Shown in pieces: positions 1 to 64,000 of a stretch of DNA of 64,000 bases (its first letter is position 1; each line of letters begins with the position of its first letter). The position numbers and the translations under genes were made by a program. The DNA lies in contig JAKVCY010000005.1 in assembly GCA_022448425.1 (NCBI GenBank), positions 1 to 64,000 on the forward strand. The letters are read 5' to 3'. This stretch comes from Thalassotalea sp. (lineage in GTDB: Bacteria; Pseudomonadota; Gammaproteobacteria; Enterobacterales; Alteromonadaceae). Below the pieces are notes generated by a model. The model worked only from the letters and a program-made list of their open reading frames with translations. It had not been told where the DNA came from and ran no database searches.

Positions 1-1
1 T

Positions 2-490
2 ATCACTGCTGCACTTAGTGGTTTGTACCTGCAGTGGTCTAAGGGCTGGGAAACTAATACCGCAGCATCGTTGGGTATCACGCTAAATGGCCTGTTAATT
101 TTGGTCGCGGCTTATTTAGCTTGGTTCTATGCAATTAAAAAGCGATTCGAAGCACATAAACGCTGGGCCACACATGCATTTTTTCTCGTTAATGGTGTGT
201 GGACATTTAGGCTTTACCTAATGGGCTGGTACATGGTTAACCAAGGCCCCAATGGCAATACAAGGAATATCGACGGTCCAATGGATATCACCCTATCCTT
301 TGCCTGCTATTTACTGCCAATGTTGTTTGCCGAGCTCTATTTTTGGGCGAAAAAACAAAGAGCATCAGGCAAAGTATGGTTGAGCACAGGTGTCATGTCT
401 CTGGGCGTACTAATAACAATTGTAGGTGTAATTGCTGCAGCCACTATGATGTGGGCACCGCGTATTTCCAATGTACTTGGAGCGATTTAG
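2..490 (+). CDS. DUF2306-type membrane protein, 5' partial
   Basis: The reading frame is open from the first bases of the window, so the N-terminus lies upstream; the TTG at 23 is only an internal codon. The visible part has about four hydrophobic segments and a basic, histidine-bearing loop (KKRFEAHKRWATHAFF) between helices. That is typical of the predicted membrane proteins grouped as DUF2306, whose role is unknown. A strong hairpin terminator follows at 513. The family call is from recognition of the pattern and is moderately sure; no catalytic function can be assigned. Confidence 0.6.
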   Translation: MTAALSGLYLQWSKGWETNTAASLGITLNGLLILVAAYLAWFYAIKKRFEAHKRWATHAFFLVNGVWTFRLYLMGWYMVNQGPNGNTRNIDGPMDITLSFACYLLPMLFAELYFWAKKQRASGKVWLSTGVMSLGVLITIVGVIAAATMMWAPRISNVLGAI

Positions 491-512
491 CTTAAGTAAG
501 TAGTATGAGGTA

Positions 513-534
513 AGGGGGGCTACCCCCTCTTTTT
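513..534 (+). terminator. Rho-independent terminator after the DUF2306 gene
   Basis: A 6-bp stem, AGGGGG with CCCCCT, closes a GCTA tetraloop and is followed by CTTTTT. It lies 23 bases after the stop codon at 490. Confidence 0.75.
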
Positions 535-638
535 AATCGCTTTATGCGAATGTAGCAATCACATCAATTAATTTTATTGATGAATATTTTCTCGCCAGAA
601 TACGCTTATTCAACTTATTCGAGTTAAGGGCATTTATC

Positions 639-778
639 ATGGCTAAGAAAAAGACAATTACATTTGCAGCGACACATTTCACGGTGCATTTAGCGTTACC
701 TCGGCATTAACCGGAGATTTTGTTATCGGTGGGCTTGTCGCCATGATTGAGCCAGCAAAACAAAAGCGACATCTGTAA
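639..778 (+). pseudogene. Frameshifted, truncated DUF2061 membrane protein gene
   Basis: The ATG at 639 opens a frame reading MAKKKTITFAATHFTV, then runs into TAA at 708. Moving to the next frame near 686 restores AFSVTSALTGDFVIGG and then LVAMIEPA. Together these match the start of DUF2061 proteins (small two-helix membrane proteins). One missing G in the GTG/GCA region explains the shift. After EPA, where the family normally continues with a VNTVAY-type second half, the frame reads KQKRHL and stops at 778 inside a hairpin, so the 3' half is also lost. A preceding purine-rich stretch suggests the gene was once expressed. Confidence 0.7.
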
Positions 779-809
779 TCAACAAATGTGATTCACTGAT
801 GTCGCTTTT
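762..809. terminator. Long bidirectional hairpin
   Basis: AAAAGCGACATC (762-773) pairs perfectly with GATGTCGCTTTT (798-809). The 24-base loop can itself pair AATCA with TGATT. The A-run and T-run ends allow termination on either strand. It overlaps the broken end of the DUF2061 gene and lies downstream of the minus-strand peptidase. Confidence 0.65.
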
Positions 810-912
810 AAACTTCTTTTGAACTTCTTTTAAAATAAGAAGTAGAAGTGGCGAGGGAGCTATTAGCTAGCGCGCACTCTCCACACTCCATGCAAACTGC
901 ATACTTAGAATT

Positions 913-3828
913 TTACTTTTTCTCTTTCTTCTCGCGGTAAGCTTCACCTTCTACCATCCATTTGGCCGCTGGCTCACCTTTTAAGTAATGGTCGAAATAC
1001 TGCTTCATTTTAATGGTGTAATCGACTTTATTTGGATACTTTTTCAAGTGATGCGGTTCACCTTCGTACTGCAGCAAAATGACATTTTTATCTAAGCGGC
1101 GCATCGCTAAATACATTTCAATACCTTGTTGCCAAGGAACAGCATCATCAATATCACCAAATTGCATCAATAATGGGGTATTGATACGGTCGGCGAAAAA
1201 CACAGGAGAGTTCTCAATGTATAAATCACGACGTTCAAACAAACTCGCACCAATGCGGCTTTGGCCCATTTCATACTGGAACTGACGAGCTAAGCCAGTG
1301 CCTAAGCGAATACCTGAATAAGCACTAGTCATATTCGACACTGGCGCACCTGATACGGCTGCTGCAAATACATCGGTCTGCGTGATCGCATGAAGGGTTT
1401 GATAACCACTCCAGCTATGCCCGTGTAAACCAATGGCATTCTCGTCCGCTACGCCCATATCAATGATTTTTTGGATGCCCGGTAGAATCGATTTATTAGT
1501 TGAATGCCCAGGTGTTCCTACTTCAAAGTGCACATCAGGTAAGAAAACTGCATAACCATTTGATGTATAGTATGGGAAATTAGGGCGGTGATTTACCTTC
1601 ATCGCATTGAATTCATACAGACGCTGTGAAAAGCGGCGGTAGTAATAAACGACGACTGGATATTGCTGCCCTTCAACATAGTTTGCCGGCTTAATGAGTA
1701 CGCCCTGATGTTTCTCCCCCATAGCAGAACGCCATTCAACTAGCTCTGCATCACCCCATAGGAACTCATCTTTTTGTGGGTTTACATGCGTAAACTTCTG
1801 ACCATTTGCCGTGTTTAAATCTGATACCCATAAATCAGGAAATTCATGGAAATCTTCACGGGTAAACAAGAGTTTATCAGCGTATTTAGCCTTGGCGATA
1901 AACTTGAACTTTTTATTCTCTTCACGTTGCTTAGTGACTTCGCCTGTTTTGAGGTTCAGTTGATAAAAGCCATAATTTTTTAAATCATCGTTATAGCTCG
2001 AAAGCAATAAGGTCTCGTCTTTATTAAAGAAGTCTTGAGTTTTATCTAGGTCAATAATGCGGAACTGACGAGCGTTAGGGCGCCCTAAATCACACGTCAA
2101 ACACTGCGCATTTTTCTGCTTTAGCGTTAGTAGCCAAATATCAAACTTGTCATAAACAAGTACGCCCTTTTCATCTTCTAACCAACCCGCAATGCCATAG
2201 CCTGAAGGTTTACTTGGGCGATCGTTATCTTCATCTGCAAAAGATGTTGGCAGCGTATCGGATACATTTATCGTCTTTTTTGATTTGCGGTCATAAGCCC
2301 ATATTTGCCCGTCTTTGTAGTAAGCTGCGTAACGACCTGATTCACTTAATTTTATACGGCTATAGCTAGACAGTTTTTCGGTGATAAGAGACTTTTCACC
2401 AGACTTTAAATCGACGATGTAGAAATCGCTAAAAAAACCTTCCCACGTGCGTAGTTTGCGATAGTTTAGATCTGAGCGACCAATAGTCGCTTTGGCATTA
2501 TTGGTCGCTTTTACATCAATTAACTTTTCATCCGCTAGCTGAACAAACTTTTTGCTCTTTAGGTGATAAACAGCACGGAACGTATGTTTCTTATCTTGCT
2601 TAAGTTGATATTTTTCATTGGTTTTAATGAGTGCATCGTCGCCATGCCAAATCTGTAACTTGCGATCGACAACCAGCTTATCCGTATCAAATAAGTCAGC
2701 TTCATTCTCTGGCTTACTCGATTCCGCTTCCGCTTTTTCCAAAACAGGTTTTAACCCAACAAAAAGGCGTTTGTTATCTTCACTCCACGTTAACTCGTAC
2801 CGGTCACTTACAAACCACTTACTCTCATCGCGTTTTACGTTCGTAACTTTATTGCTTTTACTCGACCAAATAGTAATTTTGTGAGCACGTTCGTCTTTAT
2901 CTTGACTGAAGTTGCCCTTTAAAAACGCAAGCTGAGTCCCTCTTTTGTCCCAACTTAATTGACTATAGACTCCGGCTTTTTCCGCGCTAATCAGCTCCAA
3001 TTCTTCTTTCGCCAAATTAAGTACTTGAAGCTGATTACCTTCACCATCTTTAGTTGAAGTGCTAAAAGCAAAAAGCGGCTTTTCAGGCGAAAAGGAGAAG
3101 CTATCAACGTCATTAAATACTTGCTGCTCACCAGTGATTAAATTGAACAACGTCACATCTAATTTGGTGCGTTTTTTATTGAAGAGCTTTGGTGCTTTAT
3201 CAGTAGCCTTTTTATCCGCAGCTTTTTCTTCCGCAGTTTTGTTTTCAGCAACTTTCGCTTCCGCTTTATCGGCATTTTTATCTTCGGACTCTTTCTCTTC
3301 TTGTTTGTGAGAAAAGGCGATAAAACCTGCAGTATCGCTTAACGCAAAGCTTTCAACTGCATCAAACTCTTGGCGCTTACCTGTCGCTAATTCGATGACA
3401 ACCAGTTTGTCTTTTAACTTTTTCTTCGCCTTTTTATCTGCTTGTTCAACCTTTAGCAATTCAGGCTTCACAGTTACTGCAACAAATCGTCCATCAGCGC
3501 TAAAGCTACCTTTTGAGCCCAAAGCGACTTGGTACTCTAGATCAGAGTTTGTCGATTTAATGTGGTAAGTACTATCACCTCGATCCGGCTTAGCAACGAA
3601 ACCTATCCACTCGCCCGCTTCACTTATTTTCGGAGAGACAATGGATTTGAACTTCATAATATCAGCAAGTTCAAGCGGTCGTTTTGCACTTACTGAAGCA
3701 CTCGTAGCTGTTTTTAATTGAGCTTCTGCTTCGGCATTGCCTACAGTATCGCTCGCCCACAAGTAAGTAGGCATTGCGACAGCAAGTGCAGGAATCATAA
3801 AACGAGATAATTTGAATAGTTTTATCAT
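913..3828 (-). CDS. Secreted S9 (prolyl oligopeptidase) family peptidase
   Basis: The protein has 971 residues. The N-terminus has a basic start, a hydrophobic core and an AxA-like end near ASDT, which is a signal peptide, so it probably acts in the periplasm or outside. A long middle part, with a lysine/glutamate/alanine-rich insert near residues 170-215, fits the beta-propeller region of S9 enzymes. The C-terminal alpha/beta hydrolase domain holds the catalytic set: Ser805 in GHSWSG, Asp894 in DIDDAVPW and His926 in GEPHHLKK. The family cleaves short peptides, often after proline or as dipeptides. GHSWSG differs from the common GHSYGG but keeps GxSxxG. The charged insert makes it longer than typical members. 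Confidence 0.85.
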   Translation of the reverse strand: MIKLFKLSRFMIPALAVAMPTYLWASDTVGNAEAEAQLKTATSASVSAKRPLELADIMKFKSIVSPKISEAGEWIGFVAKPDRGDSTYHIKSTNSDLEYQVALGSKGSFSADGRFVAVTVKPELLKVEQADKKAKKKLKDKLVVIELATGKRQEFDAVESFALSDTAGFIAFSHKQEEKESEDKNADKAEAKVAENKTAEEKAADKKATDKAPKLFNKKRTKLDVTLFNLITGEQQVFNDVDSFSFSPEKPLFAFSTSTKDGEGNQLQVLNLAKEELELISAEKAGVYSQLSWDKRGTQLAFLKGNFSQDKDERAHKITIWSSKSNKVTNVKRDESKWFVSDRYELTWSEDNKRLFVGLKPVLEKAEAESSKPENEADLFDTDKLVVDRKLQIWHGDDALIKTNEKYQLKQDKKHTFRAVYHLKSKKFVQLADEKLIDVKATNNAKATIGRSDLNYRKLRTWEGFFSDFYIVDLKSGEKSLITEKLSSYSRIKLSESGRYAAYYKDGQIWAYDRKSKKTINVSDTLPTSFADEDNDRPSKPSGYGIAGWLEDEKGVLVYDKFDIWLLTLKQKNAQCLTCDLGRPNARQFRIIDLDKTQDFFNKDETLLLSSYNDDLKNYGFYQLNLKTGEVTKQREENKKFKFIAKAKYADKLLFTREDFHEFPDLWVSDLNTANGQKFTHVNPQKDEFLWGDAELVEWRSAMGEKHQGVLIKPANYVEGQQYPVVVYYYRRFSQRLYEFNAMKVNHRPNFPYYTSNGYAVFLPDVHFEVGTPGHSTNKSILPGIQKIIDMGVADENAIGLHGHSWSGYQTLHAITQTDVFAAAVSGAPVSNMTSAYSGIRLGTGLARQFQYEMGQSRIGASLFERRDLYIENSPVFFADRINTPLLMQFGDIDDAVPWQQGIEMYLAMRRLDKNVILLQYEGEPHHLKKYPNKVDYTIKMKQYFDHYLKGEPAAKWMVEGEAYREKKEKK

Positions 3829-4048
3829 GTTATTTTTCTGTCTGTTGAAGGTGGTTTGTATTCGTTGAATATCAATTGATTATCAAGGCAAAGTTACCGA
3901 TAGATCAACAAGGGTAAGTTAGCCTGTCGTATTTTTGCGATTTATTTCTAACGTATTCATACATTCACTCAATCGACTCAAAGCTATTCGCAAAGTGGAA
4001 GAGAAACCAGATTTACGTAAAGCGTATTTATTTTTCTGTGGCAATTAC

Positions 4049-4057
4049 TGATATAAT
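4049..4057 (+). promoter_or_regulatory. Extended -10 promoter of dbpA
   Basis: TGATATAAT is a perfect TATAAT with an upstream TG, 64 bases before the dbpA ATG. The matching -35 position is weak and AT-rich, as is usual for extended -10 promoters. Confidence 0.5.
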
Positions 4058-4120
4058 CACAACCTGAACCATTCCTTGTGATATTTATCACGCCCCAATT
4101 GCCAACTAAAGAGCATTTTC

Positions 4121-5506
4121 ATGTCGAACGCATTTTCTTCAACGCAGCTGTCGCCAGCTTTACTCGAAAACCTAACAAGCTTGGGATATGACAAAATGAC
4201 AGAGATACAAGCTCAGTCATTACCTCTGATGTTGCAAGGTAAAGATGTGATAGCACAAGCCAAAACTGGCTCTGGAAAGACTGCAGCCTTCGGTTTAGCG
4301 TTGTTACACAATTTGAATGTTAAGCGTTTTCGTGTTCAAGCGTTGGTACTATGCCCCACTCGCGAACTTGCTGACCAAGTTGCAGTGGAAATAAGAAAGC
4401 TGGCCCGTGCTATTCATAACATAAAGGTACTTACCCTCTGTGGTGGCGCACCAATGGGGCCTCAAATAGGTTCGTTAGAACACGGCGCACATATTATTGT
4501 TGGCACGCCTGGTCGTGTTGAAGAGCACATTAGAAAAAACCGTTTATCTCTCGCAGAACTCAATACCTTAGTATTAGATGAAGCGGATCGCATGCTCGAT
4601 ATGGGCTTTGAAGAGCCGCTTGAACGCATTGTCGCCAGCTGCCCTACAGACCGTCAAAATCTCCTGTTTAGTGCCACTTACCCGCAAAAAATAGAGCAAC
4701 TTGTTAATCATTTGATGACGGCGCCAGTGAGAGTCGAAGTAAAAAGCACACACGATCACAGCGCGATAAATCAGCATTTCTACGAAGTAGATAATAACGG
4801 CGCTCGTACCGATGCATTAGAAAGATTGCTTTATCAATTTCAACCAACATCGGCAATTATCTTCTGTAACACCAAAGCTGAATGCCAATCGCTCAGCGAT
4901 AATTTGAGCCAACAAGGTTTCGACTGCAGCGCTTTACATGGTGACTTAGAGCAGAAAGACAGAGATAGAACTCTCATCCGCTTTGCCAATAAAAGTATTA
5001 CTATATTGATTGCTACCGACGTAGCAGCGAGAGGCATCGACGTTGACGATCTCGATCTGGTGATTAACTACCATATTGCTCATGACCCAGAAGTACATTT
5101 GCACCGCATTGGTCGCACAGGTAGAGCAGGAAAATCTGGCGCAGCATGCTCTTTGATAAGTCACAAAGAAGCGCATAAAGTTATTCGCCTTGAAGAGTAC
5201 TTGCAGCAAACAATCTCGCCAGAGCCCTTACCTAACGATAGTGTCTTTAACAATAAGATCGTGCAAGCAAGCATGGTTACGCTGCAAATTGATGGCGGTA
5301 AGAAAAACAAACTTAGACCCGGTGATATTTTAGGTGGCTTAACATCAAACTCGGCAATTAAGGGTGACCAAATAGGTAAAATAAAAGTGCAAGCTACTGC
5401 CGCCTTTGTTGCTGTTGATAAAGCGATTGCTAAGCAAGCGTTAAAAACGATTAGCGAAGGTAAAATGAAAGGACGTACTTTCCGGGTGCGCAAAATCACA
5501 CGCTAA
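4121..5506 (+). CDS. dbpA: ATP-dependent RNA helicase DbpA
   Basis: This 461-residue DEAD-box helicase carries all core motifs in order: AQAKTGSGKT (Walker A), PTRELADQ (Ia), TPGR (Ib), DEAD within VLDEADRMLDMGF, SAT, then ATDVAARGID and HRIGRTGRAGK in the second RecA-like lobe. Residues about 385-461 form the DbpA-type C-terminal RNA-binding domain, ending in GRTFRVRKI. In E. coli that domain recognises hairpin 92 of 23S rRNA, and the enzyme helps assemble the large ribosomal subunit. The length matches DbpA. The gene stands alone behind an extended -10 promoter and 84 bases ahead of a second rRNA-modifying gene. Confidence 0.93.
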   Translation: MSNAFSSTQLSPALLENLTSLGYDKMTEIQAQSLPLMLQGKDVIAQAKTGSGKTAAFGLALLHNLNVKRFRVQALVLCPTRELADQVAVEIRKLARAIHNIKVLTLCGGAPMGPQIGSLEHGAHIIVGTPGRVEEHIRKNRLSLAELNTLVLDEADRMLDMGFEEPLERIVASCPTDRQNLLFSATYPQKIEQLVNHLMTAPVRVEVKSTHDHSAINQHFYEVDNNGARTDALERLLYQFQPTSAIIFCNTKAECQSLSDNLSQQGFDCSALHGDLEQKDRDRTLIRFANKSITILIATDVAARGIDVDDLDLVINYHIAHDPEVHLHRIGRTGRAGKSGAACSLISHKEAHKVIRLEEYLQQTISPEPLPNDSVFNNKIVQASMVTLQIDGGKKNKLRPGDILGGLTSNSAIKGDQIGKIKVQATAAFVAVDKAIAKQALKTISEGKMKGRTFRVRKITR

Positions 5507-5590
5507 GCTATTCGGTGAACTACGAATTATGCTTATCGTTATTTATCGTTTAGTTATCCTTTAGTTATGGTTTAGTTAAGTGACAAACAA

Positions 5591-6301
5591 ATGAGCTTGG
5601 CTACCCAGCGTCTAGATAGCTTTCTAGCAAAACACTGCGGCATCTCAAAACGAAATGTCCGCCTTATGCTGGCTCAAAAACGTGTACTAGTTGATGGGCA
5701 GCTCGCTGCTAATATAGAACAACAGGTTAATAAGTTTTCTCTTATCGCATTGGATGAGGAAGTTATCCAAAATAACCCCGCTTATTATGTCATGCTGCAT
5801 AAACCCGTTGGCGGCGTTTGTGCGACAAAAGACGATAAGCACTCCACAGTTATCGACCTGCTGCCATATGATTTTAAAGAGCAACTCCACATCGTTGGCC
5901 GGCTCGATTTAAACACCAGCGGTTTAGTATTGCTTACCAACGACAGTCGCTGGTCGGAAGCGATTACCCAGCCGAGTCAGAAAATCGAAAAAACCTATCA
6001 GGTGACACTGCAAAACCCAATTGATGAGAGTTACATAAAGGCTTTCGCCGAAGGAATGTATTTCGGGTACGAGAACGTCACCACCCTACCCGCAAAATTA
6101 AGGATACTCGACACTCACGTTGCGGAAGTAAAATTGCGGGAAGGTAAATATCACCAAATTAAACGTATGTTCGGGCGATTCCGCAATCCTGTCATTGCCC
6201 TTCATCGCAGCCAAATTGGCGACTTAGTGCTAAATACTGAACTTTCCTCTGGGCAAAGCAGACTGTTAACTGATTCAGAAGTTTGTCTCTTCACCAAATA
6301 A
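5591..6301 (+). CDS. RsuA-family rRNA pseudouridine synthase
   Basis: The 236-residue protein has an N-terminal S4 RNA-binding domain (about residues 6-60) and an RsuA/RluB-type catalytic domain. The signature GRLDLNTSGL holds the catalytic aspartate, and KTYQVTL and KYHQIKRMFG are further family motifs. Length and layout fit RsuA, which makes pseudouridine 516 in 16S rRNA, but the RluE/RluB branch cannot be excluded without alignment, so no symbol is given. It follows dbpA on the same strand. The 84-base gap holds several TTTAGTTAT-like repeats. A hairpin overlaps its stop codon. Confidence 0.85.
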   Translation: MSLATQRLDSFLAKHCGISKRNVRLMLAQKRVLVDGQLAANIEQQVNKFSLIALDEEVIQNNPAYYVMLHKPVGGVCATKDDKHSTVIDLLPYDFKEQLHIVGRLDLNTSGLVLLTNDSRWSEAITQPSQKIEKTYQVTLQNPIDESYIKAFAEGMYFGYENVTTLPAKLRILDTHVAEVKLREGKYHQIKRMFGRFRNPVIALHRSQIGDLVLNTELSSGQSRLLTDSEVCLFTK

Positions 6302-6323
6302 CAGCCATTGATTTGGTGTTTTC
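6292..6323 (+). terminator. Terminator of the RsuA-family gene
   Basis: CACCAAAT (6292-6299) pairs with ATTTGGTG (6311-6318), followed by TTTTCC. The stem starts inside the last codons of the gene. Confidence 0.55.
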
Positions 6324-6631
6324 CTAATTCTTAATATAAAAAGCAGTGATGCACCTTTTGACTTTCTACAGCATTGCCTTTGTTCATTATTATCTTTTTT
6401 CAGGCAACATTCTGAATTTACTCGATAAGCGAGTAGCTCCTTAATAACAAATAGTGGCTAAAGATTAACGCGTAATAAAGTCTTTACTACCGAAGAAAAA
6501 TTAAGCAGAGGCTTTCGAGCTTGATTGTAAATTTTTGCTATTATAGATTATGCGCTACACGCTATTTCATTTGACTATGAAGGTCCGTTATTTATTCACA
6601 AAAAGTAAAAAACTAAGAAGTAGGAAGTCGC
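6302..6631. other. Intergenic region before the hybrid kinase
   Basis: After the terminator stem it is AT-rich and contains no credible ORF. A possible extended -10 element, TGC-TATTAT at 6536-6544, sits about 90 bases before the kinase start. A Shine-Dalgarno AGGAAG lies at 6622-6627, four bases before the TTG start. Nothing else is seen. Confidence 0.4.
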
Positions 6632-9600
6632 TTGCCAATAAAAATAATAATCTCGGTGCTAGCAGCAATATGCCTATTCGTATTTTTCCCTCACGCTGTT
6701 TTAGCCCAATACATCAACAAACCTGTTTCAACGGTTTCTTTGTTCGCACTTATCGCCATACAGAGTGTAAATTTGCATTTGCTCTGGCGCTGTTATCAAC
6801 AAACAGATTCGCGGGCATTTAAGCTATTCTGGCAGTATTTACTTCTAACCATAGCCACTGTCGTTATAGGTAACACCAGTGAATTAATGAGTGAAGGACT
6901 AAATCAGTCGTTAATTCGGGATTTTGCCTCTTTATTTGCCTACTTTTTTATTATCTTGGCGATAGAAAGCGCGCTGCATTTGACCAAAATACCCGATAAA
7001 AAATACATCAACGGCCGTATTCCATCTATATTTTTTACCCTAATTTGTTTTTGCTACTTTGTTCTACTTTCAGCGCAGTTCACTCCAGAACTTTATTTAT
7101 CAGGTCAAAGCTCTGCTCTCTTTAACCTGCTAGTCAGCGGCTTAATTACCTACCGTATTGTGCTCAACATTATCGATAGCAAACTTAGTTATTGGCGCTA
7201 CCTGTTTGTTAGTCTGTTATGCGCTTCAGTGGTACTGTTTGCGTCAAATATCAATACCTTCTATCGCCTTGTCAGTAGAGTCGGTGAAGAGCAAACCTAT
7301 TGGTGCCAGTTACTAGGTTTATTTCCTTATGTATTCTTAGCCATCACAAGCTTGATTGCGTTGCGAAAGGGTAAACAGCAAAAAACAACTGCAAAAGACA
7401 TTGTCGCTGAGCCTTATATATTGTTGTTAATGCTTCTTCCTCTTTCGATTCATCTACTGGGTACTGAGCAAGGGCTGTTTTATATTGTTAACGCCAAACT
7501 ACAAACCATAATTGTGCTGTCATGGGCTGTTGCGGGCTCCATGCTTATTGTCATTAATACCCTATCTCGTCGAAACAGTGCTCGAGCAAGTCGGCGAAAA
7601 ATAAATGAGCTAAATCGTGCCACAGATGATTTAACATCTGCGAAAAAGAACCTGCAGGAATCACTGATCAACAGTGAATTTAAAGCGATTGTTAATGCCT
7701 CGAATAATGCCATTTTAACTACATCTATTGATGGCACCATTTTGTCGGCTAATCCGGCTGCAGTACAAATGTTCCAGAGCTTAGAGCAAGAGCTTTGTAA
7801 CACCCAAGTCAGTCGCTTGTTTGCAGAAAAAGATGAAATGCATTACTTCTTTGACTTCAAAAGTAATGTGTATTCACTGCAAAGAAAAGAGCTCGGGATT
7901 TCGGTTGAATGTACCTCGTTGCGCTCAGACGGCACTGAGTTCCCAGCTCAAGCTGAACTGCAATGGGCTGATCGCGTTGATACACCACTCATCGTGATAA
8001 CATTTATCAACCTATCTGCCCGTAAGCATGCTGAAAAGCTGGCATTAGAGTCGAAAGACAAATTCATCGCGAATATATCTCATGAGTTTAGAACTCCTCT
8101 GACTATTATTAACGGGGTTATCGACCGGTATATTACCGACCACGATACCAATAATGCGAACGAAGATCTGACAACAGCAAAAAGAAACGGCTTACGTCTG
8201 GTCAGAATGGTTGAGCAGCTGCTTGAACTTTCCCGGTTGAGTGACAACCCAGAATTCAGCTTCAATACTTTTCGATTGAACACACTTATGACCATGCCTA
8301 TCGATTCATTCAGCCAGCTAGCAAACCAAAGTAATTTAACTTTTGAATACAATATTCCAGATAACTTGTGGCTTGAATGTGATGCACAAGCATTCGAGAA
8401 AATCATCTTCAACTTATTAGCTAACGCGATTAAGTACACGCCCAAAGGCGGCAACGTGCAAGTTCAAGCTTACTGCGAAAACGATACTATATTCCTCGAT
8501 ATTATTGATTCCGGTATCGGCATTAATAAAAGCTCTCAAGCGACAATATTTGAGCGTTTTCAACGCGCAGATGACGTTAAAAACCAGTCTACTTTTGGTG
8601 TTGGCATTGGTCTTTCTTTGGTACACGAACTGGTTAAAGCGCACGACTGGCGCATTAGTTTAGCCAGTGAGTATGGGCATGGCAGCAAATTTACCCTATC
8701 CATTCCTGTAGCCATGCCAGTTGAAGAAGAGGCAGGCCTAGGTTTCAGCCTTTCTGAAAATGAAGTGAATTCGCTATTAACTGAACAACGCTCAGCAACT
8801 AGCGCCCAAGTAGACCACTCACAGCAAGTCGTGCTTGTTATTGAAGACAACCTTGATATGCAAGGCCATATCAAACAAATCATTGAGCAGAACCATCATT
8901 GCATTCTAGCTGGAAGTGGAGAACTTGGCCTTGAGTTGGCACAAGCCTATGTACCAGACCTTATCGTATGTGACTTGATGCTGACTGGCATAGATGGTTT
9001 TGAAGTGCTTTCTGAGTTGAAAGACAACGATATTACAGCCCATATCCCCGTTATTCTTTTAACGGCAAGATCGGACTTAGAAAGTCGCTTACAGGGGCTA
9101 AATTTAAATGCAGATGAATATCTGAGTAAGCCATTTAATCAACATGAGCTATTAACCAGGATACAAGGCTTAATAGACAACCGTATTCGATTGCAGAAGC
9201 GCTACGTTGAAAAATACATCGACGGCCAGAAGGCAGAGAGAAAAATAGCGAGTCAACAGAAAGCGAACTCAATGACTGAGCAATCAACCGAGGCCGATAC
9301 CATAGAAGAAAAGTTCTTAGTTAAGCTCGAATCGTTAATCGCAGCGCATTATGCTGACCAAGATCTCGATATTTCATCGTTAGCGGCAAATATGGCAATG
9401 AGTGAACGACAGCTACAAAGAAAAATAAAGGTCATCCTTGGCACGACACCAAACAGCTTTATTAAAGAGTTCCGCATCAACAAAGCAAAAGAGCTTTTGG
9501 CAAACGGCTATCAAGTTGGCCGCATTGCATTAGATGTTGGTTTCTCATCTCAAACTTATTTTGGCCGATGTTTCAAAGAAAGCACGGGACAAACACCAAA

Positions 9601-9640
9601 ACAGTTCCAGCAAGCTAGCAAACAATGTGCGGATGACTAG
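6632..9640 (+). CDS. Membrane hybrid histidine kinase with REC and AraC output domains
   Basis: This 1002-residue protein combines sensor and regulator. Residues 1-320 hold about eight hydrophobic segments, resembling the N-terminal 7TM sensor regions of some kinases. A PAS domain follows (about 350-465), then HisKA with His484 in ISHEFRTPLT, a HATPase (DSGIGI, GVGIGLSL), a receiver with Asp781 in VCDLMLTGIDG and Lys in LSKPF, and an AraC DNA-binding domain (about 905-995). It can in principle sense, phosphorylate itself and bind DNA as one chain, like Bacteroidetes HTCS proteins but without their periplasmic propeller. Start: TTG at 6632 behind AGGAAG. It is convergent with the Reg_prop gene, 21 bases away. 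Confidence 0.88.
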   Translation: MPIKIIISVLAAICLFVFFPHAVLAQYINKPVSTVSLFALIAIQSVNLHLLWRCYQQTDSRAFKLFWQYLLLTIATVVIGNTSELMSEGLNQSLIRDFASLFAYFFIILAIESALHLTKIPDKKYINGRIPSIFFTLICFCYFVLLSAQFTPELYLSGQSSALFNLLVSGLITYRIVLNIIDSKLSYWRYLFVSLLCASVVLFASNINTFYRLVSRVGEEQTYWCQLLGLFPYVFLAITSLIALRKGKQQKTTAKDIVAEPYILLLMLLPLSIHLLGTEQGLFYIVNAKLQTIIVLSWAVAGSMLIVINTLSRRNSARASRRKINELNRATDDLTSAKKNLQESLINSEFKAIVNASNNAILTTSIDGTILSANPAAVQMFQSLEQELCNTQVSRLFAEKDEMHYFFDFKSNVYSLQRKELGISVECTSLRSDGTEFPAQAELQWADRVDTPLIVITFINLSARKHAEKLALESKDKFIANISHEFRTPLTIINGVIDRYITDHDTNNANEDLTTAKRNGLRLVRMVEQLLELSRLSDNPEFSFNTFRLNTLMTMPIDSFSQLANQSNLTFEYNIPDNLWLECDAQAFEKIIFNLLANAIKYTPKGGNVQVQAYCENDTIFLDIIDSGIGINKSSQATIFERFQRADDVKNQSTFGVGIGLSLVHELVKAHDWRISLASEYGHGSKFTLSIPVAMPVEEEAGLGFSLSENEVNSLLTEQRSATSAQVDHSQQVVLVIEDNLDMQGHIKQIIEQNHHCILAGSGELGLELAQAYVPDLIVCDLMLTGIDGFEVLSELKDNDITAHIPVILLTARSDLESRLQGLNLNADEYLSKPFNQHELLTRIQGLIDNRIRLQKRYVEKYIDGQKAERKIASQQKANSMTEQSTEADTIEEKFLVKLESLIAAHYADQDLDISSLAANMAMSERQLQRKIKVILGTTPNSFIKEFRINKAKELLANGYQVGRIALDVGFSSQTYFGRCFKESTGQTPKQFQQASKQCADD

Positions 9641-9661
9641 GGCATATACAACCGAAAGTAC

Positions 9662-12600
9662 TTAGCTTTCACCTTGTTTAACGCTAACTATGTTAAAGAG
9701 CTCTTGAATGCTATCTTGCTTTATCACATCTAAGTAGTTGAATGGTTGCACTTTAGGACCATACAGCCCTAGCCACTGACATTGCTCTTTATTAGATAAC
9801 ACCAAGGCATGCTCTGTCATTGCACTCACCTGATCCCAACTAAGCGCCATTGGTTGCTCAAAATTAAATGGATAAAACGAAAAGGCAACATCTGCTCGTA
9901 GCTCTTTTCCTATGACTTGTTCACATCTTATCGTTAAGCGTTCGGCCAATTCTCTCGCATTGTTCTCTTTCTCGAAACCGATAATGACGAAGGTATCATC
10001 CGCCCAACGAATAACAAGGTCGTCATTGTGGCGACTATACAATAGAAAATCCGACAGATTGACCAATTGACTATTTGTAATTTCTGAGTCACACGATTTG
10101 CTCGACACCTTAACCATCAAGAGATAAAGACGAGGTAAAATATGGCGTTGAACAGGCAGTAAATTCTCATGTATCTGCGACATTAATTGTGTCGCCTGCT
10201 CAATGTATATATCTAGGTAACGTCGACTTTTAACCCCTGTCACCTTGTCTATCGTCGCAGCATCTTCGAGCAATTGATTAGCCTGCTCCAATTCAACATT
10301 CTTCGACATAAACTCTTGTGTTTTTTCTTTGACTTGCTGTTTCAAATATTCTTTTTGTTGTTGTTCAACTAAGAGTTTTCTATTTAAAAATCGCGAGTAA
10401 GATAACAAACTGATGGCAACAATCAGTGCATATAACAAATAGGCCCACCAAGTGTGCCAAGGCGCAGGTAATACGTGAATTTTTAAAGATAAACCTGGCT
10501 CACTCCAAGAATTTTCATTCGCGCCCGCAATGATTTCCAATTGATAATGCCCAGACGGTAAATTGGTATAAGTGGCGCGTCGCGACTTACCTGCGTCAAT
10601 CCATTCCTCATCAAACCCTTTTAAGCGATACTTATAACGTGTTGCCTCGGGAGCAGCATAATTAAGACCAACATATTCAAAAGAAACGATGGGGTCGGTG
10701 TAGGTTAACGTGAGTTCTTTTAGCTCAGATAAAGGAACAGGTAATGACATTGCTTCATTGAGCTTCAAGATGTTGGTCAGTCTAACTTCTGGTGGCGTAA
10801 CAAAAGAATCAATATTTTCTGGCTCTATACTGTTAAAGCCCTTACCCGCCCCAAAGAACAGCCTGTTGTCTTTACTTTTAAATGCAGAGCCATGGGTAAA
10901 CTCTAAGTCAACGAGGCCATGATTAAGGCCAAAGTGTTTAAAGCTTTTACTGCGCTGTGAATATCGAGAGATACCTTTACTGGTGGTAAACCAAAGGTCG
11001 CTATTAACGTCTTGTAGAATGCCGTAGATGGTCTTACTTTTCATCCCGTCATTTGAGTCTAAGCGTTCAAAACTAAAATCATTATTGTATCTACGCTCTC
11101 TTGATAAAATATTTAAACCAGTGGTTTGAGTACCAACCCAGAGCTTATCTTCATCATCAAACAGCATGATCCAAGTGAAATCATCAGAGAGGCTTTCTGG
11201 CTTAGTATCATCATGACGCAAATGCATAAAGGTTTCTGATTGAGGAGAGAAACGGCTTAAGCCGCCACCAAAAGTTGCAGCCCAGATATACCCTTGATCG
11301 TCTTCCGCAAGTTGCAGAATATGGTTAATTGAAGGCCCTAACTCCGGTGCATTTTCATTTTTAATAAAACGGCTAAAGCTACCGTCATCATTGAGTCTGT
11401 TAAACCCTAGATGGAAGGTAGATACCCAAATATTGCCATAGCGGTCACTAATAATATCTGTCACGCTGTTTGCCGATAGTGACTGTGGATTCTTATCGTC
11501 ATTGACATAGCGAATTATTTTGCCCGTTGACAAAGTAACAGCATGCAACCCCGAAGCTCTAGTACCTACCCACAACACATCATCTTGAACATACAAGCTC
11601 ATGACACGAAGTGAATCGAAATAACCATCTAGGTTAATTTTCTCGATGTGTTGATCCTGACTGGACAGAGTATAAATACCACCCGCATAAGTACTAAAAA
11701 CGATCGTATCGTCGGTCAGTTGAGCAAAACTGGTTATATTGTTGTTGCTGATAATAGGCGTTGTATGCGATGAAAACTGACTAAATGTTGCAATATTCGG
11801 ATCCCAGCGATTGACGCCGGTGAGGGTACCTACCCACATCATCTGATTTTTATCTTCAAAGATCGTTAAGATGTAGTCATTACTCAAGCTATAAGGGTTC
11901 TGGGGAGAATGTTTATGATGGTTAAATAACCTTTCGTTAAACTGATAAATGGAAAGGCCATTGTCTGTTGCTATCCAAATATTGTTATTAGTATCTTGAT
12001 ATATGTGGTTAATTGTGTTGCTCGGTAGATCTGAGGTACCACTCTCCTGATGCTGATAGTGAACAAACTCTCCTGTCGTCACGCTATAACGCAGCAACCC
12101 CTTATCTTCAGTGCCTATCCAAACTTGTCCTTGCTCATCAGCAAACAATGCACTAACAAACTTATTGGCATATTGGCTCTTTGTGCTATCGCCATATTTA
12201 ATTGCTTTGACAAACCTTCCATTTAAGTCAAAAACAGAAATACCCCCGCCATTTGTGCCAACCCATATTTCATCTTCGAAGGTTTGAGTGATCGCTTGAA
12301 TCGTATTGTGGGTTAAGCTATTTGGGTTACCTAGCTGCTGCCTTATCTGCTTAACCTGCCATTCATCACCGTCGAAAGTAAGTATGTTTAAGCCGTCAGC
12401 TGTACCTACCCAGATGTTGCCGTTAACATCTTCAAATAGTGCGTTAACTGTGTCATTGCTTAATACGCGATTTTCGCTCTTAGACGTAAAGTGGAGAAAG
12501 TCGTTCGTTTGTTCGCGGTAAAGGTTTAAGCCACCACCAAAGGTTCCCACCCATAACCTTTCTTCACGATCGACGAGTAAACGGCTAATAACGTCTGATG

Positions 12601-12850
12601 TTAACGAGTTAGGTAGGTTATTATCGTGATAAAAACTGACTGTCTGATGGCCGTCAAAACGATCTAACCCTTCTGAAGAGCCAAACCATATGAAACCTTC
12701 TTTGTCCTGTGCAATTGTCCGAACAAAGCTATAAGACATAGGGTTATCAATGCCAAAATCTTTGAATTGTTTTATTTCTTGCGCCACTAGAGTTGCTGAC
12801 CAGCATAGTAAATATAGAGCGAAGATTAAGTAAGAGTAAAAGCGATACAT
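9662..12850 (-). CDS. Reg_prop/Y_Y_Y periplasmic sensor fused to a degenerate GGDEF domain
   Basis: The protein has 1062 residues. A signal peptide (CWSATLVAQ) is followed by some 14 Reg_prop strands with the recurring pattern IWVGT..GL, making two beta-propellers to about residue 690. A Y_Y_Y domain follows at about 700-775 (GLNYAAPEATRYKYRLKGF), then one membrane helix near 795-815 and a coiled coil. The cytoplasmic end begins like a diguanylate cyclase (DKVTGVKSRRYL), but the GGDEF site reads WADDT within RWADDTFVII. It therefore should not make c-di-GMP and may act as a binding or relay domain. Reg_prop/Y_Y_Y sensors usually feed two-component systems. The neighbouring kinase is the obvious candidate partner. 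Confidence 0.85.
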   Translation of the reverse strand: MYRFYSYLIFALYLLCWSATLVAQEIKQFKDFGIDNPMSYSFVRTIAQDKEGFIWFGSSEGLDRFDGHQTVSFYHDNNLPNSLTSDVISRLLVDREERLWVGTFGGGLNLYREQTNDFLHFTSKSENRVLSNDTVNALFEDVNGNIWVGTADGLNILTFDGDEWQVKQIRQQLGNPNSLTHNTIQAITQTFEDEIWVGTNGGGISVFDLNGRFVKAIKYGDSTKSQYANKFVSALFADEQGQVWIGTEDKGLLRYSVTTGEFVHYQHQESGTSDLPSNTINHIYQDTNNNIWIATDNGLSIYQFNERLFNHHKHSPQNPYSLSNDYILTIFEDKNQMMWVGTLTGVNRWDPNIATFSQFSSHTTPIISNNNITSFAQLTDDTIVFSTYAGGIYTLSSQDQHIEKINLDGYFDSLRVMSLYVQDDVLWVGTRASGLHAVTLSTGKIIRYVNDDKNPQSLSANSVTDIISDRYGNIWVSTFHLGFNRLNDDGSFSRFIKNENAPELGPSINHILQLAEDDQGYIWAATFGGGLSRFSPQSETFMHLRHDDTKPESLSDDFTWIMLFDDEDKLWVGTQTTGLNILSRERRYNNDFSFERLDSNDGMKSKTIYGILQDVNSDLWFTTSKGISRYSQRSKSFKHFGLNHGLVDLEFTHGSAFKSKDNRLFFGAGKGFNSIEPENIDSFVTPPEVRLTNILKLNEAMSLPVPLSELKELTLTYTDPIVSFEYVGLNYAAPEATRYKYRLKGFDEEWIDAGKSRRATYTNLPSGHYQLEIIAGANENSWSEPGLSLKIHVLPAPWHTWWAYLLYALIVAISLLSYSRFLNRKLLVEQQQKEYLKQQVKEKTQEFMSKNVELEQANQLLEDAATIDKVTGVKSRRYLDIYIEQATQLMSQIHENLLPVQRHILPRLYLLMVKVSSKSCDSEITNSQLVNLSDFLLYSRHNDDLVIRWADDTFVIIGFEKENNARELAERLTIRCEQVIGKELRADVAFSFYPFNFEQPMALSWDQVSAMTEHALVLSNKEQCQWLGLYGPKVQPFNYLDVIKQDSIQELFNIVSVKQGES

Positions 12851-12897
12851 AGTGAGATGACTATAACAACAAAACTTGCTAATAACCTCTTAAAAGA

Positions 12898-12924
12898 AAA
12901 GCCATTGTCTTAAACAATGGCTTT
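12898..12924 (-). terminator. Terminator of the minus-strand subtilase
   Basis: AAAGCCATTGT and ACAATGGCTTT form a perfect 11-bp stem around a 5-base loop. On the minus strand it is followed by a T-rich run. It lies 12 bases beyond the stop codon of the subtilase. Confidence 0.85.
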
Positions 12925-12935
12925 AGGTACTAATT

Positions 12936-14642
12936 TTACTGAGGTTCAACCCAATGGTTGATATTAATCGTAGTAGACTCATAATCATCTACATTTAAGC
13001 GCCAGAGCACAGCACCAGTCTCAAAATTTAGACGCCATAGAACGGCATCCGTTTCAAAATCTAGTCGCCAAAGCACCGCATCAGTCGACGCCATATTTTT
13101 CCAATCTTTTGGATTTTCATTATGGTTCAAACGCCATAATACAGCATCATTAGACAGGGCATTCTCTTCAGTTTTCCAAACATATTCGTCGCCGAGCCCT
13201 TCGACATAGAAGTTGCCGTCTTCATTAATGTTAGCAGGTCCGTAGAAGTGCTCTTCACCAGATAGGTCTTTCGCAATGTCTAGCGATTGATTCGCGCAAC
13301 CCATTGCAGTACTAAATAGTGCGTCTCTTGCATTAACCACACCAGAACCCTGCTGGAAAACACTGTAAGCTATCTTGCCATCACTATTTCGTGCAGTATG
13401 AGCGCTGTCGATTAAACGACACTTAACATCATCAGGCGTTAGACTTGGATCTTGAGAAATCATCAACGCAGCGACACCTGAGACCACAGCCGCAGCTTGT
13501 GACGTACCTGACATTTCAAAATAACTGCCACCGTCGTGATATTCAGGGTGCTTAGTTGCGATTTGTGTATCAAACGACATTAAGCCAGCAACATGCCCAC
13601 CAGGCGCAACAAGGTCTGGCTTAACAAAACCCGCGGGGGTTGGGCCAGCAGCACTGAAAGAGGCTATTTTGTCGTCACCGGTTACAAACTCAGTGTAATT
13701 GTCGGTCATTGCGCCAACGGTAATAATGTAAGGTACATTGCCTGGCACACCTATCGTCATTGGATCTGGACCACTGTTACCAGCTGATGCAACAACAACG
13801 ATACCCTCTTTCCATGCCTTCATTACCGCTTGATTCAATGGATCTTCCCAGTAGTAAGAGCGCTGCTTACCACCAAAAGATAGGTTTAATACGCGCAAAT
13901 TGATCTGGTCTTTTACTTGAAGTGCCCAGTCAATACCACGAATAACATCAGCGTACGTCGCTTTACCTTCAGTATCAAACGCTCTAATACCTACAATGGC
14001 AGCATTCGGCGCTACACCATATACTTGGCCATAAACATCGTAGTCAGCGTTAGTAGCAACACTCGCGATATGGGTTCCGTGACCATTTTCTTCATTGCTG
14101 TAGTTACTAATTGTGTTGGTGATCGCGTCGTATGTACCCCAGAACTTGTCTCTGCCATACAAATCTGTAGATAGACCTAAACCACTAAGGGAAGTCGAAA
14201 TAGAATCAATGCCGGTATCAAGGAAACCGATAGTGACATCGTCACCATAATTACCATAGTAATGGGCATAATCGGCATCAATATAGTCTGGGATTACAGC
14301 AAGAGGCTGCCATCTTCTTTTAATCCAACTATTAAAACCGGACAGTTCAACTTTATAGTTCTCAGTGATAGTAAAAGCACTGTTAGACTTTATTTTCGAA
14401 TACTGCTCAGGCGTCAACGGCACCGCAATGGCGTTAATTATCGACAATTCGTGTGTCGGAGATAAAGACATCTCTTTGACTAATGACGCTAATACACGGC
14501 TGTCATTTGACTTCACAATGTAAGAACGTGTTTGTTGCTCAATGGTCAGTTCCTCAGGAGCTGACGTAAGCCTTAACAGCGAAGCAGCCATGGCGACGAA
14601 CGAAACGAAACTAATCCGTTTCAATATAGTTTTATTTTTCAT
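12936..14642 (-). CDS. Secreted S8 (subtilisin-like) peptidase with C-terminal AVLWRL repeats
   Basis: The protein has 568 residues. It begins with a signal-like N-terminus (to about residue 28), then an I9-like propeptide (about 38-100) and a subtilase domain with Asp142 (FLDTGID), His188 (GHGTHIAS) and Ser381 (SGTSQAAA). The ASAGNSG motif supplies the oxyanion asparagine. After the catalytic domain, residues 499-550 carry four short repeats: DAVLWRLN, DAVLWRLD, DAVLWRLN and GAVLWRLN. Their starts are 22, 11 and 11 residues apart. The family degrades extracellular protein. The repeat tail is not a PPC domain and its role is unknown. The gene is divergent from the second subtilase. Confidence 0.9.
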   Translation of the reverse strand: MKNKTILKRISFVSFVAMAASLLRLTSAPEELTIEQQTRSYIVKSNDSRVLASLVKEMSLSPTHELSIINAIAVPLTPEQYSKIKSNSAFTITENYKVELSGFNSWIKRRWQPLAVIPDYIDADYAHYYGNYGDDVTIGFLDTGIDSISTSLSGLGLSTDLYGRDKFWGTYDAITNTISNYSNEENGHGTHIASVATNADYDVYGQVYGVAPNAAIVGIRAFDTEGKATYADVIRGIDWALQVKDQINLRVLNLSFGGKQRSYYWEDPLNQAVMKAWKEGIVVVASAGNSGPDPMTIGVPGNVPYIITVGAMTDNYTEFVTGDDKIASFSAAGPTPAGFVKPDLVAPGGHVAGLMSFDTQIATKHPEYHDGGSYFEMSGTSQAAAVVSGVAALMISQDPSLTPDDVKCRLIDSAHTARNSDGKIAYSVFQQGSGVVNARDALFSTAMGCANQSLDIAKDLSGEEHFYGPANINEDGNFYVEGLGDEYVWKTEENALSNDAVLWRLNHNENPKDWKNMASTDAVLWRLDFETDAVLWRLNFETGAVLWRLNVDDYESTTININHWVEPQ

Positions 14643-14856
14643 TTTTAATCCCCTATGCCCAAAACTTCATTAAAAAATAATCATTTATTCTTTATTTAAA
14701 CCAGGGATATAAGCTTTCATTCGCGTGTTATGCTGTTATTAACGAACTACGTGTTAATATTTTGTAACAATTCGCATGAATGAAAACATAAACTAATCCC
14801 TTTCCCAGCTCAACAGTTTTCTTACTGCACCAAACCTTGAGCCCCTAAAACAAAAC

Positions 14857-14881
14857 ATCCAGCCCACATAGTAGGCTGGAT
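14857..14881 (-). terminator. Orphan hairpin, possible terminator
   Basis: ATCCAGCC pairs with GGCTGGAT around a 9-base loop. Read on the minus strand it is followed by GTTTTGTTTT. No gene ending here was recognised, so it may mark a lost or small transcript. Confidence 0.35.
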
Positions 14882-15301
14882 TCAATAGCGCTTTTGATAA
14901 CGACATCAATATTCAATTGGCTAGACTTCAACTACTTTCTTCAACATCAATAACAAAACAGTGTTACCTAAATGTTTGGCATGTTGCGAGAAATTATGAA
15001 GTGGAAAAAAATGCGCTTACGTTTTTCCCTTTCAAATTTCTGACATGTTTTGTTAGTAGAGTGAAGGCTGAAGCGATGCGTTTTTTGGCCTCAGTCTCGC
15101 TTTCGTTTGATACTAACAGTTGCTAAATCCCCCTCTAGCAATTTACCGACAAATTTTCGAACAATCCCGACAAAAACAAAAAACAAATATAAATTTCAAA
15201 TAGTTAAAGGATACAATCCAAAATCACCAAGTCGTTATTTCACCATAAGACGTCCTAATTTTGCTATGAAGAAGTGTCAGCTAGATCCGATACTGATGTG
15301 C

Positions 15302-15315
15302 GTTGATTAATCAAC
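15302..15315. promoter_or_regulatory. Perfect 14-bp palindrome upstream of the subtilase
   Basis: GTTGATTAATCAAC is its own reverse complement and lies 95 bases before the start of the PPC-domain subtilase, in an AT-rich promoter region. It could be a regulator-binding site; no regulator is identified. Confidence 0.35.
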
Positions 15316-15409
15316 AATTATTCAAATCAAAAAAATTATAAGTGTGGTGCTTTGGCGTCAATTGAGCACTCAAAAACACACAACAAAATAACCATGGAGT
15401 TACTGTCAG

Positions 15410-17785
15410 ATGAGAAATAACAAAAAGATAGTGCTAAGTGCATTAGCGGTTTCTATTGCACTCGCTAGCACTACGGCACATTCAGCGTCGCAGCCAGAAA
15501 TTAAGCAAGTAGCCAAAGGCACTAGCGCAGTTCAAAGTTTCGCTGAATGGCGAGCACAAGAAAAACTAAGCCAGCGTGATTACACCGATAGATTAATCAT
15601 TACTTACAAAGATAAATATCAGCCGGCCTTCAGAAGTAAGGGGCAAGGTATGGGGCAAACACCAAGCTTAGCGAAAAAGCTAGGTGTGAACCTAAAACAC
15701 GTTAAAACCCTAAAAAACAAAAGCCAAGTAATTCAGCTTGATGAAGCTAAATCAATCAAAGATATTAACGTCTTGGTTGAGCGTATCCGCAGAGATTCAT
15801 CAGTAGTTTCTGTTGAGCCAGACTATAAGCGCTTTTTAATGTCTCAAGATCAACCTTGGGGTATTTCTCAAACACAGTCAGACCAATTATCTGATGCCAA
15901 CGCAAGCAATATGACTGTATGTATTATTGACTCAGGTTACGAACAGTCTAACCCTGATTTAGCTGCTAATAATGCATCAGGTACAAATGACTCAGGCACA
16001 GGCAACTGGTACCAAGCAGGTGGTTCGCACGGTACACACGTTGCGGGTACTATTGCGGGTGTAAACAATAGCGAAGGTATAGTAGGTGTTTTGCCGAATA
16101 CCAATGTAAACCTTCACATTATTAAAGTATTCAACGCAAGTGGTTGGGCTTACTCTAGTGACCTAACTGACGCAGTAGACACTTGTGTTAACAATGGCGC
16201 TAAAGTTGTTAATATGAGTTTAGGTGGTTCAGGTTCATCGAACGCTGAGCGCAACGCTTTACAAGCTGCTGCAAACCAAGATGTATTGCTAATTGCTGCA
16301 TCGGGTAATGACGGTAATTCGACATTATCTTACCCAGCGTCTTATGACTCAGTAATGGCCGTTGGCGCTTTAGATAGCAACAACCAACACGCTGAATTTT
16401 CACAGTACACAAGCCAAGTTGAAATCTCAGCACCGGGTGAAGCGGTACTATCGACAGTAGCTGGTGATGGCCGCTTAGGTTACATCTCTATTGGTTCAAC
16501 GACGTATGGTAATGACTCGGTTGTTCCTCAAACCCGCTACGTTCAAAGTGGCAGCAGCTTCTCAGTTTCAAATATCAACGGCAGCGCTAGCGGAACCCTA
16601 GCTGCGTGTACAGTTTCAGGAAACAGCTACAGCTGTAGCGGCGTGAGCGGTAATATTTGTTTAGCAGAGCGTAATGACAACCAAGTAGGTAGTAATTACC
16701 CTGAAATTAACCCAGCAAAAGCATGTACTGATGCCGGTGCTTCTGCCGTTATCGTATATGGTGATACTGATCGTCCGGGCCTTCAAAACCCATTCTTAGT
16801 TGACGCAAATGGCGATGTAACTGTTCCAACAGTATCTGTTGACCGAGCACTAGGTCTGCAGTTGATGGGGCAACTAGGTTCTAGCACGACAGTTACCGTT
16901 AACGGTTCTCAAGACTATGCATATTACAACGGTACATCAATGGCAACGCCTCACGTAGCTGGTGTAGCTGCTTTAGTATGGAGCAACAACATTAACTGTA
17001 CTGCAGAGCAAGTTCGTTCAGCATTGAAAAACACAGCATTAGATATTGATGTTGCAGGCCGTGATAACAGAACGGGTTATGGCCTTGTTCAAGCTAAAGC
17101 AGCGTCAGACTCACTGGCATCTTCATGTACAGGTACTACGCCACCATCTTCAGGTGTTGTACTAGAAAATGGTGTTGCACAGTCTAACTTAAGTTCTAGT
17201 ACTGAGCTGACATTTACGATGGAAGTGCCTGCAGGCGCGACTGACCTTTCATTCAATATGAGCGGCGGTACTGGTGACGCCGACTTATACGTGAGATTTG
17301 GCTCAGTACCAACCTCAAGCACTTACGATTGTCGTCCTTATGAGAGTGGTAATAATGAAAGTTGTGCTATTTCTAACGTACAAGCAGGTACTTACTATGT
17401 GACAATTGATGCTTACTCTGCATTTAGCGGCGTATCGTTAACCGGTTCTTACACAGCGCCAGGTAACGGCGGCGGTGCGACAGGTGGTAGCGCTTCAGTA
17501 TCAGATATTAGTATTTCTCGCAGTCAATGGCTGTACTACACTATCGATATTCCAGCAGGTATGTCGACATTAGACTTCGTAATGAGTGGCGGTACAGGTG
17601 ACGCAGACTTACACATCCGTCAGGGTTCACAACCAACATTGTCACAATACGATTGTCGCCCATACGAGAGTGGTAACAATGAAACATGTTCGTTTACTAA
17701 CCCAGCAGCGGGTACTTGGCACATTGGTATCTATGGATATCGCGCATCAAGTGGCATGGATTTAACGGTTACTTACAATCCTTAG
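15410..17785 (+). CDS. Extracellular S8 peptidase with PA insert and two PPC domains
   Basis: The protein has 791 residues. Signal peptide to about residue 25 (STTAHSA), I9 propeptide (about 60-142), then a subtilase domain with Asp174 (CIIDSGYE), His207 (GSHGTHVAG), Asn300 (ASGN) and Ser510 (NGTSMATPH). A PA-like domain is inserted at about 355-495, between the Asn and Ser motifs. Two pre-peptidase C-terminal domains (about 583-683 and 693-791) each carry YDCRPYESGNNE. PPC domains are usually trimmed off or help type II-secreted enzymes bind insoluble protein. This is the typical exported protease architecture of marine Alteromonadales. A strong terminator follows. Confidence 0.93.
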   Translation: MRNNKKIVLSALAVSIALASTTAHSASQPEIKQVAKGTSAVQSFAEWRAQEKLSQRDYTDRLIITYKDKYQPAFRSKGQGMGQTPSLAKKLGVNLKHVKTLKNKSQVIQLDEAKSIKDINVLVERIRRDSSVVSVEPDYKRFLMSQDQPWGISQTQSDQLSDANASNMTVCIIDSGYEQSNPDLAANNASGTNDSGTGNWYQAGGSHGTHVAGTIAGVNNSEGIVGVLPNTNVNLHIIKVFNASGWAYSSDLTDAVDTCVNNGAKVVNMSLGGSGSSNAERNALQAAANQDVLLIAASGNDGNSTLSYPASYDSVMAVGALDSNNQHAEFSQYTSQVEISAPGEAVLSTVAGDGRLGYISIGSTTYGNDSVVPQTRYVQSGSSFSVSNINGSASGTLAACTVSGNSYSCSGVSGNICLAERNDNQVGSNYPEINPAKACTDAGASAVIVYGDTDRPGLQNPFLVDANGDVTVPTVSVDRALGLQLMGQLGSSTTVTVNGSQDYAYYNGTSMATPHVAGVAALVWSNNINCTAEQVRSALKNTALDIDVAGRDNRTGYGLVQAKAASDSLASSCTGTTPPSSGVVLENGVAQSNLSSSTELTFTMEVPAGATDLSFNMSGGTGDADLYVRFGSVPTSSTYDCRPYESGNNESCAISNVQAGTYYVTIDAYSAFSGVSLTGSYTAPGNGGGATGGSASVSDISISRSQWLYYTIDIPAGMSTLDFVMSGGTGDADLHIRQGSQPTLSQYDCRPYESGNNETCSFTNPAAGTWHIGIYGYRASSGMDLTVTYNP

Positions 17786-17838
17786 TTTTAAAGAGATTTA
17801 CATGAGCTACTCCCTGGTTCACGTAAATATTCAAACGT

Positions 17839-17866
17839 AAAAAAGCGGCTTTGGTGCCGCTTTTTT
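17839..17866 (+). terminator. Terminator of the PPC subtilase
   Basis: AAAAAAGCGGC pairs with GCCGCTTTTTT around TTTGGT and runs into a T-tract. Confidence 0.92.
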
Positions 17867-17966
17867 TATTCTAAATTTGTCCAACTATCTCTTTCTACTC
17901 CACAATTCATCCATATTTCGTTGATATCCTTTTTTAAAAATACCTCGCGTAAATTATAGGTATAAT

Positions 17967-18707
17967 ATGAAAGCCTTAGTCCAAGCTTTATTCTTGTTGT
18001 TCGTTACAGCGAACGCACAAGCAACTAACATGAAAAACATTTTAAGCCGTCTTGCTATTTTGAGTTTGCCAATAGTTTTCAGTACAGCACAAGCATCTCA
18101 AGATTATGATGACTTAGAATTACGCGGAATCGTAAAGTCAGAGTATTCTGATATTGACCAGTTTGGATTAACAGGTATAGAAGTGCGCGCAAGTAAACGA
18201 TGGCGTAACGTTTTTGGGGAGCTTCGTTACCGCGACGTCAGCGATAAACACGAGGGGATAAAGCTTGAGGAAGACCGCTGGAGTGCTAGCCTAGGTTACG
18301 TTGCGTATTATTCAAAAAGCCTACATTTTGATATTCGTGCTAACCATGGAAACATTGAAGCCGAGCTAAGTAACGAATATGGCAGTGCCGATTTCGATAC
18401 CAATTATTACAGCGGAAGTGGGTTTGTTCATTATAACGTTTTAGATAATGTTAACCTTTATGCAGGATTAGAATATCAGAACTTAAAAGACGCACCTGAC
18501 CAAAAAGCGTATCACCTAAGTTCAATATACACCTTTAATGCATTGTCTGTAGGTGCTGAGCACGTTAAGTATTCCGACTCGGATTATACTGAGATACTCT
18601 TTTTAATTCATGGGACTAAAAGCACTTCCAAGTGGAGTTCACGGTATAGAAAAAGTACTGTGAATCAGTTTAAATACTTCCAACCCCATAGCAAACGATG
18701 TATCTGA
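17967..18707 (+). CDS. Predicted outer membrane beta-barrel protein with two tandem signal peptides
   Basis: The protein has 246 residues if started at 17967. The body alternates hydrophobic and polar residues in beta-hairpin fashion (FGELRYRDV, WSASLGYVAYY, NLYAGLEYQNL), which suggests a small outer-membrane barrel; no named family is recognised. The N-terminus is odd. The first ATG starts a signal peptide ending AQATN, and an in-frame ATG at 18030 starts another ending AQASQ. A perfect TATAAT touches the first ATG (17961-17966); if it is the -10 box, the transcript would begin past that ATG and 18030 would be the true start. The C-terminus ends in KRCI rather than an aromatic residue, so the last strand may be altered. 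Confidence 0.6.
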   Translation: MKALVQALFLLFVTANAQATNMKNILSRLAILSLPIVFSTAQASQDYDDLELRGIVKSEYSDIDQFGLTGIEVRASKRWRNVFGELRYRDVSDKHEGIKLEEDRWSASLGYVAYYSKSLHFDIRANHGNIEAELSNEYGSADFDTNYYSGSGFVHYNVLDNVNLYAGLEYQNLKDAPDQKAYHLSSIYTFNALSVGAEHVKYSDSDYTEILFLIHGTKSTSKWSSRYRKSTVNQFKYFQPHSKRCI

Positions 18708-18727
18708 CGGACCGTCTCGTTTGCTAT
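18688..18727 (+). terminator. Hairpin overlapping the end of the barrel protein gene
   Basis: ATAGCAAACGA (18688-18698) pairs perfectly with TCGTTTGCTAT (18717-18727). The stop codon lies in the loop. There is no clear T-tract, so termination is uncertain; it may stabilise the mRNA end. Confidence 0.45.
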
Positions 18728-18933
18728 TACCCTAAATCATTTGCTAGCAATAGAACTGCTCTTTTTCGTCAAGCTGGGGCTTACCAAAGACATGATTCGA
18801 GTGAAGCAAAGCCACATATTGTTATGTATGAACAAGCATGGCTATTAATTAATCGAAAAATACACTTTATTTTAGACGGCTAAACGTCCATAATTCCATT
18901 TAGAATCTAAGTGGAACTAGTTAAGGTACGATT

Positions 18934-19911
18934 TTGAATAGCGGCTCAGAGTTAAAAGCTCGATATAACGATAACAACCGAGGTGTGTACTTCATTGGCA
19001 CAACGCCACCTAAAAGTGATACCCCGATTGAGCAAGTAGATAACATTGTTCAAAAGTTACTTGAGCGAGTCAGTGATATTGATGTCGATGGTTTTATTGT
19101 TTACGACATTCAAGATGAAGGCTCTAGAACGAATGATCCGAGACCATTCCCTTTCAAATGTACTCATGACCCACGTTTATATTCGTCATTACTTAATAAG
19201 AAATCGACTCGCCCTGTCATCACCTACAAAAGCGTTGGTCAATCGAGTATTGAAGAATTTCACCAATGGGCCGATGAAGCTTGGCATGACTACAACGTGA
19301 GAGATCTCGTGCTGGTAGGCAGTCCGTCTCACAAGAATCAAGTTTCATTGTCGTTGAATGAGGCTTATTCAGCACTCCAAGACAATGAAAATGACTTTTT
19401 TACTGGCGGTATTACAATTGCTGAACGCCATGCGACCAAAGGCAATGAACACCAACGCTTAATTGAGAAATATGAGCAAGGCTGCAATTTCTTTATTTCA
19501 CAAGCCATCTACAACCCGCAAGCGACGATCGATCAACTAACTCGTTATGCCATTGAATGTAAAAATTCAGGCTTAAAACCACAAAGGATCATCTTGACCT
19601 TTTCACCCTGTGGTAGCCAAAAGACATTAGAGTTCATCGAATGGTTGGGTGTGAGTGTGCCAGAAGCAACAAGCTTGCGCATATTAAACGCTGACAAGCC
19701 GCTTTATGAATCAATTCGAATTTGCGCCAATAGCTTGCAGCAGATCTTAGACGCGGTTATTCCTTACAATCTGCCATTGGGCTTAAATATTGAGAGTTTA
19801 ACCAACCGCAAAGAAGAAATTGATGGGTCTATTCTTTTGTATAAATTACTGCGCTCGATGATGGATAACTACTTGGCCAAAAACGAGCTAATGGCACTTA
19901 GCCAGGCTTAA
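18934..19911 (+). CDS. Methylenetetrahydrofolate reductase-like protein
   Basis: The 325-residue protein resembles the MTHFR TIM-barrel family: GVYFIGTTPP near the start, VYDIQDEGSR after the second strand, then DLVLVGSPS and GCNFFISQAIYN, which parallels the conserved A-x-TQ-FFD strand of MetF. MTHFR uses FAD to reduce methylene-tetrahydrofolate. This copy diverges strongly and stands outside a methionine operon, so the substrate may differ. The start is TTG at 18934 behind AAGG; no ATG lies in a better place. A perfect terminator ends the unit. The family is probable, the exact reaction uncertain. Confidence 0.7.
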   Translation: MNSGSELKARYNDNNRGVYFIGTTPPKSDTPIEQVDNIVQKLLERVSDIDVDGFIVYDIQDEGSRTNDPRPFPFKCTHDPRLYSSLLNKKSTRPVITYKSVGQSSIEEFHQWADEAWHDYNVRDLVLVGSPSHKNQVSLSLNEAYSALQDNENDFFTGGITIAERHATKGNEHQRLIEKYEQGCNFFISQAIYNPQATIDQLTRYAIECKNSGLKPQRIILTFSPCGSQKTLEFIEWLGVSVPEATSLRILNADKPLYESIRICANSLQQILDAVIPYNLPLGLNIESLTNRKEEIDGSILLYKLLRSMMDNYLAKNELMALSQA

Positions 19912-19934
19912 TACCAACAGCCAAAGTATAAACA

Positions 19935-19967
19935 ACAAAGCCCGACGAGATCGTCGGGCTTTGTTTT
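19935..19967 (+). terminator. Terminator of the MTHFR-like gene
   Basis: ACAAAGCCCGAC and GTCGGGCTTTGT form a perfect stem around GAGATC, followed by TTTAA. Confidence 0.9.
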
Positions 19968-20032
19968 AACTTCTCAGAAACAGCTCTGAATAGATTAAAT
20001 ATTTAATGTAATTGATATTACACACATTAATA

Positions 20033-20359
20033 TCAGGCTTTAGCACTTACCGTTTTCTCAAAACAAAAATAAGCCAACTCAGCCGCTTGCTGCGATGTTA
20101 CACCCTCTTCTGTTTGCTGCAGCCAACCAGCATAAAAGAGCCCGTCAACATAATGATTTAACCAAGCACTCGATAGCTTCTGATCCGGCTTTACCTCTTT
20201 TCGAATCTCATCGATTAGCTCGAGCATTTCCGCTTTATGCTCTGCGTCAATTTGCTTAAGATCAGGGTTAATTTCAATAAAGTGCTCTAGATCACTCAAG
20301 AACTTATACTCCTGCGTTAGCGGCATCGCATATTGAAACAATAACTCCATGGCATGCAT
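20033..20359 (-). CDS. Small protein resembling a TetR C-terminal ligand domain
   Basis: The 108-residue helical protein runs from MHAMELLFQYAM to FCFEKTVSAKA. The helix pattern and aromatic residues (SAWLNHYVDGLFYAGWL) resemble the ligand/dimer half of TetR-type regulators. The frame remains open upstream only as far as a TAG at 20387-20389, and no helix-turn-helix is found in any frame up to 20640. It is either a remnant of a regulator that lost its DNA-binding half or a free-standing small protein. It sits downstream of the SDR operon, a normal place for such a regulator. Family resemblance is tentative and there is no clear ribosome site. Confidence 0.45.
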   Translation of the reverse strand: MHAMELLFQYAMPLTQEYKFLSDLEHFIEINPDLKQIDAEHKAEMLELIDEIRKEVKPDQKLSSAWLNHYVDGLFYAGWLQQTEEGVTSQQAAELAYFCFEKTVSAKA

Positions 20360-20643
20360 CGCTGACGTTGCTTCGCCCTCAATTGACTAGACTGGGTATT
20401 TGTCAAGACAATTGCAGATTATCCTAGCGGGTAAGAGCAGAATTGACTGAGAACTAAGCAAAACTGCACTGTAACAAGTGTATTTACTCTATATTTTCAA
20501 TGCATTTATCAGTATTTTGAAGTGTGCACTCATTAGCGTAATTTCAATAATTGTCGATAATTGCTAAATCATTTCTGCCAGTAGTTAACAATACCATCAG
20601 TAAGCAAGAAAAGTGAGCCACGCACTTACTGAGAAAGCTGTAG

Positions 20644-21432
20644 CTACAGCGATGTATTGAGGTGACCACCGTCCACGGGCAGCGCAATGCCATTAATAAA
20701 TGAGCCTTCATCAGAGCACAGCAACATCAACGGAGCGGTTAATTCATCTAATTGACCGAGTCTTGTAGCAGTAGTTGTCTGCAGGTAAGCTTGGCCCTTT
20801 TCTGTATTGAAATAATCAGTATTCATCTCAGTCTCAAAATAGCCTGGGCACAAAGCATTCACCCTAATGTTCTTGCTAGCAAGCTCCAAGCACATTGCTT
20901 TAGTCATTTGAATGACGCCAGCCTTTGAAATGGCATAAGTACTGTCACCAAAACCAACACGCAGGCCCAAAATGGAGGCGATATTAACAATGCTTCCTTT
21001 TGTGTTGCTGTTAATCATGTGCGTGGCAACGGCTTTGGCAACACGCCAAGCACCAGAAAGGTTTGTTTCTAGGACAAACTGCCAGTCAGTTTCTTCAACA
21101 TTAACGAAGCGTTTAGGGTCTGCTACTCCGGCATTATTAACAAGGCAATCTATCGAGCCATATAGCATTACCGCATTTTTAATAACGCCTTCAACAGCTT
21201 CAGCATTTGTAACATCAAGGGTTAAAGCACTTGCTTCACCGCCTGTAGCGCTAATTTCTTCAACGAGTTGCTTTAGCTTCTGCTCTCGTCTTGCTGTAAC
21301 AATTACTTTAGCCCCTGCATTTGCCATAACTTTGGCGAAATGCGCGCCTAAGCCACTTGAGGCTCCTGTCACTAGCGCAACTTTATTCTGCATACTTCCT
21401 TTGTATCGCGAGTTAATCGATTGCTTGGTCAT
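20644..21432 (-). CDS. SDR family oxidoreductase
   Basis: A classical short-chain dehydrogenase/reductase: TGASSGLG binds the dinucleotide, NNAG follows the fourth strand, and YAISK is the catalytic Tyr/Lys pair; PVDGG closes the fold. ARRE after the second strand suggests NADP(H). Several starts are possible: an upstream ATG at 21447, the ATG at 21432 behind GGGGA (chosen), or 21393 (MQNKVALVTG) behind AAGGA. It is the third gene of a tight operon after the thiolase and the phosphotransferase. In CoA-thioester pathways this kind of SDR oxidises or reduces a hydroxyl or keto group. The substrate is not visible. Confidence 0.85.
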   Translation of the reverse strand: MTKQSINSRYKGSMQNKVALVTGASSGLGAHFAKVMANAGAKVIVTARREQKLKQLVEEISATGGEASALTLDVTNAEAVEGVIKNAVMLYGSIDCLVNNAGVADPKRFVNVEETDWQFVLETNLSGAWRVAKAVATHMINSNTKGSIVNIASILGLRVGFGDSTYAISKAGVIQMTKAMCLELASKNIRVNALCPGYFETEMNTDYFNTEKGQAYLQTTTATRLGQLDELTAPLMLLCSDEGSFINGIALPVDGGHLNTSL

Positions 21433-21452
21433 ATTGTTCCCCGGCATTACGC

Positions 21453-22478
21453 TTATGAAATAATTTGCGCAGCTAACTTCAATAGAGGTCTTATTTCCTC
21501 CCCCATTTGCGCCGCATTTTTGTTAGAAGAATTCCCTGCCAAAGAGCGCTTTTTCACCCCTTGCAAAATAGCGGCTAGCCTAAAGAAACTAAACGCCAAG
21601 TAGAAATTCCAATTGGGTATTTCGGCTATCCCCATCCGATTGCAATATTCAGCGACATACGCTTGTTCACTGGGAATGCCTAGCGCTGCTCTATTAACGT
21701 CTCCTAAACCAGATAACATACTATCGCTACGCATTCTCAACTGCATACATTGATAAGCTAGGTCGGCATAGGGGTGACCTAAGGTAGAAAGCTCCCAATC
21801 AGCTAATGCCAAAACACGCTCTGTATCTTTCGAAAACATCATGTTATCTAGTCTGAAATCGCCATGTACCAAAGTGAGTTTGCCGTCATCTTCCGGTAAG
21901 TTTTCAGGTAGCCATGCAATTAAGAGCTCCATATCATTTATGACTTCAGTTTCCGCTGCTCTGTATTGCTGAGTCCAACGCTCTATCTGCCGCTGAAAAT
22001 AGTTTCCAGGACGGCCAAAGTCACTTAATCCTGTCGCTTCGAGGTCTACAGAATGCAATGCCGCCATAATGCGATTCATCTCGCTGTAAACGTTTTTTCT
22101 TTGGGCTTTAGATAGCTCGGGTAATTTAGGGTCCCAAAATACTCTGCCATCAATGAATTCCATGACATAAAACATACTGCCAATAACACTATTGTCTTCA
22201 CAAAGGTGATAGACCTTTGCGACCGGCACCTGTGTATTCGCTAAGGCAGAAATCACTCTATATTCTCGGTCTACCGCATGTGCTGACTTTAATAAGTTGC
22301 CCAATGGCTTTCGGCGAAGCACATAGTTACCACTTTTAGCCGTTAACAAATACGTTGGATTAGATTGACCGCCTGCGAATTTCTCTTCGCTAACCGGTCC
22401 CTCAAAGCCATCAATGTGTTGCATTAAATATTGCGCCAACTTGATAGTATCAATCGAAAAGTCTTGCTTGTTAGCCAT
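21453..22478 (-). CDS. APH-fold phosphotransferase of the ACAD10/11-LvaA type
   Basis: The family is an aminoglycoside-phosphotransferase fold used on acyl-CoA substrates. Motifs: FAGGQSNPTYLL (nucleotide loop), VLRRKP (lysine/arginine for ATP), HAVDREYRVI, LVHGDFRLDNMMF (catalytic loop with Asp and Asn) and LADWELSTLGHPYADLAY (metal-binding Asp). In LvaA and mammalian ACAD10/11 this domain phosphorylates the hydroxyl of 4-hydroxyacyl-CoA so it can be isomerised to the 3-hydroxy form. The ATG at 22478 with GTGGAG upstream is preferred over an earlier ATG at 22541 that would overlap the thiolase. It lies 35 bases after the thiolase and about 20 before the SDR start. Confidence 0.85.
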   Translation of the reverse strand: MANKQDFSIDTIKLAQYLMQHIDGFEGPVSEEKFAGGQSNPTYLLTAKSGNYVLRRKPLGNLLKSAHAVDREYRVISALANTQVPVAKVYHLCEDNSVIGSMFYVMEFIDGRVFWDPKLPELSKAQRKNVYSEMNRIMAALHSVDLEATGLSDFGRPGNYFQRQIERWTQQYRAAETEVINDMELLIAWLPENLPEDDGKLTLVHGDFRLDNMMFSKDTERVLALADWELSTLGHPYADLAYQCMQLRMRSDSMLSGLGDVNRAALGIPSEQAYVAEYCNRMGIAEIPNWNFYLAFSFFRLAAILQGVKKRSLAGNSSNKNAAQMGEEIRPLLKLAAQIIS

Positions 22479-22513
22479 ACTAGTCTCCACTTTAGAAAAT
22501 CTCAAAAGATCAG

Positions 22514-23749
22514 CTACTTCCCTATGATAAAACTTGCACAAGTTGTCGCGCTGCCGCCTAAGTTAAAAGTCCCCATATTGTTGGCATTTGGCAGCTGACA
22601 CGCGCCCGCTTGGCCCGTTACTTGTTTAAAACAATCTAACATCATGCGCACGCCGGTTGCGCCAACAGGGTGTCCTAAACCAATCAAGCCACCGCTAGGG
22701 TTAATGGGGAAATCACCATCTTTATTAATACGACCAGCCTTAATCGCTTTGTAACTTTCACCAGGCGCAGTTAGCCCCCAATGATCAATTGCCATATATT
22801 CAGTAATGGTAAAACAGTCGTGCGTTTCTAGTCCGTCAAGCTCGGTCGCACTCAACATACCTGCGCGCTGCAATGTCTCATTTACCATTTGATTAGCATG
22901 TGGGAAAATTAACGGGCTGTCTTTACTGATACGCATCTTTTCTTCAAAAAGTATCGGTGCACTGCGGTGCCCCCAACCTTTAATGTAGGGAAGTTCACTT
23001 AGCGAAATGCCTCGTTTAGCTGCATATTCTCGCGCAATTTTTTCATTTGCTAAAAAAATACAGGCGGCGCCGTCTGTTATTTGCCCACAATCCATCTTTC
23101 GCATTTTCCCTTCGATAACAGGGTTCAATGCGTCATCGTTGATAAAACTCTGCTCATCAAAATGCCATGCTTTAGACTGTGCAAAAGGATTTGTTCGAGC
23201 ATTGTCGTAATTAATACGAGCGATCGTCTTTAGACTGTCGTAGTTGAGGCCGTAACGCTTATCGTATTCTTGTGCCAATAAATCAAACATATAAGGCCAA
23301 GGGTAATTACAATCCGTCGCTTCGTTTCCTCTGTAGGTGGCAGCTCCTAGGTAATCGCTTCCAACTTTGCCATCGACGTTACGCATTAGCTCCAAGCCAA
23401 CGACGCAAGCCAAACCATAGTGGCCAGCTTGAATATCTGACATTGCCGCCAACGCTGCCATCGAACCAGAAGCACACGCCGCCTCATGGCGAGAAGTGGG
23501 AATATTAGCGAGTTCTGGATAGGCTTGACCGAAAAATCCGCCTAACAACCCTTGTCCAACGAACAATTCACCGACGAAGTTACCGACATGCCCAACGTCG
23601 ACTTGTTCAGGTTCAATTCCAGTGCTGGCAAAGGCATCATCTAACACCTCTTTAAACATATCAAAAAGCGTTTTTCCTTCTCTGTGCCAGTTGCGTGAAA
23701 AGTCTGTCTGCGCACCACCGAGAATATATACTTTGTTTTCTAGCATCAC
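22514..23749 (-). CDS. SCP2-type thiolase (acetyl-CoA acetyltransferase family)
   Basis: The protein has 411 residues. Cys92 in EAACASGS is the acyl-binding nucleophile. THDCFTITEY carries the HDCF cysteine that serves as the second catalytic cysteine in SCP2-type thiolases, and GLGHPVGATG gives the catalytic histidine. The family cleaves 3-ketoacyl-CoA, often with branched or steroid-like side chains, and some relatives act as aldolases with a DUF35 partner; no DUF35 gene is seen. It is first in the minus-strand operon with the phosphotransferase and SDR. A perfect palindrome at 23836 lies 87 bases upstream. Confidence 0.87.
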   Translation of the reverse strand: MMLENKVYILGGAQTDFSRNWHREGKTLFDMFKEVLDDAFASTGIEPEQVDVGHVGNFVGELFVGQGLLGGFFGQAYPELANIPTSRHEAACASGSMAALAAMSDIQAGHYGLACVVGLELMRNVDGKVGSDYLGAATYRGNEATDCNYPWPYMFDLLAQEYDKRYGLNYDSLKTIARINYDNARTNPFAQSKAWHFDEQSFINDDALNPVIEGKMRKMDCGQITDGAACIFLANEKIAREYAAKRGISLSELPYIKGWGHRSAPILFEEKMRISKDSPLIFPHANQMVNETLQRAGMLSATELDGLETHDCFTITEYMAIDHWGLTAPGESYKAIKAGRINKDGDFPINPSGGLIGLGHPVGATGVRMMLDCFKQVTGQAGACQLPNANNMGTFNLGGSATTCASFIIGK

Positions 23750-24101
23750 TTTCTCCCTATCTTCTTGTTCTTTTTTTATGGCAATGAATCAATTTCAACA
23801 ACGGTTGACTTACCGTATTTGCTTCATAATGCTCTAGCCTTTAAAGGCTTATTTCTTCTGACTTAACCGTGTATTTTTAGGCGCTTTCTTGAACACTTTA
23901 AAAACACCCCCTCCTACACAACAAAACAAAATTTCTTTCAAATAAATGACAAAACAACTAGTTAACATCGTTTGACACCTTGACGATTTTTCGGTAATGA
24001 TAGTCTCATAACGAAAGCAACCTGTACAGAATTTAACTATTTCTTCGTGTTAATTCATGTTCAGAAACCAATTCATCTAGATAAATACTGGGGAGTGATA
24101 A
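23750..24101. other. Divergent promoter region of the catabolic cluster
   Basis: This 352-base region separates the minus-strand thiolase operon from the DUF1295 gene. It contains the 14-bp palindrome AGCCTTTAAAGGCT (23836-23849) and, on the plus strand, GGGGAG just before the DUF1295 ATG. TTGACA and TTGACG occur near 23980, but no convincing -10 follows. No ORF is supported. Confidence 0.4.
23836..23849. promoter_or_regulatory. Perfect palindrome, candidate operator
   Basis: AGCCTTTAAAGGCT is perfectly self-complementary and lies between the divergent thiolase and DUF1295 genes. It is suitable for a dimeric regulator such as a TetR or HxlR protein; which one is unknown. Confidence 0.4.
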
Positions 24102-25010
24102 ATGCCAATAAGAGCATTAGTGATGATTACCGTGTCTTTGATACTAGGCGCCTTAATGGCTAAGGCGGGTAATCAAGTAAGCGTAATTTGGCAGGACGTG
24201 CCCATGTTTGGTTTGTGCATTACCATTGCATTTGTTATTCAATGGTTGGTTTTCATACCTTCTTACCTCAAACAAACTGAACACTTTTATGATTTAACAG
24301 GCAGTGTTACCTATTTATCTATTACCGCTTTCATTTGCGTTATCACGTTTGACCAACTCGACATCCGAAGTATAGCTTTAGCGACCATGGTAGCTATATG
24401 GGCGGCGCGTTTAGGTACTTTCTTGTTTATACGCATTTCAAAAGATGGCTCAGATAACCGCTTTGATGAGATCAAACCAAACCCGTTCCGCTTTTTCGCC
24501 GCCTGGACCATCCAAGGGTTATGGGTAACCGTAACAGCTTCCGCGGCTTTTGTAGCAATGTTGTCCGATAACAAGCAACCCTTAGGCATGATAGGCATGT
24601 TCGGCATAGCACTTTGGATAATCGGCTTTACTCTTGAAGCTGTAGCTGATCATCAAAAACGTGTATTTAGAGCCACTAGAGAACTAACTGGGGATAAGTT
24701 TATACACACGGGTTTATGGGCTTACTCACGTCATCCAAATTACTTTGGGGAAATCGTATTGTGGATTGGAGTTAGCCTAGTTGCACTGCCAGTTTTATCA
24801 GGCTGGGCTCACGCTACCTTAATCTCCCCTGTCTTTGTCTTTTTATTGCTGACCCGCGTAAGCGGTCTACCTGCGCTAGAGAAAACAGCAGACAAACGCT
24901 ATTCCGGCGACAGCCTATATGAAGCATATAAGGCAAATACTCCTATACTTGTGCCTCGTTTAACTAGACCCGAATTGCAGCCAAGTGATAACAAAGTCAA
25001 AGTTACTTAA
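24102..25010 (+). CDS. DUF1295 membrane protein, steroid 5-alpha-reductase-like fold
   Basis: The 302-residue protein has about seven or eight membrane helices and the DUF1295 signature GLWAYSRHPNYFGEI followed by W and PVL. This C-terminal region is shared with steroid 5-alpha-reductases and isoprenylcysteine methyltransferases, which bind NADPH or SAM at the membrane face. A membrane-bound reductase acting on a lipophilic substrate is plausible and fits the neighbouring acyl-CoA ligase and TonB receptor, but the reaction is not known for this branch. It starts at an ATG behind GGGGAG. The acyl-CoA ligase follows 133 bases later on the same strand. Confidence 0.82.
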   Translation: MPIRALVMITVSLILGALMAKAGNQVSVIWQDVPMFGLCITIAFVIQWLVFIPSYLKQTEHFYDLTGSVTYLSITAFICVITFDQLDIRSIALATMVAIWAARLGTFLFIRISKDGSDNRFDEIKPNPFRFFAAWTIQGLWVTVTASAAFVAMLSDNKQPLGMIGMFGIALWIIGFTLEAVADHQKRVFRATRELTGDKFIHTGLWAYSRHPNYFGEIVLWIGVSLVALPVLSGWAHATLISPVFVFLLLTRVSGLPALEKTADKRYSGDSLYEAYKANTPILVPRLTRPELQPSDNKVKVT

Positions 25011-25143
25011 TTAGTACCGGAACCTAAAAGACATTGTTTTTAAAGGAAATTTAAACGCTAGTGATTTGGTATGCAGTATTTAAGAAGCTAAAGCAAAAAG
25101 TTAATACAAAAAGTTAAGTACGTTGAAAGAGAGTGGAGTGGAT

Positions 25144-26817
25144 ATGTCGCGAGATAACAATGAAAGAGCGGTAAGCAGTGAGGTAGAGTCACCTATTTCA
25201 AGGCTTTACTTTTGGGAAAAAGAACACGCTGACACGGTTTATATGACCCAGCCCATCGACGGCCGATACATAGAATTTACTTGGCAAGAGACGCTTGTGC
25301 AGGCCAGAAAAGTTGCTGCCGCGCTGCGCAGTAGAAATTATCCTAAGGGAAGTCGTATCGCGATTCTTTCAAAAAATTGTGCTCACTGGATAATCGCTGA
25401 TATGGGTATCGGCATGGCAGGCCATGTATCAGTACCAATTTTCGCTACCGCTGGCAAAGGCACTATAGAATATGTACTTGAGCACGCTGAATGTCCGCTA
25501 GTTTTCGTCGGTAAGCTAGATGAGCCTGAAGCTTCAATTAGTTATTTACCTGGAAATATTGAACAAGTAGCTTTCCCCTACAAAGGTGCTGATGTACCTG
25601 TTTCCTGGGATGAATTTACTAATATTGCGCCAATTACTGACAATCCGATTCCAGATATGGATGACATTTATAGCATCATCTATACATCAGGAAGTACAGG
25701 ACAGCCTAAAGGAGTTGTTCACACCTTTAGAACGCTCAGCTGGGCCGCGAGTCACTCTATCCATACGCTCGACGTCACCGATCAAGATAGGATAATGAGC
25801 TACCTGCCACTGGCACATATTACCGAGCGAGCGCTGGTCCAACTCTCTAGTTACTACTCTGGCATGCGGTTGTTTTTTGTTGAGTCACTAGATACGTTTA
25901 CGCGTGATGTGAAGTACTGTGCTCCTACCCTTTTTGTTTCGGTGCCGCGCTTGTGGACTAAATTCCAAATGGGAATATTGTCTAAAGTTTCGCAAAAGAA
26001 ACTAAGTTTCCTACTTCACCTACCAATAATCGGTAAGAAAATCGCGGCCCAGATTCGCAAGCAGCTTGGCTTAGACTCGGCCCGATATTATGCCTCTGGA
26101 TCGGCACCGCTGGCTCCTGCAACAATTAAATGGTTTACCAAGCTTGGTATCAATATCTCTGAAGCATGGGGCATGACTGAAAACTCTGCTTATGGCACTT
26201 GCTGTGTGCCGTTTAGAGAAGACAAAATAGGCTCCATTGGCAAAGCGTATAACGGTGTCGACATGCGTGTCGCAGAAGATGGTGAGATTCAGGTAAAAGC
26301 CCCGTGTGTCATGATCGGTTACTACAAAGATCAAGAGAAAACCTCGGGCGTTTTTACTAATGACGGTTATTTGCGAACCGGTGACAAAGGTGTTGTTGAT
26401 AGCGAAGGTTACTTCACCATCACTGGCCGACTGAAAGATATTTTCAAAACCGCTAAAGGCAAATATGTCACGCCAGCTCCTATTGAAGCCAAAATCATGG
26501 AAAACGAAATTGTTGAACAAGTTTGCGTGACTGGTAACAACTTAGCGCAACCGGTAGGGCTGCTCGTTCTCTCTGAAGAAGCTAAAAAGGAAAGTAACAG
26601 CGCTATCAGTGCAAGCCTTCTACAAACATTAGAAGCGGTAAACCTAACATTGGAAAGCCACCAGAAGCTCGACCGACTTATTGTGTTTTCTGAACAGTGG
26701 TCGGTAGATAACGACCTGCTAACACCTACGTTAAAAGTCAAAAGGCACACGATTGAAGAAAAGTTTGCCAGTGTGATTACTGACACGTACCGCGACAAGG
26801 TGGTGTGGACACGTTAG
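25144..26817 (+). CDS. Long-chain acyl-CoA ligase (AMP-forming)
   Basis: An ANL-superfamily adenylating enzyme. YTSGSTGQPKGVVH is the phosphate-binding loop (A3), SEAWGMTENS is A5, YLRTGDKGVV is A7 and GRLKDIFKTAKGKYV is A8/A10-like; the layout is that of the FadD15/ACSL branch. It activates a carboxylic acid to acyl-AMP and then to the CoA ester. The ATG at 25144 has GGAG five bases upstream; a TTG at 25123 gives a seven-residue longer protein and is less likely. Together with two thiolases, the phosphotransferase and the SDR it supplies the CoA-activation step of the local pathway. Confidence 0.88.
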   Translation: MSRDNNERAVSSEVESPISRLYFWEKEHADTVYMTQPIDGRYIEFTWQETLVQARKVAAALRSRNYPKGSRIAILSKNCAHWIIADMGIGMAGHVSVPIFATAGKGTIEYVLEHAECPLVFVGKLDEPEASISYLPGNIEQVAFPYKGADVPVSWDEFTNIAPITDNPIPDMDDIYSIIYTSGSTGQPKGVVHTFRTLSWAASHSIHTLDVTDQDRIMSYLPLAHITERALVQLSSYYSGMRLFFVESLDTFTRDVKYCAPTLFVSVPRLWTKFQMGILSKVSQKKLSFLLHLPIIGKKIAAQIRKQLGLDSARYYASGSAPLAPATIKWFTKLGINISEAWGMTENSAYGTCCVPFREDKIGSIGKAYNGVDMRVAEDGEIQVKAPCVMIGYYKDQEKTSGVFTNDGYLRTGDKGVVDSEGYFTITGRLKDIFKTAKGKYVTPAPIEAKIMENEIVEQVCVTGNNLAQPVGLLVLSEEAKKESNSAISASLLQTLEAVNLTLESHQKLDRLIVFSEQWSVDNDLLTPTLKVKRHTIEEKFASVITDTYRDKVVWTR

Positions 26818-27001
26818 TGTCACCGAAATTATCACTGACTTTTCCGGATATAAAGTCCAAAAAATTCTTTGAAGAAGCGAAGTAAAAGGAAAGAAAAAAC
26901 ACTTTGTTTATGGTCTGCCGTTTAAATGCCCAGTAGTTCAACAGTATTCAGGCGTATTACTGACAGGTTGATAAGCCAAAACAACACAAAACTAACAATA
27001 A

Positions 27002-27070
27002 AATAATAAATATTAATTAAAACAATAAGTATTAATTAGAACAATAAATATTAATTAGAACAATAAATTA
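27002..27070 (+). repeat. AT-rich 19-bp tandem repeat, about 3.6 copies
   Basis: The unit is AACAATAAATATTAATTAG. Copies begin at 27002 (two changes), 27021 (one change) and 27040 (exact), with a partial copy at 27059. The array ends about 20 bases before the GGGGGAGG ribosome site of the TonB-dependent receptor. Confidence 0.8.
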
Positions 27071-27106
27071 CAACAAAAAGTATAGCCCAAAGGGGGAGGT
27101 AAACTA

Positions 27107-29488
27107 ATGAAGACAGGCGTTGTTTCGAGGTTTTTATTATCATTATGTGCTGTGGGAGTTTCTAGTGCGCTAGCACAAGCAAACGAAAACAGTGAAGAAG
27201 GGGAAAAAGTCACGTTAGAAATCATTGAAGTGACTTCCCAGCGCAGAGTAGAGAATATTCAAGATGTTCCAATCTCTGTGGCTGCACTTTCAGCAAAAGA
27301 ACTAGAGCGCGTTTCTATCGATAAAATCGATGATTTACAGCTTTACGTGCCTAACCTTTCAATGACCGAGACCGGTCTATCGACACAAACATACATTCGC
27401 GGTATTGGTACTGGTAACAACCAAGGTTTTGAACAATCGGTTGTACAATTTGTCGATGGTGTATCTCATGCCAGACAACAACTTAGTCGCGCACCATTTT
27501 TTGATTTAGAGCGCGTTGAGGTATTGCGAGGCCCACAGAGTATTCTGTTTGGGAAAAATGCGATTGGTGGTGCATTAAATATCAGCACAGCGAGTGTTGA
27601 AGAAGAAAACACTGGCAGAGTATTCGCTCAGTTTGGCGAGTACGGTACCACCGAGTTTCAGGGTATTATCAACCGAGAGCTAGTTGACTCTAAGCTTTTC
27701 GGACGCCTCTCGATTCGAAGCTTTGAAGACGACGGCTATGTGTATAACAAAACCTTAGATAGAGACGAACCTCAACGCGAAGACCTAACTATTCGCGCTA
27801 AGCTAAAGTACATCATTAACAATGACTGGAACCTTAATTTAAAGTACGAGCGCAACGAGTTTGATACCGTTGGCCGTCAGATCGAAATCATTCAAGACCA
27901 AGGTAATCCTGGCGCTCCATTTGGCGCAACCTTAGCTGGATTGTTTGGCGTAACAGACGCTATTACCGATACCGAGCTTAACTATGAGCGAGACTCAAAC
28001 GGTGACACTAGCCACAACCAAACAGATTCATATGTATTTACCGTCAACGGTATGATTGGGGACCTAACGTTTGAATCAACCAGCGCTTTTTTAACGTATG
28101 AGCTAGACGAGCTCTGCGACTGTGACTTTATCGCTGCAAACATTATCGAAGCACCTTTATATGAAGAATATGACCAATTCAGTCAAGAATTTCGCATAGC
28201 CTCACCAGCTAACCAGTCGTTCACTTGGCAAGCAGGTGCGTTCTATCAAACCAGTGACATGGATTATGTAGACTCAATTACCATTCCAGAGGGCCCTGTT
28301 GGTCGTCCTGATTTATCAATACTGCCAACAACGGTGTTTTCATTAACACAAGATATTGCTCTTGGTAATGCCATTTCCGGTGTTATAGCCGAGCGTAACT
28401 ACACTCAAGACTCCGACTCTTTCTCAGTTTTTGCGCAAGGTGATTGGAAAATTACCGAGCAGATGATGGTATCTGTTGGTGCTCGCTGGGTAACAGAAGA
28501 TAAAGAAGCCACACGTTCAATGGTAGTTAGCGACATTGATACAGGTCAGCCATCCTTCCTTGGTGGTGCAGTACTTAATAGCGTATTTGCGATTGAAAGT
28601 GAGCAAACAACAGGACACAACCTCAAAGGCGACCGTTCAGAAAACTCGCTTGATCCAAACATTAAGCTGCAATATTTCGTAAACGATGACTTAATGCTTT
28701 ATGCAAGTTGGTCAAAAGGTTCGAAATCAGGTGGCTATGACACGCGTTCGAATATTGTCAGCTCATTTGAGTTTGAAGGTGAAGAAGCATCTGCTTTTGA
28801 AGCCGGCTTCAAGAGCACTTTCTGGGATGGTCGCGCAAGATTAAACGCCGCTGCCTACTATACCGATTACGAAAAGCTTCAAGTTGGTCAGTTTGACGGC
28901 CGATTAGGTTTCATCGTTGGTAACGCTGATGCGGAAATAAGCGGCCTCGAACTCGATGGCTCTATTGCTGTTACTGAAGATTTAACACTCTCATATTCAG
29001 CAGCTTACCTCGATCACGAATATACCGACTACACAAATGGCAATTGTTATTATGCGCAGCAATTTGATACGGAAAACCCGGATTTCGCAGCGCGCTTTGA
29101 CCCGACCACTAACTTATGTGATTACACGGGGTTAAGCGGTCAATACACCCCAGAATTCAGTGGTAACCTCAATGCAGATTACTTTGTAGCACTTACAGAG
29201 TATATGGATTTGCATATTAATCTGAACTACAGCTACACAGGCTCACAGAATGTTCACCAAAACTTAGATCCTACGTTTGAAGTTGATTCTGTTGGACGCG
29301 TTGACCTGAACATTGCATTTGAGTTTGAGGACTGGGGCATCGAGATTTTGGGTAGAAACATTACTGATGAAGAGTTTGTCACCTACGCCAACAACTCGCC
29401 ATTATCAGGAACGTTCGGTGCAGATACTATTTATGGCTTTGTCGCACCGCCTTCCATTTGGAGCTTAAGAGGCTACTACAACTTTTAG
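27107..29488 (+). CDS. TonB-dependent outer membrane receptor
   Basis: The protein has 793 residues. Signal peptide ending near SSALAQA; a TonB-box-like segment EIIEVTSQRR; a plug domain (about 45-160) with DVPISVAAL, YIRGIGT and ERVEVLRGPQSILFGKNA; then a 22-strand barrel ending in GYYNF with a terminal aromatic residue. It imports a large or scarce ligand using energy from TonB. The class (SQRR...DVPISV) is common for substrates other than siderophores in marine and sphingomonad bacteria. The setting between the acyl-CoA ligase and the thiolase/carotenoid oxygenase pair suggests it takes up the substrate of this pathway. It has a very strong ribosome site and an upstream AT-rich repeat. Confidence 0.92.
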   Translation: MKTGVVSRFLLSLCAVGVSSALAQANENSEEGEKVTLEIIEVTSQRRVENIQDVPISVAALSAKELERVSIDKIDDLQLYVPNLSMTETGLSTQTYIRGIGTGNNQGFEQSVVQFVDGVSHARQQLSRAPFFDLERVEVLRGPQSILFGKNAIGGALNISTASVEEENTGRVFAQFGEYGTTEFQGIINRELVDSKLFGRLSIRSFEDDGYVYNKTLDRDEPQREDLTIRAKLKYIINNDWNLNLKYERNEFDTVGRQIEIIQDQGNPGAPFGATLAGLFGVTDAITDTELNYERDSNGDTSHNQTDSYVFTVNGMIGDLTFESTSAFLTYELDELCDCDFIAANIIEAPLYEEYDQFSQEFRIASPANQSFTWQAGAFYQTSDMDYVDSITIPEGPVGRPDLSILPTTVFSLTQDIALGNAISGVIAERNYTQDSDSFSVFAQGDWKITEQMMVSVGARWVTEDKEATRSMVVSDIDTGQPSFLGGAVLNSVFAIESEQTTGHNLKGDRSENSLDPNIKLQYFVNDDLMLYASWSKGSKSGGYDTRSNIVSSFEFEGEEASAFEAGFKSTFWDGRARLNAAAYYTDYEKLQVGQFDGRLGFIVGNADAEISGLELDGSIAVTEDLTLSYSAAYLDHEYTDYTNGNCYYAQQFDTENPDFAARFDPTTNLCDYTGLSGQYTPEFSGNLNADYFVALTEYMDLHINLNYSYTGSQNVHQNLDPTFEVDSVGRVDLNIAFEFEDWGIEILGRNITDEEFVTYANNSPLSGTFGADTIYGFVAPPSIWSLRGYYNF

Positions 29489-29497
29489 GCCTCTTTT

Positions 29498-29535
29498 TAG
29501 GCTGCTCGATCTCCCCATTGAGCAGCCTAGTTTTT
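29498..29535 (+). terminator. Terminator of the TonB-dependent receptor
   Basis: TAGGCTGCTC pairs with GAGCAGCCTA around a 12-base loop, followed by GTTTTTA. Confidence 0.8.
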
Positions 29536-29607
29536 AGCTTTCTCTCCTCAAAGCTCACCTGCCCCGACGCTCACCTGCTATAGATAATTTCATAATTTAA
29601 CGACAAC

Positions 29608-29650
29608 TACTTAGCTGCAATAACTTAATCGCAATTGCTTAGCGGCAATA
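29608..29650 (+). repeat. Imperfect 14-bp triplet
   Basis: Three adjacent variants of a CTTAGCGGCAAT-like unit (ACTTAGCTGCAATA, ACTTAATCGCAATT, GCTTAGCGGCAATA) lie between two convergent terminators. No function is evident. Confidence 0.4.
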
Positions 29651-29672
29651 AAAAACCCCGAACATGTCGAGG
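29650..29672 (-). terminator. Terminator of the thiolase/carotenoid oxygenase operon
   Basis: On the minus strand CCTCGA pairs with TCGGGG (one G-T pair) around CATGT, then TTTTTT. It lies 28 bases beyond the thiolase stop. Confidence 0.7.
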
Positions 29673-29699
29673 CTTATTTCAATGCTGAAGTAGTCAGTA

Positions 29700-30890
29700 C
29701 TAACGCTCGATTAACGTGGCAACGCCGACACCTGCACCGCCAGGAATTGCAATTAATGCACGCTTTAAATCTCTACGCTCCAGCTCGTCCAATACAGTAG
29801 ACACTAGAATCCCGCCAGTAGCACCTAACGGATGCCCCATAGCAATCGCTCCGCCATTAACATTAAATATGTCATCAGCGATCGCAAAATGACGCTGGAA
29901 ATTTAGCACACTGGCAGCAAATGACTCGTTAATTTCCCACAGGTCAATATCACTTTCGCTTAAGCCCGCTGACGACAATAGCTTTTCAGTTGCCTTAATG
30001 TGCCCTGTTAACATAATGACAGGGTCGGCGCTAGCATCTTTAGCTTGCGTAACTTTTGCGCGAATGGGTAGCTGCTGCTCGCGGCACGCTTTTTCGCTTG
30101 CTAGTAACACTAAACTAGCACCATCAACTAATGCTGGTGAGCTACCTGCGCTATGCCTGCATTCTATGCCTTCTAACCCTGCCGCTGCTAATGCTGGTTT
30201 GGCTTGTTCTAGCGCTTCAGCAAAAGCTACAGGCAATGCCTCAAATTGAGCTGATGTTGCTTCTGGTCTTATGGCGTTATCAATAGCTAGTGTGTTCCCT
30301 TCAATCGGCACTAAGCTCTTGCTGAAATAGTTCAGCTCAGCGGCATTTGTCGCACGTTGATGTGAGCGAAGTGCATAAGCATCAAGCTGCTCTCGCGAAA
30401 AACCAAGGTGACAGGCAATTAAATCTGCTGATAAACCCATGTGCATAAAGCGCGTTGCTCTCATCACTTTCGGGTTGCTAAACCAATCGCCTTTATCTTT
30501 AAACATCGGGACTTGGCTAATTTGTTCGACCCCGCCAGCGACTACAATATCACTCATACCTGACTTAATTTTGCTGGCAGCAATATTGATTGCATCCAAG
30601 CCAGAGCAACAAAATCGATTAACCGTTGCGCCAGATACACTGTCTGACCAGCCAGCATAAAGTGCAGCAGTTTTGGCTACATTGGCACCTTGCCCATCTA
30701 CTTGGGTGTTACAACCAAGAATGACATCATCAACTAATGATGTTTCTAAAGGCTGTCTTGAGGTTAGCGCTTTGAATAACGGCTTTAGCATATCAACAGG
30801 CCTTAGCTCACTGTATTTGCTACCTGTTTTACCAATCCGTGCTCGTGGTAATCTAACGGCATCTACAATACATGCTTGTTGCATTGTCAC
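29700..30890 (-). CDS. Thiolase-family protein lacking the second catalytic cysteine
   Basis: The 396-residue protein has the normal thiolase length. Cys94 in NRFCCSGLDA is the nucleophile, NESFA is present, and His353 lies in GGAIAMGHPLGATG. The C-terminal loop that should read C-x-G-G-G (the proton-shuttling cysteine of biosynthetic and FadA-type thiolases) reads AIPGGAGVGVA here, with Pro383 in place of the cysteine. No replacement HDCF cysteine is seen. It may catalyse the reaction slowly, hydrolyse or transfer instead, or use another base. It is the second gene of the operon headed by the carotenoid oxygenase, 51 bases downstream of it. Family certain, activity uncertain. Confidence 0.88.
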   Translation of the reverse strand: MTMQQACIVDAVRLPRARIGKTGSKYSELRPVDMLKPLFKALTSRQPLETSLVDDVILGCNTQVDGQGANVAKTAALYAGWSDSVSGATVNRFCCSGLDAINIAASKIKSGMSDIVVAGGVEQISQVPMFKDKGDWFSNPKVMRATRFMHMGLSADLIACHLGFSREQLDAYALRSHQRATNAAELNYFSKSLVPIEGNTLAIDNAIRPEATSAQFEALPVAFAEALEQAKPALAAAGLEGIECRHSAGSSPALVDGASLVLLASEKACREQQLPIRAKVTQAKDASADPVIMLTGHIKATEKLLSSAGLSESDIDLWEINESFAASVLNFQRHFAIADDIFNVNGGAIAMGHPLGATGGILVSTVLDELERRDLKRALIAIPGGAGVGVATLIER

Positions 30891-30941
30891 TCTCCATCTT
30901 TTCTATCGTTAGACGCAAATGCATCCATTGTTATTGTGTTA

Positions 30942-32414
30942 TTACTTATGTGCATACTGTCGAATTTCATCACCGCTTGCCCAGCAGGCATGCGTACCAC
31001 TGCTAATTTGGTGAGGCAAAATAATGCGACAGACGGGCCCAGCTGCAATATCCTTTGCGTCTAGCAAGACACACTCTGAGCGCTTTGCTTTGGTATCAGT
31101 GATAAAAGTAACAATGTAGCCATCATCTTCATCTTTTGAACCAATTCTCGGCACAAATGGCGCTTCAGAGCCGTATCTATCTTCGCCGAATTCATACCGT
31201 GTTTTTTTACCAGTTTCTAAGTCATGTTTTACTAAACCAGAAAATAGAAAACGTCCCGGCTTATTCCACACACTGTAGTAGTAGCGATTTTTGATTCCCG
31301 CATAATGTTGATTGAAGGTGCCAAACTCTAAGATTTCATCGTCAAGATGTCCTTCTTTCACTTCACCGGTTTTCATATTGAAACGCCAGCGATGTAAACG
31401 CGTTTGCAGTGACTGTAAGTCAAGTCCGGCCATGATCTTACCGGGAATTCGCGGCCACCATTTCAACGGCTTCGGGTTAGGCCGGTCCTGATAATAACCA
31501 TCTAATACAACTTCATCACCATCTTCATAAGCATTCATCCAATGCAACACATAGGTTGGGCTCGCCTCAAACCACTTGATGTCTTCTTCCTTACCGTATC
31601 TCGGCAAAATAGCGAAACGCGCAGGCATGTTGCGGTGATACTTAGGTAGATACTTTTTCTCAGGAATGATTTCAGGGATCCAAAACAGCGGGAAATCGGC
31701 CAATATCGAAAAGTTCTTTGAGAACGCCATATCATGCGGTAAGCGAGGCCCTGGTAATGGCACAGGCGTGTAATGCACAAGTTCGTTGTGTTCATTAATC
31801 ACACCGTAGTGTTGATAAGGAGGCTCGGTCGAGTAGTTAAAAAACAGCATTTCACCGGTATTTAAGTCAACTTTGGGATGTGCTGAAATTCCATCTTCAG
31901 GTGCCCACTCCTGTTTGCCTTGCGGCTCAAGAGTGTATGGGTCAAGTAAGTACCCTTCACCGCATTGCCAGAACGTCGACATAACTTTACCAGCATGCAC
32001 TACAACATCAGTGCTAGAAGAGTCTTTGATATAACCTTGCGCACCCCAGCCTTTTCTAGTACCCGGCGTTATCTTGTTGGCAATACCCTGCCACAGTGCC
32101 TTGCCTGCTTCTTGCTCAGCCTTAAATCCATCTGTTTTTACAAAACGATTTCGATACTCCGCTTTGCCATCTTTAAAGCTCACGCTATGCAACATACCGT
32201 CGCCATCAAATGGGTGGTACAAGCCTATGGCTTGATGGGCTGGGTTTTCTGTATTGCGTATGTAAACCCCATCAATATCTCTGGGAATTGTGCCGATGAC
32301 TTCCATTTCGGTGGCGGTGTATTCTTTCTTGTTTGGCTTCCATGCACCCCGCAAATATGGGTGTAACGAAGGCTTGATAGTAGTTTTTAATTTGGGCTCA
32401 AGTTTAGTCTTCAT
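30942..32414 (-). CDS. Carotenoid cleavage oxygenase family protein
   Basis: The 490-residue protein is of the RPE65/lignostilbene dioxygenase family. Four histidines for the non-haem Fe(II) are visible at the expected spacing: His179 (SAHPK), His227 (LPHDM), His291 (LHWMN) and His475 (GTHACW). HPFDGDGML is a further family motif. These enzymes cut a conjugated C=C bond with O2 to give two carbonyls; substrates include carotenoids, apocarotenoids and stilbenes. There is no signal peptide, so it is cytoplasmic. It heads an operon with the thiolase and is divergent from the HxlR regulator, 174 bases away. Confidence 0.9.
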   Translation of the reverse strand: MKTKLEPKLKTTIKPSLHPYLRGAWKPNKKEYTATEMEVIGTIPRDIDGVYIRNTENPAHQAIGLYHPFDGDGMLHSVSFKDGKAEYRNRFVKTDGFKAEQEAGKALWQGIANKITPGTRKGWGAQGYIKDSSSTDVVVHAGKVMSTFWQCGEGYLLDPYTLEPQGKQEWAPEDGISAHPKVDLNTGEMLFFNYSTEPPYQHYGVINEHNELVHYTPVPLPGPRLPHDMAFSKNFSILADFPLFWIPEIIPEKKYLPKYHRNMPARFAILPRYGKEEDIKWFEASPTYVLHWMNAYEDGDEVVLDGYYQDRPNPKPLKWWPRIPGKIMAGLDLQSLQTRLHRWRFNMKTGEVKEGHLDDEILEFGTFNQHYAGIKNRYYYSVWNKPGRFLFSGLVKHDLETGKKTRYEFGEDRYGSEAPFVPRIGSKDEDDGYIVTFITDTKAKRSECVLLDAKDIAAGPVCRIILPHQISSGTHACWASGDEIRQYAHK

Positions 32415-32544
32415 AATATTTTTACACTCTATTCATCAAAGTAACTTTCATTATGATACTAACTTGCATTAGAAGACAAGCTCTTTTTTTGTACAGCGCT
32501 TTAGTGCATAATGAACAACCATAGATTTTGTGATGACTTTTAAA

Positions 32545-32582
32545 TTGACAAAGATTGTCAAAGTACTTAAAAAAGATATACT
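32545..32582 (+). promoter_or_regulatory. Promoter and operator-like palindrome of the HxlR gene
   Basis: TTGACA and TGTCAA form an inverted repeat with 5-base spacing (32545-32561). The right arm overlaps a -35 box TTGTCA (32555-32560), followed after 16 bases by a -10 box TATACT (32577-32582). The first transcribed base would fall on or beside the ATG at 32589 and no Shine-Dalgarno is present, so the mRNA may be leaderless. The symmetry over the -35 box suits autorepression. Confidence 0.5.
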
Positions 32583-32588
32583 TGCTGC

Positions 32589-33515
32589 ATGACAGATGTG
32601 TCCTCTATTCCTCTTATCCTCAATGCGACCATTTCCAGCGATTTAGATGTTATCGGTGACCGCTGGACACTTTTAATTTTGAGAGACTTGTTTTTAGGTC
32701 GAACTAGATTTGAAGCATTGCGCACTCACACAGGTGCAAGTAAAGCGACCTTGAGTCGACGATTGGAAACATTGATTCAGGCAGATGTGGTCAAACGCCG
32801 TCAGTTAAATCCAAGCAATAAACATTTTGACTATTTATTGACAAGCAAAGGTCTTAAGTTATTTGGCGCGTCGGCATTGGCATGGCAGTGGGAAAATCGC
32901 TGGCTGAAAACTGAATCATCAGAAACACTACCTAGGATATTACTGCATAAATCATGTGGACAGCCTATCGTCCCGGAAACTGTGTGTGCTCATTGTGGTG
33001 AGCAAGTCGCTTTTGATGAAGTAAAATGGGATGTCTCGAGCGATTCATTTAAGCAGCAATTTGAAGTGATACAAAGCGCCAATAAAATGCGAAGAGTACG
33101 CAATAGTCAGACTCAAGCATTAGACGGCAGTATGGCTGGGATAAGTGATCTTATCGGAGATCGATGGACGCTGCTTATTCTTATCGCTGCTTTTATGGGG
33201 GCCAAGCGAAACCGTGAATTTGCTCAGTATCTGAATATCGCCAGTAATATTCTAAGTCAGCGACTGACTATGTTGTGCGATGAGCAATTATTTGAAAAAA
33301 CAGAATATCAGCAAAACCCACCGCGCCACGAATACCTATTAACCGACAAGTCGAAGGCGCTATTTCCTCTTGTTATGATCTTAAGGCAGTGGGCAATTGA
33401 TTTTCACCCAATCCCAGAATTGCTTAAACATGTAACATGCGGCGCGGAGCTGAGGCTCTCAGTTAACTGCAAAACCTGTAAGACAGAACTCCTTCCGGAA
33501 GACATTAGCTTTTAA
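32589..33515 (+). CDS. Tandem HxlR-type regulator with two cysteine clusters
   Basis: The 308-residue protein contains two HxlR winged-helix domains. The first (about 18-100) has DVIGDRWTLLILRDLF; the second (about 183-265) repeats DLIGDRWTLLILIAAF. Each is followed by a small cysteine cluster: HKSCG...VCAHCG and HVTCG...NCKTCK, which resemble zinc ribbons. HxlR proteins normally have one domain of about 110 residues and work as dimers, so this looks like a covalent dimer with added metal or redox sites. Its place divergent from the carotenoid oxygenase operon makes it the likely local regulator. Confidence 0.87.
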   Translation: MTDVSSIPLILNATISSDLDVIGDRWTLLILRDLFLGRTRFEALRTHTGASKATLSRRLETLIQADVVKRRQLNPSNKHFDYLLTSKGLKLFGASALAWQWENRWLKTESSETLPRILLHKSCGQPIVPETVCAHCGEQVAFDEVKWDVSSDSFKQQFEVIQSANKMRRVRNSQTQALDGSMAGISDLIGDRWTLLILIAAFMGAKRNREFAQYLNIASNILSQRLTMLCDEQLFEKTEYQQNPPRHEYLLTDKSKALFPLVMILRQWAIDFHPIPELLKHVTCGAELRLSVNCKTCKTELLPEDISF

Positions 33516-33550
33516 CTGCTGCAAATAAAAGCTAGCGAAGATCTTTAAAG

Positions 33551-35479
33551 TTAAATTTTTTGGTGGGATATAGGCAGCTCGATTGTAAACATTGTTCCAA
33601 CACCAACTTTTGACTCAACTCGGATGTTACCATTATGCTCACCAATAATATTGTGAACGATATGAAGGCCTAAGCCTGTGCCCGAGCCTACAGGTTTTGT
33701 CGTAAAAAAAGGCTCAAATAATTTAGATTTATATTCATCAGCAACCCCTGTACCGTTATCTTTTATTTTTATGATAATGAACTCTTTATCGTTATACGTA
33801 CTAATTTCAATTTTTCCTTCTTCTCCAATAGCATGCGAAGCGTTAACCAAAAGATTGACAAAAACCTGAAGCAACTTTTGGGGGTAGACTAAGAGCTCGA
33901 TTTTGCAATCAAGCTGTTTTTTCACATCCGCTTTATTTTTTAATTCATTCCTCACTAGCGTCAAACTTTGCTCTATCAAATCGTCGATATTTGACAGCGT
34001 TTTTTCTGAGCTTTCACAATGGCTATAGCCACCCAAGCCAGCCACAATATTTTTTATTCTATCAATCCCGTCTTTTGAAGCAGACATTAAATCTGGAATG
34101 TCATCAAATATGTAACTGATATTTTCTCTTTCATATGTTTCTTTCAATACTGGCGTTTCTTGATTGTTTTTCGCTACATCGACATACCGTTCAATGTTTC
34201 CTAAATATTCCTCTAAAGTAGCAACATTACTATTTACAAAACCAATAGGGTTATTTATCTCATGAGCTATGCCAGCAGCCAGTTGTCCGATAGATGCCAT
34301 TTTTTCGGAATGTATGAGTTGTTTATTGAGATTTAATAGTGCTTTTTCATTTTTCTTTTTTTGATCGATATCACTGATACACAACAAATAAAAATTTTGT
34401 TCGTCTATTGATAAAGATTTCCCTGTAAATTCAATATAGCTGGCGTTTAACTTTGTTGATAACAATGTTTGCTCATGATATTTCAGCGCATATACCTCAT
34501 CGAAGTCTCCGTCTACGGTGGCCATTGATGGAACAAAATGAAAAACTTTTTGCCCGCGAATTAGGTCGTGTTTGCAACTGAACAAAAGTTCTGTTTCTGG
34601 GTTTAAATCTCTGATAACGCCACTCTCATCAACTAACACTATAGCAAGTGGTACTGTATTCATTATCAAGGAAAGTCTATTAGAAGTATTAAGTGTGTTA
34701 AGCCTTTCGCGTTGAGCTATCTGTTTTTCAAAATAAATTTGCTCCATAAATTGATGGATGGCTTTGCTTAAAAGTACTATCTCCGAAGGGCCATTCGATA
34801 ATACAAATTGCTCAGGAGTTGACGGTTTTGATTTATTGGAGGCTACAGCTATGAGATATTGAACGGGTTGAACGAGACTTCTAACCAACCAAACACCGAT
34901 AACGAAGATTACAGAAAGATAGCAGACGCCCAATATAATTGTGCGAACTTTAACAAGTTGACGAGTGCGTTCTAATTTTTCTCTCAATCGCAATTCATTG
35001 TCTCGATAACCAAATTTAATTCTTTTCATGGTTATGACCATGTTTGTTGTTATCCGATCAGATTTTTCTATATTGTTCAACCACAAATCTTTGTTAGGTT
35101 CACTGAGTTTAGACAGCTTTAAAACAATGTCAGTGGTCTCTAAAATCTGCTTTTGCAAGGAAGTTAAGTCACGATTTATCGATCGTTCTGAATTATCAGC
35201 TATTAGTTGAACTATTGACTTATTTAATTGTATTGATTGTTCACTAATGCCATTTGCAAGGTAAGACTGATGACCAGAAAAAAATAAATCTTGTGTCGTG
35301 AACCAGCCTTGAACTAATACATGAAAATGTAAAAAGTTGTTATTAGATATCTGTGCTTGACGATATTCCCTATTAACAGTTTCACTATTTTGGTACATCG
35401 ACCAGAATAGAATGAAGACAATAAAGCCCAACAAAAATACTGTTATAGCTATAATTTTAATGTAATTCGCAATGCGCAC
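33551..35479 (-). CDS. Membrane sensor histidine kinase with PAS domain
   Basis: The 642-residue protein has a membrane helix at about 7-27, a periplasmic helical domain (about 28-175) rich in coiled-coil pattern, a second helix (about 178-200), a linker and a PAS domain (about 265-375). The kinase core has His406 in GIAHEINNP, and the ATPase has DNGTGVADE and GSGTGLGLHIV. There is no receiver, so phosphate must pass to a separate regulator; the single-domain receivers nearby are candidates. It is the last gene of a three-gene operon, five bases after a secreted protein gene. Confidence 0.88.
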   Translation of the reverse strand: MRIANYIKIIAITVFLLGFIVFILFWSMYQNSETVNREYRQAQISNNNFLHFHVLVQGWFTTQDLFFSGHQSYLANGISEQSIQLNKSIVQLIADNSERSINRDLTSLQKQILETTDIVLKLSKLSEPNKDLWLNNIEKSDRITTNMVITMKRIKFGYRDNELRLREKLERTRQLVKVRTIILGVCYLSVIFVIGVWLVRSLVQPVQYLIAVASNKSKPSTPEQFVLSNGPSEIVLLSKAIHQFMEQIYFEKQIAQRERLNTLNTSNRLSLIMNTVPLAIVLVDESGVIRDLNPETELLFSCKHDLIRGQKVFHFVPSMATVDGDFDEVYALKYHEQTLLSTKLNASYIEFTGKSLSIDEQNFYLLCISDIDQKKKNEKALLNLNKQLIHSEKMASIGQLAAGIAHEINNPIGFVNSNVATLEEYLGNIERYVDVAKNNQETPVLKETYERENISYIFDDIPDLMSASKDGIDRIKNIVAGLGGYSHCESSEKTLSNIDDLIEQSLTLVRNELKNKADVKKQLDCKIELLVYPQKLLQVFVNLLVNASHAIGEEGKIEISTYNDKEFIIIKIKDNGTGVADEYKSKLFEPFFTTKPVGSGTGLGLHIVHNIIGEHNGNIRVESKVGVGTMFTIELPISHQKI

Positions 35480-35484
35480 TTTGA

Positions 35485-36078
35485 TTACTCGTATAGACTA
35501 TTCAATTCTGCTTGCCATACAACCTCAGTTAATAATAAAGTTTTTAAGGCACAACGAAGAACAACATTCACCAAATCGGTACGAATATTAATTTGATCAT
35601 ATAATTGCTGATTACCATTCCTCCCATCTTTATCTAGGTACAATTTAAGTTGCTCAAAACTCTTGCCTACTATGGCCGATTTAAAATTACTGTTGATCAA
35701 TTTATCTTTTTCCGGGCTCCTGCAACGCTGAAATACAAAATCAATAATTTTGTATTCAATATCAATCGCCCAGACTATTTCAACTAATCCCCAATGACTT
35801 TGTTCGGAACGCACATGGACATATCCTACAACTTTGCTATTTTCCGAAACCACATACAAAGTATGCTGACCCAACTCGCCAAAATGGAGCTCATTGTTTG
35901 GTAGCTTACGCTGAACGATTTGGCGGGTCTGATTATCAATTTTTTTAACCAGTGATAAATGTCTTTCATGGGAGGGAAATAATGTATTTATCTGTGAAAC
36001 TGGATCTCTTAACGAACAAAATGCATCTGCCAAACCGCATTTACAGAAAAACACTAAAACTAGAACTACATACTTCAT
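35485..36078 (-). CDS. Secreted or periplasmic protein of unknown family
   Basis: The 197-residue protein has a signal peptide (MKYVVLVLVFFCKCGLADA) and a mixed alpha/beta body with LYVVSENSKVVGYVHVRSE and EYKIIDFVFQRC. The general pattern recalls small FMN-binding or redox domains, but the diagnostic flavin-attachment motif is not evident, so no function is assigned. It lies one base after the barrel protein gene and five bases before the kinase gene. It probably helps present a signal from the envelope to the kinase. Confidence 0.6.
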   Translation of the reverse strand: MKYVVLVLVFFCKCGLADAFCSLRDPVSQINTLFPSHERHLSLVKKIDNQTRQIVQRKLPNNELHFGELGQHTLYVVSENSKVVGYVHVRSEQSHWGLVEIVWAIDIEYKIIDFVFQRCRSPEKDKLINSNFKSAIVGKSFEQLKLYLDKDGRNGNQQLYDQINIRTDLVNVVLRCALKTLLLTEVVWQAELNSLYE

Positions 36079-36079
36079 A

Positions 36080-37054
36080 TTAAAACCTATGCCTTAACTG
36101 CATCTGCATTAACCTAAGTTCTTTTTTATTTGCGGGGTGTTGTAACTGATGATTTAATTGAACACTAACATCTAGATTGTTGTTTGGCGTATAACGTGCT
36201 CCAGCGATAAAAGTTTGTTCGCTTTGTTTCTGCTGATGTTGATCGTCAAATATGTAGTGGCAATACACTTTCCATTGTTCGTTTACCGTTCTGCGATTTA
36301 GTTCAAATAACCAATATAAGCCACTATTATCATCAACCTTTCCATAGGCAATTTCACTTTTGAGCCCCCAGTTATACAAGTAGTATTTTAGGTCGAAAGC
36401 TACCCTTTTTCGGTTTTTTTGATCCAACTTCGCTTTGTACAGAGATAGCCCGATGCCAAAGTCAAGATGGCTTAATGTGGAAACTCTTGCTGTGAACACA
36501 GAAGAACCTTCTTTCGACTTAGGATCGTCCTTACCTCCTAAACTATAACTCACCTTATATTCAACATTTGTGTGTACTTTGTTTGCAAGTATGCCCCAAT
36601 CTAACTTGGTGCCGAGGTTTTTTCCATGCCCATAATCTAAAAGTCGCCCATTAGTGTCTTGCGAGTCTTCAAGTCCAAACGGCAAGGTGAAATGTCCCAA
36701 CCTTATGTTTGGCAGTAAACTTTTTCGACTAGTTAATATGTTGTAATGCGCTTCCCTTATGATGAGCTGTTCATCGTTTTTATTTGAAAACATGAATGGA
36801 TACGGTGTTTGATCAGATAACTTAGTATAGTAGAGCTGAGCAACAGCATATCCTATATCTCGATTACCATCGTTAAATACCTTGTGAGTATCCATCCCCA
36901 AAAAATAATTACGGCTTGTTACGCTGGTAATATCATTAATATTGAGTCTAAAGCTCGAATCAATTGCAAATCTCAAATTATCACTAAAGTCTGCTAAGAC
37001 AGGAGGTGCGAACATAAACAGGAACAGGGCAACCAACCAATGTTTGAATAACAT
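36080..37054 (-). CDS. Porin-like outer membrane protein
   Basis: The 324-residue protein has a signal peptide ending PPVLA. The rest alternates polar and hydrophobic residues in beta strands with repeated aromatic girdle residues (YAVAQLYYTKL, LRLGHF-like, YLYNWGLKSEIAYG) and ends in RHRF, the terminal phenylalanine expected for outer membrane barrels. No specific porin family is recognised. It heads the operon with the secreted protein and the sensor kinase. This suggests a surface channel or receptor tied to signal transduction. Confidence 0.7.
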   Translation of the reverse strand: MLFKHWLVALFLFMFAPPVLADFSDNLRFAIDSSFRLNINDITSVTSRNYFLGMDTHKVFNDGNRDIGYAVAQLYYTKLSDQTPYPFMFSNKNDEQLIIREAHYNILTSRKSLLPNIRLGHFTLPFGLEDSQDTNGRLLDYGHGKNLGTKLDWGILANKVHTNVEYKVSYSLGGKDDPKSKEGSSVFTARVSTLSHLDFGIGLSLYKAKLDQKNRKRVAFDLKYYLYNWGLKSEIAYGKVDDNSGLYWLFELNRRTVNEQWKVYCHYIFDDQHQQKQSEQTFIAGARYTPNNNLDVSVQLNHQLQHPANKKELRLMQMQLRHRF

Positions 37055-37456
37055 GTAAACACCAAGTCCAAATAATCATTTATATAAGTATATGTATGAC
37101 TTTTCGTTTTTAGCAAAAGTACATATCAAAGAACATTTTTTTATGATTTTAAAAAGTGATCTACCCTAGCCTTGTTGTCGTAATTGTTCGAGTATCATGA
37201 ATGAGCTTGTACTGATTAATGGACGACATCAAACAGATTTCAACAACTGGTAGTCCAGAAGCCCTAATCTCAATTTCATTCAACAACAACAGCGTAATCG
37301 CAGGACTACACGTGCAAAAACAAAAGAGCCCAAGCGACTTGGCGTCGGCGATTACGCCCTAATTAAGATACAAATTATAGGCAGTACTGTGCACCATAGT
37401 GATTGGCAGTTTATTTTAACTTCACCAACTGAGCCCGACACAAAAGGAATGGATCA
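37055..37456. other. Intergenic region with nested inverted repeats
   Basis: This 402-base gap has no supported ORF. GCGTAATCGC (37292-37301) pairs with GCGATTACGC (37348-37357), and inside it CCAAG-CGA-CTTGG forms a second stem. This could be a structured RNA or a transposon relic. There is no T-tract directly after it. The promoters of the divergent barrel operon and the receiver gene must lie here, but no clear boxes were identified. Confidence 0.4.
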
Positions 37457-37855
37457 ATGAGAAAGAGACCTTTGACCAAACACTCACTCATCGCAATACT
37501 AGATGATGAACACTCTTTTGCTCAACTTGCACTGGTGACTTTAAAAGAGATTGGATTTCAAAATGTAGTAGCTTTTGAAACTACTGAGCATTTCTGTCAC
37601 TGGCCTGATCTGAAAAACGCAGAAATTATATTTATAGATGTAAATTTGAACGAAATGAACGGACTAACGATATTACCTTGGTTAAAAACTAAAGTTCCTT
37701 CCGCCAGGATTATTATTTTTTCGGGTGACACGAGAAAACAGGTTGTCAGTGAAGCAATAAATTTGGGGGCATGCAGTTTTCTGTCAAAGCTGAATTTAGA
37801 CAAAAACATCAGGGTTTTGTTCAACAAATGGAACGTAAATTATCCGCTGAGTTGA
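37457..37855 (+). CDS. Single-domain response regulator (REC only)
   Basis: The 132-residue receiver shows DDE near the N-terminus, phospho-acceptor Asp61 in IFIDVNLNEMNG, Ser in FSGDTRK and Lys in FLSKLNL. It has no output domain, so it should shuttle phosphate or bind a partner. A close paralogue at 41736 shares FSGDTRK..VSEA.NLGACSFLSK. It lies between the barrel/kinase operon and a hybrid kinase and may connect the kinases of this region. Confidence 0.85.
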   Translation: MRKRPLTKHSLIAILDDEHSFAQLALVTLKEIGFQNVVAFETTEHFCHWPDLKNAEIIFIDVNLNEMNGLTILPWLKTKVPSARIIIFSGDTRKQVVSEAINLGACSFLSKLNLDKNIRVLFNKWNVNYPLS

Positions 37856-38090
37856 CAATAAACAGACGTGCCATAAATCAGAATACTAGCCACAAGTAAT
37901 TCAACTGTCACTGGCTTGTTACGTTTACCTTACTGTGCAAACTCGAGTGTAAAAACTGCAAATCAACAACCCGATATATCCAACCTTTGATACAAGATTT
38001 TTGGTGACCGACAGCAAGTTTTGATCAACGGAACGTTTTGATTTATGTTGTTTTAAAGCGTGTTAAAAACTCAAGATATCAGGAAGTGCG

Positions 38091-40127
38091 ATGCAACAGG
38101 GTAAATACAATAAAAATACTGAAATTTCGGCGTTAAAACAAGAACTCGACAACGCGAAGAAAAAAGAAGTTAGATTAAAAACCCTAATCGAATCTGCACC
38201 ACTTTGTATCCATGAAATTAACCATCAAGGACAAATTATCTCCATGAATAAAGCGGGATTGTCGATGATGAATATGGAAAATGAAAACGAGGTATGTGGC
38301 TTAAAATATATTGATTTTGTATGTTCAAAACAACGTCAGCAAATTGATGATTTGTTGAAAAAAGCTTTTCTTGGCGAATCGAGTAACTTTGAGTTCTCTC
38401 CCGACAACTCGCCATTGATATTGAAATCATGCTTCGCACCAATCGTAAATAGTGACGGTTCAATTGAGCGTGTGATGGGCATAACTGAAGATATAACACT
38501 GCAGCGACAATATGAAAAAGAAGTTAGCGCAAGCGAATTCAAATACCGGAGTATTTTTAACAACGCAGATATTTCAATATTGCATGAGGATATGTCTTGT
38601 TTGAAGATATTTCTCGATAACTTAATCCGGGAGGGAGTGACTGACCTTAACACCTTTTTTGAGCAAAATCCCGACAGAATTACAGGTTTATCATCGGAGG
38701 TTAAGTTGTTGAGTATGAATCAAGCGGCTCATCAAATCTTTGACATCACCACAAGTCAATTGCAGTCTGAAGCCTCTGTTCTCATTAACAAGTTATGCGA
38801 TAAAGAAATACTTAAAGAAAAGCTACTTGCAATATGGAATCATCAAGATGTCTATAGAGCCGAAATCAGCTTGAATTTAGCCAAGGATAGAGAAGTTCAT
38901 GCGATAATGGCATTTCGTATACCCAGTGAATTAGATGGATTCGAAGCAGTACCAGTGACTTTTGTCGATGTAACGCAGCAGAAAAGGAATGAAGAAGAGC
39001 TGTTTAAAACCCGAAAACTAGAGTCTATAGGACTGCTTGCAGGCGGCATAGCCCATGACTTTAACAACATTCTAACAGGAATATATGGTCACCTGCAGCT
39101 CGCAGAGAACAAATGGACCAATGATGATTCAGAAGCAAAACGTCACCTCAACACAGCGCACAAATCCATTGATGCGGCGAGGAGACTGACCAATCAGCTG
39201 TTAACCTTCGCCAAAGGTGGCGACCCATTTTTTGAATTACTCGACGTAAGAGAAATAATAGAAGAATGTTCTTCGTTATGTTTAAGTGGAACTAATGTGA
39301 AAAATTCTCTACTGTTAGCTTCACAGCCATGTCAAATCAAGGCTGACAGAGGGCAAATATCTCAGGTATTTACCAACATCATCATCAACGCTGTGCAATC
39401 TATGCCCGCAGGTGGAAAGTTGTCGATTTCGGTGACAAATACTAACGCTCCAATATCAAATATACACCGAATCAGTGACCAGCCGATGGTAAAAATTGAT
39501 ATCACAGACGAGGGTGTTGGTATGAATGGAAAACTGCAGGCACGTGTTTTCGACCCCTATTTTACCACCAAAGAACATGGAACGGGTCTAGGCTTGACCA
39601 CTGCATACAGTATTATAAATAAACACAAAGGATACATTAATATTGAGTCAACTGTTGGCTTGGGTACAACATTCAGCATATTTTTACCCGCAACAACTGA
39701 TATCGGTAATAACAACTGCGATGTTCAAGAATACGTTGACAAAAAAAACAAAAAAAATGCAAAAATAATGATCATGGATGATGAAGAGGTCATCGCCGAC
39801 TTGCTCGAGGAAATGCTCAGTTTATTGGGCCATGAGGTGGTCAAAACACACGATTATTCCAGTGCTCTGTCTCAATATAATGTCGCATTAACAACAGGTA
39901 AACCATTTGATCTCGCTATTATGGACTTAACTATCCCAGGTGGACATGGTGGTGAACAGCTAGTCAAAGAGATATCAAGATTAACACCGGATATCAAGGC
40001 GATAGTAACAAGCGGATATTCGACGGGGAAAGTGATGTCAAATCCAGAAAAATATGGCTTCAACGCGCGACTTGCCAAACCCTTTTCGCTTGATTCGATA
40101 AAAGGTCTATTAAATGAGATTTTGTAG
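38091..40127 (+). CDS. Soluble hybrid histidine kinase with two PAS domains
   Basis: The 678-residue protein has no membrane helix. An N-terminal coiled coil precedes a PAS domain (about 25-150), then a second PAS of the kind with SILHEDMS and VTDLNTFFE (about 155-305). HisKA carries His322 in GGIAHDFNNIL, the ATPase has DEGVGMNG and GTGLGLTTAYS, and the receiver has Asp612 in AIMDLTIPGG. A lysine/asparagine-rich linker precedes the receiver. It probably senses a cytoplasmic cue. The ATG is preceded by AGGAAG. A 347-base gap separates it from a REC-AraC regulator on the same strand. Confidence 0.88.
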   Translation: MQQGKYNKNTEISALKQELDNAKKKEVRLKTLIESAPLCIHEINHQGQIISMNKAGLSMMNMENENEVCGLKYIDFVCSKQRQQIDDLLKKAFLGESSNFEFSPDNSPLILKSCFAPIVNSDGSIERVMGITEDITLQRQYEKEVSASEFKYRSIFNNADISILHEDMSCLKIFLDNLIREGVTDLNTFFEQNPDRITGLSSEVKLLSMNQAAHQIFDITTSQLQSEASVLINKLCDKEILKEKLLAIWNHQDVYRAEISLNLAKDREVHAIMAFRIPSELDGFEAVPVTFVDVTQQKRNEEELFKTRKLESIGLLAGGIAHDFNNILTGIYGHLQLAENKWTNDDSEAKRHLNTAHKSIDAARRLTNQLLTFAKGGDPFFELLDVREIIEECSSLCLSGTNVKNSLLLASQPCQIKADRGQISQVFTNIIINAVQSMPAGGKLSISVTNTNAPISNIHRISDQPMVKIDITDEGVGMNGKLQARVFDPYFTTKEHGTGLGLTTAYSIINKHKGYINIESTVGLGTTFSIFLPATTDIGNNNCDVQEYVDKKNKKNAKIMIMDDEEVIADLLEEMLSLLGHEVVKTHDYSSALSQYNVALTTGKPFDLAIMDLTIPGGHGGEQLVKEISRLTPDIKAIVTSGYSTGKVMSNPEKYGFNARLAKPFSLDSIKGLLNEIL

Positions 40128-40474
40128 CCGTTTTACTCAGTATTTATCTAAAAATTACTTTTTTAAGCGAACACCTCACGTCAATTTTGATATGTCGCTC
40201 GGGCTTTTCTATCAGAATAACGCGTGTCATTGTAATTCTGAAACTATCTAATCAACCTCGTTAGATACTGCTGAATTTTGCGATTTCAAGGATATAAACT
40301 ACACTCTGTATAATCAGAAGTAAATTAATTAGCCTGAGGCGAGCGTTGTACTGCGGTGACAAGAACAGGAGGCGGCTCGCCTCGTGTTTATCCAAACGCT
40401 GATGTTCAGAAGGGTCTTCGTTTAATATACCAAATAGAAGACATCACAAGCTAACAGGAGTAGGGCCGCATATC
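40128..40474. other. Intergenic region with a 9-bp GC-rich inverted repeat
   Basis: No ORF is supported. GAGGCGAGC (40336-40344) pairs with GCTCGCCTC (40375-40383) across a 30-base loop. The GC-rich arms stand out from the AT-rich surroundings. No T-tract follows, so it is more likely a regulatory or mobile-element relic than a terminator. AGGAG at 40456 and AGGG nearby precede the next gene. Confidence 0.4.
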
Positions 40475-41311
40475 ATGCGAGACAGGGAAAAAGTTCACGT
40501 TTATAACCAAAGTTATCCAAATTCTATGCCGCGCTCACGTGTAATGATCGTAGAAGATAACGCATTATTGCGACAGCTCATTGTTGAAATATTAGCAGAA
40601 CATTACAGTGTTATCGAAGCAGACAACGGCAAGTGTGCTTTAAACTTGGCAACAGAACATCAACCTAATTTAATAATAACCGATATTTACATGCCTTATT
40701 TAAATGGATTGCAGCTAGTAGAAGCACTTATGGGCAATCAAAAAACACGACGTATCCCGGTAATATTGATCTCAACAGAGGACCAAAAAGTTAAAATAAA
40801 CGAAGGTATGGGACTCGGTGCGATCGACTATATAACCAAACCATTTGATATACATTTTTTACTGCAAAAAGTTCAAAACATCATCAATGTTATATCGTCT
40901 CAGCAAGCTGATACTGATCAAAGTTTGGCGACAAACGGCTATGTTTCACCGTTGCATTTAGCCTTCACTAAAAGAATCAGCCAACAACTCGATAAGCATT
41001 ACCAAGACCCTAATTTTTCAGTGACTGATTTGGCTAAAGCCTTAGCAGCGAGTGAAAGGCAACTTCAGCGAAAATGTAACAACGCATTTGGCTATGGACC
41101 TGCAAAAGCCATTAAGATATATCGTCTAAACCTCGCTAGAGATTATTTAATGTCAGGGCGTTCAGTGACAGCAAGTGCTGAACTCGCAGGATTTTGTACA
41201 CAAAGTTACTTCTCGCGGTGTTTTAAAGAATTTTATGGCATAACACCAAAAGAATACATCAACAGTCCCAGCGACATTAAAACTGAGTTTTTGGCGCCAA
41301 AAGCCGTGTGA
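40475..41311 (+). CDS. REC-AraC response regulator
   Basis: The 278-residue protein has a receiver (about 20-140) with VMIVEDN, the phospho-acceptor in IITDIYMPYLNG and Lys in ITKPFD. An AraC-type double helix-turn-helix follows (about 170-265) with SERQLQRKCN and SYFSRCFKEFYG. It is the only DNA-binding output in the 17-kb signalling region and closely resembles the C-terminal part of the large hybrid kinase at 6632. A likely input is the hybrid kinase just upstream. The ATG has purine-rich sequence upstream but the exact ribosome site is uncertain. Confidence 0.9.
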   Translation: MRDREKVHVYNQSYPNSMPRSRVMIVEDNALLRQLIVEILAEHYSVIEADNGKCALNLATEHQPNLIITDIYMPYLNGLQLVEALMGNQKTRRIPVILISTEDQKVKINEGMGLGAIDYITKPFDIHFLLQKVQNIINVISSQQADTDQSLATNGYVSPLHLAFTKRISQQLDKHYQDPNFSVTDLAKALAASERQLQRKCNNAFGYGPAKAIKIYRLNLARDYLMSGRSVTASAELAGFCTQSYFSRCFKEFYGITPKEYINSPSDIKTEFLAPKAV

Positions 41312-41735
41312 TTTTCTTTCAACATAAAATCAACTTTGCAACATCAATTACACCCAAAGACACGCTATTTGAAACCAAGACTAAACAGCTAAAAACTTTG
41401 GTTGATATGAATTGCTCCTAGTGAAACTTTACCTGAGGATGATTGACTTACAACCCCGAGAAAAACACCCCATCTACATGGATTCGCCAAGCATCAATGT
41501 CAAGCTCAAAAGCGTAGTTTTACATTTCGATTACTTTCCCACGATCAATATTTCGGATTTTTATCACGAGGTCAGGCACTAAAATATTGGTAGCACAACA
41601 AGTATGGAAAGCGAACTGACGTTATATTGTCTTTTTTTTAACTTAGTTTGTCCGAATATGAAACATAAATTAAAGGTTTAATTGATAGACTTTTTCGTAT
41701 TGACATATTTCGCCATACGGCTATCGCTAGTATTT
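41312..41735. other. Intergenic region before the stressosome operon
   Basis: About 370-420 bases, AT-rich, with no supported gene. It should contain the promoter of the stressosome operon, but no convincing boxes are seen. AAAGG at 41673-41677 sits five bases before an alternative TTG start at 41682. Confidence 0.35.
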
Positions 41736-42179
41736 ATGAATGCGCAAACAAACCTCACTAGAGAATCCGGTATTGTTATAATAGATGACGAGCTTTCAAT
41801 GGCCGAATTGGCCTGCGATATTTTGAGAGAGCTCGGCTTTAACAATATAGTTGCATATACATCCTTAAAAAATCTTACCGAAGAAACGAAAATTGCTGAG
41901 GCGCAGCTCATCTTTATCGATATCAACCTGAAGGAGACCAGCGGACTGGTGTTGCTGGCTTGGTTCAAAAATAAATACCCAGATAAACGTGTAGTTATGT
42001 TCTCAGGTGATACCAGAAAAGACCTCGTGAGCGAAGCTAAAAATCTGGGAGCTTGTAGTTTTTTGTCAAAGGTTGAATTACACAAAAATATGAGGCAATT
42101 GTTTACCAAGTGGAAAATCCCAATCCTCTCTCGATGCAACAATATCAAAGAGCAGCCACCAACGGAGACTAACCCTTGA
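41736..42179 (+). CDS. Single-domain response regulator, first gene of the stressosome operon
   Basis: The receiver has VIIDDE, the phospho-acceptor in IFIDINLKETSG, Ser in FSGDTRK and Lys in FLSKVEL. It is a paralogue of the receiver at 37457. The ATG at 41736 gives an N-terminus of the same length as the paralogue. A TTG at 41682 with a better ribosome site would add a hydrophobic 18-residue leader (MIDFFVLTYFAIRLSLVF), so a membrane-tethered form cannot be excluded. It overlaps the REC-EAL gene by four bases, which implies translational coupling. Confidence 0.82.
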   Translation: MNAQTNLTRESGIVIIDDELSMAELACDILRELGFNNIVAYTSLKNLTEETKIAEAQLIFIDINLKETSGLVLLAWFKNKYPDKRVVMFSGDTRKDLVSEAKNLGACSFLSKVELHKNMRQLFTKWKIPILSRCNNIKEQPPTETNP

Positions 42180-43384
42180 ACTTATTATTGATTGATGACG
42201 ACAAAGACTTTTCTTCTTTCTTCTCTGAAGCGGTCTCATCCATTGGTGTTGATTGTCAAGTTATCACAGACCCTACCGCAGTGTTGGATTACAACCTAGC
42301 AAAGACAGACCACATTGTTATCGATCTATCAATGCCAAACCTAGACGGTCTGCAAATTCTTCGCTTTCTCAAGGATAAAGACTTTGCTGGTTATATTTCA
42401 GTGACATCTGGACAGGCAATGCCTCTGTTAGAATCGGCAAAAGAGATCTGTCAACTCCATAGCTTAAATTTTCACACAATTTTAAAAAAACCTTTTGATA
42501 TAAGTTATTTAGATAAACTATTGAATACCCCACAATCCTCATCGTTCAATAGAACTGAGGCAAAAAGAAACAATAAACTGTCCAGTAGACTGGCTACTAA
42601 GTTTAGTAATGCTCTTAAACTCAGAGAAGTCGATGTCTACTTTCAACCCAAAATTAATCTTGAAACATCTGAAATCACTGGACTAGAGGCGCTGGCAAGA
42701 TGGCAAATAGATGGTGGTTTTGTTCCTCCAGAACACTTCATAGCCCTGGCGGAAAGCTTCAATTTAATTGGTCAGTTAACTAATCAGATAGTTGAAAAAA
42801 GCCTCAAGCATTTCACCCATTTTCTAGCAATAAACAAAGAGTTAGGATTGTCGATAAATTTTTCTAGCGTGGAATTACGCCAACAAAATTTGCCCGACTT
42901 TTTATTGGAAAAAGTCACAGAATATGGTCTTTCACCCCATATGATCACATTGGAAATAACCGAGACAGTGCTACTTGAAAAAAATTCAATCTCATTAGAG
43001 ATCCTCGCAAGATTGCGCTTGATGGGATTTCAGCTGTCGATAGATGATTTTGGCTCAGGCTACTCTTCAGTCAATATGTTGCAAAATGGACCATTTACCG
43101 AACTTAAAATTGACAAAGTTTTTATCCAATCGATGCATTCGACGGAAAAGTCAAAAATTATTGTGCAATCTATTGTAGATCTTGCAACAAAACTAGAGCT
43201 AGATATTGTCGCTGAGGGTATTGAAACGAATGAAGATCTCCAAGAAGTCAGGAGAGTGAACTGCCATTACGGGCAAGGTTACTTTTTTAGTAAGCCTATG
43301 AATGCGACACAGATTAAAACGATTATTACCAATTGGAATACCAACTACTCCAACAACAAAGTACTCAATAAGGCCAGACCGTGA
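42176..43384 (+). CDS. REC-EAL response regulator, predicted c-di-GMP phosphodiesterase
   Basis: The 402-residue protein has an N-terminal receiver with LLIDDD and the phospho-acceptor in HIVIDLSMPNLDG. An EAL domain (about 150-390) keeps the catalytic set: GLEALARW (EAL glutamate), INFSS, LEITE, DDFGSGYSS, LKIDK and VAEGIET. It should hydrolyse c-di-GMP under control of phosphorylation. The TTG start at 42176 has GGAG eight bases upstream and overlaps the previous stop. The stop overlaps the RsbR start by four bases. In Vibrio stressosome loci the output regulator is a GGDEF protein; here an EAL protein is upstream instead. Confidence 0.9.
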   Translation: MNLLLIDDDKDFSSFFSEAVSSIGVDCQVITDPTAVLDYNLAKTDHIVIDLSMPNLDGLQILRFLKDKDFAGYISVTSGQAMPLLESAKEICQLHSLNFHTILKKPFDISYLDKLLNTPQSSSFNRTEAKRNNKLSSRLATKFSNALKLREVDVYFQPKINLETSEITGLEALARWQIDGGFVPPEHFIALAESFNLIGQLTNQIVEKSLKHFTHFLAINKELGLSINFSSVELRQQNLPDFLLEKVTEYGLSPHMITLEITETVLLEKNSISLEILARLRLMGFQLSIDDFGSGYSSVNMLQNGPFTELKIDKVFIQSMHSTEKSKIIVQSIVDLATKLELDIVAEGIETNEDLQEVRRVNCHYGQGYFFSKPMNATQIKTIITNWNTNYSNNKVLNKARP

Positions 43385-44208
43385 AAACTTATGAAAAAAT
43401 AAAAACACTGATACACGAGAACAGAGACAATATCATTATTCACTGGGTAACAGCCGTTACCGCTGGCTCGGCTATCGATAAATCGAGAGAAACCGATGAT
43501 TGCTCAGTTCTGCTCGACTTAATATTCAAATGTGTCGAGCTGGGTTACGAAAAGATCGATAAGTCAGAGCAATATTTGCTTCTGGAAAAAGAGCTGCATT
43601 CCTTTGCCTCATTTCGTGCTTTGAATAACTTTACACCCACTCAAACCGCTAACTACCTACTTGAGTTAAAGAGAACGGTGTATACAATTGTCAGCGAAAC
43701 AGCAAGAGAAGTATTAGCGGATGAATTTATAGACTTCAATAATTTTATTGATGATATTGCGGTACTAACGTTTCAAATATTCTCAGATGCTCGAGAAGAA
43801 ATAATAGCCTCACAGGCTTATGCCTTAGAGCACGATACACCTATTGTGAAAATATCACGAAGTATCCTATTGATGCCTCTGATGGGCATCATTGATACAG
43901 CACGAGCACAGAAAATTATTGAGTCTTTACTTGATGCCGTGGTCGAAAATCAAGCCGAGACAGCTATTCTCGATATGACAGCCGTCGCCACGTTTGACAC
44001 GCACGTAGCCAATAATATTCTTAAAACCATCGTGGCAGCAAAAATGGTGGGGACTAAAGTTATTTTGTCAGGGATCAGTCCCAACGCAGCAATGACTATC
44101 GTAAAACTTGGCGTAGATTTGAGCCAAGTTGAAACTTTCAACACATTAGAGAACGCAATCAGTCATGCTCATGAAAGGGATGCAGTGCTCCTTGGAGAAG
44201 CATCTTAA
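43381..44208 (+). CDS. rsbR: RsbR-type stressosome scaffold protein
   Basis: The 275-residue protein has an N-terminal helical sensor domain (about 1-145), starting HENRDNIIIHWV and resembling the RsbRD-type N-terminal family rather than a globin. A STAS domain follows (about 155-265) with SILLMPLMGIID, the conserved FDTHVANNILKTI segment holding the likely phospho-threonine, and ISPNAAMTIVKLG. In Bacillus, RsbR and RsbS build the stressosome that holds the kinase RsbT until stress. Only one RsbR is present, so this sensor domain defines the input. It starts with GTG overlapping the REC-EAL stop. Confidence 0.88.
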   Translation: MKTYEKIKTLIHENRDNIIIHWVTAVTAGSAIDKSRETDDCSVLLDLIFKCVELGYEKIDKSEQYLLLEKELHSFASFRALNNFTPTQTANYLLELKRTVYTIVSETAREVLADEFIDFNNFIDDIAVLTFQIFSDAREEIIASQAYALEHDTPIVKISRSILLMPLMGIIDTARAQKIIESLLDAVVENQAETAILDMTAVATFDTHVANNILKTIVAAKMVGTKVILSGISPNAAMTIVKLGVDLSQVETFNTLENAISHAHERDAVLLGEAS

Positions 44209-44574
44209 ATGAACAAGATCCCCATTTTATATCTAAATTCTATTTTAATAGCATCTATTCAAACAGAGCTGACAGACGAAGAAGTCTTATCATTCCAGTC
44301 AGAATTACTGACAAAAAATAACAATCTTTTGACTAAAGGCGTGATTATAGATGTTTCTACCTTAGATGTCATAGACTCGTATATGGCGAAAGTACTTAGT
44401 GATCTGACCACTATGGTCAAATTGCAAGGAAGCGCTTTTCTGTTGTGTGGAGTCAAACCGGCAGTATCTTCAACGCTCGTCGACATGGGCATGATGTTAA
44501 CTAAAATTGATACCTTTCAATCACTCGAAAAAGCCTTTAATTTTTTAACGTCAAACGATAGGAAATATCAATAG
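44209..44574 (+). CDS. rsbS: RsbS-type STAS stressosome core protein
   Basis: The 121-residue single STAS domain has IIDVSTLDVIDSYMAK, where Ser57 corresponds to the RsbT-phosphorylated serine of Bacillus RsbS (Ser59). GVKPAVSSTLVDMGM matches the family C-terminal half. With RsbR it should form the stressosome core and sequester RsbT. It starts directly after the rsbR stop with no gap, consistent with the fixed RsbR:RsbS stoichiometry expected. Confidence 0.88.
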   Translation: MNKIPILYLNSILIASIQTELTDEEVLSFQSELLTKNNNLLTKGVIIDVSTLDVIDSYMAKVLSDLTTMVKLQGSAFLLCGVKPAVSSTLVDMGMMLTKIDTFQSLEKAFNFLTSNDRKYQ

Positions 44575-44600
44575 TCAACTAGTGAAAATCAATCAGTATC

Positions 44601-45023
44601 ATGGATAAATATTGTCTTAACGAAATTGATAGTGTACCAATAAAATGCACACAAGATATTGTTATATCTAGACAAAAAGGTAGAGAGCTCGCTCGAAAAT
44701 CAGGTTTTTCAGTCAGTGAACAAACCAGGTTTGCCACAGCAATATCTGAAATTACACGAAACGTACTCACCTATGCGACAGAGGGAGACTGTCACCTTTT
44801 CGAAAACAACCTAGACGGGTATCACATGGTTATTGCACAAATCGTCGATCAAGGACCAGGTATAGATAATCCTAAATTAGCGATGAGCGATGGCTATTCG
44901 ACAGGACATGGGCTTGGACTGGGCTTACCCGGTGCAAAAAGGTTGGTTCATGAGTTGAATATCGATTCGACACCAGGAAAAACCATTGTTGAAATAATCA
45001 TTAAACGTAGGGTGTATGGGTAA
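44601..45023 (+). CDS. rsbT: RsbT-type serine/threonine kinase
   Basis: The 140-residue GHKL ATPase has an N-box in ISEITRNVLTYA, G1 in VDQGPGI and the glycine-rich G2 lid GHGLGLGLPGAKRL; this fits RsbT. In Bacillus it phosphorylates RsbR and RsbS, is released, and activates RsbU by binding its N-terminal domain. That binding domain is found here at the start of the hybrid kinase at 45987. The gene lies 26 bases after rsbS and ends directly at the start of a second, shorter ATPase. Confidence 0.9.
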   Translation: MDKYCLNEIDSVPIKCTQDIVISRQKGRELARKSGFSVSEQTRFATAISEITRNVLTYATEGDCHLFENNLDGYHMVIAQIVDQGPGIDNPKLAMSDGYSTGHGLGLGLPGAKRLVHELNIDSTPGKTIVEIIIKRRVYG

Positions 45024-45428
45024 ATGCTTCCCCTAACAACGGCTATTAATATTAAAAAAGAATGGCATATAGCAAAAGCAAGAGGTGATACTAAAAAGCT
45101 AATGATATCTGTCGGTTGCAGCACTATATGTTTAACTGAGGTAGTTACATGTGTTTCTGAACTTGCATATAACCTCTTCTTTCATACCCAAGAGGGGGGG
45201 GTTATTGAGATGTCTATTATAGACCCTGATGGCGTATTAGGGATAAAGATTACGAGTCATGATAATGGACCAGGCATCAAATCTGTCACTGATGCGCTCG
45301 AAGATGGTTTCTCGACAAATGGTGGACTGGGAGGTGGGCTACCGGGTGTAAAACGACTGATGGACGATTTTCAAATTTTTAGCTCAGAAGCTGGTACATC
45401 AATAACTTGCGTTAAGTGGTGTACCTAA
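45024..45428 (+). CDS. Second RsbT-like GHKL ATPase
   Basis: The 134-residue protein has the same fold as the preceding RsbT: an N-box-like segment in CVSELAYNLFFH, G1 in DNGPGI and a lid GGLGGGLPGVKRLM. In the N-box an Asn is retained (LAYN) but the family TRN pattern is lost. Most stressosome operons carry one RsbT. A second could phosphorylate another target or tune RsbT. It also resembles the small ATPase often found beside RsbX in proteobacterial clusters. It begins directly after the rsbT stop, and its TAA overlaps the ATG of the phosphatase gene. Confidence 0.8.
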   Translation: MLPLTTAINIKKEWHIAKARGDTKKLMISVGCSTICLTEVVTCVSELAYNLFFHTQEGGVIEMSIIDPDGVLGIKITSHDNGPGIKSVTDALEDGFSTNGGLGGGLPGVKRLMDDFQIFSSEAGTSITCVKWCT

Positions 45429-45994
45429 TGCCTCTTTATCAAGGAAAAAAAAATGGGGAACTCGAGAGTGGCGACAGATGTATTATTCAAAGGCGCTCAG
45501 ACAGTGTGCTTTATGTGATGATAGATGCGGTAGGTCATGGAGTGATAGCCAACAAGATAGCAGATATTGCGCAAAATATTATCCAAAATTCAGAGAGAGA
45601 ATCTCTTCCTAACTTAATTGCCGCTTGTGAAGTCGAACTCATTAACACTCGAGGTGCGGTGATATTTTTTGCCCAATTTTATCCCAAATCTGGCAAGTTA
45701 CACTATTACGGGGTTGGCAATATTCGATGCTACGTATTATCTCGCTTTTACTCTCGTTCGCTGCCATCTTCCCCCGGCATTTTGGGTAGGCCTGCACAGA
45801 AATACGACATACAAAAAGTAAAAATTGAAACCCCTACCTCTTTATTGATGTTTACAGATGGACTTCCCGAAATAAAGACACAAATATTACCTCAATTGTG
45901 CAAAATGACACCAAGACATATCGTTGGATTTCTCTCTGAGTCATGGTCAGAAACTGATGATGTGTGTTGTTTTTGTGAGTACATGTATGAATAA
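45428..45994 (+). CDS. rsbX: RsbX-type PP2C/SpoIIE phosphatase
   Basis: The protein has 188 residues from the ATG at 45428, which shares TAATG with the previous stop. PP2C-family metal-binding motifs are visible: GDRC at the start, MIDAVGHG (Asp/Gly/His), LLMFTDGLPE and SETDDVCCFC (final Asp pair). In Bacillus RsbX dephosphorylates RsbS and RsbR, resetting the stressosome. The short length without an extra N-terminal domain supports RsbX rather than RsbU. The 3' end overlaps the start of the RsbU-like hybrid kinase by eight bases. Confidence 0.87.
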   Translation: MPLYQGKKNGELESGDRCIIQRRSDSVLYVMIDAVGHGVIANKIADIAQNIIQNSERESLPNLIAACEVELINTRGAVIFFAQFYPKSGKLHYYGVGNIRCYVLSRFYSRSLPSSPGILGRPAQKYDIQKVKIETPTSLLMFTDGLPEIKTQILPQLCKMTPRHIVGFLSESWSETDDVCCFCEYMYE

Positions 45995-47825
45995 ATACTT
46001 AGATAGATACAAAGAAGAATATAGCAGTCGTATAGTCGCGTATGTAACCAATGGCGGAGAAGAAGTTTTATATCTGTGCTCAGAACTCGGTAAACAATTG
46101 GCAATAGAAAACTGCTCAATTGAGGATGTTATTGCCTTTCATCAATCCTGCCTAGAAACACTGACAATTTCACCAAACACATTAAATACACAGGAACTGA
46201 TTAAATCTTTTGATTTGCTCACTGAAATTACTGTTCAGCAAACTCTCTGGTTAAAGCGAGAAACCTCCCTAAAAAATCAAGCTAAACGTATGATTCGAGA
46301 TGTCATTGAGGCAATGCCACTACGAATTTATTGGAAAGATATAAAAGGGCGTTACTTGGGGTGTAACAGTGCGTATCTGCGCGATATAGGTATAAACTCA
46401 AGTGACATTATTGTCGGCAAATGTTCACAGCATGTCGACCTTAAAAACCTCAACATTGATATCGATACGACTACAGAGTCTGATATTCTTGCAGGAAAAT
46501 TGCTTTCACATATTAGTGAAAGGGAAGTAACTATAGCTGGTAATATTACACTGCCAATAAAACAAACGATAAGACCATTGATTAATTCGGACCAAGAGCT
46601 GTATGGCCTCATTTGTTGCTATGAAAATTTAGCCGAATTGAAAGAAAAAGAAGAAGAAAATAAGATACTGACCGATAATCTGAGTCAAAGTCAACGTGTC
46701 GAATCTATCGGGCGCTTAGCCGGAGGAATAGCCCATGACTACAATAATATGCTAGCCGTTATCATAGGGTATTCCCAACTACTTGAACGAGGATTGCAAT
46801 CAAGTGAGCTTTCTCCAAAGTTCTTGAGTTACTTAAAACATGTATTATCGGCCGCTGATAAGTCTAAGCTACTCACCGAAAAACTGCTCACTTTCAGTCG
46901 CAAAGACATCGTCAAACCAGCATTAGTTGAACTCGGACTCCATATAACAAACACTCTCACTACTTACTCATCAATCATTGACGAGGATATCATCATCTCT
47001 TTGGATGCTGCTGATAAGTATTGGGTTTTTGCCGACCCCAGTCATATAGATCAAGTTTTACTCAACCTCGTCGTCAATGCACGGGATGCGATGCTCAACA
47101 CTAACACCTCAACACAGAAAAAAATTGATATTATCTTGCGAAATAGTCATTTATCTAATTTTGTATCTTTGAGTATTGAAGACAATGGTTGTGGAATGAC
47201 TGAAGAGACTAAATTACATATATTCGAGCCTTTTTTCACTACAAAAAAATGTATCGGAACAGGGCTTGGTCTGGCAACGGTTTTTACCCTTATTTCTCAG
47301 TATGGAGGGAGTATTAATGTGAACATAGACAAAGAAGTTGGCACTGAATTCATCATTGAATGGCCTTTACATCAAGGAAAAATCCCAAAGGATCATGAGG
47401 AATTTTTGGTCGATTCAACAGGTCATCAAAAATCCTATCCACATAGTTCAAGCAAAAATATTGTTGTGCTTGAAGATGATAGCCAAGTGAGAAATCTATT
47501 AGTTTCAGTGTTAACAACCGCGGGGTTTAAAGTCTTTGGTTATGAAAGTAGCGATGCTATGTTCGATGAAATTACTAAAAAGGACCTGGTAGTCGATTTA
47601 CTTTTGACAGATATCATATTGTCTGAAAAAAGAAATGGTAAAGAAGTTAGTGATCAGTTATTGATGCAATACCCTTTATGTCAGGTAGTTTTTGTTTCAG
47701 GATACAGTGACGATATAATCAGTGAAAGAGGAATTATTTTGGACAATGTTACACATATACAGAAACCGTTTAGCAATGCTGAACTCGTTGATATAGTGAC
47801 AGATACACTGTTGCAATCCGTATGA
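45987..47825 (+). CDS. Hybrid histidine kinase with an RsbU-type N-terminal domain
   Basis: The protein has 612 residues from the ATG at 45987. Residues about 5-90 match the RsbT-binding N-terminal domain of RsbU in layout: RYKEEYSSRIVAYVT, EEVLYLCSELGKQLAIE, SIEDVIAFHQSCLE, SFDLLTEI. Then a PAS domain (about 100-215), HisKA with His250 in GGIAHDYNNML, an ATPase (DNGCGMTE, GTGLGLATVF) and a receiver with Asp542 in LLTDIIL. Instead of the PP2C phosphatase of RsbU, the binding domain drives a kinase. Released RsbT should therefore switch a phosphorelay. It overlaps rsbX by eight bases and is the last tightly coupled gene. Confidence 0.88.
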   Translation: MNKYLDRYKEEYSSRIVAYVTNGGEEVLYLCSELGKQLAIENCSIEDVIAFHQSCLETLTISPNTLNTQELIKSFDLLTEITVQQTLWLKRETSLKNQAKRMIRDVIEAMPLRIYWKDIKGRYLGCNSAYLRDIGINSSDIIVGKCSQHVDLKNLNIDIDTTTESDILAGKLLSHISEREVTIAGNITLPIKQTIRPLINSDQELYGLICCYENLAELKEKEEENKILTDNLSQSQRVESIGRLAGGIAHDYNNMLAVIIGYSQLLERGLQSSELSPKFLSYLKHVLSAADKSKLLTEKLLTFSRKDIVKPALVELGLHITNTLTTYSSIIDEDIIISLDAADKYWVFADPSHIDQVLLNLVVNARDAMLNTNTSTQKKIDIILRNSHLSNFVSLSIEDNGCGMTEETKLHIFEPFFTTKKCIGTGLGLATVFTLISQYGGSINVNIDKEVGTEFIIEWPLHQGKIPKDHEEFLVDSTGHQKSYPHSSSKNIVVLEDDSQVRNLLVSVLTTAGFKVFGYESSDAMFDEITKKDLVVDLLLTDIILSEKRNGKEVSDQLLMQYPLCQVVFVSGYSDDIISERGIILDNVTHIQKPFSNAELVDIVTDTLLQSV

Positions 47826-47948
47826 GCAATTCATACTGTAACTTGGGTGAATAAAATAAGCCTAAATAATCTATGAGTCCAAAAATATAGTCGAGCTGTC
47901 GATTACCAGATACTATAAAGTGAAAAGCAATTACTGGAACGTCATAAA

Positions 47949-50288
47949 ATGATAAGAAAAAGGCTCAATGATAAAAAGCTTTCACACGTTATTTCACTCG
48001 CCAAGACATTATGCAATACCCAGTTTGTTTATCTTCATCTTATCGATGAACTCGATGAGTGTGAAGTGTTACCCTCTTATCAAACTATTGAACATGAACG
48101 CGGGCTCGAAATTAACAACTTAAGATCCGAAGAGCGCTATAAACACTCAAGCTTTCTGCAACAGCACCCCAATCTGAACTACTATTTTGGTATACACCTC
48201 AAAACGTCAGATAATAAGACTATCGCCAGTATTTGTGTATACAAAGAACATGAGGAAAGATTAACACAATCACAGCAAGCTTCTTTATCTAACCTTGCTG
48301 AATTGGCTTCTGACTTGATAGAAGGCAAACTTTCTAGTAGCAGTTATATTGAACAAATATCAGTGCGCGATAAAAAGTTAGTACAACTTTTTGAACAGGC
48401 TAAAGATCCTCTAATGACACTAGAGCCACCAAACTGGTGCTTTACCTCGGGTAACCCAGCAGCACTTAAATTGTTTAAGGTAGAATCAGAGCAACATTTT
48501 ACTCAACTTGGACCCTGGATTTTATCACCACAATACCAACCAGATGGCACATTATCTAAAGAAAAAGCAAAAGCTGTCGTACAGGAGGCATTAAAAAAAG
48601 GTAGTTGTTCCTTTGAATGGTTGCATCAATCGCTCGATGGAGAAGAGATCCCATGTAATGTATTTTTAAATCGAATTATAGAAGGGAATAAAAGATATCT
48701 TCATGCAACGGTCAAAGATATTTCAGAGAGGAAATCTTTAGAAAGTAACTTAACTAATCAACTAGCGATTAACCGAGGGATACTCAACTCAACAAGCGAA
48801 GGGATACTGCTTGTTGATCATGACTCGAGAAAAATCCAATCATACAACGACCAATTTTTATCTATGCTGAAAATACCACAAGCCTTGGTCGACACAAATG
48901 ATGATGGTAAAATTGTTAGCCATATTCTCAAACAACTAGACAACTCTGCTACGTTTATAGATACCGTAGAGTACCTCTACCAAAATCCACACCAAGAGAG
49001 TCAAGATACTTTAATATTCAAGGATGATAGAGTCATTGAGAGATATTCCACCCCTTTTATTTGTGCAGGCATAATCAAAGGTCGGATTTGGTTTTATCGT
49101 GATGTCACTGAAATAAGAGCAATGGAAAAATTGGTCAATCAAAGTTCTAGGCTCGCAGCCATCGGCCAACTCGCCGCAGGTATTGGACACGAAATCAATA
49201 ACCCATTAACGATAATAGAAGGACATATCTCCAAAATGACTAGGCAAAATAAGTCAATATCAGCTGATATTTTGGAAAGCCTAGATATTATAAATAAAGC
49301 AAGTGAACGTATTAAGAATATAACATCAGGGCTTCGCAGCTTTGCTCATATTGAGAAGAATACAGCTATTGAGCGCTTTAACTTGTACTCACTCTTGTTT
49401 GAAATAGAAAACATGCTCAAGGGGATTTATTCGAATGATCGCATCTGTTTAGAATTTGATTATTCACAATTAAATAAAGCTGCAACAATAGAGGGAGAAA
49501 GAGGAAAGTTTGAGCAAATATTAATCAACCTAATATCTAACGCCAAAGACAGTACGGAGGATATGACATTAAGAGTTATAAACTTAGTAATAAAAAGTGA
49601 AATTCAAAATGGATGTGGTCATATCATTGTGTCGATTCTTGACAACGGTGTAGGAGTACCAAAAGAAATTAAAGATAAGATTTTTGATCCCTTTTTCACA
49701 ACTAAAGAGGTAGGAAAAGGCACAGGTATCGGCTTATCTTTGGTGTACCGATTCGTGACAGATGAATTCAATGGAAGAATCTCATTGAGTAAATCAGGGC
49801 TCGGTGATGGGAGTCGTTTTGATATTTCAGTGCCCGCCTATTGCGAATCGCCTGTAGACCTTGATGAGCCTTTGCAGGACCAAACTCAAAAGTTAACTAT
49901 TCGAAATGAGACTCTTTGTGTCATCTTAGTAGATGATGAGTTAACTATCAGGGAATTACTCCGCGATATATTGGAAGTGGCAGGCTTTAGTGTAATTTGT
50001 TGCGAAAATGGGGTGGAAGCGCTACACAAATACTTGGAGGATCCAGATGCCATTGATTTGATTATCTCTGATGTTAAGATGCCACACATGGATGGACCTA
50101 CCTTACTAAGCGAAGTCAGGGGGAAAACGAGTTTAAAGCAACCTAAGTTTTTCTTCATCACTGGCGGCATTGACATTGACTTTGCAAATACCTGCGACAT
50201 CTGGATAGACACAATTGATGGGTATTTTTACAAGCCTTTTAGTTTTTCTGACGTTTTGGAAAAAATAAAAAAATCGTTTAAAAAATAA
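47949..50288 (+). CDS. Soluble GAF/PAS hybrid histidine kinase
   Basis: The 779-residue protein begins with a GAF-like domain (about 1-135), followed by two PAS domains (about 140-265 and 270-395). HisKA has His414 in GIGHEINNP, the ATPase has DNGVGVPKE and GTGIGLSLVYR, and a C-terminal receiver has Asp708 in IISDVKMPHMDG. There is no membrane helix. It follows the stressosome operon by 123 bases on the same strand and may be co-transcribed. The receivers at 41736 and 42176 and the REC-AraC protein are possible phosphate acceptors. Confidence 0.88.
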   Translation: MIRKRLNDKKLSHVISLAKTLCNTQFVYLHLIDELDECEVLPSYQTIEHERGLEINNLRSEERYKHSSFLQQHPNLNYYFGIHLKTSDNKTIASICVYKEHEERLTQSQQASLSNLAELASDLIEGKLSSSSYIEQISVRDKKLVQLFEQAKDPLMTLEPPNWCFTSGNPAALKLFKVESEQHFTQLGPWILSPQYQPDGTLSKEKAKAVVQEALKKGSCSFEWLHQSLDGEEIPCNVFLNRIIEGNKRYLHATVKDISERKSLESNLTNQLAINRGILNSTSEGILLVDHDSRKIQSYNDQFLSMLKIPQALVDTNDDGKIVSHILKQLDNSATFIDTVEYLYQNPHQESQDTLIFKDDRVIERYSTPFICAGIIKGRIWFYRDVTEIRAMEKLVNQSSRLAAIGQLAAGIGHEINNPLTIIEGHISKMTRQNKSISADILESLDIINKASERIKNITSGLRSFAHIEKNTAIERFNLYSLLFEIENMLKGIYSNDRICLEFDYSQLNKAATIEGERGKFEQILINLISNAKDSTEDMTLRVINLVIKSEIQNGCGHIIVSILDNGVGVPKEIKDKIFDPFFTTKEVGKGTGIGLSLVYRFVTDEFNGRISLSKSGLGDGSRFDISVPAYCESPVDLDEPLQDQTQKLTIRNETLCVILVDDELTIRELLRDILEVAGFSVICCENGVEALHKYLEDPDAIDLIISDVKMPHMDGPTLLSEVRGKTSLKQPKFFFITGGIDIDFANTCDIWIDTIDGYFYKPFSFSDVLEKIKKSFKK

Positions 50289-50678
50289 GCCTAATTATAA
50301 AGGATCTAGCTGTTAATATTTCAGTGTAATTAGCTAGCTTAGTCACACTCTGTTTTAGCTGGATTAAAATGAAAATTCTTAAAGCGAAAATAAAGAATAC
50401 AGATAAAAATATCTTACCCTTAGCTTGGTAACAAAAGGGCTTTATGGCAAAGCTTACACTAATTTGATGAAATTTGGGCCCACGGCATAACTAGGGACAC
50501 TTTGACAGGGCTGCCTTAGTTATGCAGATTAAGGCCACCAAGCCTCATATTAGAAGTTTTGCCGTTAACGAAAACCGATGTATTTTAACTGCATTGGCTC
50601 GTAACAATGATCTGAAGTACCGAAATAGTATCGTGGCTGGTATTTTTACTCTCCTAAGTCGTTATAGCCTGTATGTAT
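50289..50678. other. Degenerate intergenic region left of the integrase relic
   Basis: No gene is supported; the 67-codon ORF beginning at 50522 has no family features. Overlapping inverted repeats are present: GCATAACTA (50485-50493) with TAGTTATGC (50517-50525), and GCCTTA (50513-50518) with TAAGGC (50530-50535). They share bases, so only one can form at a time. The region probably marks the eroded inner part of an integrated element. Confidence 0.4.
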
Positions 50679-51731
50679 TTATTGCACAGTTTGGTGTGTT
50701 ATTAATTCATAATGTAGTGGCATAGTGATTTTGTTATACGGTGACAAATGCATCTTCGGTAATTCAAAACAGGTATCAATAAACTGGCCTATATCTTTAG
50801 CCTTATACTCATTGATAGGCTTATCAACCATGACTTCACACCAAACCGCATAACGGCGGTGGTAATCTTTTTGCATTTTATCGGTAAGCTTATCTTTGGT
50901 AATTTTATGCGCTAAGAATTCGGCATAGACCTCGGAGAATAGCGATGCCGTTGATTCTGGCTCTGATGGGGTGGTATCGACTTGAACGACTTTCGGAGCA
51001 TTAGCTAAAAGGGTTTGAGTTTCACGCTCGGTTAATGCGTCACCTTCAAATATCGATTGCATTAATTCACGTTGTACCTTGAACGATGTGGTTAATTTAC
51101 TGACCAACATTCGAAACGCCAATGATGAAGTATCGGTTTCAAATCCTTTATTTAACAGTAGTTGTCTTGCCAGCTCATGTGTACCAGCATTGTCAACTTC
51201 ATCAGTTAAGCCAACCAACATTTTAACCATAGAAGACAAAGCTTCCATAAAAGGCCACTTGTCTTCTTCAAACAAACCACCAATAACTTCGTTAAGGCGT
51301 GCGGTGCGGGTATTGTTATCTGAGGCTTGAGCTATGTAGGAAAGCTGCTCTTTAAATTGGTTGTCATCACTAAGCAACTCGGTTTGCCCAAGTACATTTA
51401 ATGCATGAGCACCGTTTGAATACCCTTGCTCCATTTCAGCAATTAAGACATCAATATCACCTACTTGTAATTGCTTTAGCATAGCGTCCTTTATCATTAG
51501 TAACCGTGGTTTAACCTCACTAGTGTCTAACGATTTAGAACTGATAACAAGTTGTTTTAGTTCCTGAATACATGGCTTAAATTGCTCAACACGTTTAGCG
51601 GCTGAAATGAGGTTTTGTGTCTGTAGACCGAAGCGCACTTCCCTAACACCTAACCGTTTAGGTAGTCTCATTCGAAAATAAAACCACTGTTTGCGAAGGT
51701 ATAAGTATTTATTACCAGCTACAGCTTTCAC
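50679..51731 (-). pseudogene. Tyrosine integrase, truncated before the catalytic domain
   Basis: The 350-residue ORF begins like integrases with a DUF6538-type N-terminus: YLYLRKQWFYFRMRLPKRL followed by long helices. It continues through a SAM-like core-binding segment (SEVYAEFLAHKITKDKLT, HRRYAVWCEVMVDKPINEY). It then ends in unrelated-looking sequence after MHLSPYNKIT near 50735. The catalytic domain with the R-H-R-Y residues is missing, so it cannot recombine DNA. The break marks a deletion junction around 50700-50735. It lies next to paired 29-bp repeats and rnpB, as expected for the end of a genomic island. Confidence 0.8.
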
Positions 51732-51752
51732 GTTATATGGTTGAGTAGGCCA

Positions 51753-51781
51753 CCGTGTATCAAACCGTGTACCACTTTTTG
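51753..51781. repeat. 29-bp direct repeat, copy 1 (integrase att/arm site candidate)
   Basis: Two 12-bp units, CCGTGTATCAAA and CCGTGTACCACT, followed by TTTTG. It lies 22 bases upstream of the integrase start and matches copy 2 at 26 of 29 positions. Confidence 0.65.
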
Positions 51782-51887
51782 TCGCTCAAAGTTAAAAATA
51801 CAAAATAATCTTATCAGGCAAAAACTCTAGCCAAAACAAAAATGAGGATGATTTTTAAAAAGAAACAAATAAAGTTGAAAATCAAAA

Positions 51888-51916
51888 CCGTGTACCAATC
51901 CGTGTACCAATTTTTG
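51888..51916. repeat. 29-bp direct repeat, copy 2 (integrase att/arm site candidate)
   Basis: Two exact 12-bp units CCGTGTACCAAT followed by TTTTG, 135 bases from copy 1 and about 40 bases from the rnpB terminator hairpin. Confidence 0.65.
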
Positions 51917-51952
51917 AATTTAATGATATGAAATACTAGAGATTTTAGATAA

Positions 51953-51983
51953 CCGCTTGTCTAACATAGAGAAAAACAAGCGG
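51953..51983 (-). terminator. Terminator of rnpB
   Basis: CCGCTTGT (51953-51960) pairs with ACAAGCGG (51976-51983) around a 15-base loop, just beyond the mature 3' end of the RNase P RNA. The T-tract is weak. Confidence 0.6.
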
Positions 51984-51995
51984 CTTCTAAAATTT

Positions 51996-52389
<394 letters not shown>

Positions 52390-52395
52390 GCGCGC

Positions 52396-52401
52396 ATTCT
52401 A
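52396..52401 (-). promoter_or_regulatory. -10 box of rnpB
   Basis: On the minus strand TAGAAT lies six bases before the predicted 5' end, followed by a GC-rich discriminator GCGCGCC of the type seen in stable-RNA promoters. The -35 region is not clear. Confidence 0.5.
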
Positions 52402-52536
52402 TCTTAATCTCAGCGCCTTTACTACTGACCATCCAATTAATGAACTTCACAATTGTCATCGAATGTCATGACAAAAGTCATACTCGATTGGTGACAATCG
52501 TCTCTTATCTAACTTTGAATGCTTTCGCACAATAAC

Positions 52537-52584
52537 ACTCGACAACTCGACAACTCGACAACTCGACTACTCGACTACTCGACA
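52537..52584 (+). repeat. Six tandem copies of an 8-bp repeat
   Basis: ACTCGACA x3, ACTCGACT x2, ACTCGACA x1, uninterrupted. The array ends ten bases before the AAGGA ribosome site of the TPR protein gene, within its promoter or 5' leader. Confidence 0.92.
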
Positions 52585-52606
52585 AGGTTCTAAAAGGATA
52601 TTTATT

Positions 52607-53287
52607 ATGAAAAAGTCAATTTTACTTGCAGTGTTAATCAATGGTTCGGCAATGGCAGATCAAGCATCGGTAGATGCCATTGAACAAGCATCAATGCAAC
52701 TTAATCAAACGCAGCTGATTCAGCTGACAGAGCAAACTTCTGGATACGATCAGGCGCTGGCTTACTATAGATTAGCAATTGCTCAGAACTTAAATGCCAA
52801 TACAAGTGCAGCTGAGAGCTCTCTAGATGACGCAATGGAGACGCTTGAAGTTATGACTGAACAAGACCCTGAAAATGCAGAGGCATGGGCATTATTGGCG
52901 CAAGTTTATGGTTACAAAATTAGCTTCTCACCAATGAAAGCCGTTTACTACGGACCTAAGTCAGGCGAAGCTTTATCGAAAGCGTATAACTTAGCACCCA
53001 ACAACCCTCGCGTTCATCTTGTTAAGGCGGTCAGCGAGTACAACTCACCAGCCATGTTTGGTGGCAGCAAAAAAGCAGCAGTTGCATCATTAGACAAGGC
53101 AATTGAATTATTCGTTAGCGACAGTGCAAGCGGCACTCAATGGGGACATGCTGAAGCCTATGTATGGCGTGGTTTAGCAAAATTGAGCTTAAACGAAGAC
53201 GACGCTGCTATTGCCGACTTTGAACAAGCAATTGAACTTGAACCTGACTACGGTTGGCCCAAGTTTTTGATTAGTCAAAATAAGTAA
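52607..53287 (+). CDS. Exported TPR-repeat protein
   Basis: The 226-residue protein has a short signal peptide (LLAVLINGSAMA) and a body of helical hairpins with TPR spacing: ENAEAWALLAQVYG, SGEALSKAYNLAPNNPRVHL, AYVWRGLAKLSLNEDDAAIADFEQAIELEPDYG. TPR domains mediate protein-protein contact; no enzyme domain is present. The ATG at 52607 has AAGGA eight bases upstream. The octamer array upstream could change promoter spacing or leader length when it gains or loses units. A hairpin follows. The role is unknown, probably periplasmic. Confidence 0.85.
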   Translation: MKKSILLAVLINGSAMADQASVDAIEQASMQLNQTQLIQLTEQTSGYDQALAYYRLAIAQNLNANTSAAESSLDDAMETLEVMTEQDPENAEAWALLAQVYGYKISFSPMKAVYYGPKSGEALSKAYNLAPNNPRVHLVKAVSEYNSPAMFGGSKKAAVASLDKAIELFVSDSASGTQWGHAEAYVWRGLAKLSLNEDDAAIADFEQAIELEPDYGWPKFLISQNK

Positions 53288-53318
53288 TGGCCAACACTTC
53301 TGACATTCACCGCATCAT

Positions 53319-53350
53319 GCCCACTTACTCTCATAAACAGTGAAGTGGGC
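53319..53350 (+). terminator. Hairpin after the TPR gene
   Basis: GCCCACTT (53319-53326) pairs with AAGTGGGC (53343-53350) around a 16-base loop. No T-tract follows, so termination is uncertain. Confidence 0.4.
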
Positions 53351-53407
53351 AACGTAATTTCTATCATTTTCAAGAGCACTCAACACTCCAAGCAGAGGGA
53401 AAATAAC

Positions 53408-53737
53408 ATGGCATATTTATTTTTAGTATTGGCTATTTTTAGCGAAGTCGCTGCAACACTGTCGTTAAAAGCCTCCAACGGTTGGCAGCATACGGGGTAT
53501 GGCATGGCATCCATCGGCCTGTATACCGTTGCAGGTGTATTTTTATCATTCACATTAAAGTCCATGAGCGTAGGCATTACCTACGCTATTTGGTCGGGTG
53601 TCGGCATCGCATTGGTTTGTATTGCTTCAGTTTATTTGTGGCAACAAAAATTTGATGGGTTTGCTTACGCAGGAATTGCCTTGATTGGCCTAGGTACGTT
53701 GCTAATTACAGTGAAATCAAACGTAGTAATTCAATAA
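53408..53737 (+). CDS. Small multidrug resistance (SMR) family transporter
   Basis: The 109-residue protein has four membrane helices. The essential glutamate of helix 1 is present in FSEVAATLSLK (Glu14 in EmrE), and YAIWSGVGIALV and LIGLGTLLI match family helices 3 and 4. These dimeric antiporters exchange protons for cationic compounds or guanidinium; the substrate cannot be told. The ATG at 53408 with GAGGG upstream is chosen over an upstream start that would add a 21-residue polar leader. An IS110 relic begins 30 bases downstream. Confidence 0.9.
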   Translation: MAYLFLVLAIFSEVAATLSLKASNGWQHTGYGMASIGLYTVAGVFLSFTLKSMSVGITYAIWSGVGIALVCIASVYLWQQKFDGFAYAGIALIGLGTLLITVKSNVVIQ

Positions 53738-53766
53738 AACCTAACAAGAGACTATGGCGTCAATAG

Positions 53767-54724
<958 letters not shown>

Positions 54725-54872
54725 AATAAGCTAACCCTAACTTGCGTAATGCGGGTTCGAGACCCTGTAGACTATTCGAGTATTGTGCTTGGAGTCTCAC
54801 TTTACCGAAATCATTTAAGTTTGGTGGGGTTATTATTCATACAACTCATACCAAGATTAAAGGAATAAGAAC

Positions 54873-55445
54873 ATGAAAACACTTGAACAATACCGCGAAG
54901 AATTTAAACAAAAAAAATTGATGACAATGCCATTAGCAGGCACCATCGTATGGTTTATTTTAGGTTGCATGGCCTTGGTACTGCCGCAAGAAAAAATGGT
55001 ATTGCCGCTATACATAGGCACAGGTTCCATCTTTTACCTTGCCTTATTTCTTTCAAAATTCACTGGTGAGAAATTGTTAGTCAAAAGCGCAGAGATGAAC
55101 CCATTCGATAAACTGTTCTTATATACCATGGTAATGTCGTTATTCTGCTTCTCAATGGCTATTCCATTTGGCCTTCAAGACTACACGTCACTACCAATGA
55201 CTATTGGTATCTTAACAGGCTTAATGTGGCTGCCTATATCTTGGACGATTCAACACAACGTTGGCATTGTGCATACGACTCTACGTACTCTACTAATAGT
55301 GATTGCTTGGTTCGCTTTCCCTGAGAATCGTTTCGTGACTATCCCATTTATCATCGTATTCGTTTACGCGATTAGCTTAGTGCAACTTTATTTACGACAT
55401 AAAAAAGTTCATGCATTACTTGCTACACCTGTGGCAAATTCGTAA
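54873..55445 (+). CDS. Predicted membrane protein of a two-component operon
   Basis: The 190-residue protein has a polar N-terminus (MKTLEQYREEFKQKKLMTMP) followed by about six membrane helices, ending in a short basic tail. The layout resembles the uncharacterised DUF7010 membrane proteins, but the match is from memory and not firm. It lies 33 bases before the DesK-like kinase and four genes from any transporter. The operon position suggests it is a sensor accessory or a membrane-stress protein controlled by the pair. AAAGGAATAAG precedes the ATG. Confidence 0.7.
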   Translation: MKTLEQYREEFKQKKLMTMPLAGTIVWFILGCMALVLPQEKMVLPLYIGTGSIFYLALFLSKFTGEKLLVKSAEMNPFDKLFLYTMVMSLFCFSMAIPFGLQDYTSLPMTIGILTGLMWLPISWTIQHNVGIVHTTLRTLLIVIAWFAFPENRFVTIPFIIVFVYAISLVQLYLRHKKVHALLATPVANS

Positions 55446-55478
55446 AAAATCGATACCTTAGAGAAAACGGAGGTTAAT

Positions 55479-56573
55479 GTGACTGATTCTTTCAAACATG
55501 CATTGGTGGACAACAGAAACCCATATTGGCTATGGGGACCACTCGCACTTTCTATCTTTTACTTTTTGCCATTAATCTTCAATCTAGAATATTTTATCGG
55601 CATCAGAATCATTGGTATCGCTGTCATTTATCTTACCTTTTTGATGCTTTACAAAAAAGCGATTTACGCTCGAGGTGAGGAGGCACTAGTACCTGTATTA
55701 TCGCTAATTATACTTTGCATTGCGGGCACGTATGTTACACCAGGAACCCAAGCTTTATTTGGCTATGTTGCCTATTTTTGTGGTTTTAATTTTAGGTTTA
55801 CCAAAGCGATTCAAGGGTTAATCGGCATACTTTTAGCGGTTATATTATCGGCATACTTATTCTCTTATATGGATGCATTTTTCTTAGCGCCAGCGTTAAT
55901 TGTTTCTATCGGTTTGTTTTTCTGTGGCCGAGCTGAACGTAAAGACCGTATTCACAAAGCAAAAGAAGAAGTTAGCCAACAGAAAGTAGAACAATATGCA
56001 GCGGTTGCTGAACGCGAACGAATCGCTAGAGACTTACATGACCTTGTCGGCCATTCCCTCTCTTCTATCGCCCTTAAGGCCAATCTAGCAGAAAAGCTCA
56101 TTGATAAAGCCCAATACGACAAAGCATCGAATGAAATTCATGAAGTCGCTGAGCTTTCAAGAGATATTTTGTCGCGGGTAAGAGAAGCGGTATCAGGCCT
56201 CAAGAAATACAATTTGTCTGAGCAACTCAATAAACTCATTGATGAGTTAAAAAACCAAGGATTTGATGTCACAACATCAATTGAGATACCCAACATGGCT
56301 CCACAAGTTGAGTCTTCTCTGCAACTTATTTGCACTGAACTAGTGACCAATATCATGCGCCACAGTGATGGTGATGCAGTAAAAATTTCTATCTTATCAG
56401 AGCCAAAAGATAGTGAAAAGTTTATTGTATCAATCTCTGATAATGGCAAAAAGAAAACCTTTGAATGGGGCAATGGCCTCTCAGGCATTAAGGAGCGTTG
56501 CCTAGAGATCAATGCTCAATTTACCGCCACTTACCGAAACGGCTTCAACGCCGAAATTGCAGTAGGAAGTTAG
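55479..56573 (+). CDS. DesK-like membrane sensor histidine kinase
   Basis: The 364-residue protein has five or six membrane helices (about 18-150), a coiled coil, then a HisKA_3 domain with His187 in RDLHDLVGHSLSSI and a HATPase (ICTELVTNIMRHSDG, ISDNGKK, GNGLSGIKERC). This layout is that of DesK/LiaS-like kinases, which sense membrane state. The start is GTG at 55479 with GGAGG upstream. It is followed three bases later by its LuxR-type regulator. DesK systems often control fatty-acid desaturation; no desaturase is adjacent, so the target is unknown. Confidence 0.9.
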   Translation: MTDSFKHALVDNRNPYWLWGPLALSIFYFLPLIFNLEYFIGIRIIGIAVIYLTFLMLYKKAIYARGEEALVPVLSLIILCIAGTYVTPGTQALFGYVAYFCGFNFRFTKAIQGLIGILLAVILSAYLFSYMDAFFLAPALIVSIGLFFCGRAERKDRIHKAKEEVSQQKVEQYAAVAERERIARDLHDLVGHSLSSIALKANLAEKLIDKAQYDKASNEIHEVAELSRDILSRVREAVSGLKKYNLSEQLNKLIDELKNQGFDVTTSIEIPNMAPQVESSLQLICTELVTNIMRHSDGDAVKISILSEPKDSEKFIVSISDNGKKKTFEWGNGLSGIKERCLEINAQFTATYRNGFNAEIAVGS

Positions 56574-56576
56574 GGA

Positions 56577-57179
56577 ATGACAAAAATACTAATTGCTGAA
56601 GATCAGGCCATGGTGCGCGGTGCGCTATCGGCACTATTAAGTCTTGAAGACGATATTGAAGTAGTCGCTGAGGCTGCGAATGGACAGGAAGCTCTTGCCC
56701 TAACAGAACAAATTGATGTCGATATCGTCTTAACTGATATCGAAATGCCACTGATGACAGGCATTGAGTTAGCCGAAAAACTATCAACAACCAAGCCTGA
56801 ATTAAAAACCATGATTATGACGACGTTTTCACGCGCTGGTTATATTAAGCGCGCATTAAAATGCGGCGTAATGGGTTTTATTTTGAAAGAGGCCGATTCC
56901 GAAGAACTAGTCGAAGCCGTGAAAAATGTCAGTGAAGGAAAAAAAGTCTTTAACGCCGAGCTTGCATTAACAGCTCTGGATGACAATGACCCATTGAGCG
57001 AAAAAGAACGAAAGGCATTGAAACTGGCAAGTGATGGTCTGAAAACGGCGGAAATCGCAGAGCAACTGTTTTTATCTCAAGGTACTATTCGCAACTACTT
57101 GTCAGAAGCTATTGCAAAACTTAATGCCACTAACCGAGTTGATGCTGCGAGAATTGCTCGTCAGAAAGGTTGGTTATAG
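56577..57179 (+). CDS. LuxR/NarL-type response regulator (DesR-like)
   Basis: The 200-residue protein has a receiver with ILIAEDQ, the phospho-acceptor Asp54 in IVLTDIEMPLMTG, and Lys in ILKEADSEE. A LuxR helix-turn-helix follows (about 137-198) with LSEKERKALKLASDGLKTAEIA-type helices and GTIRNYLSEAIAKL. It is the cognate regulator of the kinase three bases upstream. The length and the ILKEADSEELVEA linker are typical of DesR-like regulators. Confidence 0.92.
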   Translation: MTKILIAEDQAMVRGALSALLSLEDDIEVVAEAANGQEALALTEQIDVDIVLTDIEMPLMTGIELAEKLSTTKPELKTMIMTTFSRAGYIKRALKCGVMGFILKEADSEELVEAVKNVSEGKKVFNAELALTALDDNDPLSEKERKALKLASDGLKTAEIAEQLFLSQGTIRNYLSEAIAKLNATNRVDAARIARQKGWL

Positions 57180-57207
57180 TTGAGAATAACAATGCAGCCC
57201 AATGATA

Positions 57208-57597
57208 TTAGGAAATGCTGGCTATCTCTCCATGAAGCCACAGCATTGCATGTTCCCTGTCGGTGAAAAACTCTATATTTTGCTGTAAGAGCGATGGCGA
57301 GCGCTGCAGAATAATATCTTTTTGTACTTGTGAACTAATAATAAACGCTTTGGCAACAATGGGTTTTTTAGACATCCACTGATTATATTCATTCAGTAAC
57401 TGATAAGCTTCTGGGGTCCCCCCTTCTAACTCAAGATCGTCTATTAACATGGCAAATGGCTTACCAGCGAGTATATTTAACTTGTCTTTTACAGCGTTTA
57501 TGTAGCCACTACAGCCCAACTCGTTGAAACTGCCCGCTAACTTACTTTCAATAATACTGCCGGTGATTACGACACTAAATTCACCATGAGAAATCAT
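57208..57597 (-). CDS. SpoIIAA/STAS-like small protein
   Basis: The 129-residue protein begins FSVVITGSIIESKLAG and has the alternating strand/helix order of SpoIIAA-like (STAS) proteins. The closing segment KAFIISSQVQKDI...IEFFTDREHAMLWL matches the common ending of that family (strand, helix, then F-D/R-E-A-x-WL). Such proteins are mostly uncharacterised and may bind small molecules or partner proteins. It is convergent with the DesR-like gene and 23 bases upstream (in its own sense) of nothing, as rsmI precedes it on the same strand. Confidence 0.6.
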   Translation of the reverse strand: MISHGEFSVVITGSIIESKLAGSFNELGCSGYINAVKDKLNILAGKPFAMLIDDLELEGGTPEAYQLLNEYNQWMSKKPIVAKAFIISSQVQKDIILQRSPSLLQQNIEFFTDREHAMLWLHGEIASIS

Positions 57598-57620
57598 AGT
57601 ACTCCTTAATATAGTTCCTC

Positions 57621-58469
57621 TTACTTTAAAGAGAGCGCAAAATCATACAATGTATTCTTCTTTACACCATATATTTTAGCAGCTACCGCGCAAGCTTTCT
57701 TCGGTGGCAGCTCTTCTAATAAAATTTTCAGTGTATTGACGATTTCAGGAGAGATGGCATTAGGGTCGATTCGCTTGCCTTCAATAATCAGTACCATCTC
57801 ACCTTTCAGCTGGTTCGCATCCTTGCTTAACCAAGTGACAAACCCCGCAGCACTATCCGTTCTGATAGTCTCAAACGTTTTCGTTAATTCACGTGCGATA
57901 ACAATTTGACGATCTGCACCTAGTACTTCGACAATATCTTTAACCGTATCAATAGCACGTCTCGGCGCATCGTAAAAGACCATAGTACGAGATTCATTCT
58001 CTAATGCCCTCAATACCGACTGTCGTGCCCCTGATTTACTTGGTAAAAAGCCCTCAAAAGCAAACCTGTCTGTAGGTAAACCAGCAACCGAAAGCGCAGT
58101 GATAGCGGCACACGCTCCTGGAACAGGAACGACGGCTAAATCATTTTGTTTCAAAAATTTTACGATATGAAAGCCAGGGTCACTAATCAAAGGGGTTCCA
58201 GCATCTGAAACTAACGCAATGCTCTTACCTTCTTTCAACCAGTCGCTAATTTGCTCTTGTCGTTGGCGTTCATTGTGGTCATGCAATGAAAACGTCTTTG
58301 CCTTAATGCTAAATGCCGTTAACAGTTTTTGGGTATGACGAGTGTCCTCGCAAGCAATAAGATCGACACCAGCAAGCACATCTAAGGCTCTTTGAGTAAT
58401 GTCGGCTAAGTTTCCTATCGGTGTTGAAACTACGTATAAGGTGCTTGGGGCTACTTGAAATTCAGTCAT
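57621..58469 (-). CDS. rsmI: 16S rRNA (cytidine(1402)-2'-O)-methyltransferase RsmI
   Basis: The 282-residue protein belongs to the SAM-dependent tetrapyrrole-methylase-like fold. Motifs: LYVVSTPIGNLADIT, EDTRHTQKLL, LHDHNERQR, ALVSDAGTPLISDPG, VPGACAAITALSVAGLP and FEGFLPSK, all characteristic of RsmI, which 2'-O-methylates C1402 at the decoding centre of the ribosome. It is divergent from lpoA, the standard gammaproteobacterial arrangement. The length matches E. coli. Confidence 0.95.
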   Translation of the reverse strand: MTEFQVAPSTLYVVSTPIGNLADITQRALDVLAGVDLIACEDTRHTQKLLTAFSIKAKTFSLHDHNERQRQEQISDWLKEGKSIALVSDAGTPLISDPGFHIVKFLKQNDLAVVPVPGACAAITALSVAGLPTDRFAFEGFLPSKSGARQSVLRALENESRTMVFYDAPRRAIDTVKDIVEVLGADRQIVIARELTKTFETIRTDSAAGFVTWLSKDANQLKGEMVLIIEGKRIDPNAISPEIVNTLKILLEELPPKKACAVAAKIYGVKKNTLYDFALSLK

Positions 58470-58544
58470 TTAGGCTTAACAGTTGAGTGTCTATGGGATG
58501 AAGTTTATTATAAACCCAACCCTTAACGCACGGATTTCTCATAA

Positions 58545-60389
58545 GTGTTGTCAGAAAAGCTGAAACGTCAACTTTGCCAAGCATCATGCTCAGGCCTTTT
58601 CATCGCCCTACTCGCTAGCTGTTCTTCTCCTCAAGTGAGTCAGCAAACGCAAGCGAATAAAGAGGTTTTACCCACTGTAAAACCAGCAGAAACGGCACTT
58701 GATTTCATAGCCTTGAGTAAAAATCAGCGCGGTACTCAAGCGAGTGAAAGCTTAATAAGTGCGAGTGAGCGCTATTTGTTAGAAGAAGACTTTGTCTCTG
58801 GATTATGGTTAGCCAACCAAATAGAGCCCGTTTTCTCGGCAGGGGTTGAGGAAAATGCCCACACACTTTATCGAATTTACCTCGTGCAGGCACAAGCACT
58901 ATTTGCGTTAGACAAAACTCTCCTGTCATTAGCTAAGCTAGAACAAATTAACGAATTAAACATTGCCAAAACTTCAGCGTATTACCGAACTTTAGCAGCT
59001 GTACACGAAGCTAGGAATTTCCCAGTGCTTTCATTAGCAGCGAGGCTTCAGGAGTTCCCTCTGCTCAATGAAAATGAAGAACAAAGCTTAGCGTCTATCT
59101 GGGCTCAATTTCAATCATTAACGCCTTGGCAATTATCGCAATTAACGTCAGAAGAACTTCCTTTTGCTAATGGTTGGGTTAGGTTAACTCAATTTGCAAA
59201 TCAATTTGGCGATAACAACGACAGATTCAAACGCTCTTTAAGCCAATGGCAACGGCTATTTCCAACGCATCCCGCTCATCTGCTCTTACCAAATATACAA
59301 AGCACCATTGATAGCCAAGTATTTAACTACCAAAACATTGCCGTAATTCTGCCATTAAGTGGCAAACAAACCGCGGCAGGTAATGCTGCACAGCAAGGTA
59401 TTTTGGCAGCATATGGCAATGATAAAACAAGTAAGCTGCATTTTTTCGACGCTGAAACGTTAGACTGGTCAACGCTTGAAGAAACATTGTCAGAATTATC
59501 TATAGACTTTGTTGTTGGCCCGCTTCTGCGCAAACATGTCGATAGCTATTTAGCACTTGAGCAACTTACCACTCCGACGTTGTTACTAAATTTGCCGCAT
59601 AGTCAGCCTTTGTTACCTCACCAGTTTGCCATTTCAATGCGTCCTGAAGATGAAGCTGTTCAAGCGGCCTCAACCTTGGCTAAGAAAGACTTCGAGATGC
59701 CAATTATCTTGATGCATCAAGACCCTGTTAGTGAGCGCATTGCCAATACGTTTATTCAAGAATGGCATAGTATTACTGGAGAAGCGCCTAGGTTGATGCC
59801 TTTTTCTAAAGGCAAAAAAATGCAAACCATGTTGAAAACTGCACTTGGTGTCGAACAAAGTGAAGAACGCATCAAGGATCTTAATCGTCGTATTAAGTAC
59901 ACCATTAAGTCAGATGTTCGTAACCGACGTGATGTCGACATGATTTACATTGTTGGCTCACCAACACAAACCCGGGTTTTAAAGCCTTATGTTGATGTTA
60001 GTATTAGCCCATTTGCTGATGCTATTCCGATGTTTGCCAGTAGCCGCAGTCACAGCATTAAAATTGATGAGGGCGGCACTCGAGATTTAGCAGGCTTACG
60101 CTTTACCGAAATGCCATGGCTGCTTGAAAGTAAACAGCAGAATAAATCCCTTGTTAGTCAATCAAAGTCACTATTTCCTCAGCGCAGCGATAGCCTGCAG
60201 CGAATATTTGCCATGGGTTACGATGCCTTGGGGTTAGTCAATAAAGTCAACTTAATGCAACAGCACAGCTATATCCGCCACTATGGCCAAGTCGGCGTAT
60301 TGCAGCTAAATCAGAGCAATATACTCACCCGCAGTCTGCTTTGGGGCCGATACCAAAAAGAGAGTGTGACTGAAGTTGCAATGGATTAA
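58545..60389 (+). CDS. lpoA: Penicillin-binding protein activator LpoA
   Basis: The 614-residue lipoprotein has its lipobox in LLASC (Cys26). The N-terminal half is TPR-like; the C-terminal half is a periplasmic-binding-protein-like fold with NIAVILPLSGKQTAAGNAAQQG and DFVVGPLLRK. LpoA sits in the outer membrane and activates the peptidoglycan synthase PBP1A. It starts at GTG 58545 (or the adjacent TTG); no strong ribosome site is seen. Its last codons overlap the TTG start of yraN. Confidence 0.92.
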   Translation: MLSEKLKRQLCQASCSGLFIALLASCSSPQVSQQTQANKEVLPTVKPAETALDFIALSKNQRGTQASESLISASERYLLEEDFVSGLWLANQIEPVFSAGVEENAHTLYRIYLVQAQALFALDKTLLSLAKLEQINELNIAKTSAYYRTLAAVHEARNFPVLSLAARLQEFPLLNENEEQSLASIWAQFQSLTPWQLSQLTSEELPFANGWVRLTQFANQFGDNNDRFKRSLSQWQRLFPTHPAHLLLPNIQSTIDSQVFNYQNIAVILPLSGKQTAAGNAAQQGILAAYGNDKTSKLHFFDAETLDWSTLEETLSELSIDFVVGPLLRKHVDSYLALEQLTTPTLLLNLPHSQPLLPHQFAISMRPEDEAVQAASTLAKKDFEMPIILMHQDPVSERIANTFIQEWHSITGEAPRLMPFSKGKKMQTMLKTALGVEQSEERIKDLNRRIKYTIKSDVRNRRDVDMIYIVGSPTQTRVLKPYVDVSISPFADAIPMFASSRSHSIKIDEGGTRDLAGLRFTEMPWLLESKQQNKSLVSQSKSLFPQRSDSLQRIFAMGYDALGLVNKVNLMQQHSYIRHYGQVGVLQLNQSNILTRSLLWGRYQKESVTEVAMD

Positions 60390-60750
60390 GAAACTTACGA
60401 CAAAAGCCATTGGTGATAGTACAGAAGCTCTTGCTGCCAACTACTTAAAGGCACAGGGGCTAACATTAGCCACTCAAAACTATTCAAGCAAATATGGCGA
60501 GATCGACCTTATTTGTCAGGACGGACAAACGTGGGTCTTTGTTGAAGTGAAATATCGACGGAGTGCTGCTTATGGTGGCGCCATTTCAACAATATCAACT
60601 GCGAAGCAACAAAAACTGAAACATTGTGCCTCTTTTTATCTCCAACTAAAGGGTATTAATGAATATAATACCTCGTGTCGTTTCGATGTGGTGGCATTAC
60701 AGGGTGACCTTACCCAACCACAAATAACTTGGCTGAAAAACGCCTTTTAA
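60376..60750 (+). CDS. yraN: UPF0102 family protein YraN
   Basis: The 124-residue protein shows the UPF0102 signature: YGEIDLICQDGQTWVFVEVKYR, the nuclease-like E-x-D...E-V-K pattern shared with Holliday-junction resolvases and restriction enzymes. Its biological role is not settled. The TTG start at 60376 lies inside the end of lpoA, a 14-base overlap typical of this operon. The position between lpoA and diaA confirms identity. Confidence 0.93.
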   Translation: MQWIKKLTTKAIGDSTEALAANYLKAQGLTLATQNYSSKYGEIDLICQDGQTWVFVEVKYRRSAAYGGAISTISTAKQQKLKHCASFYLQLKGINEYNTSCRFDVVALQGDLTQPQITWLKNAF

Positions 60751-61356
<606 letters not shown>

Positions 61357-61359
61357 TTT

Positions 61360-61929
61360 GTGAAAGTCGTAAAACTTGCTGCCATAGCCGTAACAGTCGC
61401 AGTCCTTCAAGGGTGCGTTGCAGCAGCCGTTGTTGGAGTCGCTGGTGGTGCCACTGTCATAGCCGATAAGCGCAGCGTTGGCACCCAGTTGGACGATCAA
61501 CGTATAGAATTGGATGCCTACGCGAAGCTATCAGAACACCAAGGTTTAAGTGATAATGCCAACCTACAAATTACCAGCATGAATGGTTCGGTACTGGTTG
61601 TTGGGCAAGCACCAAATACTTACCTGCGTGATGAAGCAATAAAGATTATCAAAGCAATTGACGGTGTAGACCAAATACATAATCAAATTCGTCTTGGAAA
61701 CAAGGTATCTATTGCAACGAAAAGTAACGATGTGTGGCTAACGTCTAAAGTTAAAGCAGCACTTTTTAAAAGTGATAAGTTAGACGCAACCAACATCAAA
61801 GTGGTTACTGAGAATGCGGAAGTATTCCTAATGGGATTGGTGAGTCGTAACCAAGCTGATACTGCGGTAGAGATTACTCGCAATATCGGCGGTGTTAACC
61901 GCGTAGTTAAAGCATTTGAATACCAATGA
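61360..61929 (+). CDS. dolP: Dual-BON lipoprotein DolP (YraP)
   Basis: The 189-residue lipoprotein has a signal sequence with lipobox LQGC (Cys19) and two BON domains (about 48-112 and 125-189; INDUCED patterns NLQITSMNGSVLVVGQ and NIKVVTENAEVFLMG). DolP binds anionic phospholipids at division sites and supports outer membrane integrity; it is a sigma-E target in E. coli. GTG start at 61360, four bases after the diaA stop. A terminator follows. Confidence 0.92.
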   Translation: MKVVKLAAIAVTVAVLQGCVAAAVVGVAGGATVIADKRSVGTQLDDQRIELDAYAKLSEHQGLSDNANLQITSMNGSVLVVGQAPNTYLRDEAIKIIKAIDGVDQIHNQIRLGNKVSIATKSNDVWLTSKVKAALFKSDKLDATNIKVVTENAEVFLMGLVSRNQADTAVEITRNIGGVNRVVKAFEYQ

Positions 61930-62231
61930 CATGAATGGTTGAGCAAATACTATTGATAGAAAAATCCCGCGATTGCAGGATTTTTTTGTTTCTGGAAGTC
62001 AATTGTACCAGTACAGAGAACATCTCATCTAATCATTCAACTTAAACATTTAGCTATCAACTAAAGATGGATGATGTAAATATTATGTTTACAGGGTGTT
62101 TAGATATCGAAAACTTTATACTTTTCAGGTAATTAATTGACTAATCCAGAGCAATTTATTGAAAGAGTGTCGTAACTAAGGAAGAATATAGATGTCCCTA
62201 TTCATCATAACTACACAAGGAATGTCTAATT
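61930..62231. other. Intergenic region after dolP
   Basis: The dolP terminator occupies 61960-61987. The rest is AT-rich. AAGGA occurs near 62180 and 62217 before short ATG starts; the second precedes the small membrane ORF. No RNA gene or repeat is recognised. Confidence 0.4.
61960..61987 (+). terminator. Terminator of the lpoA-yraN-diaA-dolP operon
   Basis: AAAATCCCGC and GCAGGATTTT pair with one mismatch around GATT, followed by a T-tract. Confidence 0.85.
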
Positions 62232-62477
62232 ATGATTCTTACGGTTATTGCACTGTCTGGAATTCTTGTCGGCTATCTAAAAACTAAGTTTCAATACTTT
62301 TGTGTCATCGGACTTATTTCATTATTGGCAATAAATATCGTTTTCGATTTTTCACCAATTAGCAGTTTGTACCAACAACACTCATATAAAATTTTTATTT
62401 GTGCGGCAGTTCATATGATTCTCTACCAGTTGACCTTTCGAAACTATGAATTCATTAAGCACAAAGTTAGTTTTTGA
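62232..62477 (+). CDS. Small predicted membrane protein
   Basis: The 81-residue protein has two or three hydrophobic helices (MILTVIALSGILVGYL, VIGLISLLAINIVF, FICAAVHMILYQLTF) and a basic C-terminal end. No family is recognised. The ATG at 62232 has AAGGA ten bases upstream and the frame ends just before a perfect terminator, which supports a real gene. It is convergent with recA. Its function is unknown. Confidence 0.55.
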   Translation: MILTVIALSGILVGYLKTKFQYFCVIGLISLLAINIVFDFSPISSLYQQHSYKIFICAAVHMILYQLTFRNYEFIKHKVSF

Positions 62478-62489
62478 ATAAACGGAAAT

Positions 62490-62518
62490 AAAAAATCCCG
62501 CACTTGGCGGGATTTTTT
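62490..62518. terminator. Bidirectional terminator between the small ORF and recA
   Basis: AAAAAATCCCGC and GCGGGATTTTTT form a perfect 12-bp stem around ACTTG. It serves both convergent genes. Confidence 0.92.
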
Positions 62519-62554
62519 ATCAAGTCTTTTGTATTTAAATTTCTAAAGAAGCTA

Positions 62555-63577
62555 TTACTCTGTCACCTCTTCAGCAGCTGCTTCGGTAGGACGAGATAAG
62601 AAAATCTCACGTAAACGCGTATCAATTTCGGTGGCAATTTCTGGATTCTCTTTTAAGAACTTAACAGCATTTGCTTTACCTTGGCCAATCTTGTCGCCAT
62701 TGTAGCTATACCAAGCACCCGCTTTCTCAACCATCTTGTTTTGTACGCCAAGGTCAATCAATTCACCTAGGTTATTGATACCTTCTCCATATAAAATTTG
62801 GAATTCTACTTGTTTAAACGGAGGAGCAATCTTATTTTTAACCACTTTCACGCGAGTTTCGTTACCGACAATTTCATCACCGTTTTTAACCGCACCGATA
62901 CGACGAATGTCTAAACGTACAGAGGCATAGAACTTAAGTGCGTTACCACCTGTAGTCGTTTCAGGATTACCAAACATTACACCAATCTTCATACGAATTT
63001 GGTTAATGAAGATCATCATTGTATTTGATTGCTTCAAGTTAGCTGTTAGCTTACGCATTGCTTGAGATAACATACGTGCTTGAAGACCCATATGAGAATC
63101 CCCCATGTCACCTTCAATTTCAGCTTTAGGTGTTAATGCTGCTACTGAGTCAACAACGATAACGTCAACTGCTCCAGAGCGCGTTAACATGTCACAAATC
63201 TCTAATGCTTGCTCACCTGTATCCGGCTGTGAAACAAGTAAATCGTTAATATTAACACCAAGCTTCTCAGCGTAGATTGGGTCTAACGCGTGCTCAGCAT
63301 CAACGAAAGCACAAACTTTACCATTACGCTGCGCTTCGGCAATAACCTCAAGCGTTAAAGTTGTTTTACCACTTGATTCAGGGCCGTAAATTTCAACAAC
63401 ACGTCCCATTGGTAAACCGCCTGCACCCAATGCGATATCTAAGCCCAAAGAGCCTGTTGAAATTGTTTCGACATCCATGCTGCGGTTTTCACCCAACTTC
63501 ATGATTGAACCTTTACCGAACTGGCGTTCAATTTGGCTTAATGCAGCAGAGAGTGCTTTTTCTTTATTCTGGTCCAT
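62555..63577 (-). CDS. recA: Recombinase A
   Basis: The 340-residue protein is a canonical Rec[15 protein letters not shown] is the Walker A loop, [10 protein letters not shown] is Walker B, followed by loops L1 ([18 protein letters not shown]) and L2 ([20 protein letters not shown]). It forms filaments on single-stranded DNA, drives strand exchange and triggers LexA self-cleavage. Signature residues are intact. GGAG precedes the ATG. Its promoter is overlapped by a LexA box, so it is SOS-induced. Confidence 0.98.
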
Positions 63578-63623
63578 TTATCGCTCCGAGAAACTTTTGA
63601 CTAATCTTGTTAAGTTGCAAACA

Positions 63624-63651
63624 AGTATACTGTCCATTCATACAGTATCAA
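63624..63651 (-). promoter_or_regulatory. recA promoter
   Basis: On the minus strand TTGATA (-35) and TATACT (-10) are separated by 16 bases, nearly identical to the E. coli recA promoter in both sequence and placement. Confidence 0.85.
63628..63647. promoter_or_regulatory. LexA (SOS) box of recA
   Basis: TACTGT-N8-ACAGTA is a perfect symmetric CTGT-N8-ACAG LexA site lying between the -35 and -10 boxes of recA, so bound LexA blocks RNA polymerase. Confidence 0.92.
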
Positions 63652-63880
63652 GTATTTTTTTTAATTATTACTTATTAAAATCTTTTTTAACTTTTAAGCA
63701 TCTGTTTATAAACACTAAATATTACATTTATATTTTTAACTATTTTTTCTCATCATAATTTTAACAGGCAATACACAGTGATTTGTTCAGTACTTTTACA
63801 GTAATTTTTTTACAGCTTTCAATCCCAGTTTTTGGCATAATGCGCGTTGAGTTTTGTTTAAACAATAATAGTATCCCGCT

Positions 63881-64000
63881 ATGACATCAGCTAATCCAGA
63901 TCATGCTTCTCACACGCCAATGATGCGCCAATACCTAAAGATTAAAGCGGAGTTTCCGAATATCTTAGTGTTCTATCGCATGGGCGACTTTTACGAGTTA
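63881..64000 (+). CDS. mutS: DNA mismatch repair protein MutS, 3' partial
   Basis: The first 40 codons are present. [20 protein letters not shown] followed by GDFYEL is the conserved N-terminal mismatch-recognition domain of MutS, just at the segment with the F-x-E mismatch-wedge region upstream. MutS binds mispaired bases and recruits MutL. The gene is divergent from recA and continues past the window end. Confidence 0.95.

Follow-up and report, generated by a model that had tools for sequence, protein, structure and literature searches.

A Gram-negative stressosome operon in Thalassotalea with a probable two-component phosphorelay output

The operon described here probably encodes a Gram-negative stressosome that signals through a two-component phosphorelay. 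It occupies positions 41736-47825 of the window, the whole 64,000-nucleotide stretch of DNA from the marine bacterium Thalassotalea sp. that was analysed, and its sequence suggests that the stressosome release switch should feed a two-component kinase and not a sigma-factor phosphatase. The link between the stressosome and an RsbU_N kinase has already been described, and the locus is a well-preserved further example; what is added is the inclusion of a REC-AraC regulator in the module, an upstream element and the features of a second ATPase, T2.

Results

Eight genes on the forward strand make up the operon, in the order REC, REC-EAL, RsbR, RsbS, RsbT, T2, RsbX and hybrid kinase, exactly as a sequence-only reading of this DNA had placed them. 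That reading had also described overlaps or short gaps, and neighbouring genes were found to overlap by 1-8 bases or to abut, with the sole exception of a 26-base gap upstream of rsbT. RsbR (43381..44208, GTG start) combines an RsbRD_N sensor domain (E = 1.1e-8) with a STAS domain (1.1e-13) and has stressosome RsbR as its top PDB match (3.1e-25); Pfam gave no Protoglobin match in this protein, finding RsbRD_N instead. A motif search of RsbR identified T207 and T239 as phosphosite candidates, which we take to be the phosphorylated positions. In RsbS (44209..44574; STAS, 1.1e-10) the candidate is S57, which was invariant in all 11 aligned RsbS proteins, so that both RsbR and RsbS are STAS proteins with a phosphorylatable Thr or Ser, as expected of a stressosome. 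RsbX (45428..45994; SpoIIE, 2.6e-9) is a PP2C-type feedback phosphatase. No RsbV- or SigB-like gene was present within the operon.

RsbT (44601..45023; HATPase_c, 7.8e-9), the switch kinase and predicted partner of RsbU_N, has the N-box expected of such an ATPase, with equivalents of E45, N49 and D78, presumably the functional ATPase residues. Searched alone against the PDB, it gave one weak, unrelated match only. In the window RsbT, the arginines corresponding to R19 and R23 of RsbT are both present, and the pair was kept in 14/14 RsbT proteins from RsbU_N genomes, a set in which two proteins share one genome and three come from close relatives.

The next gene encodes T2 (45024..45428; HATPase_c_2, 1.3e-9), a second RsbT/SpoIIAB-like ATPase that carries ATPase motifs and has SpoIIAB as its top PDB match (2.9e-5); no sigma factor lies beside it. 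T2-like ATPases usually lack one RsbU-contact arginine that RsbT retains. GC-rich loci were read as stop-to-stop frames. In a tree of RsbT and T2 proteins, the window T2 grouped with the T2 proteins of loci L005, L006, L046, L084, L031 and L036 (support 0.95). The T2 proteins of L032/L033 and the RsbX-fused ATPases of L085 and L053 fell elsewhere, on poorly supported branches, and given these scattered positions their sameness with T2 rests on gene position. A literature search touching a second stressosome ATPase gave nothing on point among the papers listed, and the portions of Heinz et al. 2022 (PMC9237108) and Baral et al. 2025 (PMC12143880) considered here make no mention of one beside RsbX.

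The hybrid histidine kinase (45987..47825) had been proposed to begin with the RsbT-binding domain of RsbU, with a profile search of its N-terminus as the suggested check. That search matched residues 11-82 to RsbU_N (Pfam PF08673, E = 2.1e-8), scoring 34.6 bits where the cut-off is 25.5, and this was the single RsbU_N match in the whole assembly (93% complete). A search of PDB sequences with the kinase N-terminus as a single sequence gave zero matches, whereas a profile built only from the N-termini of RsbU_N kinases, with no Bacillus sequence, had B. subtilis RsbU as its top PDB match (1.3e-17). RsbU_N on the kinase, together with the match of this profile to structures of B. subtilis RsbU, argues for the phosphorelay reading. 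The domain is followed by a helical linker, a PAS-like region without a Pfam match, HisKA (242-307), HATPase_c (350-462) and REC (492-604), and motif searches placed the phosphoacceptors of a hybrid kinase at H250 in HisKA and D542 in REC. By Pfam, HisKA-HATPase_c-REC takes the place of a C-terminal PP2C domain, which is absent, and there is no HPt domain in the kinase or the operon. Transfer from the kinase's own REC to a separate receiver would therefore need an outside HPt, or else the HisKA histidine would phosphorylate the separate receivers directly. When the whole kinase was searched against plasmids, 2440 records matched, each at <60% identity.

The RsbT-contact residues of RsbU given in the portion of Baral et al. 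2025 (PMC12143880) considered here include E24, I74, Y28, I78 and R91. In alignments read by eye, E24, Y28, I78 and R91 correspond to E25, Y29, V83 and K96 of the kinase, and I74 to T79. The E24 equivalent was kept in 14/14 RsbU_N rows and that of Y28 in just four; identity among the rows was 14-23% with two close relatives set aside. Together with the RsbT arginines, the four matching contacts favour the phosphorelay reading; T79 in place of I74, the scarcity of Y28 and the lack of an HPt domain in the operon count against it.

A model of kinase residues 1-105 (pLDDT 80.5) contained helices at 3-6, 9-22, 25-41, 45-61 and 68-104, and one of residues 1-244 was of low quality (mean pLDDT 47.0). 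Foldseek comparison of the shorter model with RsbU structures gave TM scores of 0.48-0.49 by model length at weak E-values (0.78-2.4); nothing in the search, RsbU or other, matched at E <0.001. In a second structure comparison, RsbU was not among the 50 matches listed, which were headed by 3zta, an entry from the Moorella stressosome paper, at a Z score of 10.0, under the value of about 13 trusted for helical bundles. No structural claim was built on these fold searches.

Two candidate outputs accompany the stressosome genes. Downstream of the stand-alone REC gene (41736..42179; Response_reg, 4.9e-16), whose product has the receiver motifs, lies the REC-EAL gene (42176..43384, TTG start; EAL, 3.9e-63; Response_reg, 1.4e-9). 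Its product, which had been put forward earlier as the EAL output of this operon, is a predicted c-di-GMP phosphodiesterase with the motifs by which EAL domains bind metal and catalyse; the best NCBIfam match was PvrR, with 230.6 bits, which is below its cut-off of 580. The sequence-only reading had missed a REC-AraC response regulator on the same strand (40475..41311; Response_reg, 3.8e-25; HTH_18, 1.6e-20), which is part of the conserved module and is the proposed transcriptional output. Homologues occupy the same position in T. eurytherma (69% identity) and in a Litorilituus metagenome-assembled genome (44%).

An element that may serve the operon as promoter or operator lies at 41627..41656 on the forward strand, 109 nt upstream of the REC start. 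It consists of two TTGTC-like half-sites 21 bp apart. Across the three genomes, 19 of its 30 columns were identical, a value reached by 0/40 shuffled sets (largest 16), and its distance to the start codon was alike, at 102-109 nt (about 105). At <=2 mismatches the element occurs once in the genome.

The module, including REC-AraC, was kept in two other Alteromonadaceae, namely T. eurytherma and the Litorilituus genome. Identity between the window and T. eurytherma was 69-93% by gene, with dN/dS of about 0.04-0.17, and the conserved T. eurytherma block holds REC-AraC, REC, REC-EAL and, as its only kinase, the RsbU_N kinase, all of which argues for the phosphorelay reading. Outside the list of the earlier reader, the window also carries a two-component REC gene (37457-37855) and two hybrid kinase genes (38091-40127 and 47949-50288). 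All three are missing from the T. eurytherma locus, and the two kinases were accordingly dropped as members of the core module. In T. eurytherma, a small kinase-like and a regulator-like gene (open reading frames judged by eye) lie about 3 kb further downstream, at 13808-15497 of locus L006. A literature search for T. eurytherma and the stressosome found no paper.

Among 369 gammaproteobacterial genomes, RsbU_N was present in seven of the nine with RsbS and in one of the 360 without (Fisher p = 1.6e-12), a co-occurrence that again favours the phosphorelay reading. All eight RsbU_N proteins found were histidine kinases. The fusion, which is already published, had been thought uncommon, and that view was dropped; the sequence-only reading of a stressosome operon in which a kinase with RsbU_N (by Pfam) replaces the phosphatase and REC-EAL lies alongside still stands.

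Discussion

By analogy with B. subtilis, RsbR and RsbS would form a sensing scaffold that holds RsbT; under stress, RsbT would phosphorylate RsbS at S57 and RsbR at T207/T239 and so be freed. Free RsbT would bind the N-terminal part of the kinase, at the RsbU_N dimer and the helical linker, and this binding would change hybrid-kinase activity and thereby the phosphorylation of REC, REC-EAL and REC-AraC. Both c-di-GMP breakdown and transcription could be altered as a result, the direction of the c-di-GMP change being presumed. REC-AraC may also regulate the operon itself via the element at 41627, and RsbX, perhaps with T2, would reset the scaffold.

The receivers might instead be served mainly by one of the flanking kinases, with the RsbU_N kinase as one input among several or acting elsewhere. 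Both flanking genes do encode hybrid kinases with HisKA, HATPase_c and REC domains, and their capacity to serve the same receivers counts against the phosphorelay reading; T. eurytherma moreover retains 217 bases that match the 3' terminus of the gene for the 38091 kinase, and this gene was therefore probably once part of that locus. Since T. eurytherma has kept REC, REC-EAL, REC-AraC and the RsbU_N kinase without either flanking kinase, we consider this explanation unlikely.

It is improbable that T2, ATPase motifs notwithstanding, replaces RsbT as the partner of RsbU_N: both RsbU-contact arginines were present in only 2/11 T2 proteins compared to 16/17 RsbT proteins, two other genomes (Salipiger and G604) carry, in the T2 position, an ATPase fused to RsbX, and at loci L034, L038 and L045 the RsbU_N kinase occurs with RsbT where T2 was not found. 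Some room for such a pairing is left by L041-L043, where an RsbT/T2-like ATPase adjoins the RsbU_N protein and keeps both arginines in all three, and where RsbR and RsbS were not found in the stretch read. There is likewise little likelihood that RsbU_N is a dimerisation domain only and that RsbT acts on the kinase through transient phosphorylation, as the text of Heinz et al. (PMC9237108) considered here suggests for kinases without RsbU_N, or not at all. The low identity of the RsbU_N rows and the rarity of Y28 would fit such a role, but the co-occurrence with RsbS and the E24 equivalent in every row argue against it.

The preferred phosphorelay reading can be extended, tentatively and with some doubt, to a two-kinase stressosome. 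RsbT would act on the histidine kinase, and T2, having lost one arginine, would be paired with RsbX, the two resetting or tuning the scaffold as kinase and phosphatase. The output would be split between c-di-GMP breakdown by REC-EAL and transcription through REC-AraC, the latter feeding back via the 21-bp repeat at 41627.

For the question of how Gram-negative stressosomes signal without SigB, a compact operon that combines an RsbU_N kinase, the expected phosphosites and two candidate outputs offers a convenient test case for the proposed step from RsbT to the kinase. Like the RsbRST-RsbU-SigB system of B. subtilis, it has RsbR, RsbS, RsbT and RsbX, with RsbU_N as the RsbT docking domain, a role that is predicted here; unlike that system, its RsbU_N lies on a kinase without PP2C, in an operon without an RsbV- or SigB-like gene. 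Heinz et al. 2022 (PMC9237108) described RsbU_N histidine kinases in stressosome operons, as did Baral et al. 2025 (PMC12143880), who modelled a gammaproteobacterial NreB-like kinase with AlphaFold. As far as the portions of these papers considered here go, stressosome genes are likewise directly followed by an RsbU_N kinase and the same RsbT route is proposed, whereas in the window REC, REC-EAL and REC-AraC lie upstream and a second ATPase precedes RsbX. With RsbRD_N and no Protoglobin match, the window RsbR would also fall outside the Protoglobin-STAS survey of Heinz et al., as far as its scope is described there.

In the Vibrio vulnificus locus, as treated in that part of PMC9237108, two-component output genes (VvD1/VvD2) likewise adjoin rsbRSTX. 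No RsbU_N was detected there in the downstream proteins, including the kinase VvD1, and no positive RsbT-VvD1 interaction was reported, which counts against the phosphorelay reading, with the difference that the window kinase does have RsbU_N. The Moorella thermoacetica stressosome, whose cyclase has the architecture RsbU_N-GAF-GGDEF according to PMC12143880 and PMC4976288, which cite Quin et al. 2012, is similarly coupled to c-di-GMP through RsbU_N, a coupling that is predicted here. In Moorella, going by those citations, the cyclase is fused to RsbU_N, whereas in Thalassotalea a predicted phosphodiesterase would be linked to it via a kinase and a receiver.

Gene content of the stressosome operon

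The eight genes of the operon (window 41736-47825) were found to run in a single direction and to abut or overlap, with one exception, a gap of 26 bases ahead of rsbT. Pfam domains bore out the gene order proposed in the sequence-only reading: a stand-alone receiver (REC), REC-EAL (REC and EAL), RsbR (RsbRD_N-STAS), RsbS (STAS), RsbT (HATPase_c), a second RsbT/SpoIIAB-like ATPase, here T2 (45024-45428; HATPase_c_2), RsbX (SpoIIE-type phosphatase) and the hybrid kinase (45987-47825; RsbU_N-HisKA-HATPase_c-REC). Nothing in Pfam matched the kinase stretch between RsbU_N and HisKA, which by its sequence resembles a PAS domain. S57 of RsbS was invariant in all 11 RsbS sequences aligned. Motif searches placed Thr motifs of RsbR at positions 207 and 239 and found H250 and D542 in the kinase, the Asp, Ser/Thr and Lys of the receivers, and the usual EAL motifs.

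The hybrid kinase had no HPt domain, and the eight HPt matches in the genome, one of them in a short 132-aa frame, all lay on contigs other than that of the operon. The HisKA histidine may phosphorylate the separate receivers directly; alternatively, an HPt protein from outside the operon would relay the phosphate to them. A stand-alone receiver resembling the operon REC (own profile, 4e-48) was also observed at 37457-37855, upstream of another hybrid kinase, and is likely to be a duplicate of that REC.

In the gap between REC and the upstream regulator gene REC-AraC (40475-41311), a single ungapped 30-mer was common to the genomes of the window, Thalassotalea eurytherma and a Litorilituus MAG, 102-109 nt from the start codon. 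It was identical in all three at 19 of 30 columns, compared to a maximum of 16 across 40 shuffled sets, a signal to be read with the caveat of its T run. The 30-mer reads as a pair of half-sites resembling TTGTC, spaced by 21 bp, with the run between them; repeats at about this spacing are often bound by AraC-type regulators. A pattern built from the 30-mer occurred once in the genome. A general promoter scan gave no surplus of sites (27 versus 24.6 expected).

The RsbU_N domain and the second ATPase

The claim that the hybrid kinase begins with the RsbT-binding domain of RsbU was confirmed by profile search: residues 11-82 matched RsbU_N at 34.6 bits (E 2.1e-8; Pfam cut-off 25.5), the sole match in the 93%-complete assembly. 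When a profile was built from 13 kinase N-termini, without any Bacillus sequence, its best PDB matches were four B. subtilis RsbU entries (1.3e-17 to 2.8e-16; next match 0.058), and B. subtilis RsbU entries were again the top PDB matches once Lysinibacillus RsbU was added. The RsbT-contact residues of RsbU given in the available text of PMC12143880 (E24, Y28, I74, I78 and R91) corresponded, in alignments read by eye, to E25, Y29, T79, V83 and K96 of the kinase. E25 was invariant (14/14 RsbU_N rows), Y29 was common to 4/14 (three Alteromonadaceae and Lysinibacillus), and T79 differed from the isoleucine of RsbU. The structure predicted for residues 1-105 was helical throughout (pLDDT 80.5), its final helix running unbroken from 68 to 104 into the linker; Foldseek returned RsbU structures only at E 0.78-2.4, which speaks neither for nor against the assignment.

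The RsbU-contact arginines R19 and R23 were both kept in 16 of 17 RsbT and 2 of 11 T2 sequences, counts that take in three close relatives and, among RsbT, G553 twice; the window T2 has R and K at these positions. On this difference in retention and on the fusions given below, RsbT is the likelier kinase partner, and T2 would go with RsbX. Both arginines were also kept in five ATPases outside these groups, the lone ones of loci L041-L043 and the kinase-fused ones of L053 and L085. Against this pairing, an RsbW-like role for T2 is possible, since its best PDB match was the anti-sigma factor SpoIIAB. With own profiles, T2 was detected in six of nine gammaproteobacterial stressosome genomes (the window, G465, G320, G542, G410 and G604) and not found in G376, G532 and G553. 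In G604 and a Salipiger plasmid, the phosphatase and the ATPase after RsbT form one protein; the tree placed these fused proteins apart from the window T2, which also counts against the pairing of T2 with RsbX, and their equivalence therefore rests on position.

Conservation and possible mobility of the operon

The operon is real and well conserved. RsbU_N was present in 4 of 295 genomes of the family, counting that of the window and also G208, which was above the cut-off in the family search yet below it, at 23.8 bits, in the Pfam run. T. eurytherma and the Litorilituus MAG, the contig of which stops within the kinase gene, shared the order REC-AraC, REC, REC-EAL, RsbR, RsbS, RsbT, T2, RsbX, kinase. 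Identity to T. eurytherma was 69-93% by gene, with dN/dS of about 0.04-0.17 (RsbU_N 0.05), rough values by a counts method at dS 0.65-1.91; dS against the MAG was mostly saturated. The T. eurytherma locus lacked both hybrid kinases that flank the window operon (38091-40127 and 47949-50288); a remnant of one persists.

Among seven genomes of the genus, the kinase was found at E 1e-80 in the window's genome only; among 40 relatives, RsbS came up in that genome alone. Both flanks aligned to one sibling species of the genus (G105), at window 11.6-19.9 kb and from 52.0 kb onward; no part of the 19.9-52.0 kb between them aligned to the corresponding stretch. A recombinase-like gene (DUF6538/DUF3258; 50679-51731) lies at the edge of this differing region, and the edge (51028-52401) was 89.5% identical to T. 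eurytherma, with the operon lower at 79.5%. Horizontal movement of the operon region would fit, rather than be proven by, these comparisons. A shorter homologue of the recombinase-like gene was seen bordering the same operon in T. eurytherma.

Distribution of RsbU_N and RsbS

RsbU_N was detected in 8 and RsbS (E 1.5e-37 or better; next match 9.0e-20) in 9 of 369 gammaproteobacterial genomes, a shared set as judged from handles. HATPase_c was above the cut-off in all eight RsbU_N proteins, with HisKA in five (the window, L032, L033, L036 and L037) and HisKA_3 in three (L034, below the cut-off, L035 and L038). Seven of the nine RsbS genomes carried RsbU_N, on a separate contig in G553; of the other two, G410 has a contig that stops after RsbX, and G604 has an RsbT-like domain joined to a kinase instead. 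In G492, which lacks RsbS, RsbU_N adjoins a short RsbX piece. Co-occurrence was significant (Fisher p 1.6e-12), for genomes that are not independent.

The phylum sample gave RsbU_N in 10 of 398 genomes, nine above the cut-off. Among the proteins run against Pfam, the domain also lay off kinases, on GGDEF (L046) and on HD_5 (L041, L042 and L043). At L046:6717-9394, RsbU_N-GGDEF and RsbU_N-PAS-kinase-REC stand in tandem after one stressosome, and a single switch may drive two outputs. The HD_5 (HD-GYP-like) fusions (L041:7125-8252, L042:8151-9287 and L043:8817-10325) adjoin an RsbT/T2-like ATPase and another RsbU_N protein; RsbR and RsbS were not found within the stretches read. Stressosome genes and an RsbU_N kinase were also seen within chemotaxis-type clusters (L031:320-9738 and L036:588-13990) with CheA-like kinases and an MCP signalling protein, and CheB in L036. 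A possible RsbU_N (18.9, under the cut-off) precedes an MCP signalling domain at L048:671-2212.

Comparison with described stressosomes

The fusion of RsbU_N to a kinase had been put forward as the central novelty, and it is already in print, because Heinz et al. 2022 (PMC9237108) and Baral et al. 2025 (PMC12143880) describe such kinases. In the available text of the former, an RsbU_N-like domain heads proteins that follow RsbX in certain alpha-, beta- and gammaproteobacteria, stressosome outputs include phosphorelays and c-di-GMP, and a domain-figure legend names EAL, REC, HisKA and HPT, so that the layout seen here may be among those drawn; the latter, in its available text, makes the same statement for histidine kinases, citing Heinz, and models one. 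No report of this operon, of T2 or of the REC-AraC/REC-EAL arrangement was found in the literature listings searched, in which subscription journals were thinly covered. The most likely mechanism, whereby RsbT freed by stress would bind the kinase N-terminus, change phosphorylation of the kinase and receivers and, through the EAL protein, alter c-di-GMP breakdown in a direction predicted to lower c-di-GMP in the sequence-only reading, is plausible.

A way of joining stressosome and kinase other than RsbU_N was seen in two stressosome loci, where the N-terminus of a histidine kinase is directly fused to an RsbT-like ATPase domain: L085:9426-11597 (G604) and L053:7382-8518 (Salipiger plasmid NZ_CP014597.1). 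The window operon belongs to the kind already described, with a few details that merit experiment.
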